Assembly (NCBI GenBank): GCA_029582155.1
Contig: CM055895.1
Coordinates: forward strand, 19,951,004 to 20,015,003
DNA: 64,000 nt
From: Panopea generosa
Taxonomy: Eukaryota > Mollusca > Bivalvia > Adapedonta > Hiatellidae
Direction of reading: 5' to 3'
A model generated the notes under the pieces. That model was not told where the DNA came from. It worked only from the letters and a program-made list of their open reading frames with translations, and did not search any database. The translations under genes were made by a program, and so were the position numbers. This document shows positions 1 to 64,000 of this stretch, piece after piece; position 1 is the first letter of the stretch; every line of letters starts with the position of its first letter.

Positions 1-3000
1 GAGTTTCCCACATTTATGATTTAAGAACCTTTAACCAGTAAAGGGAATCACCTGCCTTAAACAACACATTCTGAGTTTCCTACATTTATGATGAAAGAGC
101 AATTAACCTGTAAAGGGAATCACCTGCCTTAAACAACACATTCTGAGTTTCCCACATTTATGATGAAAGAGCAATTAACCTGTAAAGGGAATCACCTGCC
201 TTAAACAACACATTCTGAGTTTCCCACGTTTATGATGAAGAGCAATTAACCTGTGAAGGGAATCACCTGCCTTAAACAACACATTCTGAGTTTCCCACGT
301 TTATGATGAAAGAGCAATTAACCTGTGAAGGGAATCAACTGCCTTAAACAACACATTCTGAGTTTCCCACATTTATGATGAAGAGCAATTAACCTGTGAA
401 GGGAATCACCTGCCTTAAACAACACATTCTGAGTTTCCCACATTTATGATTTAAGAACCTTTAACCAGTAAAGGGAATCACCTGCCTTAAACAACACATT
501 CTGAGTTTCCCACATTCATGATGAAAGAGCAATTAACCTGTGAAGGGAATCACCTGCCTTAAACAACACATTCTGAGTTTCCCACGTTTATGATGAAAGA
601 GCAATTAACCTGTGAAGGGAATCACCTGCCTTAAACAACACATTCTGAGTTTCCCACGTTTATGATGAAAGAGCAATTAACCTGTGAAGGGAATCACCTG
701 CCTTAAACAACACATTCTGAGTTTCCCACGTTTATGATGAAAGAGCAATTAACCTGTGAAGGGAATCACCTGCCTTAAACAACACATTCTGAGTTTCCCA
801 CATTGATGATGAAAGAGCAATTAACCTGTGAAGGGAATCACCTGCCTTAAACAACACATTCTGAGTTTCCCACATTGATGATGAAAGAGCAATTAAACTG
901 TGAAGGGAATCACATTCCTTAAACAACACATTCTAAGTTTCCCATGTTTATGATGAAAGAGCAATTAACCTGTGATGGGAATCACATGCCTTAAACAACA
1001 CATTCTGAGTTTCCCACGTTTATGATTTAAGAATCTTTAACCTGTAAAGGGAATCACCTGCCTTAAACAACACATTCTGAGTTTCCCACATTTATGATGA
1101 AGAGCAATTAACCTGTGAAGGGAATCACCTGCCTTAAACAACACATTTTGAGTTTCCCACATTTAAGATGAAGAGCAATTAATCTGTAAAGGGAATCACC
1201 TGCCTTAAACAACACATTCTGAGTTTCCCACGTTTATGATGAAAGAGCAATTTACCTGTAAAGGGAATCACCTGCCTTAAACAACACATTCTGAGTTTCC
1301 CACATTTATGATGAAAGAGCAATTAACCTGTAAAGGCAATCACCTGCCTTAAACAACACATTCTGAGTTTCCCACGTTTATGATGATGGAGCAATTAACC
1401 TGTGAAGGGAATCACCTGCCTTAAACAACACATTCTGAGTTTCCCATGTTTATGATTTAAGAACCTTTAACCTGTAAAGGGAATCACCTGCCTTAAACAA
1501 CACATTCTGAGTTTCCAACGTTTATGATGAAGAGCAATTAACCTGTGAAGGGAATCACCTGCCTTAAACAACACATTCTGGGTTTCCCACGTTTATGATT
1601 TAAGAACCTTTAACCTGTAAAGGGAATCACCTGCCTTAAACAACACATTCTGAGTTTCCCATGTTTATGATTTAAGAACCTTTAACCTGTGAAGGAAATC
1701 ACCTGCCTTAAACAACACATTCTGAGTTTCCCACATTTATGATTTAAGAACCTTTAACCAGTAAAGGGAATCACTGTCCTTAAACAACACATTCTGATTT
1801 CCCACGTTTATGATTTAAGAATCTTTAACCTGTAAAGGGAATCACCTGCCTTAAACAACACATTCTGAGTTTCCCACATTTATGATTTAACTCTTTACTT
1901 TATATATACGCCTTTGGACACCTCTAATATAGACGTGTTTGGACACCCAATATAGAAGGCTTTTGAATTATTGGGTAAATTATGTTTATATTAACTGACA
2001 GAGTGGAAAACAGTGCAGGAAGTGTCATATTGCTCGTTACAAGCAATCTGAACTCTTCCTGCACTGTTTTCAAAGGCCTTTTGTGATTGGTGCTAGAAAA
2101 CACATAACTATGGAGTAAAGGGTTAAGAATCTTTAACCAGTAAAGGGAATCACCTGCCTTAAACAACACATTCTGAGTTTCCCACGTTTATGATTTAAGA
2201 ACCTTTAACCTGTGAAGGGAATCACCTGCCTTAAACAACACATTCTGAGTTTCCCACGTTTATGATTTAAGAACCTTTAACCTGTAAAGGGAATCACCTG
2301 CCTTAAACAACACATTCTGAGTTTCCAACATTGATGATGAAGAGCAATTAACCTGTAAAGGGAATCACCTGCCTTAAACAACACATTCTGAGTTTCCCAC
2401 GTTTATGATTTAAGAACCTTTAACCTGTAAAGGGAATCACCTGCCTTAAACAACACATTCTGAGTTTCCCATGTTTATGATGAAGAGCAATTAACCTGTG
2501 ATGGGAATCACCTGCCTTAAACAACACATTCTGAGTTTCCCATGTTTATGATGAAGGGCAATTAACCTGTGAAGGGAATCACCTGCCTTAAACAACACAT
2601 TCTGAGTTTCCCACGTTTATGATGAAAGAGCAATTAACCTGTAAAGGGAATCACCTGCCTTAAACAACACATTCTGAGTTTTCCATGTTTATGATGAAAG
2701 AGCAATTAACCTGTAAAGGCAATCACCTGCCTTAAACAACACATTCTGAGTTTCCCACGTTTATGATGAAAGAGCAATTAACCTGTGAAGGGAATCACCT
2801 GCCTTAAACAACACATTCTGAGTTTCCCACTGTTATGATTTAAGAACCTTTAACCTGTAAAGGGAATCACCTGCCTTAAACAACACATTCTGAGTTTCCC
2901 ACATTTATGATGAAGAGCAATTAACCTGTGAAGGGAATCACCTGCCTTAAACAACACATTCTGAGTTTCCCACGTTTATGATTTAAGAACCTTTAACCTG

Positions 3001-3975
3001 TAAAGGGAATCACCTGCCTTAAACAACACATTCTGAGTTTCCCACGTTTATGATTTAAGAACCTTTAACCTGTGAAGGGAATCACCTGCCTTAAACAACA
3101 CATTCTGAGTTTCCTACGTTTATGATTTAAGAACCTTTAACGTGTAAAGGGAATCACCTGCCTTAAACAACACATTCTGAGTTTCCCACATTTATGATGA
3201 AGATCAATTAACCTGTAAAGGGAATCACTTGCCTTAAACAACACATTTTGAGTTTCCCACATTGATGATGAAGAGCAATTAACCTGTGAAGGGAATCACC
3301 TGCCTTAAACAACACATTCTGAGTTTCCCATGTTTATGATTTAAGAACCTTTTACCTGTAAAGGGAATCACCTGCCTTAAACAACACATTCTGAGTTTCC
3401 CACATTTATGATGAAAAGCAATTAACCTGTGAAGGGAATCACCTGCCTTAAACAACATGTTCTGAGTTTCCCACGTTTATGATTTAAGAACCTTTAACCA
3501 GTAAAGGGAATCACCTGCCTTAAACAACACATTCTGAGTTTCCAACATTTATGATGAAGAGCAATTAACCTGTGAAGGGAATCACCTGCCTTAAACAACA
3601 CATTTTGAGTTTCCCACGTTTATGATTTAAAAACCTTTAACCTGTAAAGGGAATCACCTGCCTTAAACAACACATTCTGAGTTTCCCACATTTATGATGA
3701 AGAGCAATTAACCTGTGAAGGGAATCACCTGCCTTAAACAACACATTCTGAGTTTCCCACATTGATGATTTAAGAACCTTTAACCAGTAAAGGGAATCAC
3801 CTGCCTTAAACAACACATTTTGAGTTTCCCATGTTTATGATTTAAGAACCTTTAACCTGTAAAGGGAATCACCTGCCTTAAACAACACATTCTGAGTTTC
3901 CCATGTTTATGATTTAAGAACCTTTAACTTGTAAAGGGAACCACCTGCCGTAAACAATACATTCCATGTTATGCA
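1..3975. repeat. 72-bp minisatellite array (left edge open)
   Basis: About 52 tandem copies of a 71-72 bp unit containing GAGTTTCCCAC, GGGAATCACCTGCC and TTAAACAACACATTCT. Two unit types are interspersed: one reads GATTTAAGAACCTTTAACC in the middle, the other GATGAAAGAGCAATTAACC. Divergence is a few percent between units. The array starts outside the window and decays around 3,950-3,990. It is split at 1891-2122 by a MITE. Short open frames on the minus strand are by-products of the 72-nt (24-codon) period and are not genes. Confidence 0.97.
1891..2122. mobile_element. piggyBac-like MITE with TTAA target duplication (copy 1)
   Basis: A 232-bp non-autonomous element bounded by TTAA at 1887-1890 and 2123-2126. 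Its ends are inverted: CTCTTTACTTTATA on the left against the complement of TATGGAGTAAAGGG on the right. It has an internal inverted repeat (AAAACAGTGCAGGAAG facing CTTCCTGCACTGTTTT). Related copies lie at 33393-33618, 51419-51645 and, partially, at 58560-58650. TTAA duplication with CCC-type ends is the signature of the piggyBac superfamily, so that assignment is inferred from the ends. It carries no coding sequence. Confidence 0.85.
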
Positions 3976-5473
3976 TGTTTATGTTTAAATCTCTATTAAC
4001 GTGTATCTACTTTAAGATACAATTCTGCTGTTCATCTTGAGTGACTGCTAAAAAAGGTTTGACTTATATGCAATATACAGTATATAACTAAATGTCATGA
4101 TATGTTTATTTTTAATGCGACTGAATGCAACACGGTACATGTTATATATAGCATCTAGTTCAATTGGAGGAAGACCAAGTTTTTATATAAATGAATATCT
4201 GAGAGAGAAATCTCTGTCATGTTTCAAATAACTGACAAAACACAATGTAGTGCCATCATAATTACATCATTACCAATTGATATATATTTTATATTTATAT
4301 TTATTATTATTAAATATAAATGTTAAAACAATACAAAAATTACTTTCCAATCCAAAATTATGCAAGAAACATATTTATTAAACATTATACTGATTATTAT
4401 TCTTTCATTGCCAAAAATAATTTTTAATTTTCACAATTTAACATTTAAAATTTCAGAGAATGTTTAATATACTGATCAAATCCAATTGAAATATTTTTGT
4501 CATTTGATTTCAATAAGCTTGTACAAATTAGATCTTTTTATATATTTATTATGACAGAGCATGGCTCAAGCTCAAAACCTCAGCAATGAGTTGTGTGATA
4601 TTGAGATAGCACCATAACTTGACTCACATAATGAAAAAACTGTATATCAGTACATAACTAACTCTCACCCTAATAAACATGAAACCCTTCCCACACATCT
4701 GCAGATTTTTAATATATTAGAAAAATAATGAAGATCTGAATAAAACTTTATATACAATGTAAGCACCAAGTCCTCCATGTTTATTTCTTGTGTTGGACAA
4801 GACATTAATTTTTACTGTATTACATGTGTGCAGTGTGAAATGTAATGATTGAGGAAGGCATTGTCTGTATTCACTTGAAGAAACTTATATTTAAATAAAG
4901 GACTCTATCTATATGAGGTCACAAACCAAGTTATGTAGCCCATCTCTTGATAAGTGCCAAAAGTATGCCATCTTAATTTCTAATCATTTGTCCTATTTTA
5001 CTGACCTATTTATACTTTCAAGGTGAAACAAACTACTGATACAAAATAATTAGCTAGCATTTTCCCTACTCAGCATTGTTTACTCTAGATACCAGTTTTC
5101 TCTACAAACAAAACCTCAAAAGTCAAGAGATTTTCAAGAATTATTAATTTTGGTGTCTTTGGAGGCCATCAGACCGAGCAGGGGATCAAACCCGTGACCT
5201 CTGGCATTGGTGACTTACATTTTACTCATTAAACTACTGTCCACCTTAGATATATTCAAACAACTTTATTTCAAAAATAAAAATCTTTTGAATATCTATC
5301 ATGTGCGTGTAATGTCTCCATGGAAATTAACTGTCAAACTGTATAGGAAATAATGGCAGCAATTACATTTCACAACCGTTTCTAAATTTGCCAAGTTCAG
5401 GATCCTCTGAAAAATGGGATGTGCATATTTGCTGAAAAAATAATAAAATCAGATTACCATGACATATGCATGT
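3976..5473. other. AT-rich intergenic DNA, no gene recognised
   Basis: No convincing coding exon is seen on either strand. A short stretch at about 5160-5240 resembles the 5' part of a tRNA-derived repeat on the minus strand (GGGGATCAAACCCGTGACC is a B-box-like sequence in reverse), but it is too degraded to classify. Confidence 0.6.
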
Positions 5474-5694
5474 TGTTTTAAACTTATTTATTTTACTTCG
5501 ATTGTGAAACAAGTTCTTACAACTTAGACAAATCATGCTCAAAGTCTTCCTGGGTAGTACCAGTACAAAGCATATGTGGAAAAAGTGCCTTGCTCAAGGA
5601 CACCAAACATAGCCATATCGGAGGATCGAACTCACGACCCTCCGATCATGGGTTCGTTGCTCTACCACTGGACCACACGCTCCACAAGTACAGT
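5474..5694 (-). mobile_element. tRNA-derived SINE, family 1
   Basis: Read on the minus strand, the element starts with a tRNA-like head: an A-box-like GTGGTCCAGTGGTAGAGC followed by a B-box-like GAGTTCGATCCTCC. The body contains GTACTGGTACTACCCAGG, and the 3' tail is AT-rich and holds TTGTAAGAACTTGTTTCAC. Copies of the same family occur at 33772-34168 (interrupted), 57541-57715 (+) and 59640-59830 (-). This is a retroposed pol III element and not a functional tRNA gene. Confidence 0.8.
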
Positions 5695-5989
5695 TAAACC
5701 TGTTTTATGCAGCCAGTCAAGGGAAGGAGCAAAGTGGGTTTTTAAGACAGGTTGTTCCTGAATACAGGTCAATTTACTCTGAAAGCATACAAACGGGATA
5801 TAGAAATTATGTTTGCTTAAGACAGGTGGCTGCTTAATAGAGGTGACCACTTGCACAGGTTTGACTGTAACTTAATAATTAAAACAAAGTCTCAAATCTG
5901 TGTCCAAAGACTGATATAGCGAATAAAAAGCAGCTGTTGTTCAATGGTATTTAGTGGACGTTTAAATGTTTAGGTGAGGACCAACCATT

Positions 5990-6600
5990 ATTTTATGTCC
6001 AACGCTTTGCGAAAAGCAGGAGACACTAATTTGGTTCTGTTTGTCTGTCTGTCCGTCACACTTTGATTTCTGTCCAATAACTTAAGAATGCCTGAAGCAA
6101 ATCTTTTGAAATTTTTATACAATGTTTATAATGACAAGCCACAAGTTAATTTCCATTTATGGGTTGTGGCATTTGTCATACTACAGTTATGCCCCTTTAA
6201 TTTGCGAAAAATTATATTTTTGGGGGTTTCCATACAATAACTTAAGAATGCCTGAATCAAATCTGTTGAAATTTTAATACAATGTTTATAATGACAAAAC
6301 ACAGGCTTAATTTGATTTTAGGAGTTATTGCATTTGTCATTCTAGAGTTATGCCCCTTTAATTTGCGAAAAATCGTGTTTTGAAGGGTTTCCATGCAATA
6401 AATTAAGAATGCCTGAATCAAATGTGTTGAAATTTTAATACAATGTTTATTATGACAAAACACAGGCCAAGTTCAATTTCAAGGGTTGTGGCATTTGTCA
6501 TACTACAGTTATACCCCTTTATTTTCTGAAAAATCGTATCTTTGGGGGTTTCTGTGCAATAACGAATGACCGAATCAAATCTTTTGAAAAAAGCGGGGGA
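5990..6600. repeat. Dispersed modular repeat, ~161-bp modules
   Basis: The block opens with GTTTGTCTGTCTGTCCGTC and continues with about 3.3 copies of a ~161-bp module. Copies of CAATAACTTAAGAATGCCTG fall near 6075, 6235 and 6396, with a degraded one near 6557. Each module contains GTTATGCCCCTTTAATTTGCG or a close variant. Four other blocks in the window share the architecture (24300-24900, 25475-26130, 41185-42660, 56575-57260). Non-coding. Confidence 0.75.
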
Positions 6601-7563
6601 CATATATTCACAGAATTTGCTTGTTGTTCTCATTCTGAAGTTAAAAATAGTTTTAGTGTTTAGGTGTAAGCTAACCATTAAGTTTTCATTCTTTATTCTA
6701 TAGTTCATAAAAAAGTTTGCATGTTTAGGTGTAAGCCAACCATAAATATTTTATCTTTATTCTATAGTTAATAAAATAAGTTGCATGTTTGTCATTTGTT
6801 GAAGGATCCAAATGAAAGAAGTGAAACTTAAAACTAATAGTTATTGTTTGCCAACCTCTTTACTACCAAAATTTGATGAGAAAAGTAGAGGTCATGACTG
6901 TGTTTTTCATAAATATTTTTCTGTTCAGTTTGTACACTGTTTACAAAGTGAAAGTAGATGTCAAAAACATGTATTCATACCCCAGTTTCAAAGCATCAAT
7001 TAATTTTTCTAAATTCTCAATTCAAACATGACAATGCTTTCAAAATGTTCAAAATACATCAAAAATGCCATTGAATTAAAAAAATGAGCATTAAAATAAG
7101 GAAAATGCATTTTTGTATAAGAAGAAACAAGGATTAATTATAACCACCACATTATATGTGACTACTTCTTGGTAGCATTTCCCTTCCAATGGTGGAACTA
7201 TGCCTATCACAAAATCTAGTTTTCAATTATCTTACTTCAATTCAGCTCAAAAACACAAATCAGTGTTACTTTTACAGATTCCCAACAAAACCAGACCATT
7301 CCCAGCAATGTGTGTTCAAAACTGTTAAAGTACTTCTGTTATACAACTTACATTTTGCATACAAAAAAAACAGTTGTGACTTGTATAAATTTTAATGGTA
7401 AATATTTGCCAAATAATTAATCCTTCTGATGCTATGTTATCAACATTTATTCTGGAGTTGCAAGTTTCCCATTCTTCTTGATAAAAATCCTGCTATTTGC
7501 ATCAGCGAATTAAGGGATTTAAGATGAGGAAGGATTGGGCATTCAATAGTGTTGGAATTTCAG

Positions 7564-7627
7564 TGGGTATTAAAGGATTCCAGTATGGAAGCAGACTCGA
7601 GTGATTTAGGGTTACCAGTGAAAAAAG
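7564..7627 (+). other. Candidate orphan coding exon
   Basis: A 64-bp segment lies between an acceptor-like GGAATTTCAG and a strong donor (AAAAAAG|GTAAGAG). It is open throughout in one frame and contains an ATG at 7585 followed by EADSSDLGLPVKK. It exits in phase 1. That does not join in frame to the exon beginning at 13913, which would need phase 2, and I could not find a partner exon. It may be chance, a first exon of an unseen gene, or debris of a decayed gene. Confidence 0.2.
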
Positions 7628-7935
7628 GTAAGAGTTTCCGATTCTAGAAGAATGTCTAAAGTTGGCATTGTTTTACATGGTATTAGTAGCATGCTGTATT
7701 TATCACCGCAAACTGTGTATGAGAGAATATTATGATCATCTACAATCTGCTCATCTTCATTCTTTAATAAAGCTCAAATTCCAGGATTGACAGACTATGA
7801 TACGAGTTTGCTCTACTTATGGTCAAAAGAGATGTCAGATGTATGATGAACTCAATATGATGGATTGTTGTTTGAATATGCCATATTTTTCTTATCAGGG
7901 CAGTAGTCCAGAAGGTTGTTATGGCTGCTGTGACA

Positions 7936-7950
7936 TCATCATGTTCATCA

Positions 7951-7988
<38 letters not shown>

Positions 7989-8009
7989 TTCTACTTCTTC
8001 TTCTTCTGT
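7936..8009. repeat. (ATC)n / (TTC)n microsatellite
   Basis: A run of CATCATCATGTTCATCATGTTC followed by about a dozen uninterrupted ATC triplets passes into CTTCTACTTCTTCTTCTTC. Simple-sequence DNA. The poly-Ile, poly-Ser or poly-Met readings in different frames are artefacts. Confidence 0.9.
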
Positions 8010-11000
8010 TCCTCAGGCAATGTGACCAATCATGTTTAAAACCTGGTTAGACCAGTTTTCGATTATATATATTTTTGAAATATTAGCACTCTGGATCTTA
8101 CTTCCTGGTGCTTTTCAATGTCTATAGTCTTGTAAATATCAAATTTAATAGTGTTTTCAAATTGTTGAACAGCTGCAGAATTTGGAAATTTCAGACTTGC
8201 CGAATTCTGCAGCTATCACTTCAACCAAAAATCAGCATTTTTTCAAAACAATCGGCTATCATATAGACATTTCACTGATGTTGTGAATTACTTTGTCAAT
8301 GTGTGTTGAAGAAAATGTTCACTAAAACATGGTTGTTGACACAGGTGGCATGGGGGTTACATTTATTTTATACACCGTAATTGTTTCTTGTTCTTGTTTT
8401 ATGATTACCTTAAATTCGGACAATGATGGCATTTGTCATTCTTCTAGGTCTGCCACCACTGATGCTGCTCATAAAACACAAGTAGAAGATTTAACTGCAC
8501 CAATATCAAATTTATATCTACGCCCCATGAACTGAACTGCATACATATTGAATAAGCTTTTCAAAATAGTATTTGTTGCCAGTTTAGCAGACGATGGAAA
8601 TGTCACTCTACCTTTATCAAATCCAATGGATGTGTGCAGCAAGCTGCCATGGCACTGGCCATCCCGCCAAAATACCATCTTCCAATCCGTTTTGTTTTAT
8701 CTACGCTCATTTTCTTATTTCTTTATGACACAATTTGTAAACGTGCTGTAAAATATGTCATGAACAAAAACAAGCAAAATGACGGGTTAGGGTCAAACAA
8801 CAGTGTGAAGGTCGAAAAAAGATAGAGTGATATCCCTTTGATCAGATTATTTTGCCAAACGTCTTATTGACTATGAATTTATGCAGGTGCGATTTACCTC
8901 CCCTCGTTGCTAACCAAACATAGTGCACAGTGCAAGTGCAGCCTTTAGGCTAAATGCATGTAGCCAGAATACATGCATGAAACAGAATGGTAAATATTGT
9001 CACATTTGAAAACACATTATGTTTTCTATCGTCATTTTGAATTATCCTTCGTGGAATTATGTTGTTCACTTCGGAGCTTGACTGATCGGCCGTCAATAAT
9101 GCGTCATGTTTTAATATTTTGTTTGTTCTTTTCGTATGTTATGTTACAATGTGTGCAGCAATGGCTTTTCATTTTAATTCGTAAAACTGTAGACATATCA
9201 AATTTATGTATACGATAGAGTTACCGAAATTTCCAACAGGAATAGGTCCACTTTGGAAGGCACGTGAAACTTTTAATGTACGACAGAGTGGGTCACGTAC
9301 ATTATTGGAAGAAAAAGAGTTAAACAACAATTGATTTTGAATATTAATTTGATGAATAATTTTTTCCGAAATGACTATCCTTTTTTAAATGACTCACATG
9401 CATCTAATACCTTTAAAACTTAGTTAAAACAATGTTATGCAGACATAATTGTATTCAATTTTTGACAGCCAATTGGAAGTATTGATTACATCATGGGTCA
9501 ACATAAATATTTCAGAGTTGTGATATGTAATGCACAAGGGAGTTAACGCATTTACTTTTCCGTACCTGTCTTTTACAAAAAATTGTACACTGACCTAAAA
9601 TGAAAACATGTGTTTGATGTCACCTAAATCAGTGCATAGTGTTATTAGTTTAAATATAGTACATGTCTGAACTTATATTATTGATGCTGAAATCAGTGAA
9701 GAATGCTAACAATGAATTGGATAAAAAATTGTCCAACATTTTAATAAAGTAAATTTTTGATAATTGTGGCTAATGACTGCGGACGAGAAACTCATCATGA
9801 AGCCTCAAAACAGTCAGATTATCTGATTGAAACAATGAGAGAGTCTAGTGACTACAGGCATTGTGCCCAATTTGTAATCACTATGGACACACTATTTTTA
9901 ATAGCTTCTAATTTGTTCTTTTTTTTGTCTGATTATTTGATTTTAACGTTAATTCTCAATAAAACAGGTCAATTGATGTTCCAAAGGATATTTCCTTATC
10001 AGAAAGGTTTTATGTACCAATATAATTATTTTATTGTATATGCTGATGTAGGCAAATGCAGAAATGGTCTTTTACTTTAATATGTTGTGTAATATTGACA
10101 CACTGTGCCTAAAATACTGTGATATGTAATATACGATACTGTCGCCACTCTAATTTTTCAACTTCAGGACTTTATGACATTAGATATGCGGTACTCATGG
10201 CATTTTCATGCTTTTAATTTGAATAAAGTATGTGTGCTGAACATGTACACTTGACCATTGTTTTAGAACTTAAGCGATGTTATACTAAATTATCAGATGT
10301 CGCCAAACTCTGTAAAAAAGTGATGCCTCTTTTGGCATCAGTGTGAAGATTACACAGAATAGTAAATTTCCGATGATTTCTGCTTCAAACAATAATTAAT
10401 TTATTGACATTTATGGAATTGACTTCAGATCTGGTACAATAAGTGCATATTCTCAGTATTTTCGATTTTGACTGAGAAAAATAACATACGTTACATGGGT
10501 TTTAAAGGTCACCTTTATACCTACAGGTATACTATGCCAAGATATAATTTTTCAAGACTAATATATTAATCTTGTCTAATGGCTTTGCAAAGCACCTACT
10601 CAGTCATTTTTAACAGCATTACAAAATTGAAATGTAACATACATTATGAAAACATACATTTCCAAGAAAACGCCATCTGATTAAATATGGTTTAATGTCT
10701 GGGTTAGATTGTATAGGGTCCGGGATTTTAAGGCGTTAGCAATTTGATTTTTGAAGAGAAACGATATTATCCAGTAATAACCTCATGTCAGGTAAGGATC
10801 TATATCTTTACTATAGTGATTGTTTTATATGTAGTTATTTGTTTTTAAAGCTGTACATATATTTTTCTATGTAAATGAATACTGCAAACTTGTACTCAAA
10901 GCACTTTGTACAGAAAAAGAGTTGTTGTAGGTAATGAAACTTAGGTTACTTTTGGTAACATATGTTTAAACAAACGAATATCTCTTTCTGACTATATTAA

Positions 11001-11286
11001 TTTTGAAATTACAACAATATCAAGGGTTCGTATAACTGTTTTGTGTATACTCATTATATTTTATTAACAAAAAACGTACAAGAAACTTGTCATTATTTTT
11101 ATTGCGGAAAATGAACCATCGTTGAACACTCATCATTATTTGTTTTTTAATAATGATTATTAAGCACTAAAATCATAATCATTTGATAGAATACATGTTA
11201 CTTATTAGTTACAGGCAACTTCCATAAATATGAAACTGTGTTTTAAACATTTTATCTGGTACTACCTTTATCTAGTTTGGGTAACG

Positions 11287-12330
11287 TATTTTATCAGCAT
11301 GCCACTTTCACAAGCCAAGATACAGAGACGTTACCAAGAGTGCAAAAAGTCTTTAGGAGGTAAGATGTTCCTCCAAATGGAATGCAGAAGACAACAGACA
11401 GACTATAAACATTCTTGCAAAACTGCTGATGAGATCCAGACAGCATACTGGAACTCATCACAAGTAATACTGCATCCAATGGTTATTTACTTCTGGGGAG
11501 AAGATTAAAGTTTACAGCATAATAGTTACATTGCAGTCTCTGACAGTATGTCTCATTCCTCAAGTACAGTTTTGACTATTGTCCAGAAATTGTTTGTTAA
11601 AGAAATCAATTTGCTGCAATGAAATACAGTTTTTTATTACTGGACAGACAGTCTAACGTCGCAATATGGAAATAAGTTCATTTTCAATTCAATTGACAAC
11701 CATGAGAGTGAGTATGGTTGTCACGCCACATGGAACTATTATGAAGCCAGGCACAGAAAAAATGTGTGTGATGGGCTCAGGGCTCTGTTAAGTGCCAACT
11801 GACAAAGCAGTGCGTTCAGGAAAGTGCACAATATAAGATGCAGACGACTTCATGAATTGGGCAAACACTTAAACCATGGAAAGTTTGATGTTCTTCTTTG
11901 TCACAAAAGAAGAATGCCAAGTCATGGCATTAAAATTGCAACAAGTACAAATGGCTATAGTCAAGGGTTCAGTGCAGTCAGGCTTAACATTGACGGACAC
12001 TTGTGTACACGGGAAACGTCATGCTACTGCCATGAATGTATTGGAGGCCGTATATGTGACTCATGGATTGTACATGACACACAGAAATCTAATAATACAA
12101 ATATGGAAAATCCAATTCAACAGTTACACCTTACAATACAGGAGACTACATTGCAGCTGTGTATGAAGGAGATTGGTATGTTGGTCAGATTGTAGAGATA
12201 GGTCCCGATGTTGACGGTTTCGATTACGAGGTTACTTTCATGCAGAAAAAGAAAGCACCGTTCAAGTTGCCCAGTAATGAGGATGTTGTCTGGTGTAAGA
12301 AGTTGCAAATTCTGTGTAAAACAAGTTGTT
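11287..12330 (+). pseudogene. Frameshifted copy of a multicopy mollusc protein family
   Basis: A series of conserved blocks reads left to right but in changing frames. They include HPMVIYFWGED (about 11480), YYWTDSLTSQYGNKFIF (from 11635), CHATWNYYEARHRKNVCDG (about 11720-11780, stop at 11800-11802), FFVTKEECQVMAL (about 11899), LCTRETSCYCHECIGG (about 12002-12050, Cys-rich) and DYIAAVYEGDWYVGQIVEI (from about 12140) to VVWCKKLQILCK. I recall this block order (YFTDG..SQYRNK, TWNF..SHGKG, a Cys-rich patch, and a C-terminal Y.G.WY.G motif) from large uncharacterised families in bivalve and other invertebrate genomes, possibly TE-derived. At least three frameshifts and several stops make it non-functional. 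There is no sign of introns, consistent with a retrocopy or a copy of a single-exon gene. Confidence 0.65.
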
Positions 12331-13912
12331 CAATTGCTTCTTGAAAGTCAAAGCAAATGTACTGGTTGTCAATGTCAGACATTGAGGAAATAGAGAGATG
12401 TTACTGAACAGAAGAAATGTAACACATTACGACATTTACACAAACAGACTCAACGTAATGCGACTATACATCCCTTGTAATGATATAACATCTTATCATG
12501 AATGGAAACATACGTTACTCTAAATAATAGTTACAAACATTTCATCAATAGTTTAGAAAGAGCTAACGTCATAATCTTACTCCATTTGAATATTGAACAA
12601 ACAAAAGCTAAAATTATTTTGTTGTGTACAACGCATCGTTTTTGTCGATATATTGTCAGTCCTTCACTACACATATGTTAACAAGTAATAAATATCACAA
12701 AACGACTATATAGACATTTATGTCATATCTATAAAAACAAGATATGCTTCTAGAAGAAATTGATTTACTTGTTCTATAGCATATAAATATGTCGGCTATG
12801 TTTAACACATGTTTTAATTTCAGATAGTCAAGTGTTTTTTTTTTAAACATACGTTACTGTTCAGATACTTCTATTTATCGAATTTTTTTGGGCAAGTTTG
12901 GCCCGATTTACTTATTTAGGAGTTGCTAACTCGAGTTTGATGTTTAGATAATTAGTTGTTAAAGTTTTGCTCTAATGTATCAGTAAATTGTGAAGGTACA
13001 CAATTTGAAAAGTTTAAAAATATTTTGTTTGCGTAAGTTTTTGTGTTTAGATAAGAGAGATATATTTTCAGTTTGTTCCGTTTGGTTGTTAATGTGTGTA
13101 TGTGATCTTGTGAACACACAGTCTATTCTTTGAAGTGACATTTGTGTTGCAGGGTTGATCTATCAAAAATGTATTTGTTTGCTATAATAAACAATTAATG
13201 GTACTAATGAAACTTCCGTTACTGATAAAATTATAGTGCCTTTTACTTAAATATATGTCATTAATAAACCAGAAGGAGATTGTTAAATTCATTTTGGAAT
13301 AATAACCTACAGACCCACAGCTTAAATATGGGACATAATAAATTGAAAGTTAAAGAAAATTATTTTTCTTTTTTTTTCAATCCCAAATGTTCTGTCTTAT
13401 TGAGAAATAGCGTAAAGTTATGAAATAATTTAATCAGAGACAACCTGTAATGATTTTAATTCAGAAAGAAAGTATTAAACATCTGAGAATTGGAAATTTT
13501 CAACATTTTTATCAGCTTTACTTTGGTAACAAAATTATTAAATCCAGACAAAGATTTCAAGGATAAATACTAAAGGTGCCACCCTATATTTCAGCTGTGT
13601 ATGTTTAAATAATATTAAAATTCAAATTGAAAGCAGTTCGTAGTCAATAATTTTTTGGAGGAGAGATATTTCCATTAGGAGTCACAACACACACACACTC
13701 CACTCCACACACAAAAAAAAGTTCAACATTGCAAAGCATCCTCAGGCCCTATTGTTCCTGTTTGGTAAAAAGCTATACATAACTAATGTTTCTTTTTAAA
13801 AATATATATATCTGGGAGAAAATAACTTGATATTTGATTTTATCAGTGTTGGCACATGAGAGCTTAAATAGAATTATTGTATTAAGATTCAGGAAAGTAA
13901 TTTTGTTTTCAG
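12331..13912. other. Non-coding region upstream of the NWD-like gene
   Basis: AT-rich sequence with a short CA-rich tract (13685-13720). The promoter and any 5' untranslated exon of the NWD-like gene probably lie here or further upstream, but I cannot place a TATA box or initiator with confidence. It ends in a credible acceptor (TTTTGTTTTCAG, 13901-13912). Confidence 0.5.
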
Positions 13913-13970
13913 ACATAAGTACCAATATTGGCAGTTCCCACCGGTGAAAGCAGTAAAGACTGTATACAAA

Positions 13971-14001
13971 ATGTCTTCTAAATCAAAAACACCATCCTCA
14001 G
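13971..14001 (+). CDS. NWD-like gene, exon 1 (start codon exon)
   Basis: The ATG at 13971 opens MSSKSKTPSS and the exon ends at a near-consensus donor (TCAG|GTAAGA) in phase 1. The exon itself probably begins at 13913 after TTTTGTTTTCAG, making 13913-13970 leader sequence. That leader has no in-frame stop, so an upstream coding exon in phase 2 is formally possible. I chose this ATG because the reading continues directly into the basic tail and no upstream partner exon was found. Confidence 0.65.
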
Positions 14002-17000
14002 GTAAGACTTATAATTGAATGCATATAGTTTAGTTTATACTAATTTATTTTAGCTTGATTGCAATGAAAGATCAGGGCTTATATGAACAGCTCTCAAGTC
14101 CACTTTCTGGGTAAAACAAGTATTGAGAGTTGTTTTATGAGAGGCATTAGGTCGACCTGGGGATGGAACCTGCATTGAGTGAGCGGCCAACACTCTATCC
14201 ATTACACCACCGCCCCCACTTATGCATGCATATCACTTTTTCTTTTCAAACAAATGATTGGATGCATGGAGAAAGCAGCTGGAGAGCATTTATAGTATGT
14301 GATAATTTATTCATCAACAACAAGCAGTATAAGCCTGGCCCATGTTAATCAGTGTTTTTTCACCATTTTGGGAAGATGACTCATACCCTTGGAATTTGGA
14401 ATTTTAGCGGCATTTTCATTAACATTGGGAAAACTTTTGCATCAACTTCATAAAAATGTGTACACTTGCTTCCCTGGCCATTTAATTAAAGAACCAATGT
14501 CACACTCCATTCAGAATGGGGAAAACTTTATTTATTTTAACAAAGAATTACGGCAAGTTTCAATTTACAATTATTGAAGCTTTCAATAGGGAATTTTTAC
14601 CACTGATCTTGGGAAAAAAAGATACTATTTGCCATTTGGAATATGACCCAATAACGGCTACAAATATGGCAAAAAACAACAACATTGTTATGGGTAATTC
14701 ATGAGAGAAGAGTGTGACTTGTCAATACTGGCATGGAATGTAGAAGGACTAAAGAACTGTTTGACTAATGTAGAATTTGTTGATTTTGTTAATAGTTTTT
14801 AAAATTGTATTTTGCAGTGAAACTTGGTCTAAAGTGATTAATTGTATAGTAACTTTTGCTTTACAGTTTTTTTATTGAGTAGTCTCAATATGTATCCAAA
14901 GTTGTATCATGTTTTTTAATGACTGATGTCTTTATACAGCGACAGCTTCGCTTAGTCTAAAGAAAACCATGCATCCAAGGACATCATCTTTCAACAAACC
15001 TGGACCAGAGTTACTTGAGGTAACATATATATATATCATCTAATCACTGCCAATAACTGTTCATGTGTATTTGCTTGAAGATGTGATTGTTTTATTTGCA
15101 ACACTTGCATACCAATATAAGGAAAAATGTGTCTTATGAATATTCGCTATGTGCTGGATCCCTCTGCATGTGTCTCCTACTAGACACTAGCAGTTTGTAT
15201 AATGAAATACACTTTATTTGTTAATCATTAAGGAGATATAAACTTTTATCACATAGTTAACAGTGCAGGGCTTCGTTTCACAAATAGCTTGCGGTAAAAA
15301 TTGATCGATTAGCCAATTTCTCCGTTATGTGTTCAAATTTTGATCGACATTTAAAATAATTGTATTTTCAGAAAATATATTACTTTCTGCATGATTTAAG
15401 CCAACTTGGCTTCATTTCAATGAAAATTAAAAATATGAAAAAATTTTGGTTTACATTTATGAAGATTTTTGTCGAAATTTTTTTTGTGTGAAACGCACCC
15501 CAGGTGTGTAATAAACCCATGACATATTGCTTGTATTAAAAGTGTGTTTTTTTTCTTATTCTTTATAGAAGTGATCTGAAAAATAACTAACATAAAGAAT
15601 CTTGCATTCATACTCATTATTGAATTTATTAAACTTGTTTGCAAAAAGTATATACCGTAATGCTTAGCAGTACCTAACATAATAATTTTTTTGCCTACTC
15701 ATTTAAAAACTTCGATAATAAATAAGCACTCATGTAAGATCCTCCATATATGTGCAATGGGTTAACATAAACTTTGCTTATTATATATACTTTCATAATT
15801 ATCTAATGAATTTTCAGCAGTTAAAGTTCATTTCTAATATTTATACTATTACTGCTAACCCCCATCTCTCATTTTACAATTATGCAGCAAATATTATGAC
15901 TCTTTTTACACTACTTGATGTTAAAAACGTTCAAATAATTGTCATGTTTTGACATCTAAACTAAAACGCAAATATTGGCATGGCTGATTTTATCCAAGAT
16001 CTGAAGATAAAAATGACTGTTCCTGGAAAAACGAACAACAAAATTCTGTATACAATATGATTATGATGTCAGGAATGTAAATTTAAAAAGATAACCCTGC
16101 ACTGCAGGTGAGCAGAATGTTTTGTTCAGATGAGTGTAATATTTGTACATATATGTCTTTGTTAAATTGATGCTAGGAATGTTTTTTCCTTCTTTTACCT
16201 TAGTTATTTTAAAACATAAAAGTTGAGAATATCCTAGTCATTTAGACTTCAGTAAATATCACGTTTTTAGACTAATATCACAGTTTTTCAGACATAAGTA
16301 AATGTCACAGTTTTTAAACAAAATTAAATAGCACAGTTTTCAGACAAAAGTAAATATCACAGTTTTCAGACAAAATTAAAAAGCGCAGTTTCAGACAAAA
16401 TTAAAAAGCGCAGTTTTCAGACAAAAATAAATATCACAGTTTTCAGACAAAAGTAAATATCACAGTTTTATGACTAAAGCGAATATCCCCATTTTCAAAC
16501 AAAAGTAAAAATCACAGTTTTCAGACTAAAGTAAATATCACAGCTTTTTAGACTGAAGTAAATATCATAGTTTTCAGACAAAAGTAAATATCATGGTTTT
16601 CAGACAAAATTAAAAAGCAAAGTTTTCAGATAAAAATAAATATCACAGTTTTCAGACAAAAGTAAATATCACAGTATTTAGCCTAAAGTGAATATCGCTG
16701 TCTTCAGACAAAAGTAAATTTCACAGTTTTCAGACAAACTTAAAAAGCACAGTTTTCAGACAAAAATAAATATCACAGTTTTCAGACAAAAATTAATATC
16801 ACAGTTTTTAGACTTAAATGAATATTCCCGTTTTCAGACAAAAGTAAATATCACAGTATTTAGACTAAAGTGAACATCCCCATTTTCAGACAAAAGTAAA
16901 TATCACAGTTTTCAGACTCAAGTAAATATCACAGTTTTCAGACAAAAGTAAATATCACAGTTTTCAGACAAAATTAAAAAGCACAGTTTTCAGACAAAAA

Positions 17001-20000
17001 AAAATCACAGTTTTCTGACAAAATTAAAAAGCACAGTTTTCAGACAAAAAAAAATATCACAGTTTTCTGACAAAAGTAATGTCATAATTTTAAGCATCTA
17101 CAAAAAAATCAAGAGTTTTTTTTTCATAAACCACTGAATACATTTTACTTTTACCTTGTTCATACATGTGGTAGTCTGTAGTGCAAACCCTGCTCTCATG
17201 ATTGGGTCCATTAAATAGCAATGTTAGGAAAGCAACTTTTGAGTATGTTGATTGGTCATTTGCTTCAAATTTCGCCACAGGTCAATTGCTATGAATTGTG
17301 GGACAAACATAGAATTCTCTGCTTATTCATTGGGGGTCGATAGACATGATTCGGGAGATATTAAAGGGAGTTATCAGAAAAAAAAACCGCTATAAATGTT
17401 TTAAAAACAAAATTATTTGTAAAATAGATAAAAAGCATCTCATTAGCATAAATAAATAAAATCCGAAATGTTTAATATATCAAATCCTGCAAAACATTAC
17501 AAAATCGATATTTCAATTGTAGTGGTAAACTTGAAATGAAATCCCTTTTCCAAAAATAGACTGCACTTAAATACTGTTTGACTTTGTCACATTGGCATTC
17601 AGACTCTTTCTAAGATGAAATAACTTTTACAATGCATGAACCTGTATGACGGATCAATTTGAAATCAAAATGAAATCACGTGACTCAATGAATACGTCAC
17701 AAAATATGTTGCAATTTTAAGCGGGAAATCTATTTTAGTCTAACCTAGGTGCTTAGCCCAAGTTAGGAAACCCCTTTTTCAGTATGTTATTTTAGCATGT
17801 TTAAATAGATATACATTTGGTATTGCGGGGTCAGTGAGTATATATAGGCACAATCTATTGGGGGGGAAAAATAGGGATAGACTATACATGTGTTAACCTT
17901 TTGGGTATTCTGTTGTTAATAACAATTTCTTTTTCCACATAGGCTGCTAGCAAACAGGCTGGAGGTACTAATAAAAAACCTGCTTCTCCAAAGAGAACGG
18001 CATTTAAGGCAAGGCCTAAGTAAGTACATTTATTAACATTGTAACAGATTGTGTTAGGGGAGAGTCATGAGAGGGAGTGGCTTGGGGCTCTGTCTAAAAA
18101 TCATTTAAGTTTCACTGTCAAGGTTACTATTTGAGCTCAGCTTGATCTAAAAATTAATGTGAGAAAGGTTGCCAGTTACTTGCAGAATGGTAGTTCTGCT
18201 CATCTTTTTGTGTACAGTGTATATTTATCTCATCTTGTCTCCAATAATAAAAATGGATGTCATATGTAACCTGCAGTGTGTCCAAAATCACCATTAACCC
18301 ATTACACAAAAATTTGCTTTGCTTCTGTACACAAACCTCTATCATTAAAAATTAATTAATAAAGAAAAACATGATATGTTATTGCATATCTGGGTGATAT
18401 AATCTGTGTGTCTTTGTCTTGCATTGATAGCTTGACTTCTTATATTAAATGTTTCTTTGGGATAAAGCGATAAAGGCAATACATTAAATTCTGCAGAATT
18501 CTTTTTTTGTTTATTGATATTTTCTTATTTTAAAAAGTGCAAGTACTAGTTTTTATATTCTTTAAATTATATTCATCAAAAGTTTTGCTCCATAATGCAT
18601 CATGGTAAAACATTGTATAGTATCACTTTTATCACCTACAGACCAGCCTCTAAGAAGGTGGACATTACAAGCACATCAAAGAAAGGTTAGTTTTTCAATC
18701 TGGTCTTGTGTGCATTATAGCTGCAAAATCCCTATTGAAGGTCCACTTTGTGAATAAAGCCCCGCTTGTTTCTATTAAATAAAATCAAACTAAAACTGAC
18801 CAACGTAGCCAGTCTTAGTATGTTTAATCCTTTAAAATGCCAATGAATCCATTGGATAAAAGGGAAAAGAAATTATTAAGCAATTTATTTTTTGGTGTCT
18901 AATAAAGGCCACCCGTTTGCAATGCTCCTGGGTGAGAGGGGGTGTTGGGGACACAATTTCTAGGATTCATTAAAGCGCAAACACCTGACATGGCCACAAA
19001 TTTAAGTATTAATGCAGATTTGAGGAAGAAAGTTACAGGTACATTTGTATTTATAAGGACTTATATAGAGAAGGAAAAGACCAACTGATTTGGTCGTTAT
19101 GAACGTTCACGCATTCACTTAAAATCTTGCAAAATCTTGTTTTCAAATATCCTAACCTCTATTCATCTAGGAAATACAAATCAAAATTCTTTCTTTGCAT
19201 AATGGAATTCTCTACAAAACGAGACATTCACAGCAAATTGTGTTTACAATTGTTGAAGAAATTATGATTACAAAATTTGTATACTGGAACTAAAAAATCA
19301 AGGAAAGTGCTTGAAATTATATTTGAAACTGCAATATTTTCAATTCAAGATCATTTTGCTTGTTTAAATATTCTAAAACATCTAAGGTTACATACACCTT
19401 ACATTTTATGCTAAAGAAATCAAATGCCTGTGAAATTTGGAGGATTAATTTGCAATTTATCAATTTTTTGCATGCTATATTATCAACATTTTGTAGAGTT
19501 TCCTATCTTTCTATACAAGTCATTGTTATTTACATTTATTTTGTTACAATGAGTGTATTCATTTTTTAGTTGAGCATGAACACTTGAGTTGAGCATAAAC
19601 TCTTAAGTTGAGCATGAACACTTGTGTTGAATAGGAACACTTGAGTTAAATATGAACACTTTAGTTGAACATGAACACTTGAGTTGAATAGGAACACTTG
19701 TGTTAAATATGAACACTTGAGTTGAATATGAACACTTTAGTTGAACATGAACACTTGAGTTGAATGTGAACACTTGAGTTGAACATGAACACTTTAGTTG
19801 AATATGAACACTTGAGTTGAGCACATGAACACTTGAGTTGAATACCAACACTTGAGTTGAGCATGAACACTTGGATTGAGCATGAACACTTGAGTTGAGC
19901 ATGAACACTTGGATTGAGCATGAACACTTGAGTTGAGCATGAACTTGGAGTGAGCTTGAACACTTAAGTTGAGCATGAATACTTGAGTTGAGCATGAACA

Positions 20001-23000
20001 CTTGAGTTGAGCATGAACACTTGAGTTGAGCATGGGCATGTGAGTTGAGCATGAACATTTAAGTTGAGCATGAACACTTGAGTTGAACATGAACACTTGA
20101 GTTGAGCATGGACATTTGAGTTGAGCATGAACACTTGAATTGAAAATGGAACAAAGTTTAGTCTAGAAGATTATTTTATTTCAATAGTATTTAAGATTCT
20201 CTAAATCTGTGTTTATCAGAAAAGCCACAGTATGACAAAGTGGCCATTAAGAAGTTTGATGATATGCTTGATGGAGACCTGTCAGATTTACCTCCCCTTC
20301 CTAAGTCCATGGTGAAGATATTTCTGAGCTCTACATTCTCCGGTAAGTTACTTTTGAGAACTAAATGTATAATGTTGCCACTTTAAGTAATGTATATAGA
20401 TATCCAGCTGTAGTATGAATATATGTGGGTCTTCGTGTCTAGCAAACCAATTGATTTTTACTACTCTCAAAGAAATTAACTTCACTTTCATTTATAGCAT
20501 GTGACAATTTGTTGATAAATAAATTATTTCATAAAGACATCGGGTGTTTCTTGAAATATTCAGAGAAAAATGTCCTGTACAAGTATTTTTTAAACACTTT
20601 TTAGAAGTTTCATGCCACTGAATTAGTCATGGCCATTCTAATGTATCACTTGGGACTTTCTACCAATCCTATTGGTAAAAAATCACACATGTGAGCCTGG
20701 TTGCAGTTATCAATATGCTCAAATTTTCCTATCTGTTTCCAAAAGAATCATAGAAGTTTAAATATGACAGACTTTCAAAAATGCCAAAAACAGTGACAAA
20801 CAGATAAATAGTATTATTGAGCACTTGACTTTTACATGAGATATTTTTTATAATAACATAGTGTTATATCATTACTGATTCATCGGCAAGAGCTACAAAT
20901 ACTTTTGTCAACTCATTTAATAAATTCAATATTGATTGAACACTCATGTAAGATCTTCATTTAATTTTACCAGACATGAGAGCAGAGAGAAATATCCTGG
21001 CACGAGAAGTGTACCCACGCCTGCGGGCCTATTGTGCATCAGAGGATCTTGACTTTCAGGTTGTCGACATGCGATGGGGTGTGACAGAGGACAGTCAGAA
21101 TGATCATTCAGTGGAGAAGCTGTGCCTATTGGAGGTGAAGAACTGCCAGAAAGCATCAAGGGGACCTAATTTTGTGGTAAGAAAGGTTAAATTTCTGTTT
21201 ACCAGTCCAGCAGATTGCATTTAAAGGGACAATTTGTGGTAAGAAAAGTTATGTTTCTTTTTACGAGTCACGGAGACTGAAGGACCTATCCCTGTGGTAA
21301 GAAAGGAAAAATTTCTTTTGACCAGTCCAGCAGACTGCCGTCAGAGCAGAAAATCAAGATATTTTGTTAACAAATATGTAAACACTTGTACCGGTAAATT
21401 ATAATTATTTAAAATACAATGATATGCAGAATATGTCCAATATTATAAGAATCTTACATGGGTTTGAGGTTCGGATAGAAAATTCCGTCCCGAGGGATAA
21501 CTGTTTTGGCGGCCCACGTCAACAGTTGTCCCAATGAATGGAATTTTCTATCTGAACAGAAAAAGCCATGAATGATTCTTTTTCTTGCATACCAAACATA
21601 TTGAATAATTATTTTAACTTAATTTATCATTATATTTTTCACCAACGGTCGTTTTTAAGACATTATATTATATGATTTACGTCATATATTTTATATATTA
21701 CGTCATAAATGAGTCTTAACATCATAGCATGAGAATTCTATCTCAGCCCTAGGGTGAGAAATATCTCACCCCGGTAAAAAAGCAGATATCCTTATCCGGT
21801 GTGCAAGAAATAACGCTTAAGGCTGCAACCTTTGACTTATTGTTAAAACAGTATACCTTGGCTAATCTATATTTTTTCCTACAACAGTATACCTACGCTA
21901 AACTATATTATTTTCTACAACAGTATACTTAGGCTAAACTATATTATTTCCTACAACAGTATACCTACGCTAAACTATATTATATCCTACAACAGTATAC
22001 CTACGCTAAACTACATTATTTCCTACAACAGTATACCTAGGCTAAACTATATTATTTCCTACATCTAGAGTTTCTCTTTGTTAATGTTTTGCTGAATTCT
22101 AGGACAATAATATTTGCTGAGTTCAAGAGAAAGGTTTATAATTTGATGTGCTAGTTAAAATAATATATGAATAGTAAGCATAATTTTTTATGCTATCGAG
22201 GGCTAACCGCTCTTTTCTGGGATCCTGGAAGGTTAACCAATACTTCAGCACATCAATCAACACAGTAGCTGATAACTTTCCCACTTGAATTAGTGATGAG
22301 AGATTCAAGATAAGAATATGTAATGTCTTATATCAGTTATCATGGAGATAGTGGCCGGTTGGGGATTTGAATTCGTGACCCTTGAATTTATATCAGACCA
22401 CTGACTGAGCTAACTGCACCAGGCATGAACCATTGCAAACATACCATTAGTACTATTGTGTGTCAATAGCACCATTAATTTGCACAAAAATTAAACTGTT
22501 TATTGGCAGCCATAAATTAATAATCAACCATTGGCAACCTTTAGCAACCATTTGTGTTGTCAGCATCTTGAATGACGACATTTGGCACCATCAGTAATTT
22601 ATTAACACTCCAGTTTTGGGGGAAAATTGGCTGCAATTGAGAGCTAACATTGTCAAACACAGGCACCTTTAGATTGTCAATGGACAAAAATGACTTAGAT
22701 TTAATGTTTTAGCAAAATTGCCTTGAGTGTAACCACAAAGTTGGCATTGGGGCCAGTTTGATTAGTATCATGTTATGCCCATTCAATACTTGCAATCAAA
22801 ATTATAATTTTGCTATAATATATTTCATCTAAGACAGATACATTTTTGGTATTACTCAGGTTCTTTCAGGGAACCGTTATGGTTTCCGTCCTATACCTAT
22901 TGAAATAGATGTTGCCGAATTTGAGATGTTGCGAGCAGAGGCAACATTGCTAAACCTTAAAGACAAAGGACTTCTGGATGAGTGGTACAAATTGGACACA

Positions 23001-26000
23001 AACTCCTTACCACCTATGTATATACTCCAGGTAAGTCATAAATATTACATAGACATGACTCACCTTTCTGTGTTCATGATCAGCGCAACATCTTTTAAGG
23101 GACCCTGAATTTTCTTAAATACTTTTTTGTTCCTAAAATTTGGTCTGTATTATTAATTGAATACACAGAATATTCTCATCATGCTTTGCTCTACTGACAT
23201 ACATATAGAAAAATACCACAAGAGCAATGAAATATTTTGTTGACAAATAGACACTGTCATATGTTGATAATTGACAGTTTTCAGTAGTATTTCTAGCATA
23301 TTTTGTACACTATTTTGATAAAGCAGAAGTTGATAACATAAACAACACATCACAAATCAATAAATACATAGGGGGCCTTTCATAAGTTGCTGTGCTTTAC
23401 AGGGGCCTTTAAGGAATTGTGGTGAAGTCCACTAGGGGCCTTTAAAAATTACTGTGTTGAAAAGTGAAATTACTGTAATGTTGTTTTGGAGCCTTTAAAA
23501 TTACCAATAGTCATTTTGATTACTTTTCTTCGACAGACAAATTTGGATAACTAAATGTTCTTTTTCCTGACCATTTTTTGTAAAATTCAAAATAACCCAC
23601 ATTGTCTGTTTGTATTTTGTGTATAAGTATTACCCGGTTCTTTTTAAAATGATACACAAGGTTGCTTATCATTAGACTTTGCATGAGATAGAATTTCAAT
23701 ACAACACTTAAAGTTTATGTGAGTTATGCTTTTTTTGTACATGCTGGGTGGGGGTGAAAATGTGTTCCACTAGATAACTTTAGCTTCCTTATAATCCATA
23801 TTTTCATGGAATTTCGTGTACAGATATCTAACACAATAAGGATGCTAATCAGAAATTAGTTCTGAGATGAATCAGGTCAAGGTCACTGTTACTGAAAATG
23901 TAAAAACAGTGTCCAATCAATAACTTAATAGTTTCACTCAATAGTTTCCTTTAGGATATTTTGATGAAATTTTGTATATTGCATGAAAACAAGATTTGGA
24001 TTTGGATTGGCTGAAGGTGAAATGGGTCATGGTCACTGTTATTTAAAATAGAAAAAAAAGGTTTCCAACTATATCGTAGTTTCCTTTACGATATTGTATA
24101 GAAATTTCGTGTATACGTTTCAATCATTAAAAGGAAGCTTTGGAGTGGTTTTGAGTGTAATTGGTTGACATCAATGCTGCTAGAAATAAAAAAAAAATGG
24201 TTTTCCCACAATAACCCGGGTTTTTTTTTATTAACTTAAAGTTAACAAATTCCAAACTCAGAAGTTTTCTTTCATTAACAACATTATACACCCAGATACA
24301 AAGTATATGGGGGCTATATAGGAGTCACAGTAGGTCGATCGGTCAGTCCGTCTGTAGGTCAGTCTATCCGTTCATGGACAAGTTGTGCATATAGTTGGCA
24401 TGTTGCATGAGAATAATTTTTCAATGAGTAATGGCCCTTTGATTTTTTTCATACATATTTTTTTCGTCAGTTGAAAATTTTTGTGATCGCTATTTCTCAG
24501 CAACCATTCGCTGGAAGTCAATGAAACTTCGCAAGGGTGACTTGTTCAAAGCTTAGTTGTGAATATTATTGGCCAGATGTACAAGAATAATTTTTCAATG
24601 AGTTGTAGCCCTTTGAATTTTTCATACAAATTTTTTGTGGTCGCTATTTCTCGGCAACAATTGGCTGGAATTCAATGAAACTTCACAAGGGTGACTGGTA
24701 CCAAACCTAATTGTGTATGTTATCGATATGTTATGCGTGAATTTTTCAGACATTTTTGTTGTTGTTGCTGTTTCTCAGCAACCATTGGATGGAATTCAAT
24801 GACTCTTCACAAAAGTGATTAATTACTCTAATTGGTTCACTGTGTCAAAGTGGGCAGCAAAATTATGCAATAGCTGTGTCAGGGTGCCATCTGGGGGTAT
24901 TCATCACCTTCAGTGATATTTCTAGTTTATAATGTTTTTGGCTGGCTTGTTATGGGCATACTATATTGACTGCTTTGTACTTGTTGGTGTACAATTTTAC
25001 ATGCCCTTATTAACAAAATTATATTTCCATTTGGTGTTTGTTTACTTATACTAGAACAAACATTCATTTCATTTATTGAATGGTTTGCACTCTTGTTTTT
25101 GAGTATTTTAGAATAGGCGTATGCCCAGTCTTTCCTTGCAGTAGCTCTTGTTTAATACGTTTAAGGTTCAGATTATGGTCACATATTTTAAAGATAATTC
25201 CTCAGTAGTTATGTCATTCTCTCATATCAGCCAATCAGATCAAAGTTTACATTCTTTGCTGACTTCTCTCCTGCTTGTGATGAACCCAGAAAAAAGGACA
25301 CAGCTGATTGGTGGAAGTGTTTTGCCTCATTGCAAAGTGTGCTGAGAAATTCTGCAGATGAGGCTTGCAAAAAGGACAAACTTTCTCCTGAGAAACGTAA
25401 CCAGTACTATATATCAGGTATGTGCATTAAACACTTGTGTACAGACTCTTTATTGGCTTATCTGAGCAAAGCTATGGATGAGCTATTCTGATCTACCATT
25501 GTCTGTCGTCCGTCATCCATTGTTAACATTGGTTTCAAACAGTTTTTTCTCTGAAATCACTTGAGACAACAAATTTTATGTCAAGCGTTCTTACACAAAG
25601 CACTCTCAAATTTGTTCAAATTAAGACTCTGGGGTAAAATGTGGCCCTGCCCCAGAGTTTTTTTGTTGTTTTTTTTAATTTCAAAAATCTTCTTCGAAAA
25701 TGCAAGGCCTGGAGCTTTGATAAAATGCATGTAGTATCATCTAATGAGTTTCTATCAAATTTGTTCAAGCTAGGACCCTGGGGTCAAAATTAGCTCCGCC
25801 CCGGGGGCATGTCAGTTTAACATATGGAAATTTTTGTTTAAAAATCTTCTTCTCATGAACCGTCCAATCAAATTTGTTCATATTTGGTATAAATGATCCC
25901 TATGACTAGGAGATTCAAATTTGTTCAAATAAAGGAGCTAGGGTATAATGGGGTCCAGTAAGAGGATTTTGATTTTTACATGGGAATACTATGGAAAAAC

Positions 26001-29000
26001 AGTAAATTCTATTTTCATCAATTACTTTAGGAATTATCTTAATCATCATGAGGTCTGGAGTATTGTTTAGTTGAAACTGCAGATCCTGAGACTTTCAAAG
26101 GGTATTTAAAACCCATAAAGGGCCAGCAGTGACCCAAAAAGGGATAAAATGGTGAATGGTCAAAAATCTTCTGTAATAGTTTATTACCTCCCTTTATATT
26201 TTTTTTTGTTGTTGTTTCTGTTCAATGAGATAACATGTATAGGTTTAAAAATAATTTTCATAAAAAAAAGCAGTCAGTAATAATATTAAAGTAAATATTT
26301 AACAAAATTTCCATGAGTTAAATACCCCGCCCCTCCTGTTACAGTGTGTGTTATTTCATGTCACATTATTCCTGTTCCATTGTTTGTTAGAGAATGTCAC
26401 ATTGTTCCTGTTACATTGTTTGTTATATTATGCCACATCGTTCTTTTTACATTGTTTGTTAAAAATGTCAAATCATTCCTGTAAACATTGATTGTTAGAG
26501 AATGTCAATTTCATTCTTTTTACATTGTTTGTTAGAAAATGACAAATTATTCCTGTTACATTGTTTGTTAGAGAATGTCACATTGTTCCTGTTGCATTGT
26601 TTATTATATCATGTCACATCATTTCTTTGACATTGTTATAGAATGTCAATCATTTCTGTTACATTGTTTGTTAGAGAATGTCAAATCATTCCTGTTATGT
26701 TGTTTGTTAGATAATGTCAAATTATTCCTGTAACATTGTTTGTTAGAGAATGTCAAATAATTCCTGTTACATTGTTTGTTATATTATGTCATATCATTCT
26801 GGTTGCATTGTTTGTTGTCACTTCATTCCTGTTTCATTGTTTGTTATAGAATGTCACATCATTCCTGTTACATTGTTAGAGAATGTCACCTCACTCTATT
26901 ACATTGTTTTTAGAAAATATCACAGCATCCCTATTATATTGTTTGTTAAGAGAATGTCAAATGAATCCTGTAACTTTGCTAGATAATGTCACACCATTTC
27001 TGTTACATTGTTAGAGAATGTCACATCATTCCTGTTACAGTGTTTATTATATCATATCATATCATTTCTGTTACATTTTTTGTTAGGTAATTTCACATCA
27101 TACCTGGTACATTGTTTGTTATGTCATGTCACATCATTCCTGTTACATTGTTAGAGAATGTCACATCATTCCTGTTACATTGTTATATTATGTCATATCA
27201 TTTTTGTATCATTGTTTGTTAGAGAATGTCACAGCATCTCTGTTATATTGTTTGTTAGACAATGTCACATCATCCCTGGTACATTGTTGATTATAGAATG
27301 TCACATCATTTCTGTCAGATTGTTTGTTAGAGAATGTCACATTATTCCTGTAACATTGTTTGTTTTATTATGTCACATCATTCCAGTTATATTGTTATAT
27401 TTTATCATATCATTTATGTTACATTGTTTGTTATATCATGTTATATTATTCCTGTTACATTGTTAGAGAATGTCACATCATCCCTGTTATATTGTTTGTT
27501 AGAGAATATCAAATAATTCCTGTTAAATTGTTAGAGAATGTCATATCATTCTTGTTACAATTTTTTTTTATGTCATGTCACATTATTCCTGTTACATTGT
27601 TAGAGAATGTCACATCATTCTTTTTACATTGTAATATTATGTCACATCATTCCTGTGACATTGTTTGTTAGAGAATGTCACATCATTCCTGTTACATTGT
27701 TTGTTAGAGAATGTCACATCATTTCTGTTACATTGTTTGTTAGAGAATGTCACATCATTTCTGTTACATTGTTAGAGAATATCTCATCATTCCTGTTACA
27801 TTGTTTGTTAGAAAAAGTCACATCATTGCTATTACATTGTTATATTATGTCACATCATTCATGTTACATTGTGTGTTAGAGAATGTCACATCATTACTGT
27901 TACACTGTAATATTATGTCATATCATAATTTGTTACATTGTTTGTTAGAGAATGTCACAGCATCTCTGTTATAGAATGTAACATCATCTCTGTTATATTG
28001 TTTGCTAGAGAATGTCACATCATTCCTGTTACATTGTTAGTGAGTATCACATTATTCCTGTTACATTGTTAATGAGTGTCACATCATTCCTGTTACATTG
28101 TTTTTTAGAGTTTTTTTAGACATTGTTAATGAGTGTCAAATCATTCTTGTTACATTGTTTGTTAGAGAAGTCACATCATTCCTGTTCCTCTGTTTTTATA
28201 TTATGTCACATCATTCCTGTAACATTGGTATATTATGTCACATCATTTCTTCATTTTATTTATTCCTGTCTTTAGTTACGGAGTGTGAGATACAAGATGG
28301 TATATTGAAGGCCAAGGACGTGAATGACCATTGCCTTGTATATAAACGGGAGCTTCGCGATCTCAAGGGACCTGCACTTAATGATGAAAATGCCTCTCGA
28401 TTTATTGACATCAAGAAATCTGACAAGGTACTAGACGGTTCTTTTTCAAACTTCCAAATTTCAAATTTTCCATGGGTTGTAAAAGGGAATGATCGAAGAC
28501 ATATATTTAACACAAAGATCAAATTGGAAAATCTATCTGCATTCTTTAATTACGTAGGACTACAAGTGTATCAGGGGTGGAGGACAGTAACTATACTTAG
28601 GTTATATTGGACATATGATAAATATGTAGAACTACAAGTGTATCAGGGATGGAGGACAGTAACCATGCTTAGGTTATATTAGACACATTATAAATATGTA
28701 GGACTACAAGTGTATCAGGGGTGGAGGACAGAAAATATTCTTAGGTTATATTAGACACATTATAAATATGTAGGACTACAAGTGTATCAGGGGTGGAGGA
28801 CAGTAACTATACTTAGGTTATATTAGACATATGATAAATATGTAGGACTACAAGTGTATCAGGGGTGGAGGACAGTAACTATACTTAGGTTATATTAGAC
28901 ATATGATAAATATGTAGGACTACAAGTGTATCAGGGGTGGAGGACAGTAACTATACTTAGGTTATATTAGACATATGATAAATATGTAGGACTACAAGTG

Positions 29001-32000
29001 TATCAGGGGTGGAGGACAGTAACTATACTTAGGTTATATTGGACATATGATAAATATGTAGAACTACAAGTGTATCAGGGATGGAGGACAGTAACCATGC
29101 TTAGGTTATATTAGACACATTATAAATATGTAGGACTACAAGTGTATCAGAGGTGGAGGACAGTAAATATTCTTAGGTTATATTAGACACATTATAAATA
29201 TGTAGGACTACAAGTGTATCAGGGGTGGAGGACAGTAAATATTCTTAGGTTATATTAGACACATGATAAATATGTAGGACTACAAGTGTATCAGGGATGG
29301 AGGACAGTAACCATGCTTAGGTTATATTAGACACATTATAAATATGTAGGACTACAAGTGTATCAGGGGTGGAGGACAGTAACTATTCTTACGTTATATA
29401 AGACACATGATAAATATGTAGAACTACAAGTGTATCAGGGATGGAGGACAGTAACTATTCTTACGTTATATAAGACATATGATAAATATGTAGGACTACA
29501 AGTGTATCAGGGGTGGAGAACAGTAAATATTCTTACGTTATATTAGACACATTATAAATATGTAGGACTACAAGTGTATCAGGGGTGGAGGACAGTAACT
29601 ATACTTAGGTTATATTAGACATATGATTAATATGTAGGACTACAAGTGTATCAGGGGTGGAGGACAGTAACTATACTTAGGTTATATTAGACATATGATA
29701 AATATGTAGGACTACAAGTGTATCAGGGGTGGAGGACAGTAACTATACTTAGGTTATATTAGACACATGATAAATATGTAGGACTACAAGTGTATCAGGG
29801 GTGGAGGACAGTAACTATACTTAGGTTATATTAGACACATGATAAATATGTAGGACTACAAGTGTATCAGGGGTGGAGGACAGTAACTATACTTAGGTTA
29901 TATTAGATACATGATAAATATGTAGGACTACAAGTGTATCAGGGGTCATGGACAGTAACTATACTTAGGTTATATTAGACATGATAAATATGTAGGACTA
30001 CAAGTGTATCAGGGGTCATGGACAGTAACTATACTTAGGTTATATTAGACATATGATAAATATGTAGGACTACAAGTGTATCAGGGATGGAGGACAGTAA
30101 CTATACTTAGGTTATATTAGACATATGATAAATATGTAGGACTACAAGTGTATCAGGGGTGGAGGACAGTAACTATACTTAGGTTATATTAGATACATGA
30201 TAAATATGTAGGACTACAAGTGTATCAGGGGTGGAGGACAGTAACTATACTTAGGTTATATTAGACATATGATAAATATGTAGGACTACAAGTGTAGCAG
30301 GGGTGGAGGACAGTAACTATACTTAGGTTATATTAGACACATTATAAATATGTAGGACTACAAGTGTATCAGGGGTGGAGGACAGTAACTATTCTTACGT
30401 TATATAAGACATATGATAAATATGTAGGACTACAAGTGTATCAGGGGTGGAGGACAGCAAATATTCTTACGTTATATTAGACACATTATAAATATGTAGG
30501 ACTACAAGTGTATCAGGGGTGGAGGACAGTAACTATACTTAGGTTATATTAGACATATGATAAATATGTAGGACTACAAGTGTATCAGGGGTGGAGGACA
30601 GTAACTATACTTAGGTTATATTAGACATATGATAAATATGTAGGACTACAAGTGTATCAGGGGTGGAGGACAGTAACTATACTTAGGTTATATTAGACAC
30701 ATGATAAATATGTAGGACTACAAGTGTATCAGGGGTGGAGGACAGTAACTATACTTAGGATATATTAGACACATGATAAATATGTAGGACTACAAGTGTA
30801 TCAGGGGTGGAGGACAGTAACTATACTTAGATTATATATTAGACATATGATAAATATGTAGGACTACAAGTGTATCAGGGGTGGAGGACAGTAACTATAC
30901 TTAGGTTATATTAGATACATGATAAATATGTAGGACTACAAGTGTATCAGGGGTGGAGGACAGTAACTATACTTAGGTTATATTAGACATATGATAAATA
31001 TGTAGGACTACAAGTGTATCAGGGGTGGAGGACAGTAACTATACTTAGGTTATATTAGACATATGATAAATATGTAGGACTACAAGTGTATCAGGGGTGG
31101 AGGACAGTAACTATACTTAGGTTATATTAGACATATGATAAATATGTAGGACTACAAGTGTATCAGGGGTGGAGGACAGTAACTATACTTAGGTTATATT
31201 AGACATATGATAAATATGTAGGACTACAAGTGTATCAGGGGTGGAGGACAGTAAATATTCTTACGTTATATTAGACACATGATAAATATGTAGGACTACA
31301 AGTGTATCAGGGGTGGAGGACAGTAACTATACTTAGGTTATATTAGACATATGATAAATATGTAGGACTACAAGTGTATCAGGGGTGGAGGACAGTTACT
31401 ATACTTAGGTTATATTAGACACATGATAAATATGTAGGACTACAAGTGTATCAGGGGTGGAGGACAGTAACTATACTTAGGTTATATTAGACACATGATA
31501 AATATGTAGGACTACAAGTGTATCAGGGGTGGAGGACAGTAACTATACTTAGGTTATATTAGACACATGATAAATATGTAGGACTACAAGTGTATCAGGG
31601 GTGGAGGACAGTAACTATACTTAGGTTATATTAGACACATGATAAATATGTAGGACTACAAGTGTATCAGGGGTGGAGGACAGTAACTATACTTAGGTTA
31701 TATTAGACACATGATAAATATGTAGGACTACAAGTGTATCAGGGGTGGAGGACAGTAACTATACTTAGGTTATATTAGACATATGATAAATATGTAGGAC
31801 TACAAGTGTATCAGGGGTGGAGGACAGTAACTATACTTAGGTTATATTAGACATATGATAAATATGTAGGACTACAAGTGTATCAGGGGTGGAGGACAGT
31901 AACTATACTTAGGTTATATTAGACATATGATAAATATGTAGGACTACAAGTGTATCAGGGGTGGAGGACAGTAACTATACTTACGTTATATTAGACACAT

Positions 32001-35000
32001 GATAAATATGTTTAAATCTGCAAGAATAAATTCACTAGTTTTAAAAAACTGTTAATGATTTCTTAAATATGAAATTGCAGATAATAGTTCATATATTTGA
32101 ATATTGATTTTCCATTTGGTTATGTTTATAGATGTAAATATTGATAAAAATCATAAACATGGCTAAATCTCAATTCCAAATTTTGTACAGTGGATCATGC
32201 TCTGCAGTCAAAACAATCAGATGATTAATAAATTACATTGCCGCAAAGTGTATTTCACAATCTTAGTAATTCAATAAAAGTTAATTTTATGATTAATGTC
32301 CATACTTTATACGCCAACTTTCTTATAGAACTTTGATATGAAAAACAGTTCTGAACAACAAAATCTGGTTGAAAAATGAATAAAAGTGATTATAGAAGCC
32401 CTGATAGTTGTACAAATTATGAAGGGCCATAACTCTTCTGTAGCAGCTCTTAAGGTAGAAGTACTTACCTCCTCTCTATCAAATATGAAGAACCGTTACA
32501 ATACCACCAAACATTCCAACCACATATGAGGTCCAAAACTGTATCAAAACTCAACCAATATTGAAAGATTTATAACTGCACAACATGTGATGGGCCATAA
32601 ATCTACCATAAACCTACTTATTATACTGAAAGAAACAGCTAACCTGTCAACTGATATTTTATGTATTTTTTCAAAAAGTATTAAAGCAATTTCCTTGAAA
32701 TTTGGATTTGAATAAGAAAGAAACTCATACATAATTGTTTGTTTATATCATATATGTAAAACTCATACATAATTGTTTGTTTATATCATATATGTAAAAC
32801 CCATACATAATTGTTTGTTTATATCATATATGTAAAACCCATACATAATTGTTTGTTTATATCATATATGTAAAACCCATACATAATTGTTTGTTTATAT
32901 CATATATGTAAAACCCATACATAATTGTTTGTTTATATCATATATGTAAAACCCATACATAATTGTTTGTTTATATCATATATGTAAAACTCATACATAA
33001 TTGTTTGTTTATATCATATATGTAAAACCCATACATAATTGTTTGTTTATATCATATATGTAAAACCCATACATAATTGTTTGTTTATATCATATATGTA
33101 AAACCCATACATAATTGTTTGTTTATATCATATATGTAAAACTCATACATTATTGTTTGTTTATATCATATATGTAAAACTCATACATAATTGTTTGTTT
33201 ATATCATATATGTAAAACCCATACATAATTGTTTGTTTATATCATATATGTAAAACTCATACATAATTGTTTGTTTATATCATATACATAATTGTTTGTT
33301 TATATCATATATGTAAAACTCATACATAATTGTTTGTTTATATCATATACAAATTTTGATAACTCTACTCAATATTTTGACGAGGATATTAACCCTTTAC
33401 TTCATATAGATGCCTTTGGACACCTCTAATATTGAAAGCATTAATTCACCATGTATCAGCAATGGGTAAATTATGTTTATATGAATTAACTGACAGAGTG
33501 GAAAACAGTGCAGGAAGTGTTCAGATTGCTCGTTACAAGCAATCTGAACTCTTCCTGCACTGTTTTCAATGACCTTCCATGATTGGTGCAGGAAAACGCG
33601 TATCTATGGAGTAAAGGGTTAAAATTACAAAAGTGGTGGGTAAGCTGTCCCCTTCAGTATATAAAGGATCATAACCAGCCAAATATGGTTCTGGTTACTG
33701 TTCCTTCCCTCAAGAATGTTTAATTCTATGAAGGTGTATGAATACCTCCTTTAATTTAGTTTGAATGTATATATTTTATCCCAATTGTGAAACTTGTTCT
33801 TACATTTTAGACAAATCATGCATATATAAAGCGGGGCGGTAGTCTAATGGATAGAGTGTTGGCCGCTCATGCCAGAGGTTGTGGGGTTGATCCTCTGGTC
33901 GACCATATACCTCTCATAAAACAGCACTCAGTACTGGTTCTACCCAGGAAGCGGACTCGAGAGCGGTTCATATAAGCTCTGAGCTTTCATCGCAATCGAG
34001 CTAAAATAAATTAGTATAAACTAAACTAAATCTTCGTATCTGGAACCAGTACTGAGCATATGCATATAAAGTGTCTTTCTCAGGACACCACATACAGCCG
34101 AGGTGGGGGATCAAACTCAGAACCCTCTGGTCCTGAGTACCATCTCCACCACCAGACCATGTGTTTCTGTAACTCATCATGCATGTACACTGTTTACTAC
34201 TAGGGTATTGAGATAGACATGGAGGTGCACAACCTGAGAGAGGCTTTGACAACAAAGAAAATTCCAAACAAACTTGACAAAAAGTCCATCAGGACATACA
34301 GCGTGCCATGGAGACCAGGAGGCATTGACCCAGAAACTGATAAAGACCACAGCATATATATAAAGGAGTTCTGTATTGACTTCATCTCTGACTGTTTGGG
34401 GTTGATAGAGCGAGAGCTGACCCAGAGGGAGAACTTGATACCGACTGCCAACTATTACAGTGACTATGAGGAAATCATACACCACCTCAAGTTCTGTCAG
34501 TCCAAGTGTGAATCATTTTGTGGACAGGAAAAAGTAAATTTTCAGACTATTATTTATTGAAATGCAAATCATTTTGTGGGCATAATACCTTTTCATTAGT
34601 TATGAAATGGTTTGAAATAGAAAGTGCTGAGGTCGCAGGTTTGAGCCCAGCTCTATCCAAACATTTAGTGTGAGAAAGGGACCAGTAACTTGCAGAATGG
34701 TGGGTGGGTCTACTCAGATTCATGTTTTACCACCTGAGGTCTCCCTCTACTAATACAACTGGATGGCAAATAGAGCATATAATACCATATACCCGTAAAT
34801 AAATGTGCTCTGGGGTGATGTTTTTTGATGGAGAGGGGAATCAGTTTGTATGAAATGCAATAAAACTTTGTACTGCCATTAATAAGATATTTAGTCAACT
34901 TAAAAATATTTTAACCAGACTTGAAATGTACACTCTGGTCTCGTTATAGAGCGGTAGCCGGGATCCATGGAATGAAACCGCGATATACGTTATAAATATC

Positions 35001-38000
35001 CCAAGGGGCACTGCACTTTATTATTTGGCAGTATTGTTTCTGGTCGAAGTACCGTAAACAAACATGCGATAATGTGTGATAAATATGACAGACCATTGTT
35101 TGTTAGCATGAATCAATTAGAAGCGATGTTGTTTATAACAATATGAACTTGTCATTATTTCAGTCTGAATTATCAAGGTGTAATGATGCACTTATAGCAT
35201 GGTCACTGTTTGGAAAAATGTAACGGGCTCATAAACACTTGGCGATTAAGTGGAGATTTTCGATCAATTCATCAATTATTATACCGCGAGTTTTAATGAA
35301 TCCTGTTGAAAATATCAATTTTAAATTGGGGAACCATAGAAAAAACATGTAATAATGAGTTTCACGTTATATCAGACCGTGTTATAACGGGACCCGAGTG
35401 TACTTGTAATTATATCAAAGGTCGAGAGTGTCAAGTTGTTTTATTTTCTATAAAATAGGTTGGGGTGTTTGTTGTGGGGTAGCATTTATTCCGCGGTATA
35501 TGGTATGTGGTAAATGACATTAATTAAACTACATTCAGAAATACCGGGCCTGGTTAGTTAAATCGATGGCTCGTTTGACTAACAATCAAGTGGTTGTGAG
35601 TTTGAATTTCCATCTGACTACAGTCTCCGTGATGGATGCTGCACGACATTGCATCTCGTTGTCCTTCATCTCTCATCACAGTTTGAAGTGAGAAAGTTAC
35701 CAGTAACTTGCGAAGGTGGGTGTGCTCAAGTACTGGTTAACTTTCCAGGATCCCAGGAAAGAGTGATAAGGTTAACTGATCATCTTGTCTCACACCATTA
35801 TTACATTTTCCATAGGACTCAATTATAACATTTATGTCTCACACCACTATTATATTTCCCATAGGGCTCCACTGTAACATTTATGTCTCACACCACTATT
35901 ATATTTCCCATAGGACTCCATTATAACATTTATGTCTCACACCACTATTATATTTCCCATAGGACTCCATTATAACATTTATGTCTCATACCACTATTAT
36001 ATTTCACATAGGGCTCCATTGTAACATTTATGTCTCACACCACTATTACATTTCCCATAGGGTTCCACTGTAACATTTACGTCCCACACCACTATTACAT
36101 TTCCCATAGGGCTCCACTGTAACATTTATGTCTCACACCACTATTACATTTCCCATAGGGCTGCACTGTTACATTTATTTCTCACACCACTATTACATTT
36201 CCCATAGGGCTCCACTGTAACATTTACGTCTCACACCACTATTGCATTTTCCATAGGGCTCCACTGTAACATTTACGTCCCACACCACTATTACATTTCC
36301 CATAGGGCTCCACTGAAACATTTATGTCTCACACCACTATTGCATTTTCCATAGGGCTCCACTGTAACATTTATGTCTCACACCACTATTGCATTTTCCA
36401 TAGGGCTCCACTGTAACATTTACGTCCCACACCACTATTACATTTCCCATAGAGCACCACTGTAACATTTATGTCCAAAACACAGTGAAAAAAAAAAATC
36501 TACATCATGTGTCTGTGCTCAAAATCTTCACTAGTTCAAGATAAGCAATTATAAAGGGAAAAAAGCATACCTTGACCAGTTGTTTTGTTTTAAATTCAAT
36601 GGTTTTGTGAGACCTATCAATTTCCAGAGTAATAATATGTCAACTATTGCCCATGATGCGGTTCAAACCAACAATTTTGAAATGACACAAAATTATCCAG
36701 TAAGCATGTATCAGCATCAAATTTTTTTAGCGGTGATTTCTAAAATACTGACCACTTAACTCATGCTCGGAAAAAATAAATCACTTCAGTACAAAGCCCT
36801 AAAGTTTTATTTCTACCTCCTTCATCTGTAGGTCCGGAGTACTCAAGGGAGATAATATTGGTGTGAGTCTTTCTGTTAGCCCTCAATGACATTAAAATGT
36901 AGCTAAAAAAATTCAGCAAAATTTATCTATATTTCCTTCTGTTTGTCCATCTGCTTGTTTGTCTGTAAACACAATAACATGTACAGAGAAGTGTCATTAT
37001 TTACACTTGGTTAAGTATCACGGTTAAATAATTTCCATAGAAATCATAAGAATAGAATATATTGATTTTGGGTTAAACATATTTATTCATTCAATTTTAC
37101 CTTCATACAAATCAACTAGGTAAAAATATGTTTTAGAATAGAAGATAGAATATTATAATGGTGTTCTCCATTGATTTTGGCACGCATAATTAACTGAGCA
37201 CATTACACGCCTGTATTTTAATTAAAGCCTTTGCTTGTTGGACTTTGTAAGTCATGATTTATACTAAAATATATCATTATTAATGTAATTTTATATCAGC
37301 CTAGACTATGTTACTATGGAAACACATTTTTAATAACACTTCTGAATGCTATACTAAATTATTATTTCAATTTAATTAAATTCATTTTTTAAAAATAAAT
37401 GCACTGAAGATTCTAACAATGGAAATAATGTATTTGTTTTTGCAGGTGCTTGATGAAGCAAAGGCATATATTCTTGACGAGTCGGCCAGAAAACCATTGG
37501 TGATTCATGCACAGTCAGGAGCTGGTAAAACATCTATCATGGCCATGATCATGAAGAGTGTTCCAAAATGGCTGAAATCAAAATCCCACATCAAGCTGAT
37601 AAGATTCCTGGGGACAACTCCAAATTCCAACCGCATCTATGATGTACTATTCAGTGTTCTAGGGCAGTTGTCTGACGCATGTGACATGATCATGTCGCCC
37701 ATCAGTTACAGAAATGTTAAAAATCTGATAGATTATGTGCCAAGATACCTTCGACAAGTAGCTCAAACCTGCAAGGAACCGATCATAATCCTTCTGGACT
37801 CGGTTGATCAGCTGTATCCAGATCACAATGCATATGCTATGGAATGGTTGCCACTCAGACTTCCTCAGAATGTAAAACTCATTTTATCAACACTTCCACA
37901 AGAGCATGGTATTTTGGAAAATCTGCAAAAACGTTTGCCTCCCAAAGAATGTTATGTGGAAGTACCACTCCTTCCTGAGTCAACTGGAAAACTCATCGCT

Positions 38001-41000
38001 GAGTCGTATCTGAAGGGTAACAACCGGACACTGACCGAGGCACAGATGCGTTTAGTTCTCTCCGTGTTTAAAAACTCCCCAAGTCCTCTGTTCTTAAAGC
38101 TGTTGTTAGATGAAGCCAGAAAGTGGCACTCCTATACACAGTTGTCAGAATTGCTACTTGCATCAACTGTGAAAGAAGCAATAAACAGACTATTCGAAAA
38201 TCTTGAAAAAAAATTTGGGTATGCTCTGATATGCCATGCATTGGGTTACATCACAATTGGCTTAACAGGACTGACTGAGTTTGAGATTGAAGATGTGCTC
38301 TCATGTGACGATGTCGTTTTGAATGAGGTCTACAAATACCATGATCCACCTGTTCCTGGTATTGTGCGTATTCCACCAGTCTTGTGGGCCAGAATCAGAT
38401 ATGATATCAGAGAATATCTTGTGGAAAGAATATCCCAGGGCAAAAACACCCTGAACTGGTACCATAGACAGTTCATAGAAGTGGCAAGACAAAAGTATGC
38501 TACAAGTGAATTGAAGGTCATTGGACTTCATAAGAACTTGGTTGACATATATCTGCAGGATTGCGGAGTGAAACGAACAATAACGCTTACAAATCGCAAT
38601 AACCTGACGATCACTGATGCCGACAGACAAGTGACTCCGCAACCTTTTACAACACAAAATAGACGAAAACTTGCTTGTTTGCCATACCATGTGATCAGGA
38701 CTGGTAGAGCCATCAGTAATGATGACAAGAAAGAAAAAATCTTTTGCAATTTTAAGTTTCTTTGCACTAAGATAGCTGCATTTTCTCCTTCAGCAGTGAT
38801 TTCTGACTTAGAAGACTTCATTCAAACAAAGGAAGATGAAGAAATCCTTCTGCTGTTGAACTTCATGTCCACCAGCAAAGCAGACTTGACATCACCAGTT
38901 AGACTTGCAGTCTGTCTTCTAGCCTATATAAATCCAGAGGAAAATCACATGACTCTTATATCACTTCTTGAGCAGGCCAAGCAGTATTTGCTGTCGCAGA
39001 AGAAGACAAATCTAGTGCCAACATTCCCATGCTTAACCTCAAGAACCAATGTTTCAAGTGCTCTCCAGACCTTATTGCATGGGTTTTCTGCTATTAGGGC
39101 CACCTCAAATAACCTGGTGTTACTAAAATATCACAAACAATGTGATGAATCGGATGACAAGTCTGATTATGCAATCTTCAACTTGAGCAACATGGACCTT
39201 CAACAGTTTGACTTGCTTCACCCGTTGAAATATGTAGCATTGCCAAATTATGCAGTGACAGGAACACATGTGTATTATGTGACAAATTCAGACCTTGTTG
39301 CCTATGATTACAATAATGGCAAATCAGTGTCTTGTAGTTTCTCAGACATGCTTCCAAAGTGGGATGCAAATACCAACTCTGTCAACTACTTTACATCAAA
39401 TGCAGAGAACACGCTTGGCATACTAACTTTTAAAAACTCTTCTAGATCGGTTCTCATAGATCTACAACACATGAAATTAGTGCAAGCCTTCAACATAGCA
39501 AGACAATTTGCCACAGTTGAAAAGACGGTGTTTGTGAATTCAGAAGTTGAAGCGAAGGTGGTATCTGTTGGAAAAATAACCAATTCTTCACCTGATGATG
39601 TACCTCAAGGTCCGGACAATATGTGGTTTGTTTGTCTATTTGAAACAGGGAAGGAAAACCCTGTAAAATTTTTGGAAGTAGAGAAGGAGATAGACATTGA
39701 TGCAATGGCACTTGCAAACCAGGATAATTGGTTAGTTATAGCAACAAAGGGAACTAAAGAACAAGATTCTGATAAAATTGATAATCAGGATACACATGTG
39801 GATGATACAAAAGAGACTGGATCTGGGGATGGAACAAACGTACAGTTGCTCTCATTTAGACTTGATGATGTAACAAAAGAATCAGAAATCAGTCTGTCTG
39901 GTCCAGTGGTAAAACTACAAGGAAGCCCACTGTCAAAGTTTGCTGCAGCATTGACTGCTGATGGAACATTTCGTCTTGTGGATTTGTCTAAAGGGAGTAT
40001 TAAAATGGAAGTAAAACTGAACTATCCTATCAGAAACGTTTGTGTTGTATGGGAAGAGAGCATTTGCTTGTTGTGTTCTGCAGCAGGGAATGTAACATTG
40101 TATGACATAGAAGAAGACAAAAATCTTGGTGCTTTCACAGCACATAAGAACCATATTCTGGACATTACTCTATCAGATCAGCAATGTGTCACTCTGGATT
40201 CAAGTCATGAGTTGAAAGCATGGTCTGTAACAGCACTGATTAATGAAACCAAAATGGAGGAGATGGTAAAAAAATCTAAACAAGCTGTTTCAAAACTTTT
40301 AGACGAAACAAATGTGTCGGCTCTTGGTGTATCTATAGATGGAACTGAAACCATAACATGCACAGAAGATGGTTACATCAAAATGTGGGATACAGAATCA
40401 CAAAAACTGCTACGACAGTACAACATTGAAATCATAGTCAATGTTATACTAGTACTCAGTGATGGTTCTGTCGCTTTGCTTGATAAGAAATTGGGAAAAC
40501 TTCTGATATTTGATATCGAGTCGGGAAAATACGTCATAAAGATGTCAGATTTTCCGGAAAATGTTTTGGCAATTACACGCAACTCTGAGAAAAATACAGT
40601 GTATGCTGTGAGTTCTCCGAGGCAAGGCCATCAACAGATTGACATTGTTAACATTGAGCTGAAGAAAATCTCGAAAACAATATCCATACAAAAAGGTCTA
40701 ACTTACCACAGTCTGGATGTAATGCTATCCAAAATGGAAAGATACCTCGTCATTAGATCTTTAATACCAGATGAAGAATTCGAAGGAATTCAGCAAGTAA
40801 CGAAGAAAGCAGGCTCTTTTGGAGAACAACCGCATCATCACAAATTCACTGCTATAGATATTTTACATGGAAATGGAGGCCTGATGCCATGTTTTCGTCA
40901 GCTGACGAAGATCCCTACCCTGGGAACTGTGATGGAACCATACAGAGGAAATACCATGCTGGTTGCAACAAGAAGGTGTGTAGTTTTTCTTTTTACAAAA

Positions 41001-44000
41001 AGTACCAAGCTACAGATTAAAAATCTAAAACAGTTAGTTTGACATTTCCTGTAAAACTACCTTCATTTCTGCATGGTTTCATCAAATTTGAAACCAGGCT
41101 TCTTAAACTACATATACACACCAGTTCAGTCCATTTCTCTGGAACCTCAATCTGATCAGTCTTAGGTGACTGAATTTTTTTTTTTGTTCACCTGGTGTCC
41201 GTCGTCTGTCGTCCGTCAGCCGTCATCTGTCGTCCGTCGTTAACTGTTAGCTTCTAACAACTTCTCCTCTGAAACCACTGGGCCAATTTTGATATCACTG
41301 CACAGAAATACTCCTTGGGTGACCCTCTACCAAGTTTGTTCAAGCCATGTTGATTCGTCAAAAAAACATGGCCGTCAGGGGGCGGGGCAAGTTTAATTAG
41401 TAAAAACTTAAAAAATCTTCTTGTCAGAAACTACTGGCTTGATTTTAAAATAATTTCACAGATATGTTCTTTGGGTGACCCTCTACCAAGTTTGTTCAAG
41501 CCATCTTGATTCGTCAAAAAACATGGCCACCAGGGGGCGGGGTTAGTTTACTATATAAGCTATAGTAACATCTTAAAAAATCTTCTTGTCAGAAACCACA
41601 GGTCCAATTTTGATATAACTTCACAGAAATGTTCCTTTGGTGACCCTCTACCAAGTTAGTTCAAGCCATCTTGATTCATCAAAAAACATGGCCGCCAGGT
41701 GTCGGGGCAAGTTTAATTAGTAAAAAAATCTTCTCGTCAGAAACTACTGGCTTGATTTTAAAATAATTTTACAGAAATGTTCCTTGGAGGAACCTTCACT
41801 AAGTTTGTTCAAACCGTAGTGATTTGTAAAAAAACATGGCAACCAGTGGGTGGGGTTAGTTCACAATATAAGCTAAAGTAAAAACTTAAATAATCTTCTT
41901 GTCAGAAACCACTGGGCCAATTTTGATATAACTTCACAGAAATGTTCCTTGGGTGACCCTCTACCAAGTTTGTTCAAGCCATCTTTATTCATCAAAAAAC
42001 ATGTCTGCCAGGGGGCAGGACGGGGCAAGTTTAATAAGTAAAAACTGAAAAAAATCTTTTAGTCAGAAACTACTGGCTCGATTTTAAAATAATTTCACAG
42101 AAATGTTCCTTGGAGGGCCTTTCACCAAGTTTGTTCAAACCGTAGTGATTTGTCAAAAAACATGGCGACCAGGGGTAGGGGTTAGTTCACTATATAAGCT
42201 ATAGTAAAACTTAAAAAATCTTCTTGTCAGAAACCACTGGGCCAATTTTGATACTTCACAGAAATGTTCCTTGGGTGACCCACTACCTAGTCTGTTCAAG
42301 CCATCTTGATTCGTCAATAAACATGACCGCCAGGGCGTGGGGTTAGTTTACCATATAAGCTATTGTAAAAACTTCAAAAATCTTTTTGTCAGAAACTACT
42401 GGCTCGATTTTAAAATAATTTCACAGAAATGTTCCTTGGGTGACCCTCTACCAAGTTTGTTCAAGTCATCTTGATTCGTCAAAGAACATGGCTGCCACAG
42501 TGAGGTGCTAGTTTACTATATAGGCAGCTATAGTAAAAACTTCAAAAGCCTTCTTGTCAGAATCTACTGACCTGATTTTGATGTAATTTCACAGACATTT
42601 ACCATGGGTGAACCTCTGCCAAATTTGAACTCTTCTACGCATCTGTTACATCTTCAAAACAAATTAAAATTCTAACTACTTGCTCATCTCGTTTTTCTGG
42701 AATTTTGAGTGTACATGTATTATATAATCTACTTAAGATGGGTGACTCAAGGTCAGTCAGGTGAACGATATAGGGCCATCTTGGTCCTCTCGTTCTATTA
42801 TACCGATAAAAATGATGAAATTATGATATATTTAGCACTTTATGTCACAAATGACCACTTTGCAAAATTGGATGCATTACAAGTATTTATCAGAGTTGTG
42901 CCCCTTTCCAATGTAGAAAAAAAATTGATGGTTTGAGTTCATACTGGGTTATATTGGTTTCATATCTGCATCTTGTAGATATTGCATACCCTTCAAATAA
43001 ATGCCCCCAAGAGCGATGCATTTTGCTGAAGGTGAATGGTGCATTCAGAATTTAAATTTGGTATATAGTGTTGGTATATAAAATACACTAAAACATACTC
43101 AGTAATGAAAGATTTATTCAACTTCAGATGTTTAAACCAGACTTAAAATTTTGATTAAAGACCTTCCACAGTGTTAAATTTATTTTTAAACAATTATCGA
43201 GGGAGCATATATTTCGGGGTACTAGTGTACTGTATATAATTTTTTAAAATAGTATTGCATGAAAATTTATCAAAATAATGTTCCATTGGTCTGATATAAG
43301 ATCAAGAAATGTTTTTCTTACTGTCTGAACCAAACACTGTTAAATGCTTGAGTAATGCACCCTGGATTATAAAAAAAATATTACAGACTGTGTTCAGTTT
43401 GGTTAAGAGTTAGCTAAGATTAGTTAACCTTTTTTTCTGGATGCTGACTCATCTTCAAATTAGCACACAGTTCATGATAGTTTTAGGGAACCAGGGAACA
43501 AACATGATGTAGCCCTGATACTTTCTTTATTAGTAAAATATTATACAAAAGATATTTAGCCATTCCTGCTTATATTTATGGTCATTGCTACTTTCTGGTT
43601 TATGTAAAAGTTTTAACAATCTTAATACATGTAGTTAAATTTTTTACTTAATGAACACTAACTGGCTTAGTGTTGAACGCCATTTGACTGACAGTTTGAC
43701 GTCATTTGACTGACTTTGGGCGGGAGCTACAATGAAAGCTGAGATGATTGACGCTTGAAAGTTGATGTTTGTTAAACCTGTTTGTAAGCATAACTTGCGC
43801 GGCTTTGTAGTTTGTACATGACTCGTTCAGAATGGAACAAGTGGAGTCTGTGCAATGTCGTTCACACGTGCACAATGATGACGCACTTCTTAATAACTAA
43901 GAACATACTTAATCATTGAATTATTTAGAGGTTGTTTTAACAAATAAGAGCGACACAATTTTGAAAAATGATTCAATTGGTTGCCAAACAAGGTTAAACA

Positions 44001-47000
44001 TTAATTGCAATTATTGTAGGTGTGTTCTCAGAATGTTTTATCAGGTGGGGTCCGCCAATATCAGAGTTGTAGTCTTGGGTAGTAAAGTTAATAACTTTTG
44101 CTGAAATGTTGTCATTTTACAATATTTTGAGAATATCATGAGTGATATAGACGCTCAGCCTCCCCACCCCTTCTCCCTCCGCCAGCACTTATACACATGT
44201 ATCTGGTCAAAATGCAATTATTTGTTTTCTGGAAGGTATGTTTTATTCTGGGAGATTCCAACAGGAGCCTGTTCTCAGAAAACCAATCACAGTTCAAGTG
44301 ACAATAACAAGAACTGCATGCTGTACAGACCAGCGTGGGTTGGGAAGAGGGTGAAAGGACAAACATCTGTCTTGAGATTATCTCCAAGTAATGAATTTGT
44401 CGCCATAGGGTCTGAAGATGGCTATGTGATAATATATGATATGGAGAAAGGCACACCTAGGAATCTGACCAAGCCAGCAACATATCATACTTCTGAGGTA
44501 AAGGATAAATCGTTACTCAATCTGCTGGATACTTTAATTCATTTTTTTAAATCACATTTCTTTGGTGCAGTTTTCATACATTGTGGGACATTTCAGTAAG
44601 TATTACTAGAAATAAGGCTGTAGAATAGACCCAGCTCCCCCTGTTTGGGTCCGTTGCATAGCAGTGAGATTTTGGCACATTGACTGGTCATTTGCTTCAT
44701 GATTCGGTAAGCGTTTAAGTACTATGAATTATGGGATAGGGATGGAATTCCCTGCTTTTTCATTAGGGTTTAACAGACCTGATTTTGGAGACATGGGGTA
44801 TTGTGATAGACTCGATACTGCAGGTAGATAGGTTATACCCTGGCAATGGCCTTGTTGAGGAGTGCTGGTAATCCCACAATGCATTGTGATTTTGGAGACA
44901 TGGGGTATTGTGATAGACTAGATACTGCAGGCAGATAGGTTATATCCTGGCAATGGCCTTGTTGAGGAGTGTTGGTAGTCCCACAATGCATTATGATTTT
45001 GGAGACATGGGGTATTGTGATAGACTGGATACTGCAGGCAGATAGGTTATACCCTGGCAATGGCCTTGTTGAGGAGTGTTGGTAGTCCCACAATGCATTA
45101 TGATTTTGGAGACATGGGGTATTGTGATAGACTGGATACTGCAGGCAGATAGGTTATACCCTGGCAATGGCCTTGTTGAGGAGTGCTGGTAGTCCCACAA
45201 TGCATTGTGATATTGTAGACATGGGGTATTGTGATAGACTAGATACTGCAGGCAGATAGGTTATACCCTGGTAATGGCCTTGTTGAGGAGTGCTGGTAGT
45301 CCCACAATGCATTGTGATTTTGGAGACATGGGGTATTGTGATAGACTAGATACTGCAGGCAGATAGGTTATACCCTGGTAATGGCCTTGTTGAGGAGTGC
45401 TGGTAGTCCCACAATGCATTGTGATTTTGGAGACATGGGGTATTGTGATAGACTCGATACTGCAGGCAGATAGGTTATACCCTGGCAATGGCCTTGTTGA
45501 GGAGTGTTGGTAGTCCCACAATGCATTGTGATTTTGGAGACATGGGGTATTGTGATAGACTCGATACTGCAGGCAGATAGATAATACCCTGGCAATTGCC
45601 TTGTTGAGGAGTGCTGGTAGTCCCACAATGCATTGTGATATTGTAGACATGGGGTATTGTGATAGACTAGATACTGCAGGCAGATAGGTTATACCCTGGC
45701 AATGGCCTTGTTGAGGAGTGTTGGTAGTCCCACAATGCATTGTGATATTGTAGACATGGGGTATTGTGATAGACTAGATACTGCAGGCAGATAGGTTATA
45801 CCCTGGTAATGGCCTTGTTGAGGAGTGCTGGTAGTCCCACAATGCATTGTGATTTTGTAGACATGGGGTATTGTGATAGACTAGATACTGCAGGCAGATA
45901 GGTTATACCCTGGTAATGGCCTTGTTGAGGAGTGCTGGTAGTCCCACAATGCATTGTGATTTTGTAGACATGGGGTATTGTGATAGACTAGATACTGCAG
46001 GCAGATAGATTATACCCTGGCAATTGCCTTGTTGAGGAGTGCTGGTAGTCCCACAATGCATTGTGATATTGTAGACATGGGGTATTGTGATAGACTAGAT
46101 ACTGCAGGCAGATAGGTTATACCCTGGCAATTGCCTTGTTGAGGAGTGCTGGTAGTCCCACAATGCATTGTGATTTTGTAGACATGGGGTATTGTGATAG
46201 ACTCGATACTGCAGGCAGATAGGTTATACCCTGGTAATGGCCTTGTTGAGGAGTGCTGGTAGTCCCACAATGCATTGTGATTTTGGAGACATGGGGTATT
46301 GTGATAGACTAGATACTGCAGGCAGATAGGTTATACCCTGGCAATGGCCTTGTTGAGGAGTGCTGGTAGTCCCACAATGCATTGTGATTTTGTAGACATG
46401 GGGTATTGTGATAGACTCGATACTGCAGGCAGATAGGTTATACCCTGGTAATGGCCTTGTTGAGGAGTGCTGGTAGTCCCACAATGCATTGTGATTTTGG
46501 AGACATGGGGTATTGTGATAGACTAGATACTGCAGGCAGATAGGTTATACCCTGGCAATGGCCTTGTTGAGGAGTGCTGGTAGTCCCACAATGCATTGTG
46601 ATTTTGGAGACATGGGTTATTGTGATAGACTAGATACTGCAGGCAGATAGGTTATACCCTGGTAATGGCCTTGTTGAGGAGTGCTGGTAGTCCCACAATG
46701 CATTGTGATTTTGGAGACATGGGGTATTGTGATAGACTAGATACTGCAGGCAGATAGGTTTTACCCTGGCAATTGCCTTGTTGAGGAGTGCTGGTAGTCC
46801 CACAATGCATTGTGATTTTGGAGACATGGGGTATTGTGATAGACTAGATACTGCAGGCAGATAGGTTATACCCTGGCAATGGCCTTGTTGAGGAGTGCTG
46901 GTAGTCCCACAATGCATTGTGATTTTGGAGACATGGGTTATTGTGATAGACTAGATACTGCAGGCAGATAGGTTATACCCTGGTAATGGCCTTGTTGAGG

Positions 47001-50000
47001 AGTGCTGGTAGTCCCACAATGCATTGTGATTTTGGAGACATGGGGTATTGTGATAGACTCGATACTGCAGGCAGATAGATTATACCCTGGCAATTGCCTT
47101 GTTGAGGAGTGTTGGTAGTCCCACAATGCATTGTGATATTGTAGACATGGGGTATTGTGATAGACTAGATACTGCAGGCAGATAGGTTATACCCTGGCAA
47201 TGGCCTTGTTGAGGAGTGCTGGTAATCCCACAATGCATTGTGATTTTGGAGACATGGGGTATTGTGATAGACTAGATACTGCAGGCAGATAGGTTATACC
47301 CTGGTAATGGCCTTGTTGAGGAGTGCTGGTAGTCCCACAATGCATTGTGATTTTGGAGACATGGGGTATTGCGATAGACTAGATACTGCAGGCAGATAGG
47401 TTATACCCTGGCAATGGCCTTGTTGAGGAGTGCTGGTAATCCCACAATGCATTGTGATTTTGGAGACATGGGGTATTGCGATAGACTGGATACTGCAGGC
47501 AGATAGATTATACCCTGGCAATTGCCTTGTTGAGGAGTGCTGGTAGTCCCACAATGCATTATGATTTTGGAGACATGGGGTATTGTGATAGACTCGATAC
47601 TGCAGGCAGATAGGTTATACCCTGGCAATGGCCTTGTTGAGGAGTGTTGGTAGTCCCACAATGCATTGTGATTTTGGAGACATGGGGTATTGTGATAGAC
47701 TAGATACTGCAGGCAGATAGGTTATACCCTGGCAATTGCCTTGTTGAGGAGTGCTGGTAGTCCCACAATGCATTGTGATTTTGGAGACATGGGGTATTGT
47801 GATAGACAAGATACTGCAGGCAGATAGGTTATACCCTGGCAATTGCCTTGTTGAGGAGTGCTGGTAGTCCCACAATGCATTATGATTTTGGAGACATGGG
47901 GTATTGTGATAGACTAGATACTGCAGGCAGATAGGTTATACCCTGGCAATGGCCTTGTTGAGGAGTGCTGGTAGTCCCACAATGCATTATGATTTTGGAG
48001 ACATGGGGTATTGTGATAGACTCGATACTGCAGGCAGATAGGTTATACCCTGGCAATTGCCTTGTTGAGGAGTGCTGGTAGTCCCACAATGCATTATGAT
48101 TTTGGAGACATGGGGTATTGTGATAGACTCGATACTGCAGGCAGATAGGTTATACCCTGGCAATGGCCTTGTTGAGGAGTGCTGGTAGTCCCACAATGCA
48201 TTGTGATTTTGGAGACATGGGGTATTGTGATAGACTGGATACTGCAGGCAGATAGGTTATACCCTGGCAATGGCCTTGTTGAGGAGTGCTGGTAGTCCCA
48301 CAATGCATTGTGATTTTGGAGACATGGGGTATTGTGATAGACTGGATACTGCAGGCAGATAGGTTATACCCTGGCAATTGCCTTGTTGAGGAGTGCTGGT
48401 AGTCCCACAATGCATTGTGATTTTGGAGACATGGGGTATTGCGATAGACTAGATACTGCAGGCAGATAGGTTATACCCTGGCAATGGCCTTGTTGAGGAG
48501 TGCTGGTAGTCCCACAATGCATTGTGATTTTGGAGACATGGGGTATTGTGATAGACTAGATACTACAGGCAGATAGGTTATACCCTGGCAATGGCCTTGT
48601 TGAGGAGTGTTGGTAGTCCCACAATGCATTGTGATTTTGTAGACATGGGGTATTGTGATAGACTCGATACTGCAGGCAGATAGGTTATACCCTGGTAATG
48701 GCCTTGTTGAGGAGTGCTGGTAGTCCCACAATGCATTGTGATTTTGGAGACATGGGGTATTGTGATAGACAAGATACTGCAGGCAGATAGGTTATACCCT
48801 GGCAATGGCCTTGTTGAGGAGTGTTGGTAGTCCCACAATGCATTGTGATTTTGGAGACATGGGGTATTGTGATAGACTAGATACTGCAGGCAGATAGGTT
48901 ATACCCTGGTAATGGCCTTGTTGAGGAGTGCTGGTAGTCCCACAATGCATTGTGATTTTGGAGACATGGGGTATTGTGATAGACTAGATACTGCAGGCAG
49001 ATAGGTTATACCCTGGCAATGGCCTTGTTGAGGAGTGCTGGTAGTCCCACAATGCATTGTGATTTTGGAGACATGGGGTATTGTGATAGACTTGATACTG
49101 CAGGCAGATAGGTTATACCCTGGCAATGGCCTTGTTGAGGAGTGCTGGTAGTCCCACAATGCATTATGATTTTGGAGACATGGGGTATTGTGATAGACTA
49201 GATACTGCAGGCAGATAGGTTATACCCTGGCAATGGCCTTGTTGAGGAGTGCTGGTAGTCCCACAATGCATTGTGATTTTGGAGACATGGGGTATTGTGA
49301 TAGACTAGATACTGCAGGCAGATAGGTTATACCCTGGCAATGGCCTTGTTGAGGAGTGCTGGTAGTCCCACAATGCATTATGATTTTGGAGACATGGGGT
49401 ATTGTGATAGACTCGATACTGCAGGCAGATAGGTTATACCCTGGCAATGGCCTTGTTGAGGAGTGTTGGTAGTCCCACAATGCATTGTGATTTTGGAGAC
49501 ATGGGGTATTGTGATAGACTAGATACTGCAGGCAGATAGGTTATACCCTGGCAATGGCCTTGTTGAGGAGTGCTGGTAGTCCCACAATGCATTGTGATTT
49601 TGGAGACATGGGGTATTGTGATAGACTAGATACTGCAGGCAGATAGGTTATACCCTGGTAATGGCCTTGTTGAGGAGTGCTGGTAGTCCCACAATGCATT
49701 ATGATTTTGGAGACATGGGGTATTGTGATAGACTCGATACTGCAGGCAGATAGGTTATACCCTGGCAATGGCCTTGTTGAGGAGTGTTGGTAGTCCCACA
49801 ATGCATTGTGATTTTGGAGACATGGGGTATTGTGATAGACTAGATACTGCAGGCAGATAGGTTATACCCTGGCAATGGCCTTGTTGAGGAGTGCTGGTAG
49901 TCCCACAATGCATTATGATTTTGGAGACATGGGGTATTGTGATAGACTCGATACTGCAGGCAGATAGGTTATACCCTGGCAATTGCCTTGTTGAGGAGTG

Positions 50001-53000
50001 CTGGCAGTCCCACAATGCATTGTGATTTTGGAGACATGGGGTATTGTGATAGACTAGATACTGCAGGCAGATAGGTTATACCCTGGCAATGGCCTTGTTG
50101 AGGAGTGTTGGTAGTCCCACAATGCATTGTGATATTGGAGACATGGGGTATTGTGATAGACTAGATACTGCAGGCAGATAGGTTATACCCTGGTAATGGC
50201 CTTGTTGAGGAGTGCTGGTAATCCCACAATGCATTGTGATATTGTAGACATGGGGTATTGTGATAGACTAGATACTGCAGGCAGATAGGTTATACCCTGG
50301 CAATTGCCTTGTTGAGGAGTGCTGGTAGTCCCACAATGCATTGTAATTTTGGAGACATGGGGTATTGTGATAGACTAGATACTGCAGGCAGATAGGTTAT
50401 ACCCTGGCAATGGCCTTGTTGAGGAGTGCTGGTAATCCCACAATGCATTGTGATATTGTAGACATGGGTTATTGTGATAGACAAGATACTGCAGGCAGAT
50501 AGGTTATACCCTGGCAATGGCCTTGTTGAGGAGTGCTGGTAGTCCCACAATGCATTGTGATTTTGGAGACATGGGGTATTGTGATAGACTCGATACTGCA
50601 GGCAGATAGGTTATACCCTGGCAATGGCCTTGTTGAGGAGTGCTGGTAGTCCAACAATGCATTGTCTTGCACTGGATGGGAGGAGGGCAACCATTTTTAT
50701 TTATAAGACAATTTCTTTTTCAATTGAACAACTTGCTTGACTGGCTACATCAAGAACATGAAGACAGACTGTGGTAAACAAGATTTTACATCTATTTAAA
50801 GAAGTAGTTAAGTTGCCACCTCTCATTTACAGATGGCTAGTGTTCTGGGACATCCCGACGGGTAAGTGTGACCAGAAGCTGAGTAAAAAAAAGAAAGTTG
50901 GTATGTTCTACAGGCCTGGCTGGCTGGGCCAAAACTGCAAGGGAACCAGTCTAGCTGTGGAGAAATCTCCAAATGAAGAGTATTTAGCAGTAGGATCAGA
51001 GGATGGTTATTTATTTATATATGATACAGAATATGGGCTACCCAGGAACAATGCCATTCCATCAACGAGGCATAACACAGAGGTGAACTTTTTGTGTGTT
51101 TTAATGCTAATATATTAATGTGTATTTTGAATTTATATGCAATAGGAGGGACACCCAGCAATGTTGAAAACGTGTTTACTGAATGTTTATGTATTATACA
51201 TGTACGTGTACTTACCAGCTTTAAAAACGCAAGTATGGGTATTGTATAAAATTTACATAGACAAAACTTTCGTACCATGTGTTTCATTGTAGTCTAACAA
51301 TTGCATCACTTTAAAACAGTTCAGCATCAAAACATTTACATAAAGTTTGTCTTCTTGTTTTAATCTATCACTTTAAAACACAAATTTAACAAATTTATTA
51401 TGGTCGACATATTATTAACCCTTTACTTCATATAGATGCCTTTGGACATCTCTAATATAGACGCCTTTGGACACCTAATATAGAAGGCTTTTGAATTATT
51501 GGGTGAATTATGTTTATATTAACTGACAGAGTGGAAAACAGTGCAGGAAGCATTCAGATTGCTCTGCAGTCAGAACTCTTCCTGCACTGTTTTCAAAGGC
51601 CTTCTGTGATTGGTGCAGGAAAATGCGTATCTTTGGAGTAAAGGGTTAACTTTACATAATTTTAGATAATATCAACCTTGCTCATAATATTATATAAACC
51701 GATAAAAACTATAGCAGATCTAGGATACATTTTATATGCAATATTCAAAAACACGCATTTTATAGGCGTCCAGTATGTATACAAAGTGATATTTCCATGG
51801 AAATTTTTGTTATCTAAACAATAAAAAAAGTGAAATTTATTGTTATAAATGAGCACAAACATTTGGAGGATCAAGTCGTTCAACAATTTATCAGAGTTAT
51901 GCCCCTTTTTGACATAGAAACAAATTAAACGTCGACAAACAAACTACGATATTTTTAATTCATTTAAACAGCACTGAGTGAAAATTTATCAAAATGACTG
52001 TTTGTATCTTTGATTGAAAGGCTGAGTATGAGGGGCATTCAATAAATTTTGTCACTAAAGGCCTTCTGTAGAAACAATGTTGCACAAAAACATGAAAAAC
52101 TTGTGCATTTTTTAAGGGATGTTTATTCAATACACCTGCAAATTCTCAATTTAATCTGATTATAATTGATCAAGATTAAAATTGTTGAATTTTACATACT
52201 CATGTACAGTGGCTTTATTTCAATGTCTTAATGAAACCTGAAGAAAAATTAGAAATAAGTCTTACATTAAAGCCCAAGTTTCTTTGCAGTTATCGCCAAA
52301 AGAAATTTATTCTGAATTGTGTCGTAAACATGATAGTTTTACCATAACATTAAGAACAGTTTTTCATTGGGTTAAGAAATTTAAGGGAGTGGGTGGGGAG
52401 TGGGGGGGGGGGGGGGGGGGGGGGGAGCATAGCCTGCAAGAAGATAACCGCCCAGGTAGGCCTGTTGTTGCAGCAATAAAAGAAATCATTGGTTCTGGAT
52501 GGTATACTGTTTCCCAGATAGCTTATTGTCTACGCATTTCAGAAGATCATAATATTCTGACTAACTGTTTGAAATTAAAGAAGCTTTGTGCTAGATGACA
52601 CCTGACAAAAGGTTACACCTGACCAAAAGGCCAAGCATTAAGATTGTGGTAAAAAACTTTTGATAAAAAAGAAATTGTAATCCTAGGAAAATTTCTGACT
52701 TGGTCACCGGGGATGAATCTTAGATTTATTATTTTGAGCCCCAATGGCACATCAATAACAAACAATGGCTTGGTAAAAATCAGACTAGGCCGGTCATAGC
52801 AAAAAGGACAAGAAGTGCCAAGAAAGTTTTATATGCCATTTTCATCAATTCTAGTGATCCTGTTGTACAAATTCCTTGCAAGGAAAGTGGAACAATTACA
52901 GGCAAGTTTTACAAAGATAAAGTACTTAAATGTCAAAATTTGTTATCAAAATAAACGCCCAAGTTAAGATTTGGAAGGCATACAGCATATTCATGACAAT

Positions 53001-55224
53001 GCTTCTGCCCACAAAAGTAAGAGTGTACAATTTTCTTAGTTATTCAGGTTGAACACCCCCCTTGTTCCCCTGACTTAAGCCCCTTTTTCCTATTTCCCAT
53101 GTTAAAAAAAATGCTTACACTATGCTACTAGAAGTGCCCTTGGGTCTACAATTTTTCAGTGTCTGAACAGTATACCAAGGGGAGACTACTTTGCGGCATT
53201 TAGGTCGTGGACAGCAAGACTTCAAAAGTGTGTATCTGTGCTGGGGGAACACTTTGAAAGGTTGACCTGAAAAAATTCCCGTTCCTGTGAAAATCTTAAA
53301 TATCTCAAGACCCATGATAGAATATATTTAATGCCACTCATAGATAATCAGCTAACATGTAATGAAATGTCATTTTCATTATATATCTTGTGCAAGTGCC
53401 AATGTTGGTCACATTTTACAGGGGTTATAGTCCCTTTTTGATAAAATGTCTGGTAAAGTTTACATACATGGGAAAACGACAAATTACTAGTTTAAATCTT
53501 AAATAAGTTTTGAGTGATGTAATTGATTAAATGTATCAGTTACATAATCTTAATTAAATTTTGATTGATGTACCAGTAACATTATCTTAATTAAGATTTG
53601 ATTGATGTACCAGTTACATAATCATTATTAAGTTTTGATTAATGTACCAGTTACATAATCTTAATCAAATTTTGATTAATGTACCAGTTACATAATCTTA
53701 ATTAAATTTTGATTGATGTACCAGTTACATAATCTTAATTAAGATTTGATTGATGTACCAGTTACATATTCTTAATTAAATTTTGATTGATGTACCAGTT
53801 ACATAATCTTAATTAAGATTTGATTGATGTACCAGTTACATAATCATTATTAAGTTTTGATTAATGTACCAGTTACATAATCTTAATCAAATTTTGATTA
53901 ATGTACCAGTTACATAATCTTAATAAAGATTTGATTGATGTACCAGTTACATAATCTTAATTAAATTTTGATTGATGTACAAGTTATATAATCTTAATTA
54001 AGATTTGATTGATGTACCAGTTACATAATCTTGATTAAGTTTTGATTAATGTACCAGTTACATAATCATTATTAAGTTTTGATTGATGTATTACTTACAC
54101 AATCGTTATTAAGTTTTGATTAATGTACCAGTTACATTATCATTATTAAGTTTTGATTGATGTACCAGTTACGTAATCTTAAATAAGTTTTGATTGATGT
54201 ACCAGTTACATAATCATTATTAAGTTTTGATTGATGTACCAGTTACGTAATCTTAAATAAGTTTTGATTGATGTACCAGTTACATAATCATTATTAAGTT
54301 TTGATTGATGTTTTACTTACACAATCATTATTAAGTTTTGAATGATGTATTACTTACAAAATCATTATTAAGTTTTGATTAATGTACCAGTTACATAATC
54401 ATTATTAAGTTTTGATTGACGTATTACTTACACAATCATTATTAAGTTTTGAATGATGTATTACTTACAAAATCATTATTAAGTTTTGATTAATGTACCA
54501 GTTACATAATCATTATTAAGTTTTGATTGATGTACCAGTTACACAATCTTTGCATACAAAGGAACCACTTGTTAAGTCAATGCTTGACAAAATATATTGT
54601 GGTTTCAATCTTTCCATACTGATTCCTTTAAAAGTGATTGTACGTCAATGGACAATATGGTCTGGTCCATATTTAAATGAATTGTGAGACCAACAATTCA
54701 GATAATCAAAACTGTAAATATTCTCTCCATATTTTTTAAAAGATATATTATATACCTACAGGTATTTAATAAGTATAGATATTTACAAAAAGATAACTTC
54801 AAGTACAGTACTTGTAAAAAAAATTATGAAATGTAGTAGTCTATATATTAACTAAGACTTTGTCATTTTCCTACATGTTCTATTTAATTAAGACTTTATC
54901 ATTTTGCTACCTTTTTTTAATTAAGACTTTGTCATTTTGCTATTTGTTCTTTTTAACTAAGACTTTGTCATTTTGTTCTAGGTTCAAAAAGTGGCCATAT
55001 CCCCAGATAGTAAGTGGGTGGTGTCCTCTTGTCTCAGTAGTATCCTGAAGTTGTGGGAGGCAAGAACAGGCAAGGAACAGTTCTCGATTCGCGTCGATGC
55101 GGAGGTACAGTCCATCATGTTTACGCCAGACTCTCAACACTTGGTTTTGTACACAGGTATACAGACTACCAGGGTGATCATGTTTTCTGTTCACGATGGC
55201 CAGCAGTCAGATAGCCCAGACTGA
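13971..55224 (+). CDS. NACHT and WD-repeat domain protein (NWD1/NWD2-like STAND NTPase), whole gene span
   Basis: Coding exons: 13971-14001, 14940-15019, 17943-18019, 18642-18685, 20220-20342, 20974-21176, 22860-23030, 25231-25417, 28276-28427, 34204-34533, 37446-40975, then either 44236-44497 (12A) or 50833-51082 (12B), then 54982-55224. All introns are GT-AG and all phases agree. The product is 1,810 residues with 12A or 1,806 with 12B, close to vertebrate NWD2 (about 1,740). Order: basic tail 1-80, DUF4062-like block from about 109, linker to about 466, NACHT from about 480 (Walker A Lys494, Walker B Asp584), winged helix near 730, WD region from about 1,040 to the end. STAND proteins of this class are cytosolic signalling ATPases that oligomerise when the WD sensor is engaged. 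The ligand and pathway here are unknown. It could equally be named TEP1/NWD-like; one-to-one orthology to NWD1 or NWD2 is not established. Confidence 0.85.
14028..14218 (-). mobile_element. tRNA-derived SINE, family 2
   Basis: On the minus strand it begins near GGGGGCGGTGGTGTAATGG with a tRNA-like head (GATAGAGTGTTGGCCGC), then GGTTCCATCCCCAGGTCGAC, and ends in an AT-rich tail containing TTAGTATAAACT. It matches the + strand element at 33829-34019. It lies in intron 1, immediately after exon 1. Confidence 0.75.
14713..14836 (+). mobile_element. Fragment of a LINE apurinic endonuclease domain
   Basis: Translation gives LSILAWNVEGLKN, then a stop at 14800-14802, and after a +1 shift KIVFCSETWSKV. 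The pattern WNVEGL...(I/V)xxxxETW is typical of the N-terminus of APE-type non-LTR retrotransposon endonucleases (catalytic Asn and Glu-Thr motifs). Only about 40 codons are preserved. It ends 100 bp before exon 2 and is dead. Confidence 0.6.
14940..15019 (+). CDS. NWD-like gene, exon 2
   Basis: Acceptor TTTATACAG|C and donor GAG|GTAACA; phase 1 in, phase 0 out. It encodes about residues 11-37, including KKTMHPRTSSFNKPGPELLE, part of a Ser/Lys-rich tail that looks disordered. No domain is recognised. Confidence 0.75.
16235..17085. repeat. 26-bp minisatellite in intron 2
   Basis: About 32 diverged copies of a 25-26 bp unit close to CAGTTTTCAGACAAAAGTAA plus ATATCA. Variants carry AAATTAAAAAGC in place of AAAGTAAATATC. 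Many units contain TTTTCAGAC, which resembles a polypyrimidine/acceptor AG, so the array is a string of weak decoy 3' splice sites. Confidence 0.9.
17160..17380. repeat. Dispersed repeat related to 44605-44785
   Basis: It shares GGGTCCAT/GTTAAATAGCA, TTGATTGGTCATTTGCTTCA, CTATGAATTGTGGGA and TCATTGGGG with the sequence at 44605-44785, in the same orientation and order. It is an interspersed repeat, with no coding potential recognised. Confidence 0.6.
17440..17770. repeat. Dispersed repeat related to 55560-55850
   Basis: Collinear with 55560-55850: AGTGGTAAACTTGAAA, AAAAATAGAC, CACGTGACTCA, CAAAATATGTTGCAATTTTA and TCTAACC occur in the same order and orientation. It is an ancient interspersed repeat with no open frame. 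It contains a CACGTG E-box and TACGTCA, whose role, if any, is unknown. Confidence 0.65.
17943..18019 (+). CDS. NWD-like gene, exon 3
   Basis: Acceptor TTCCACATAG|G and donor CCTAA|GTAAGT; phase 0 in, phase 2 out. It encodes about residues 38-62 with NKKPASPKRTAFKARPK, a basic Pro/Ser/Lys segment. It is a small exon of the disordered N-terminal tail. Confidence 0.75.
18115..18320 (+). mobile_element. SINE family 3 fragment (degraded)
   Basis: It contains TTTGAGCTCAGCTTGATCTA and AATGTGAGAAAGGTTGCCAG followed by TTACTTGCAGAATGG. The same series appears at 34620-34790 and, in diverged form, at 35545-35790 and 61140-61330. The head is truncated, so only the body is recognisable. Confidence 0.5.
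18642..18685 (+). CDS. NWD-like gene, exon 4
   Basis: A 44-bp microexon between ATCACCTACAG|A and AAAG|GTTAGT; phase 2 in, phase 1 out. It encodes about residues 63-77 (PASKKVDITSTSKK), the last part of the basic tail. Its small size makes it easy for gene finders to miss. Confidence 0.7.
19569..20150. repeat. 19-bp minisatellite in intron 4
   Basis: About 30 copies of GAGCATGAACACTTGAGTT and close variants (GAATATGAACACTTGAGTT, GAACATGAACACTTTAGTT). The long minus-strand open frames rich in Cys, Ser and Gln are artefacts of the repeat. It ends about 70 bp before exon 5. Confidence 0.95.
20220..20342 (+). CDS. NWD-like gene, exon 5 (start of DUF4062-like block)
   Basis: Acceptor GTTTATCAG|A and donor TCCG|GTAAGT; phase 1 in and out. 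It encodes about residues 78-118, ending in MVKIFLSSTFS. The FLSSTFSDMRAER motif, completed by exon 6, is the hallmark of the N-terminal block of NWD1/NWD2/TEP1-type STAND proteins (DUF4062-like). Confidence 0.88.
20974..21176 (+). CDS. NWD-like gene, exon 6
   Basis: Acceptor ATTTTACCAG|A and donor TTTGTG|GTAAGA; phase 1 in, phase 0 out. It encodes about residues 119-186, including DMRAERNILAREVYPRLRAY, FQVVDMRWGV (147-155) and KASRGPNFV. The pattern matches the NWD1/NWD2 N-terminal block. The donor region is repeated twice downstream in the intron (see 21161-21340). Reading past the donor hits a stop at 21222. Confidence 0.9.
21161..21340 (+). repeat. Triplicated splice-donor segment of exon 6
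   Basis: Three tandem, diverged copies of a ~60-bp unit centre on TGTGGTAAGAAA (near 21173, 21232 and 21293), each followed by a TTTCT-rich stretch and a CAGTCCAGCAGA-like sequence. Copy 1 spans the end of exon 6 and its donor. Copies 2 and 3 are intronic and retain intact GTAAGA donors. Confidence 0.75.
21447..21580. mobile_element. Foldback (palindromic) element
   Basis: The two halves are inverted: GGATAGAAAATTCC at 21473 faces GGAATTTTCTATC near 21540-21552, the flanking GGGATAACTG faces CAGTTGTCCC, and the outer arms AAGAATCTTACATGG face CCATGAATGATTCTT. A hairpin of more than 50 bp per arm is possible. It resembles a foldback MITE. It shares GATAGAAAA arms with the palindrome at 55396-55526. 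Confidence 0.6.
21848..22065. repeat. 36-bp minisatellite in intron 6
   Basis: Six copies of a ~36-bp unit with CAACAGTATACCTACGCTAA and ACTATATTATTTCCTA. Variants alternate CTACGC and CTAGGC. Confidence 0.9.
22130..22440 (-). mobile_element. SINE family 3
   Basis: On the minus strand it has a tRNA-like head (GTGCAGTTAGCTCAGTCAG, an A-box) and GGGTCACGAATTCAAATCC (B-box-like). The body includes GAAAGTTATCAGCTACTG and GTTAACCTTCCAGGATCCCA. The last motifs match 35545-35790 (+) and 58078-58255 (-). Confidence 0.7.
22860..23030 (+). CDS. NWD-like gene, exon 7
   Basis: Acceptor ATTACTCAG|G and donor CTCCAG|GTAAGT; phase 0 in and out. It encodes about residues 187-243: VLSGNRYGFRPIPIEIDVAE, EFEMLRAEA, LLDEWYKLDTNSLPPMYILQ. 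The LSGNRYGFRPIP and EWY..D.NS.P..Y.L motifs are conserved in NWD proteins. A second AG ten bases in would shift the frame and is rejected. Confidence 0.9.
23031..25230 (+). other. Intron 7
   Basis: The intron holds a short GGGGCCTTT tandem motif (23370-23450) and a dispersed modular repeat (24300-24900). It contains no coding sequence I can support. Confidence 0.6.
24300..24900. repeat. Dispersed modular repeat
   Basis: It is led by GATCGGTCAGTCCGTCTGTAGG and followed by modules of about 130-190 bp carrying AATTTTTCAATGAGT, GCCCTTTGA, GCTATTTCTC(A/G)GCAAC, TGGAA(G/T)TCAATGAAACTTC and CAC/GCAAGGGTGACT. The phrase order resembles 56575-57260, so both probably belong to one superfamily. Confidence 0.7.
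25231..25417 (+). CDS. NWD-like gene, exon 8
   Basis: Acceptor CTCATATCAG|C and donor ATATCAG|GTATGT; phase 0 in, phase 1 out. It encodes about residues 244-305, including FFADFSPACDEPRKKDTADWW and KLSPEKRNQYYIS. It continues the N-terminal linker between the DUF4062-like block and NACHT. NWD2 has a comparable Trp-containing linker ending in a (R/N)xY(Y/L) motif. Confidence 0.85.
25475..26130. repeat. Dispersed modular repeat
   Basis: It is led by TTGTCTGTCGTCCGTCATCC and followed by repeated phrases CAAATTTGTTCAA(A/G), GACTCTGGGGT, AAAATCTTCTTC and GGCCCTGCCCC. The vocabulary is close to that of 41185-42660. It sits in intron 8. Confidence 0.65.
26335..28255. repeat. 36-bp minisatellite in intron 8
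   Basis: About 55 diverged copies of a 32-36 bp unit made of GTTACATTGTTTGTTAGAGA and ATGTCACATCATTCCT. Shorter units lack TTTG. Because the main period is a multiple of three, + strand frames read as repeated HIIPVTLFVREC-like peptides. These are artefacts. It ends about 20 bp before the exon 9 acceptor. Confidence 0.95.
28276..28427 (+). CDS. NWD-like gene, exon 9
   Basis: Acceptor CCTGTCTTTAG|T and donor GACAAG|GTACTA; phase 1 in, phase 0 out. It encodes about residues 306-356: VTECEIQDGILKAKDVNDH, LVYKRELRDLKG and RFIDIKKSDK. The linker motif xVxxRELRDL is shared by NWD and TEP1-type proteins. It is wedged between two large minisatellites. Confidence 0.88.
28545..32012. repeat. 72-bp minisatellite in intron 9 with higher-order structure
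   Basis: About 48 copies of a 72-bp unit containing GGACTACAAGTGTATCAGGG, GTGGAGGACAGTAACTATAC and TTAGGTTATATTAGACATAT. Most neighbours differ by one to three bases. Diagnostic variants (TTGGACATATG, GTAGAACTAC, GGGATGGAGG, ACCATGCTTAGG) recur together 432 bp (six units) later. There is no sequence relation to the 72-bp array at the window start. Confidence 0.97.
32722..33352. repeat. 38-bp minisatellite in intron 9
   Basis: About 16 nearly identical copies of CATACATAATTGTTTGTTTA plus TATCATATATGTAAAACC. The near identity indicates recent expansion. One unit near 33285 is truncated. Confidence 0.95.
33393..33618. mobile_element. piggyBac-like MITE with TTAA target duplication (copy 2)
   Basis: 226 bp between TTAA at 33389-33392 and 33619-33622, with terminal inverted repeats CCCTTTACTTCATA and TATGGAGTAAAGGG. 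It keeps the internal hairpin GATTGCTCGTTACAAGCAATC and the GTGCAGGAAG/CTTCCTGCAC arms. Confidence 0.88.
33772..34168 (-). mobile_element. SINE family 1, split by a family 2 SINE
   Basis: The left part (33772-33825) carries the family 1 tail (AATTGTGAAACTTGTTCTTAC, then GACAAATCATGC). The right part (34020-34168) carries body and head (ACCAGTACTGAGCATATG, AGGACACCACATACAGCC, GGATCAAACTCAGAACCC). The two parts become collinear with 5474-5694 when 33829-34019 is removed. It ends about 35 bp before exon 10. Confidence 0.7.
33829..34019 (+). mobile_element. tRNA-derived SINE, family 2 (nested)
   Basis: The tRNA-like head GGCGGTAGTCTAATGGATAG has an A-box-like motif, and GGGGTTGATCCTCTGGTCGA is B-box-like. 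The body has CTGGTTCTACCCAGGAAG and ends in TTAGTATAAACTAAACTAAA. It is the same family as 14028-14218 and is inserted inside a minus-strand family 1 SINE. Confidence 0.78.
34204..34533 (+). CDS. NWD-like gene, exon 10
   Basis: Acceptor TTTACTACTAG|G and donor GAAAAA|GTAAAT; phase 0 in and out. It encodes about residues 357-466: GIEIDMEVHNLREALTTKKI, YSVPWRPGGID, DHSIYIKEFCIDFISDCLGL and KFCQSKCESFCGQEK. This is the last linker before NACHT. The pattern of a YIKEF..DF helix and a C..KC.SF motif also precedes the P-loop in NWD2. An ATTTTGTGG-containing segment near the donor is repeated about 60 bp into the intron. Confidence 0.88.
34620..34790 (+). mobile_element. SINE family 3 (5' truncated)
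   Basis: It shows GAGGTCGCAGGTTTGAGCCC (B-box-like), TAGTGTGAGAAAGGGACCAG and TAACTTGCAGAATGG, collinear with 18115-18320 and 35545-35790. Confidence 0.55.
34931..35400. mobile_element. TA-flanked MITE with pogo/Tigger-like ends
   Basis: 470 bp, flanked by TA at 34929-34930 and 35401-35402. The left end CACTCTGGTCTCGTTATA pairs with the complement of the right end, CACTCGGGTCCCGTTATA. The inverted repeat continues to about 27 bp (22 of 27 matching by eye, counting the TA). TA duplication with CA(C/G)T...CTCGTTATA ends resembles pogo/Tigger elements. There is no transposase. Confidence 0.75.
35545..35790 (+). mobile_element. SINE family 3
   Basis: It has a tRNA-like head (CCTGGTTAGTTAAATCGATGG, then GTGGTTGTGAGTTTGAATTTCC), body TGAGAAAGTTACCAGTAACTTGC and 3' part GTTAACTTTCCAGGATCCCA. 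The complement of the last motif is found at 22215-22235 and in similar form at 58120-58140. Confidence 0.68.
35790..36475. repeat. 49-bp minisatellite in intron 10
   Basis: About 14 copies of a 49-bp unit with TCTCACACCACTATTATATT, TCCCATAGGGCTCCACTGTA and ACATTTATG. Variants include GTCCCACACC and GCATTTTCCAT. Confidence 0.93.
36476..37445 (+). other. Distal intron 10
   Basis: AT-rich sequence with a GTTTGTCCATCTGCTTGTTTG remnant at about 36940-36965 of the dispersed modular repeats. It ends in the acceptor TGTTTTTGCAG of exon 11. No coding sequence is seen. Confidence 0.6.
37446..40975 (+). CDS. NWD-like gene, exon 11 (NACHT, winged helix, most WD repeats)
   Basis: A single 3,530-bp exon, with acceptor TTTTTGCAG|G and donor AGAAG|GTGTGT; phase 0 in, phase 2 out. 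It covers about residues 467-1642. Walker A is QSGAGKTS (Lys494). RFLGTT near 519 is the arginine-containing strand typical of NWD NACHT domains. Walker B is PIIILLDSVDQL (578-589). LPQNVKLILSTLP follows. LEKKFGYALICHALGYITI (about 720-738) and LTEFEIEDVLSCDD form the winged-helix region, and LACLPYHVIRTGRA (about 870) starts the helical linker. From about 1,040 on, WD-like blades appear, e.g. VYYVTNSDLVAYDYNNGK, VTLYDIEEDKNLGAFTAHKN, ITCTEDGYIKMWDTESQ and LLIFDIESGKYV. An acidic loop near 1,240-1,265 (DNQDTHVDDTKETGSGDG) interrupts the propeller. The frame runs past the donor to a stop at 41042. I favour splicing because both forms of exon 12 join in frame. Confidence 0.93.
40976..44235 (+). 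other. Intron 11 (before exon 12A)
   Basis: It contains a large dispersed modular repeat (41185-42660), AT-rich sequence, and a CpG-richer patch with E-box/CRE-like words (43670-43890: GACGTCATTTGACTGAC, TTGCGCGG, CACACGTGCACAATGATGACG). The last 98 bp before exon 12A are open in the exon's frame, with an ATG at 44138. Confidence 0.6.
41185..42660. repeat. Dispersed modular repeat, ~160-bp modules x about 9
   Basis: Led by GGTGTCCGTCGTCTGTCGTCC, then about nine ~160-bp modules with AATCTTCTTGTCAGAAAC, CACTGGGCCAATTTTGAT, TTCACAGAAATGTTCCTTGG, GTGACCCTCTACCAAG, TTTGTTCAAGCCATCTTGAT and CATGGCCGCCAGGGGGCGGG. Alternating module types read CACTGGGCC or TACTGGCTCG, suggesting a dimeric unit. Non-coding. 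Confidence 0.8.
44236..44497 (+). CDS. NWD-like gene, exon 12A (alternative WD exon)
   Basis: Acceptor TTTTCTGGAAG|G and donor TCTGAG|GTAAAG; phase 2 in, phase 0 out, 262 bp. It encodes RYVLFWEIPTGACSQK, LYRPAWVGKRVKGQTSVLRL, SEDGYVIIYDMEKGTPRN and YHTSE. It replaces 12B in the same position of the propeller. By eye about 39 of 83 aligned residues match 12B, including FW.IPTG, YRP.W.G, GSEDGY..IYD and PRN. It is four codons longer than 12B, in the loop after QK. Intact splice sites and the conserved blade pattern argue for function. Confidence 0.82.
44605..44785. repeat. Dispersed repeat abutting the 107-bp array
   Basis: Collinear with 17160-17380 (GGGTCCGTTGCATAGCA, TTGACTGGTCATTTGCTTCA, CTATGAATTATGGGA, TTCATTAGGG). 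Its last part, GACCTGATTTTGGAGACATG, merges into the first unit of the 107-bp array. Confidence 0.6.
44777..50665. repeat. 107-bp minisatellite between exons 12A and 12B
   Basis: About 55 head-to-tail copies of a 107-bp unit containing GGAGACATGGGGTATTGTGA, TACTGCAGGCAGATAGGTTA, CCTTGTTGAGGAGTGCTGGT and GTCCCACAATGCATTGTGAT. CACAATGCATTGTG is a perfect 14-bp palindrome in most units (TTATG variants break it). The ladder of 86-codon minus-strand frames is produced by the repeat and is not coding. The array occupies about 5.9 kb of the 6.3-kb intron. Confidence 0.98.
50833..51082 (+). CDS. NWD-like gene, exon 12B (alternative WD exon)
   Basis: Acceptor TCATTTACAG|A and donor CAGAG|GTGAAC; phase 2 in, phase 0 out, 250 bp. 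It encodes RWLVFWDIPTGKCDQKLSKK, MFYRPGWLGQNCKG, SPNEEYLAVGSEDGYLFIYD and RHNTE. It has a stronger pyrimidine tract than 12A and keeps a polybasic loop (SKKKK) where 12A has an Asn/Ser-rich loop (NHSSSDNNKN). It joins exon 11 and exon 13 in frame. If spliced after 12A it would be read out of frame and meet a TAA within about a dozen codons. Confidence 0.85.
51419..51645. mobile_element. piggyBac-like MITE with TTAA target duplication (copy 3)
   Basis: 227 bp between TTAA at 51415-51418 and 51646-51649, with ends CCCTTTACTTCATATAG and TTTGGAGTAAAGGG. The internal arms GTGCAGGAAG and CTTCCTGCAC are conserved. The small central hairpin seen in copy 2 is degraded here (GATTGCTCTGCAGTCAG). Confidence 0.88.
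52029..53340 (+). mobile_element. Full-length, inactive mariner element
   Basis: 1,312 bp flanked by TA at 52027-52028 and 53341-53342. Terminal inverted repeats: left TGAGGGGCATTCAATAAATT, right (complement) TGAGTGGCATTAAATATATT, about 20 of 25 matching. The size and TA duplication are those of Tc1/mariner elements, and the interior encodes a decayed mariner transposase. It lies in intron 12 between exon 12B and exon 13. Confidence 0.88.
52231..53270 (+). pseudogene. mariner transposase pseudogene
   Basis: It starts at ATG 52231 (MKPEEKLEI). After a frameshift near 52258 it runs through SYIKAQVSLQLSPKEIYSEL and TVFHWVKKF (helix-turn-helix), a 24-base G run at 52402-52425, DNRPGRP (the GRPR-like hinge) and LKKLCAR. 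The first catalytic Asp is in VTGDES (52712, followed by a stop). The second is in HDNASAH (Asp at 52995). The third is in CSPDLSP (Asp at 53072). The last two Asps are 77 nt apart, where the DD34D spacing would need 105, so about 28 nt are missing. It ends YFAAFRSWTARLQKC...GEHFERLT at 53270. Multiple stops make it non-functional. Confidence 0.85.
53500..54545. repeat. 37-bp minisatellite in intron 12
   Basis: About 28 copies of a ~37-bp unit with TAATCTTAATTAAATTTTGA and TTGATGTACCAGTTACA. Variants include TCATTATTAAGTTTTG and GTATTACTTACAC. It lies downstream of the mariner. Confidence 0.93.
54845..54980 (+). repeat. Short tandem repeat carrying the exon 13 branch point and acceptor
   Basis: Four copies of a ~36-bp unit: TTAA(C/T)TAAGACTTTGTCATTTT followed by a pyrimidine-rich stretch. 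The last copy ends TTTTGTTCTAG and is the functional acceptor of exon 13. Two of the copies keep TTAACTAAG, which resembles a branch-point sequence, while the middle two have TTAATTAAG. Confidence 0.75.
54982..55224 (+). CDS. NWD-like gene, exon 13 (last exon)
   Basis: Acceptor TTTGTTCTAG|G, phase 0, stop TGA at 55222-55224. It encodes 80 residues: VQKVAISPDSKWVVSSCLS, SILKLWEARTGKEQFSIRVD, VQSIMFTPDSQHLVLYTG and the hydrophilic end DGQQSDSPD. It forms the last WD blade(s). The SPDS..VVSS and LKLWEARTGK motifs are classic WD signatures. It is in frame with both 12A and 12B. Skipping both would read this exon in another frame and stop within about 25 codons. Confidence 0.92.
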   Translation, partial: VQKVAISPDSKWVVSSCLSSILKLWEARTGKEQFSIRVDAEVQSIMFTPDSQHLVLYTGIQTTRVIMFSVHDGQQSDSPD

Positions 55225-55227
55225 AAT

Positions 55228-55233
55228 AATAAA
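55228..55233 (+). promoter_or_regulatory. Candidate polyadenylation signal AATAAA
   Basis: A canonical AATAAA lies four bases after the stop codon. If used it would give a very short 3' UTR of a few tens of bases. Other AATAAA hexamers occur further downstream, so the real site is uncertain. Confidence 0.4.
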
Positions 55234-55395
55234 TGAAGTGATACAAATGATAGATATACTGCTACCAAATGAGATGTAATAGTGTTTGTATTGGCTTGGT
55301 CAACTGTAGTCTGAGCCTCTTCTCACATTTAAAGAGAGTAGATCAGAAAAAAGAGGTTCACTTGTCTTGAAAAATTGAATTGTTTTTAAAATTGA

Positions 55396-55526
55396 TTATA
55401 AGAATCCATCATGAGTATCCATGTGGGATAGAAAAATCTCACTTGAGGGGTTGAAATTACATGCAGGGACTAGACTCTGGTGAGATTTTTCTATCCAACA
55501 TGGCTACTCATGATTTATTCTTATAA
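55396..55526. mobile_element. Foldback (palindromic) element
   Basis: Left arm TTATAAGAATCCATCATGAG plus TATCCATGTGGGATAGAAAA mirrors the right arm around a loop of about 40 nt. The arms are about 47 bp and match almost perfectly (GATAGAAAAATCTCAC facing GTGAGATTTTTCTATC). It resembles a MITE or foldback element with no target duplication that I can define. Confidence 0.7.
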
Positions 55527-55559
55527 TCTCATTATTATTAATGAATAAATATGAATGGT

Positions 55560-55850
55560 TTAGTATGTAAAATCCACCAAAACTTGACAAAATAAATAAT
55601 TAAATGGAGTGGTAAACTTGAAACGAAATCCTCATTCTAAAAATAGACAGCATTTAAATACTAATTGATAACCTTCACATTATCATACAGACTCGTTCTA
55701 AGATTAAACTATTTTTACCATGTATAACGGATCAAATTTTAATTAAAAGGAACCACGTGACTCATTAAATACATCATAAAATATGTTGTAATTTTAAGAA
55801 GGAAATCTATTTAAGTCTAACCCATTCACGTTGCCTAAGTTATTTTTTTT
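55560..55850. repeat. Dispersed repeat related to 17440-17770
   Basis: Direct-orientation copy with GAGTGGTAAACTTGAAACGA, AAAAATAGACAGCATTTAAA, CCACGTGACTCATTAAATAC and AAAATATGTTGTAATTTTAA. It is diverged but collinear over about 280 bp. Confidence 0.65.
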
Positions 55851-56269
55851 TTGTTCAGAAACATGTGTTCTTTTCTGCTTCTGTAATGCTTGTTTTACAG
55901 TCAGACTGTGCAGTGTTGTTGTTGTCGATTAAATCGCATCCGACAACAACTATCCTAAATCTGATCATTCCCGGTCGACAATAGCAAATCTTCGAATTTC
56001 CGGTAATCAGTAAAGTGCATTCCAAAACTATTCAGAACGAATTTCACTAAAATCAATCACGAATGCAATTATTCATAGATGACTTTTTTAAACACTTAAT
56101 TCTAGACATATGTTGAAGTAAATCGCACTGATTTCTTCAAAGTTACATGGGTTTCTTTCAGACTATGTACAGATGGATCATTTCCTGGACATAAGCTGTA
56201 TAGGTGTGGTCTCTTTAAGCAAGGTGCTTTTGATAAGGTTTTTGTTTTTTGTTATTTTAATTTAATTCC

Positions 56270-56450
56270 TCATTACATTTTTTACCAAAATCATTTCTAA
56301 GACTTTATATTATATAATTTACATTGTGTATTTTTATACATCATGTAGATGGTTCCAATCACACAGCATGAGAGTTTAATCTCGGCCCCAGGGTGGGATA
56401 GAAATATCTAACCCCAGTATTGGCAGGTGTCCTTGTCCGATATGCAAGAA
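56270..56450. repeat. Dispersed repeat related to 21640-21810
   Basis: It shares AAGACTTTATATTATATAAT, CATAGCATGAGA/CACAGCATGAGAG, TCTC(A/G)GCCC(T/C)AGGGTG and the GTCCTTGTCCGATATGCAAG/ATATCCTTATCCGGTGTGCAAG end with 21640-21810, same orientation. Probably the 3' part of the foldback-associated element. Confidence 0.6.
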
Positions 56451-56574
56451 AAAAAATTGTAAATTAAATAAGTCTATTTGTTTTATAAAATTTGTTGTTT
56501 TTTTGTATTAAAAACCAAAGAAACATAATTCTATATAAAATATATTTTGTATATCTAGATAATATATTATGCTC

Positions 56575-57260
56575 TGCCAAAGGGGGGAAGCATATAGTCG
56601 CCGTTTCGTCTGTGTATGTGTGCGTCTGTCCGTCCATCCCCAGTTATTGTCTGGGCTATTTCTCAACAACCTTTGTTACGAATTTTATGAAACTTACTAG
56701 AATGCATCATTACCAGTGCAGATGCGCATATTGTCTTTGTGTTCCTGTTCGATGATTTTTCACGGAGTTATGGCCCTTTGATTCTGTCTTTGACCAAATT
56801 CTTGTCCACGTTGGAATTTTATGAAACTTGCTAGGATGCATCACTACCAAGTAAAGATGTGCATATTGTCTTTGTATTCTGGTTCAATGATTTCATAGAG
56901 TTATGTCCCTTTAATTGAGTCTGTTACCAAACTCTTGTCCATGCTATTTCTCTACAACCTCAGGTTGGAATTTTATGAAACTTGCTAGGATGTATCATTA
57001 CCAAGTGCAGATATGCATATTGTCTTTGTGTTCCAGTTGGATGATTGTTCACGGAGTTATGGCCCTTTGATTCTGTCTGTTACCAAATTCTTGTCCGTGC
57101 TTTTTCTCTACAATGTCTGGTTGGAATTTTATGAAACTTGCTAGGATGCATCATTACCATGATTGTGGAGATGTGCATATTGTCTTCATGACACTATTTT
57201 GCTACAACTTGTAAAACTAGCTAGGATATGTGCATATTGTCATTTTGTTCTGGTTCAGTT
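56575..57260. repeat. Dispersed modular repeat
   Basis: It opens with CCAAAGGGGGGAAGCATATAG and GTGCGTCTGTCCGTCCATCC, then about four modules with GAATTTTATGAAACTTGCTA, GGATGCATCATTACCA, GATGTGCATATTGTCTTTGT, CACGGAGTTATGGCCCTTTG and TTACCAAATTCTTGTCC. The unit is roughly 130-180 bp. Non-coding. Confidence 0.75.
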
Positions 57261-57540
57261 ATTTACGAATGGGTTCTGTCAAGTGCAGAGCCTCATATTG
57301 TTCCTGCTAGGCAGTTTGGTATTGACTTCTCTTTAGAACTCGCACAGTTACTTCCACCGTTCAATATCATTACCATATGGTACAGTGTCAAACACTCACT
57401 TGGGGGAGCATCCATTGGTTCCACTCAAATTTTCTTATTTCTGATGTTTACATTTATTTGTTAAGAATGAAGAAATATAATTGATAACAAATCCATGGTA
57501 TGAGAGTGTAATTTGTATATTAATTATTTATATTATTTTT

Positions 57541-57715
57541 ATTGCATATGGTCTAGTGGTAGAGCACCGAACCCATGATCGGAGGGTTGTGGTTTCGATC
57601 CTCTGCCACGGCTGTTTGGTGTACTGGTTCTACCTAGGAAGACTTTGAGCGTGATTAGTCTATGTTGTAAGAATTTGTTTCACAGTCGAAATAGAATAAA
57701 TAAGTTTAAACTGTT
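57541..57715 (+). mobile_element. tRNA-derived SINE, family 1
   Basis: Head ATGGTCTAGTGGTAGAGCAC (A-box-like), GTGGTTTCGATCCTCTGCC (B-box-like), body GTACTGGTTCTACCTAGGAA and tail TGTAAGAATTTGTTTCACAG then AATAAATAAGTTTAAAC. The most complete + strand copy in the window. Confidence 0.82.
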
Positions 57716-58077
57716 GTACCAATTTACAAAATGTACGTCACGCTGGAGCCCCAAGTTATACGGAAAATAGCAAATGATAAATCAGTAGTGATATTACTGT
57801 AGGTTAATATAAAAAATATGCCATCCATTTATTTTACTCATGATCCATAAAATATGTGATAAAATGTTTTGCTATATAATTTTTGTATTAGCACATACTT
57901 TGTATAGAATCGTACATGTTTGTATGTAATTGCATTTCATCCATTTTATAGCTGTGCTATGTGATATTTGCTATCTGTGCTGTTAAATATTTATCTTTTT
58001 TCTTTGGAATCATGATAAAATTGTATTAAAGTGGTGTTTTTTGTTGAATAAATAGCATCATTTTATTCCATCAGGGC

Positions 58078-58255
58078 TAAGATGGCTTATAGAAAATCAA
58101 TTAACCTATTTACTCTTTCCTTGGACCCTGGAAAGTTTAACCAGCACTTGATCACACCTTTGCAAGTAACTGATAACTTTCCCACATGAATCAGTGGTGA
58201 GAGACCAATGACAGTGAGTCTCAATGTCATATTCCAATCATCGCAGAGACTGAAG
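58078..58255 (-). mobile_element. SINE family 3
   Basis: It contains the family 3 body in reverse: TTGGACCCTGGAAAGTTTAACC, GCAAGTAACTGATAACTTTC, CCACATGAATCAGTGGTGAG and ATCGCAGAGACTGAAG. The tRNA-like head is missing or replaced by the neighbouring 36-bp array. Confidence 0.65.
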
Positions 58256-58510
58256 AATGACCTGTATTAAAGGGACATGGCAATGTTAAAGACTGAACTG
58301 TATTAAAGGGTCACATCAATGTTGAAGTCTGAACTGTATTAAAGGGACATGGCAATGTTGAAGAATAAACTGTATTAAAGGGACATGGCAATGTTGAAGA
58401 CTTAACTGTATTAAAAGGACACAGCAATGTTGAAGACTGAACTGTATTAGAGGGACACAGCAATGTTGAAGACTGAACTGTATTAAAGGTCACAGCAATG
58501 TTGAAGACAT
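58256..58510. repeat. 36-bp minisatellite
   Basis: Seven copies of GAACTGTATTAAAGGGACAT plus GGCAATGTTGAAGACT, with ACAGC/ATGGC variants. It starts within the end of a SINE (GAGACTGAAG) and may have expanded from it. Confidence 0.92.
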
Positions 58511-58559
58511 TATTAAAAAATGGAAATTTATTGGGAATTTGATCTAACATACGGGTAAC

Positions 58560-58650
58560 ATACGTTACGAGCAATCTGAACTCTTCCTGAACTGTTTTCA
58601 AAGGCCTTCTGTGATTGGTGTGGGAAAACGCTTATCTATGGAGTAAAGGG
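58560..58650. mobile_element. piggyBac-like MITE, right half only (copy 4)
   Basis: It matches the right half of the TTAA MITE: GTTACGAGCAATCTGAACTC, TTTTCAAAGGCCTTCTGTGA, TCTATGGAGTAAAGGG and then TTAA (58651-58654). The left half is lost next to the 36-bp array. Confidence 0.8.
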
Positions 58651-58654
58651 TTAA

Positions 58655-59639
58655 GAGGTAGATATTCTGTTAAAAATTATTTTTCTGTGCCCATGTTGAA
58701 CTTTAGAAATGTAAAATTATTTTACCCAAAGAAATAACCCACTATTGGTTCTACTACAAAAATTGGCAATTTGATTATCTTGATACAATATAATTATGTT
58801 CTATGGTAAATACATGCCAGTAGCCATTAATTTATTGTAAGTTTTGTTGATAAAATCAATTATAAAGATGGTTGTAATTGTTAATTGTATTATGAATGAA
58901 TTTTTATAAATAGGGTGAGCGAATTAAATCAGATCATCTGGTTCACTTCTGCACCCCCATCAAACCCCCATGTTTATTCAACAAATGTGCACCTACCCGG
59001 GGGGAATTCAGTCATGTATTTAAAAACACATGTCACACAGTTTGAACGTCTGTTGAATATAATTTATACACTTTTTTTACATTGTTGTCTGTATGTTTAT
59101 CAAAATAAAGAAACTCACTACAAACAAAATGTTGTGGTTTCCCAACTACCATCTTGAAATGTCTGTAATCAATTATCCACTTATAAAAAATGATCTGTTT
59201 TCTGTAATTAACAGCTTGCTGCAACTTCATTTCAGTTAGATACAAACAGATGCAATGTGATATATATGTCTTAAACTGTCTACCACATTATTCATACTTA
59301 CGATCAAGATCACCCAGACAGCTGCCTCACAGTTCATTGTAGTTTAAACCTATTTATTATAAAACCGCCATGGCAACCTTGTAAACAGTTCTCCTAGCCT
59401 GCAGAAGGTTTTGGGTTCGAATCACTGTTATACCAAAGACTTAAATAATAAAACCAGAAGCTTTCTTGCTTGGTGCTAATTATTTAGAGGATAGTTTTAG
59501 GTTTGGTTGACCCTTGTGTCGGTATATTGTGGCTTGGTGTGGTATTATACCATGTGGCAATGCTTAGAATACTGTTTTAAGTAGATACTGTTGCGATATA
59601 GCTGAAAAATTATTGAAAACGATACTGATAACCATACAA
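58655..59639. other. Intergenic DNA, no gene recognised
   Basis: AT-rich sequence. A B-box-like GGTTTTGGGTTCGAATCACTG near 59406-59427 hints at another SINE remnant. The open frames at 58915-59157 (+) and 59033-59245 (-) overlap each other and show no family signature. Confidence 0.5.
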
Positions 59640-59830
59640 ACAATTTTATTTATTTTATGTTCATTATGAAACAAGTTCTAACACACTTGAAATGATTCTG
59701 GATACAACCAGTACTAAGCATATGTGGATAAAGTGTAGTATTCAAGGACACCACACATACCCATCATGGGGATTTGAACCCTCAACCCTTCAAACCTGGG
59801 TCTGATGCTCTACACCTAAACCATGCCCTC
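59640..59830 (-). mobile_element. tRNA-derived SINE, family 1 (diverged)
   Basis: Reverse orientation: tail TTATGAAACAAGTTCTAACA, body ACCAGTACTAAGCATATGTG, AAGGACACCACACATACCC, and head GGGATTTGAACCCTCAACCC to CTACACCTAAACCATGCCCTC. More diverged than the other copies. Confidence 0.72.
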
Positions 59831-60009
59831 AACTAAGTATGCATATTAGCAAGAGTAAAATGTGTTTGATATTTTTTAACTTTAGTGACCCTGGATTCTT
59901 TTTGAAATCTTTAAGCAGAACTGTGGATTTGATTTTATTTTGTTCACTAAATGCAAAACTCTATTAACAGGAAAGCATATAGGAAAATAGGACACAGCTT
60001 TTCTACATA

Positions 60010-60955
60010 GAATCTGAAAAAATTACAAAGCAGAAATAACCTACTTAAAAAGATACAAAGCAGAAATATATTAATAAAAAAAAAATCACAAAGCAGAAAT
60101 AACATTGACAAAAATTACACAGTAGAATAACTTCTACAAAAAAATACAAAGTAGAATAACATGTACAACAGTTACAAAGCAGAAATAACATCTACAAAAA
60201 TTACACAGTAGAGTAACTTCTACCAAAATTACAAAGCAGAAATAACATGCTCAAAAATTACAAAGCAGAAATAACTATACAAAAAATACAAAGCAGAAAT
60301 AATATCAACAAAAAATACAAAGCAGAAATAATATCAACAAAAATTACAAAGCAGAAATAACATGTACAAAAATTACACAGCAAAAATAACTTATACACAA
60401 ATTACAAAGCAAAAATAACATATACAAAAAAAACAAAGCAGAAATAACTTACATAAAAATGACAAAGCAGAAATATCATCTACAAAAAAATACAAAGCTG
60501 AAATAACATTTACAAAAATTACCAAGCAGAAAAACATCTATAGAAATTACAAAGCAGAAATAGCTTCTACCAAAATTACAAGGCAGAAATAATGTTTACC
60601 AAAAATTACAAAGCAGAAATAACATATACAAAAATTACAAAGTAGAAAAAAACCTTTTACAAAATTTACAAATGAAATAATGTTTTCAAAAATTACAAAG
60701 CAGAAATAACATCTACAAAAATTACAAAACAGAAATAACATATGCAAAAATTACACAGCAGAAATAACATACAAAAATTACAAAGCAGAAATAAAATCTA
60801 CAAAAATTACAAAGCAGAAACAGCTTCTACAAAAAATACAAAGCAGAAATAACATATACAAAAATTACAAAGCAGAAATAGCTTCTACAAAAAATTAATA
60901 TACAAAACAGAAATGATTTCTACAAAAATTACAAAGTAGAAATAATTTTTACAAT
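60010..60955. repeat. ~29-bp minisatellite
   Basis: About 32 copies of ACAAAAATTACAAAGCAGAA plus ATAACATCT with frequent small indels. A-rich on the + strand. The minus-strand Phe/Cys-rich frame is an artefact. Confidence 0.93.
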
Positions 60956-61139
60956 CAGCTTCTGAGACTGTTTTTCCAGTCCTGCATTTGATCTAGATTC
61001 TGATCTGCCAACTTTCGCTTTATATGATAAGCTCGATATGTGGTCTAGACATAATGGGACATTTATTAAAATGTGAAATTAAAAGTGTACTAGGCCCTTC
61101 TATCAAAGGATTATCCTTATAATTCAATTTTACGGGATC

Positions 61140-61330
61140 CTCCAGCCAAGTGGTCTAAAAACACTGTTGTCTTGAGTCACTCCCATCACACTGCTGAGGT
61201 CAGGGATTTGAGTCTAGCTTGATTAGAAAGCTCTATGTGAGATAATTTACCACTTACTTGTTTAACAACAGTGGTTCTATTTGGATTCATCCATAAATAA
61301 ACCTTGAGACCTTAACAAATGATAATCTGT
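61140..61330 (+). mobile_element. SINE family 3 (diverged)
   Basis: It shows CCAAGTGGTCTAAAAACACTG, GAGGTCAGGGATTTGAGTCTA (B-box-like), TATGTGAGATAATTTACCAC and TTACTTGTTTAACAACAGTGG. Another tRNA-like head (ATGGCCCAGTGGTACAGG, 61380-61440) follows. Confidence 0.5.
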
Positions 61331-61509
61331 TGAAAATGACATTAACCTCTATTTTAAAATCCATTCATGTTACATCTATGGCCCAGTGGTACAGGTCTTG
61401 AATTGCATGCAAGAGGTTATAGATTTGAACACTAAAACATTTGACTAGGACTGCTAAGCCCAGTATCAAAGAATGTAACCATGGTATCATGTAATGCATT
61501 AATGGCATG

Positions 61510-62150
61510 ATACTTCATGAACTGAACAGGGAACATGATACTTCAGCAAGACAATCTATATAGACACCATTGTAGTAAGGCCAAAGAACTGAACAGGGAA
61601 GGTGATACTCCATATAGACACCATTGTAGTAAGGCTGAAGAACTGAACAGGAAAGGTGATACTCCACTAAAGCAATCTATATAGACACCATTGTAGTAAG
61701 GCTGAAGAATAGAACAGGAAAGGTGATACTCCACCAAAGCAATCTATATAGACACCATTGTAGTAAGGCTGAAAAATAGAACAGGGAATGTGATACTCCA
61801 GCAAGGCAAACTATATAGACACCATTGTAGTAAGGCTGAAGAACAGAACAGGGAATGTGATAGTCAAGCAAGGCAATCTATATAGACACCATTGTAGTAA
61901 GGCTCAAGAACTGAACAGGGAATGTGATACTCCAGCAAGGCAATCTATATACACCATTGTGGTAAGGATGAAGAACTGAACAGGGAATATGATACTCCAG
62001 CAAGGTAATCTATCTAGACACCATTGTAGTAAGGCTGAAGAACTGAACAGGGAAGGTGATACTCCAGCAAAGCAATCTATATAGACACCATTGTAGTAAG
62101 TATGAAGAACTGAACAGGGTATATGATACTCTAGCAAGATTTCTATTAAA
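61510..62150. repeat. 67-bp minisatellite
   Basis: About nine copies of a ~67-bp unit: GATACTCCAGCAAGGCAATC, TATATAGACACCATTGTAGT and AAGGCTGAAGAACTGAACAG. One early copy is shortened by loss of the GCAAG segment. Confidence 0.93.
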
Positions 62151-62344
62151 TGAATGAATTTGTGTTATTTATGTAAATTATTGAGTAAAATTACATGAGT
62201 GCGATATGATAAAAAAATAGATGGAAATTTATTAAAGCAATGGGAGTTAACATTTTTATAAAAAATTGCATTATTTGTACTGGTTACTTCCCTTCAATTG
62301 TTGCGGGCTAAACAGGACTGGTAACAGTGAGGGAGAATTAGTGG

Positions 62345-63465
62345 GATTGCGGCATAACTGAAAATAACATTACAGGCCCAATTTTCACGTACAAATACAA
62401 ATAAACATTACAGGCCCGATCTTCATGTACAAATACAAATTAACATTACAGGCCCAATCTTCATGTACAAATATTAATTTACATCAAAGGCCCATTATTC
62501 ATGTACAAATACAAATAAACATTACAGGCCTGGGCCCAATCTTCATATACAAATACAAATTAACATTACAGGCCCAATCTTTATGTTCAAATACTAATTA
62601 ACATTACAGGCCCACATCCAATATCCATGTACAAATACAAATTAACATTACAGGCCCAATCTTCTTGTACAAATATTTATTAACATTACAGGCCCAATTT
62701 TCATGTACAAATACTTATTAACATTACAGGCCCAATCTTCTTGTACAAATACTTATTAACATTACAGGCCCAATTTTCATGTACAAATACTTATTAACAT
62801 TACAGGCCCTATCTTTATGTACAAATACAAATTAACTTTACAGGCCCAATCTTCATGTACAAATACTAATTTACATTAAAGGCTGAATATTCATGTACAA
62901 ATACAAATAAACATTACAGGCCTAGACCCAATCTTCATGTACAAATACTAATTAACATTACAGGTCAAATCTTCATGTATAAATACTAATTTACATTACA
63001 GGCCCAATCTTCATGTAGAAAAACAAATTAACATTACAGGTCCACGTACAATCTTCATGTAGAAATACTAATTAACATTACAGGCCCAATATTCATGTAT
63101 AAATACAAATTAACTTTACAACCCCACTTCAAATATCCATGTACAAATAAAAACTAACATTACAGGCCCAGTCTTCAAGTACAAATACTAATGAACATAA
63201 CAGGCCCAGTCTTCATGTACAAATACTGATTAACATTACAGGCCCAATATCCATGTAAAATACAAATTAACATTACAGGCCCACGTCCAATATCCATGTA
63301 CTAATACTAATTAACATTACAGGCCCAATCTTCGTGTACAAATACAAATTAACATTACGGACCCAATCTTCATATACAAATACAAATTAACATTACAGGT
63401 CAAATCTTTATGTACAAATACAAATTAATATAACAGGCCCAAGATTTGTGTTTAAATACGAATTA
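62345..63465. repeat. 38-bp minisatellite
   Basis: About 29 copies of AACATTACAGGCCCAATCTT plus CATGTACAAATACTAATT with variants (ACAAATTAAC, CACGTCCAATATCC). Several units carry an 8-11 bp insertion after GGCC. Confidence 0.93.
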
Positions 63466-64000
63466 ACATTCATATTTTTTATGTAGGGTGGGGTGCAGAT
63501 TGATAGTAGATGTTGATACCTGCAGAACTAAAGTTTCCATATATTCTAACCATTACCCAAATTGTCATCTCTGGTGACATAATCTGCAGTGGTCTGACCA
63601 TAATTCATATAGCACCCTGGACCAAACGTGTATTGATAATTCAACAACAAAAAATAAAGAAGGCAAGACCGTGACCCATTTTTTCTGGATTCCTACCGGT
63701 CTTCAGCGATGAACACAGACATAGATAGACATATTTTACTGACTTTAGGCCAAATTTAAAAAAAAAAAGATATAAACCTCCCTTCCCGGTTTTTAAGAAA
63801 AAATTGGAAGATAATCAAGCATTTGATTTATAATTGCCTAAACCTTTTCTCATCATTAGGCGAATACCTTTATTATAAATTTGTATATTTGACAATAATT
63901 GTGTACATAACATATACAAGTACCAGGAACACTTGTTAGTATATACCTGTCTCTCTTTAGCATGGTATAGCAGTTTCATATTAAACAACAAATAACAGAT
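63466..64000. other. Right-edge non-coding DNA
   Basis: No exon, repeat unit or RNA gene recognised. Confidence 0.5.

Follow-up and report, generated by a model that had tools for sequence, protein, structure and literature searches.

A tandem pair of homologous exons, probably mutually exclusive, in the WD region of an NWD1-like gene of Panopea generosa

Two homologous exons, 12A and 12B, lie between the giant exon 11 and the last coding exon of an NWD1-like gene of Panopea generosa, which raises the question of whether a transcript uses one of them, the other, or both. We analyzed a window of 64,000 nucleotides containing this gene; all positions given here count from its first letter, and the features are collected in Table 1. 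Mutually exclusive use of 12A and 12B is, on what the DNA itself offers, the best explanation, with a probability of about 0.76.

Exon 11 codes for a NACHT-like ATPase, an NWD1-like winged helix, and most of the WD region. The winged helix (Pfam HTH_NWD1, PF25469) scored 49.6 bits against a cut-off of 27, and ANAPC4_WD40 (PF12894) also exceeded its cut-off on this exon (24.6 versus 22.9 bits). NACHT (PF05729) stayed below its Pfam cut-off (21.7 versus 26.7 bits; E = 1.9e-4), and the P-loop AQSGAGKTS is present in the sequence. Further propeller families matched exon 11 with E values down to 1e-12, yet under their own cut-offs, and PF00400 scored 16.7 to 25.0 bits in exons 11, 12A, 12B, and 13, the cut-off being 27. 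At E ≤ 0.001, a PDB sequence search with exon 11 returned nothing but generic WD proteins (7 distinct sequences), and NCBIfam gave a single weak match, in exon 13 and far under its cut-off. Read by eye, exon 13 harbors two further WD blades. Judged from these domains, the gene is an NWD1-like member of the NACHT-WD sensor family.

The original prediction had seen the same WD segment in both exons, with 39 identities in 83 aligned residues. This is close to our BLASTP alignment, in which 41 of 87 columns are identical and a single gap takes up 4 residues (E = 7e-31). The local score of the pair is 224, and 500 shuffles of 12B reached at most 50; the best scores against the WD part of exon 11 (98 windows) were 46 for 12A and 43 for 12B. 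When the genome (1.47 Gb) was searched, the sole significant match of 12A was 12B, and conversely. The loops diverge most, as had been noted, being Asn/Ser-rich in 12A (SSSDNNKN) and polybasic in 12B (SKKKKV). By eye, each exon comprises strand c of one WD blade, the next blade, and strand d of a third. AlphaFold on 12A, with 12B as the only other row, gave a mean pLDDT of 39.8, and because of this value we make no structural claim. No residual similarity was found between the flanking introns of the two exons (70/300 and 297/300 shuffles reached the score). Neither of two paralogues examined has such an exon pair. We counted both this and the dissimilar introns against mutually exclusive use.

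Translation bore out the splice borders, phases, and open single-exon joins that had been claimed. Exon 11 ends in phase 2 (LVATR, then AG/GTGTGT), its donor being AAG/GTGTGT at 40975/40976. Exon 12A is bordered by GGAAG/ and /GTAAAG, and 12B by TTACAG/ and /GTGAAC. Joins 11-12A-13 and 11-12B-13 are open. The join 11-12A-12B runs 10 codons into 12B and then meets a stop, which precedes the last junction by 220 nt, and skipping both exons (11-13) leads to a stop after 22 codons, inside the last exon; "about a dozen" and "about 25" codons had been announced. As for the proposed enforcement of exclusion by the frame, the regular borders are indeed incompatible, but a cryptic donor at 44596 could restore the frame. 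With this donor, 12A would gain 98 nt and run on in frame into 12B, and the reading frame is open through 12A, 33 residues, 12B, and 13. That this donor could permit in-frame double inclusion was counted against mutually exclusive use. The predicted frame lock of the pair is strong, not absolute.

Table 1. Features of the exon pair and its surroundings (window coordinates; a slash marks a splice junction)
Feature	Position	Strand	Remarks
Giant exon 11	37446..40975	+	Open frame, junction, Pfam HTH_NWD1
Exon 12A	44236..44497	+	262 nt; phase 2 in, phase 0 out; starts GTATGT
GTATGT, candidate recursive 5' splice site	44236..44241	+	AAG/GTATGT rebuilt with exon 11 end
Cryptic donor TCA/GTAAGT	44596..44601	+	PWM 5.89; open translation
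Minisatellite, 107 bp x 55	44780..50665	+	Most of the 12A-12B intron
Exon 12B	50833..51082	+	250 nt; phase 2 in, phase 0 out
Last coding exon (13)	54982..55224	+	VQKVAISPD..DSPD then stop; after TTCTAG/

Between 12A and 12B, 54, 61, and 28 of 83 codon positions 1, 2, and 3, respectively, are identical, as are 4 of 16 fourfold sites, and pS is 0.77. Saturation at silent sites together with a pN of 0.33 makes both exons look selected. The in-frame coding score of each exon was above those of 1600/1600 non-coding background windows of the same stretch, windows that had also trained the background model. When free drift of 12A was simulated at 0.75 substitutions per site, at least 47% identity was kept in 0/4000 runs and the frame was left open in 86/4000; at 0.25 substitutions per site, 47% identity was kept in 3901/4000 runs and the frame stayed open in 341/4000. 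Constraint has acted on both exons over most of their history.

The anatomy of the pair gives good support to mutually exclusive use, with whole-exon homology, the same phases, near-equal length, frame incompatibility of the regular borders, and signs of selection on both exons. The section of Pillmann 2011 cited here sets a length difference of at most 20 aa and a minimum similarity of 15%. Exons 12A and 12B (87 and 83 codons) differ by 12 nt or 4 aa, a multiple of three, and their global score ratio is 0.48 under a scoring like, not identical to, the published one. They also agree in the splice-site pattern and frame considered there (GT-AG; phase 2 in, phase 0 out), and that section counts 90 of 16180 non-exclusive fly exons (0.56%) with these features. 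In the cited part of the human atlas (PMC5740500), 377 clusters of mutually exclusive exons (60%) have lengths not divisible by three. The same part reports RNA verification for 1,399 of 6,541 candidates found similarly, and many highly similar neighboring exons that are not mutually exclusive (Hatje 2017, PMC5740500). This verification rate and these non-exclusive neighbors lowered our confidence. Also counted against mutually exclusive use were the nature of WD repeats as repeat regions, where homologous neighboring exons can be ordinary constitutive repeats, and the weak acceptor of 12A (2.9), with which this exon might be rarely used.

We propose that 12A and 12B stem from a single internal exon that was duplicated in tandem long ago and that each transcript would carry one of them. 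Transcripts with both would be destroyed by nonsense-mediated decay, given the distance of their stop upstream of the last junction. Steric exclusion, which requires less than ~50 nt between donor and branch point, is ruled out by the 6335-nt intron between the exons; U2/U12 incompatibility, which requires mixed splice types, is ruled out by sites that are all GT-AG, with no U12-like donor seen by eye. With neither available, the choice would probably be made by regulators at the 12A acceptor, weaker than that of 12B (5.1), and possibly also by recursive splicing at the 11/12A junction.

A 3-kb query from the minisatellite had no match outside the array, and the first 107-bp unit, folded singly, was equaled or surpassed by 177 of 200 shuffles. 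The inverted-repeat scan gave 116 pairs, and a docking/selector pattern was absent from the 25 longest. In 8 duplex scans, the sole standout paired the region upstream of 12A with the 12B-13 intron (-113.9; matched by 0/30 crude shuffles and 0/83 control windows). The stretch measures 304 nt, ends near 52655, and contains a G run (52402-52425); the signal probably stems from this run facing a C-rich tract upstream of 12A, and we set it aside. No matching duplex with the 12B-13 intron was found upstream or downstream of 12B (28/30 and 25/30 shuffles as good). That these duplex and inverted-repeat scans yielded no credible docking/selector pair was counted against mutually exclusive use.

Joining exon 11 to 12A recreates a 5' splice site, a hallmark of recursive-splicing exons (RS-exons). 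With a splice PWM, in place of the MaxEntScan threshold used by Blazquez 2018, the rebuilt site scored 9.73, the exon 11 donor 8.98, and the donors of 12A and 12B, both below the latter, 7.13 and 6.14. Among the GTs of the exon 11-12A intron, 0/203 scored as high as the rebuilt site. Given the residues R-Y-V and the codon use of exon 11 (AGG in 3/29 AGR, TAT in 25/40 tyrosine codons), the chance of GTATGT is ~6.5%, a post hoc figure, and 3.6% of human exons are putative RS-exons in the cited part of PMC6224609; the motif is therefore a lead, not a result. The rebuilt site suggests that 12A is a candidate recursive-splicing exon. A two-step switch is decidedly unlikely: exon 11 would join 12A, and the rebuilt AAG/GTATGT would then excise 12A and link exon 11 with 12B, except where the 11/12A junction was shielded by the exon junction complex or some other factor. 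As in the RS-exons repressed by the exon junction complex (Blazquez 2018, PMC6224609, as far as the cited part goes), a partial 5' splice site starts 12A, and the junction rebuilds a site scoring above the exon's own donor. However, those sensitive to the complex tend to have a stronger 3' site, whereas the 12A acceptor is weak, and the exon is simply lost there, whereas 12A would be swapped for a homologue. If the two-step switch were true, the WD surface of an NWD1-like sensor would be chosen after the first splice; use of the rebuilt site would tie recursive splicing to mutually exclusive choice.

We also considered that a single exon is in real use, the other being a fading duplicate, left out of transcripts or included only very rarely. 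The difference between the two acceptors and the weakness of both donors relative to that of exon 11 would fit this, and so would recent loss of use, since drift at 0.25 substitutions per site leaves identity and some open frames. Nevertheless, neither exon has lost its open frame or its splice-site pair, and the length difference between them is divisible by three; with silent sites saturated, long free drift would have erased the identity and usually brought stops. A fading duplicate is therefore unlikely. Joint use of the exons as consecutive WD blades via a shifted splice site could draw on the donor at 44596, whose score is near that of the real 12B donor and whose frame is open to exon 13. 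We hold it to be very unlikely: the regular borders are out of frame, and no phase-0 acceptor between 50764 and 50899 scores above -6.39. By eye, both exons start between strands b and c and stop behind strand d, so that they share one register and joining them would break the blade order; the score of 224 also far exceeds 66, the highest among 136 window pairs taken inside exon 11.

Slightly less probable still is separate polyadenylation of 12A as an alternative 3' terminal exon. Its frame does stay open until a stop at 44597-44599, but AATAAA and ATTAAA are absent from the + strand between 44401 and 51819, and 12A, whose GT donor corresponds in position to that of 12B, joins exon 13 in frame. 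Finally, the 5.9-kb minisatellite between the exons could mislead assembly. Because the genome search turned up no further copy of 12A or 12B and their silent sites are saturated, an assembly error or misplaced exon of a paralogue is extremely unlikely; both exons also fit this gene in frame and phase.

Frame-locked, mutually exclusive exons born of tandem duplication were reportedly described by Letunic in 2002 and, for FGFR2 IIIb/IIIc, by Jones in 2001, both as referenced in PMC3585155. Exons 12A and 12B resemble FGFR2 IIIb/IIIc and the pairs in the cited part of the human atlas (PMC5740500) as homologous neighbors with the same phases and a length not divisible by three, and decay of double inclusion is likewise expected. 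Unlike FGFR2-type pairs, they encode a WD segment of an NWD1-like gene, are separated by a 6.3-kb, mostly minisatellite intron, and are known from DNA alone. In the cited parts of the Dscam studies (PMC13428168, PMC6071210), mutually exclusive exons similarly swap part of a recognition domain, and the variable exons are linked to immunity in insects; however, Dscam has large clusters, whereas here there are two exons and no docking/selector evidence. Skipping of NLRP3 exon 5, as far as the cited part of PMC6642158 describes it, also changes a NACHT protein in its C-terminal repeats (the LRR domain), but there the module and activity are lost, whereas two homologous versions would be swapped here.

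The type of switch is well known; its place, a NACHT-WD gene, appears to be new. In the open-access literature, where a NACHT or bivalve report may have escaped us, we found no report of mutually exclusive exons in NWD1 genes, nor of mutually exclusive WD40 exons in mollusc innate immunity. That the C-termini of STAND proteins sense is a general view, and it is the one basis on which the pair might be said to provide two recognition surfaces of a sensor. Part of a paper on human NWD1 is concerned with androgen-receptor signalling and points to a role as a scaffold. The outcome of mutually exclusive use would be a one-segment propeller swap, greatest in a single loop that is Asn/Ser-rich in one version and polybasic in the other. 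If both exons are used, one NWD1-like gene would give two C-terminal propeller versions, and sensing or scaffolding by the propeller surface could be divided among tissues or states.

The pair of homologous exons 12A and 12B, which encode the same WD segment, lies downstream of the giant exon 11; exon numbers are those of the original prediction. We found in exon 11 an NWD1-like winged helix (PF25469, 49.6 bits versus a cut-off of 27), a P-loop ATPase stretch matching NACHT with a score under the cut-off, and a WD region in which PF12894 exceeded its cut-off (24.6 versus 22.9 bits) and many other propeller families stayed below theirs. The protein ends in ..QQSDSPD.

Positions of the exons (window) and of the two paralogous loci (contig:position)
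Feature	Position	Strand	Remark
Exon 11, giant	37446-40975	+	domain matches in text
Exon 12A	44236-44497	+	262 nt
Exon 12B	50833-51082	+	250 nt
Exon 13, last coding	54982-55224	+	3' of 12B
NWD-like paralogue	C16:60294001-60305551		stretch read
NWD-like paralogue	C17:38200001-38211280		stretch read

The original prediction had counted about 39 of 83 residues as identical by eye, and alignment bore this out: 41 of 87 columns were identical, the alignment spanning each exon from one splice border to the other and holding a single gap of four residues. The local score of 224 was far above that of 500 shuffles (at most 50) and of other WD windows: the 98 windows of the exon 11 WD part reached 46 with 12A and 43 with 12B, the best of 136 window pairs inside exon 11 scored 66, and exon 13 scored at most 29 with either exon. 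The pair is therefore more than two further WD repeats. When each exon was searched singly against the genome (1.47 Gb, 39 contigs; the window is on C2), its sole significant match was the other one (E 6e-21 and 2e-20), the next-best matches having E values of 1.0 and 0.69.

A search with residues 1 to 351 of exon 11 gave 24 matching stretches at about 15 places, window gene included. We compared the C termini of two paralogues, the best other match (C16:60.30 Mb) and the fourth best (C17:38.2 Mb), reading about 6 kb downstream of each. Both encode the WD end within one giant exon, ending in ..ACVLS (C16) or ..ACVIL (C17), which we take to resemble CAAX prenylation boxes. At these two loci, tblastn with 12A, 12B, and 13 returned chance matches only (best E 0.036), and no other relative of the exon 11 WD part (558 residues) or of exon 13 was found in the genome, so that the pair appears to be specific to the window gene.

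Across 83 aligned codons, identities numbered 54 at position 1, 61 at position 2, and 28 at position 3; where the residue was shared, 4 of 16 fourfold sites agreed, and pS was 0.77 (saturated) and pN 0.33. We simulated drift of a free copy started from 12A (4000 runs per divergence level). An identity of 47% was kept in 3901, 56, and 0 runs at 0.25, 0.5, and 0.75 substitutions per site, and the frame stayed open in 341, 139, and 86. Judged by the codon pattern and these simulations, both copies look constrained through most of their history; one of them may have fallen out of use recently. The in-frame coding score of each exon exceeded all 1600 background windows, drawn from introns and the stretch past the stop, the same background that trained the model.

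Both exon lengths equal 1 modulo 3. As predicted, 11-12A-13 and 11-12B-13 are open and share a stop, while 11-12A-12B reads ten codons into 12B before it meets a stop, which lies 220 nt upstream of the last junction; decay of this transcript is expected under the usual rule. The predicted stop upon skipping was also recovered: 11-13 terminates 22 codons on, inside the last exon, so this transcript would escape decay, yet without the propeller end. The frame lock holds at the regular borders but is not absolute, since a donor at 44596 (TCA/GTAAGT) would lengthen 12A by 98 nt and allow in-frame entry to 12B. It scored 5.89, near the 6.14 of the real 12B donor, a value reached by 6 of the 203 GTs in the exon 11-12A intron.

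Splice sites were scored with general metazoan PWMs. Donors scored 8.98 (exon 11), 7.13 (12A), and 6.14 (12B), and acceptors 2.9 (12A), 5.1 (12B), and 5.1 (exon 13), values reached by 4, 1, and 1 of the 163 AGs in the exon 11-12A intron. Exclusion mechanisms named in PMC3585155 are steric hindrance, U2/U12 incompatibility, regulators, and surveillance; PMC6071210 adds competing RNA structures. The 12A-12B intron measures 6335 nt, so that crowding could not bar double inclusion. No U12-like donor was seen by eye among the donors examined. Eight duplex scans around the pair gave no convincing sign of competing structures, the one that stood out lying over a G run and its signal being confined to the 12A side; in a single species this is weak either way.

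Minisatellites crowd the window (1-3964, 28547-32011, 32721-33355, 44780-50665, 53523-54550, and 62361-63470). The array at 44780-50665 (107 bp x 55) sits between 12A and 12B, and a 3-kb query from it had no match beyond the array in a genome search skipping very common words. In the intron downstream of 12B, 52242-53280 resembles by eye a broken mariner/Tc1-like transposase remnant containing a run of 24 Gs (52402-52425). A short dispersed repeat has at least three copies in or near the gene (33393-33569, 51507-51638, and 58548-58643), with inverted arms at 51415-51649.

12A begins with GTATGT, and its junction with exon 11 creates AAG/GTATGT, whose score of 9.73 exceeds that of each of the 203 GTs in the exon 11-12A intron and of 12A's own donor; the exon 11/12B junction rebuilds no 5' splice site. 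12A thereby fits the definition of a putative recursive-splicing exon (RS-exon). According to PMC6224609, the rebuilt site competes with the exon's own donor, inclusion of such exons hinges on this contest, and the exon junction complex acts as repressor. In humans, 3.6% of exons are putative RS-exons at that paper's own threshold, 93.8% of them constitutive; for Drosophila it gives a proportion of about half, and there the complex seems of little importance. Given these proportions, actual recursive splicing of 12A, the boldest reading, starts from a low prior, and its weak acceptor departs from the trend described there.

Mutually exclusive use of 12A and 12B is, in our estimate, probable, at about three chances in four. 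In PMC5740500, 377 (60%) of human clusters have lengths not divisible by three; 1,399 of 6,541 candidates were verified there, a rate that counts against exclusive use and lowers our confidence slightly, to this level. Of four criteria drawn from Pillmann 2011, 12A and 12B show three, the fourth being exclusive presence in transcripts. PMC6642158 describes repeat-domain splicing in a NACHT protein, NLRP3, a precedent that there takes the form of exon loss. Tandem mutually exclusive exons with a frame lock are already known, and we found no report linking them to NWD1 in the open-access literature; the pair would thus be a further case of an established type, one that may provide two recognition surfaces of one sensor.
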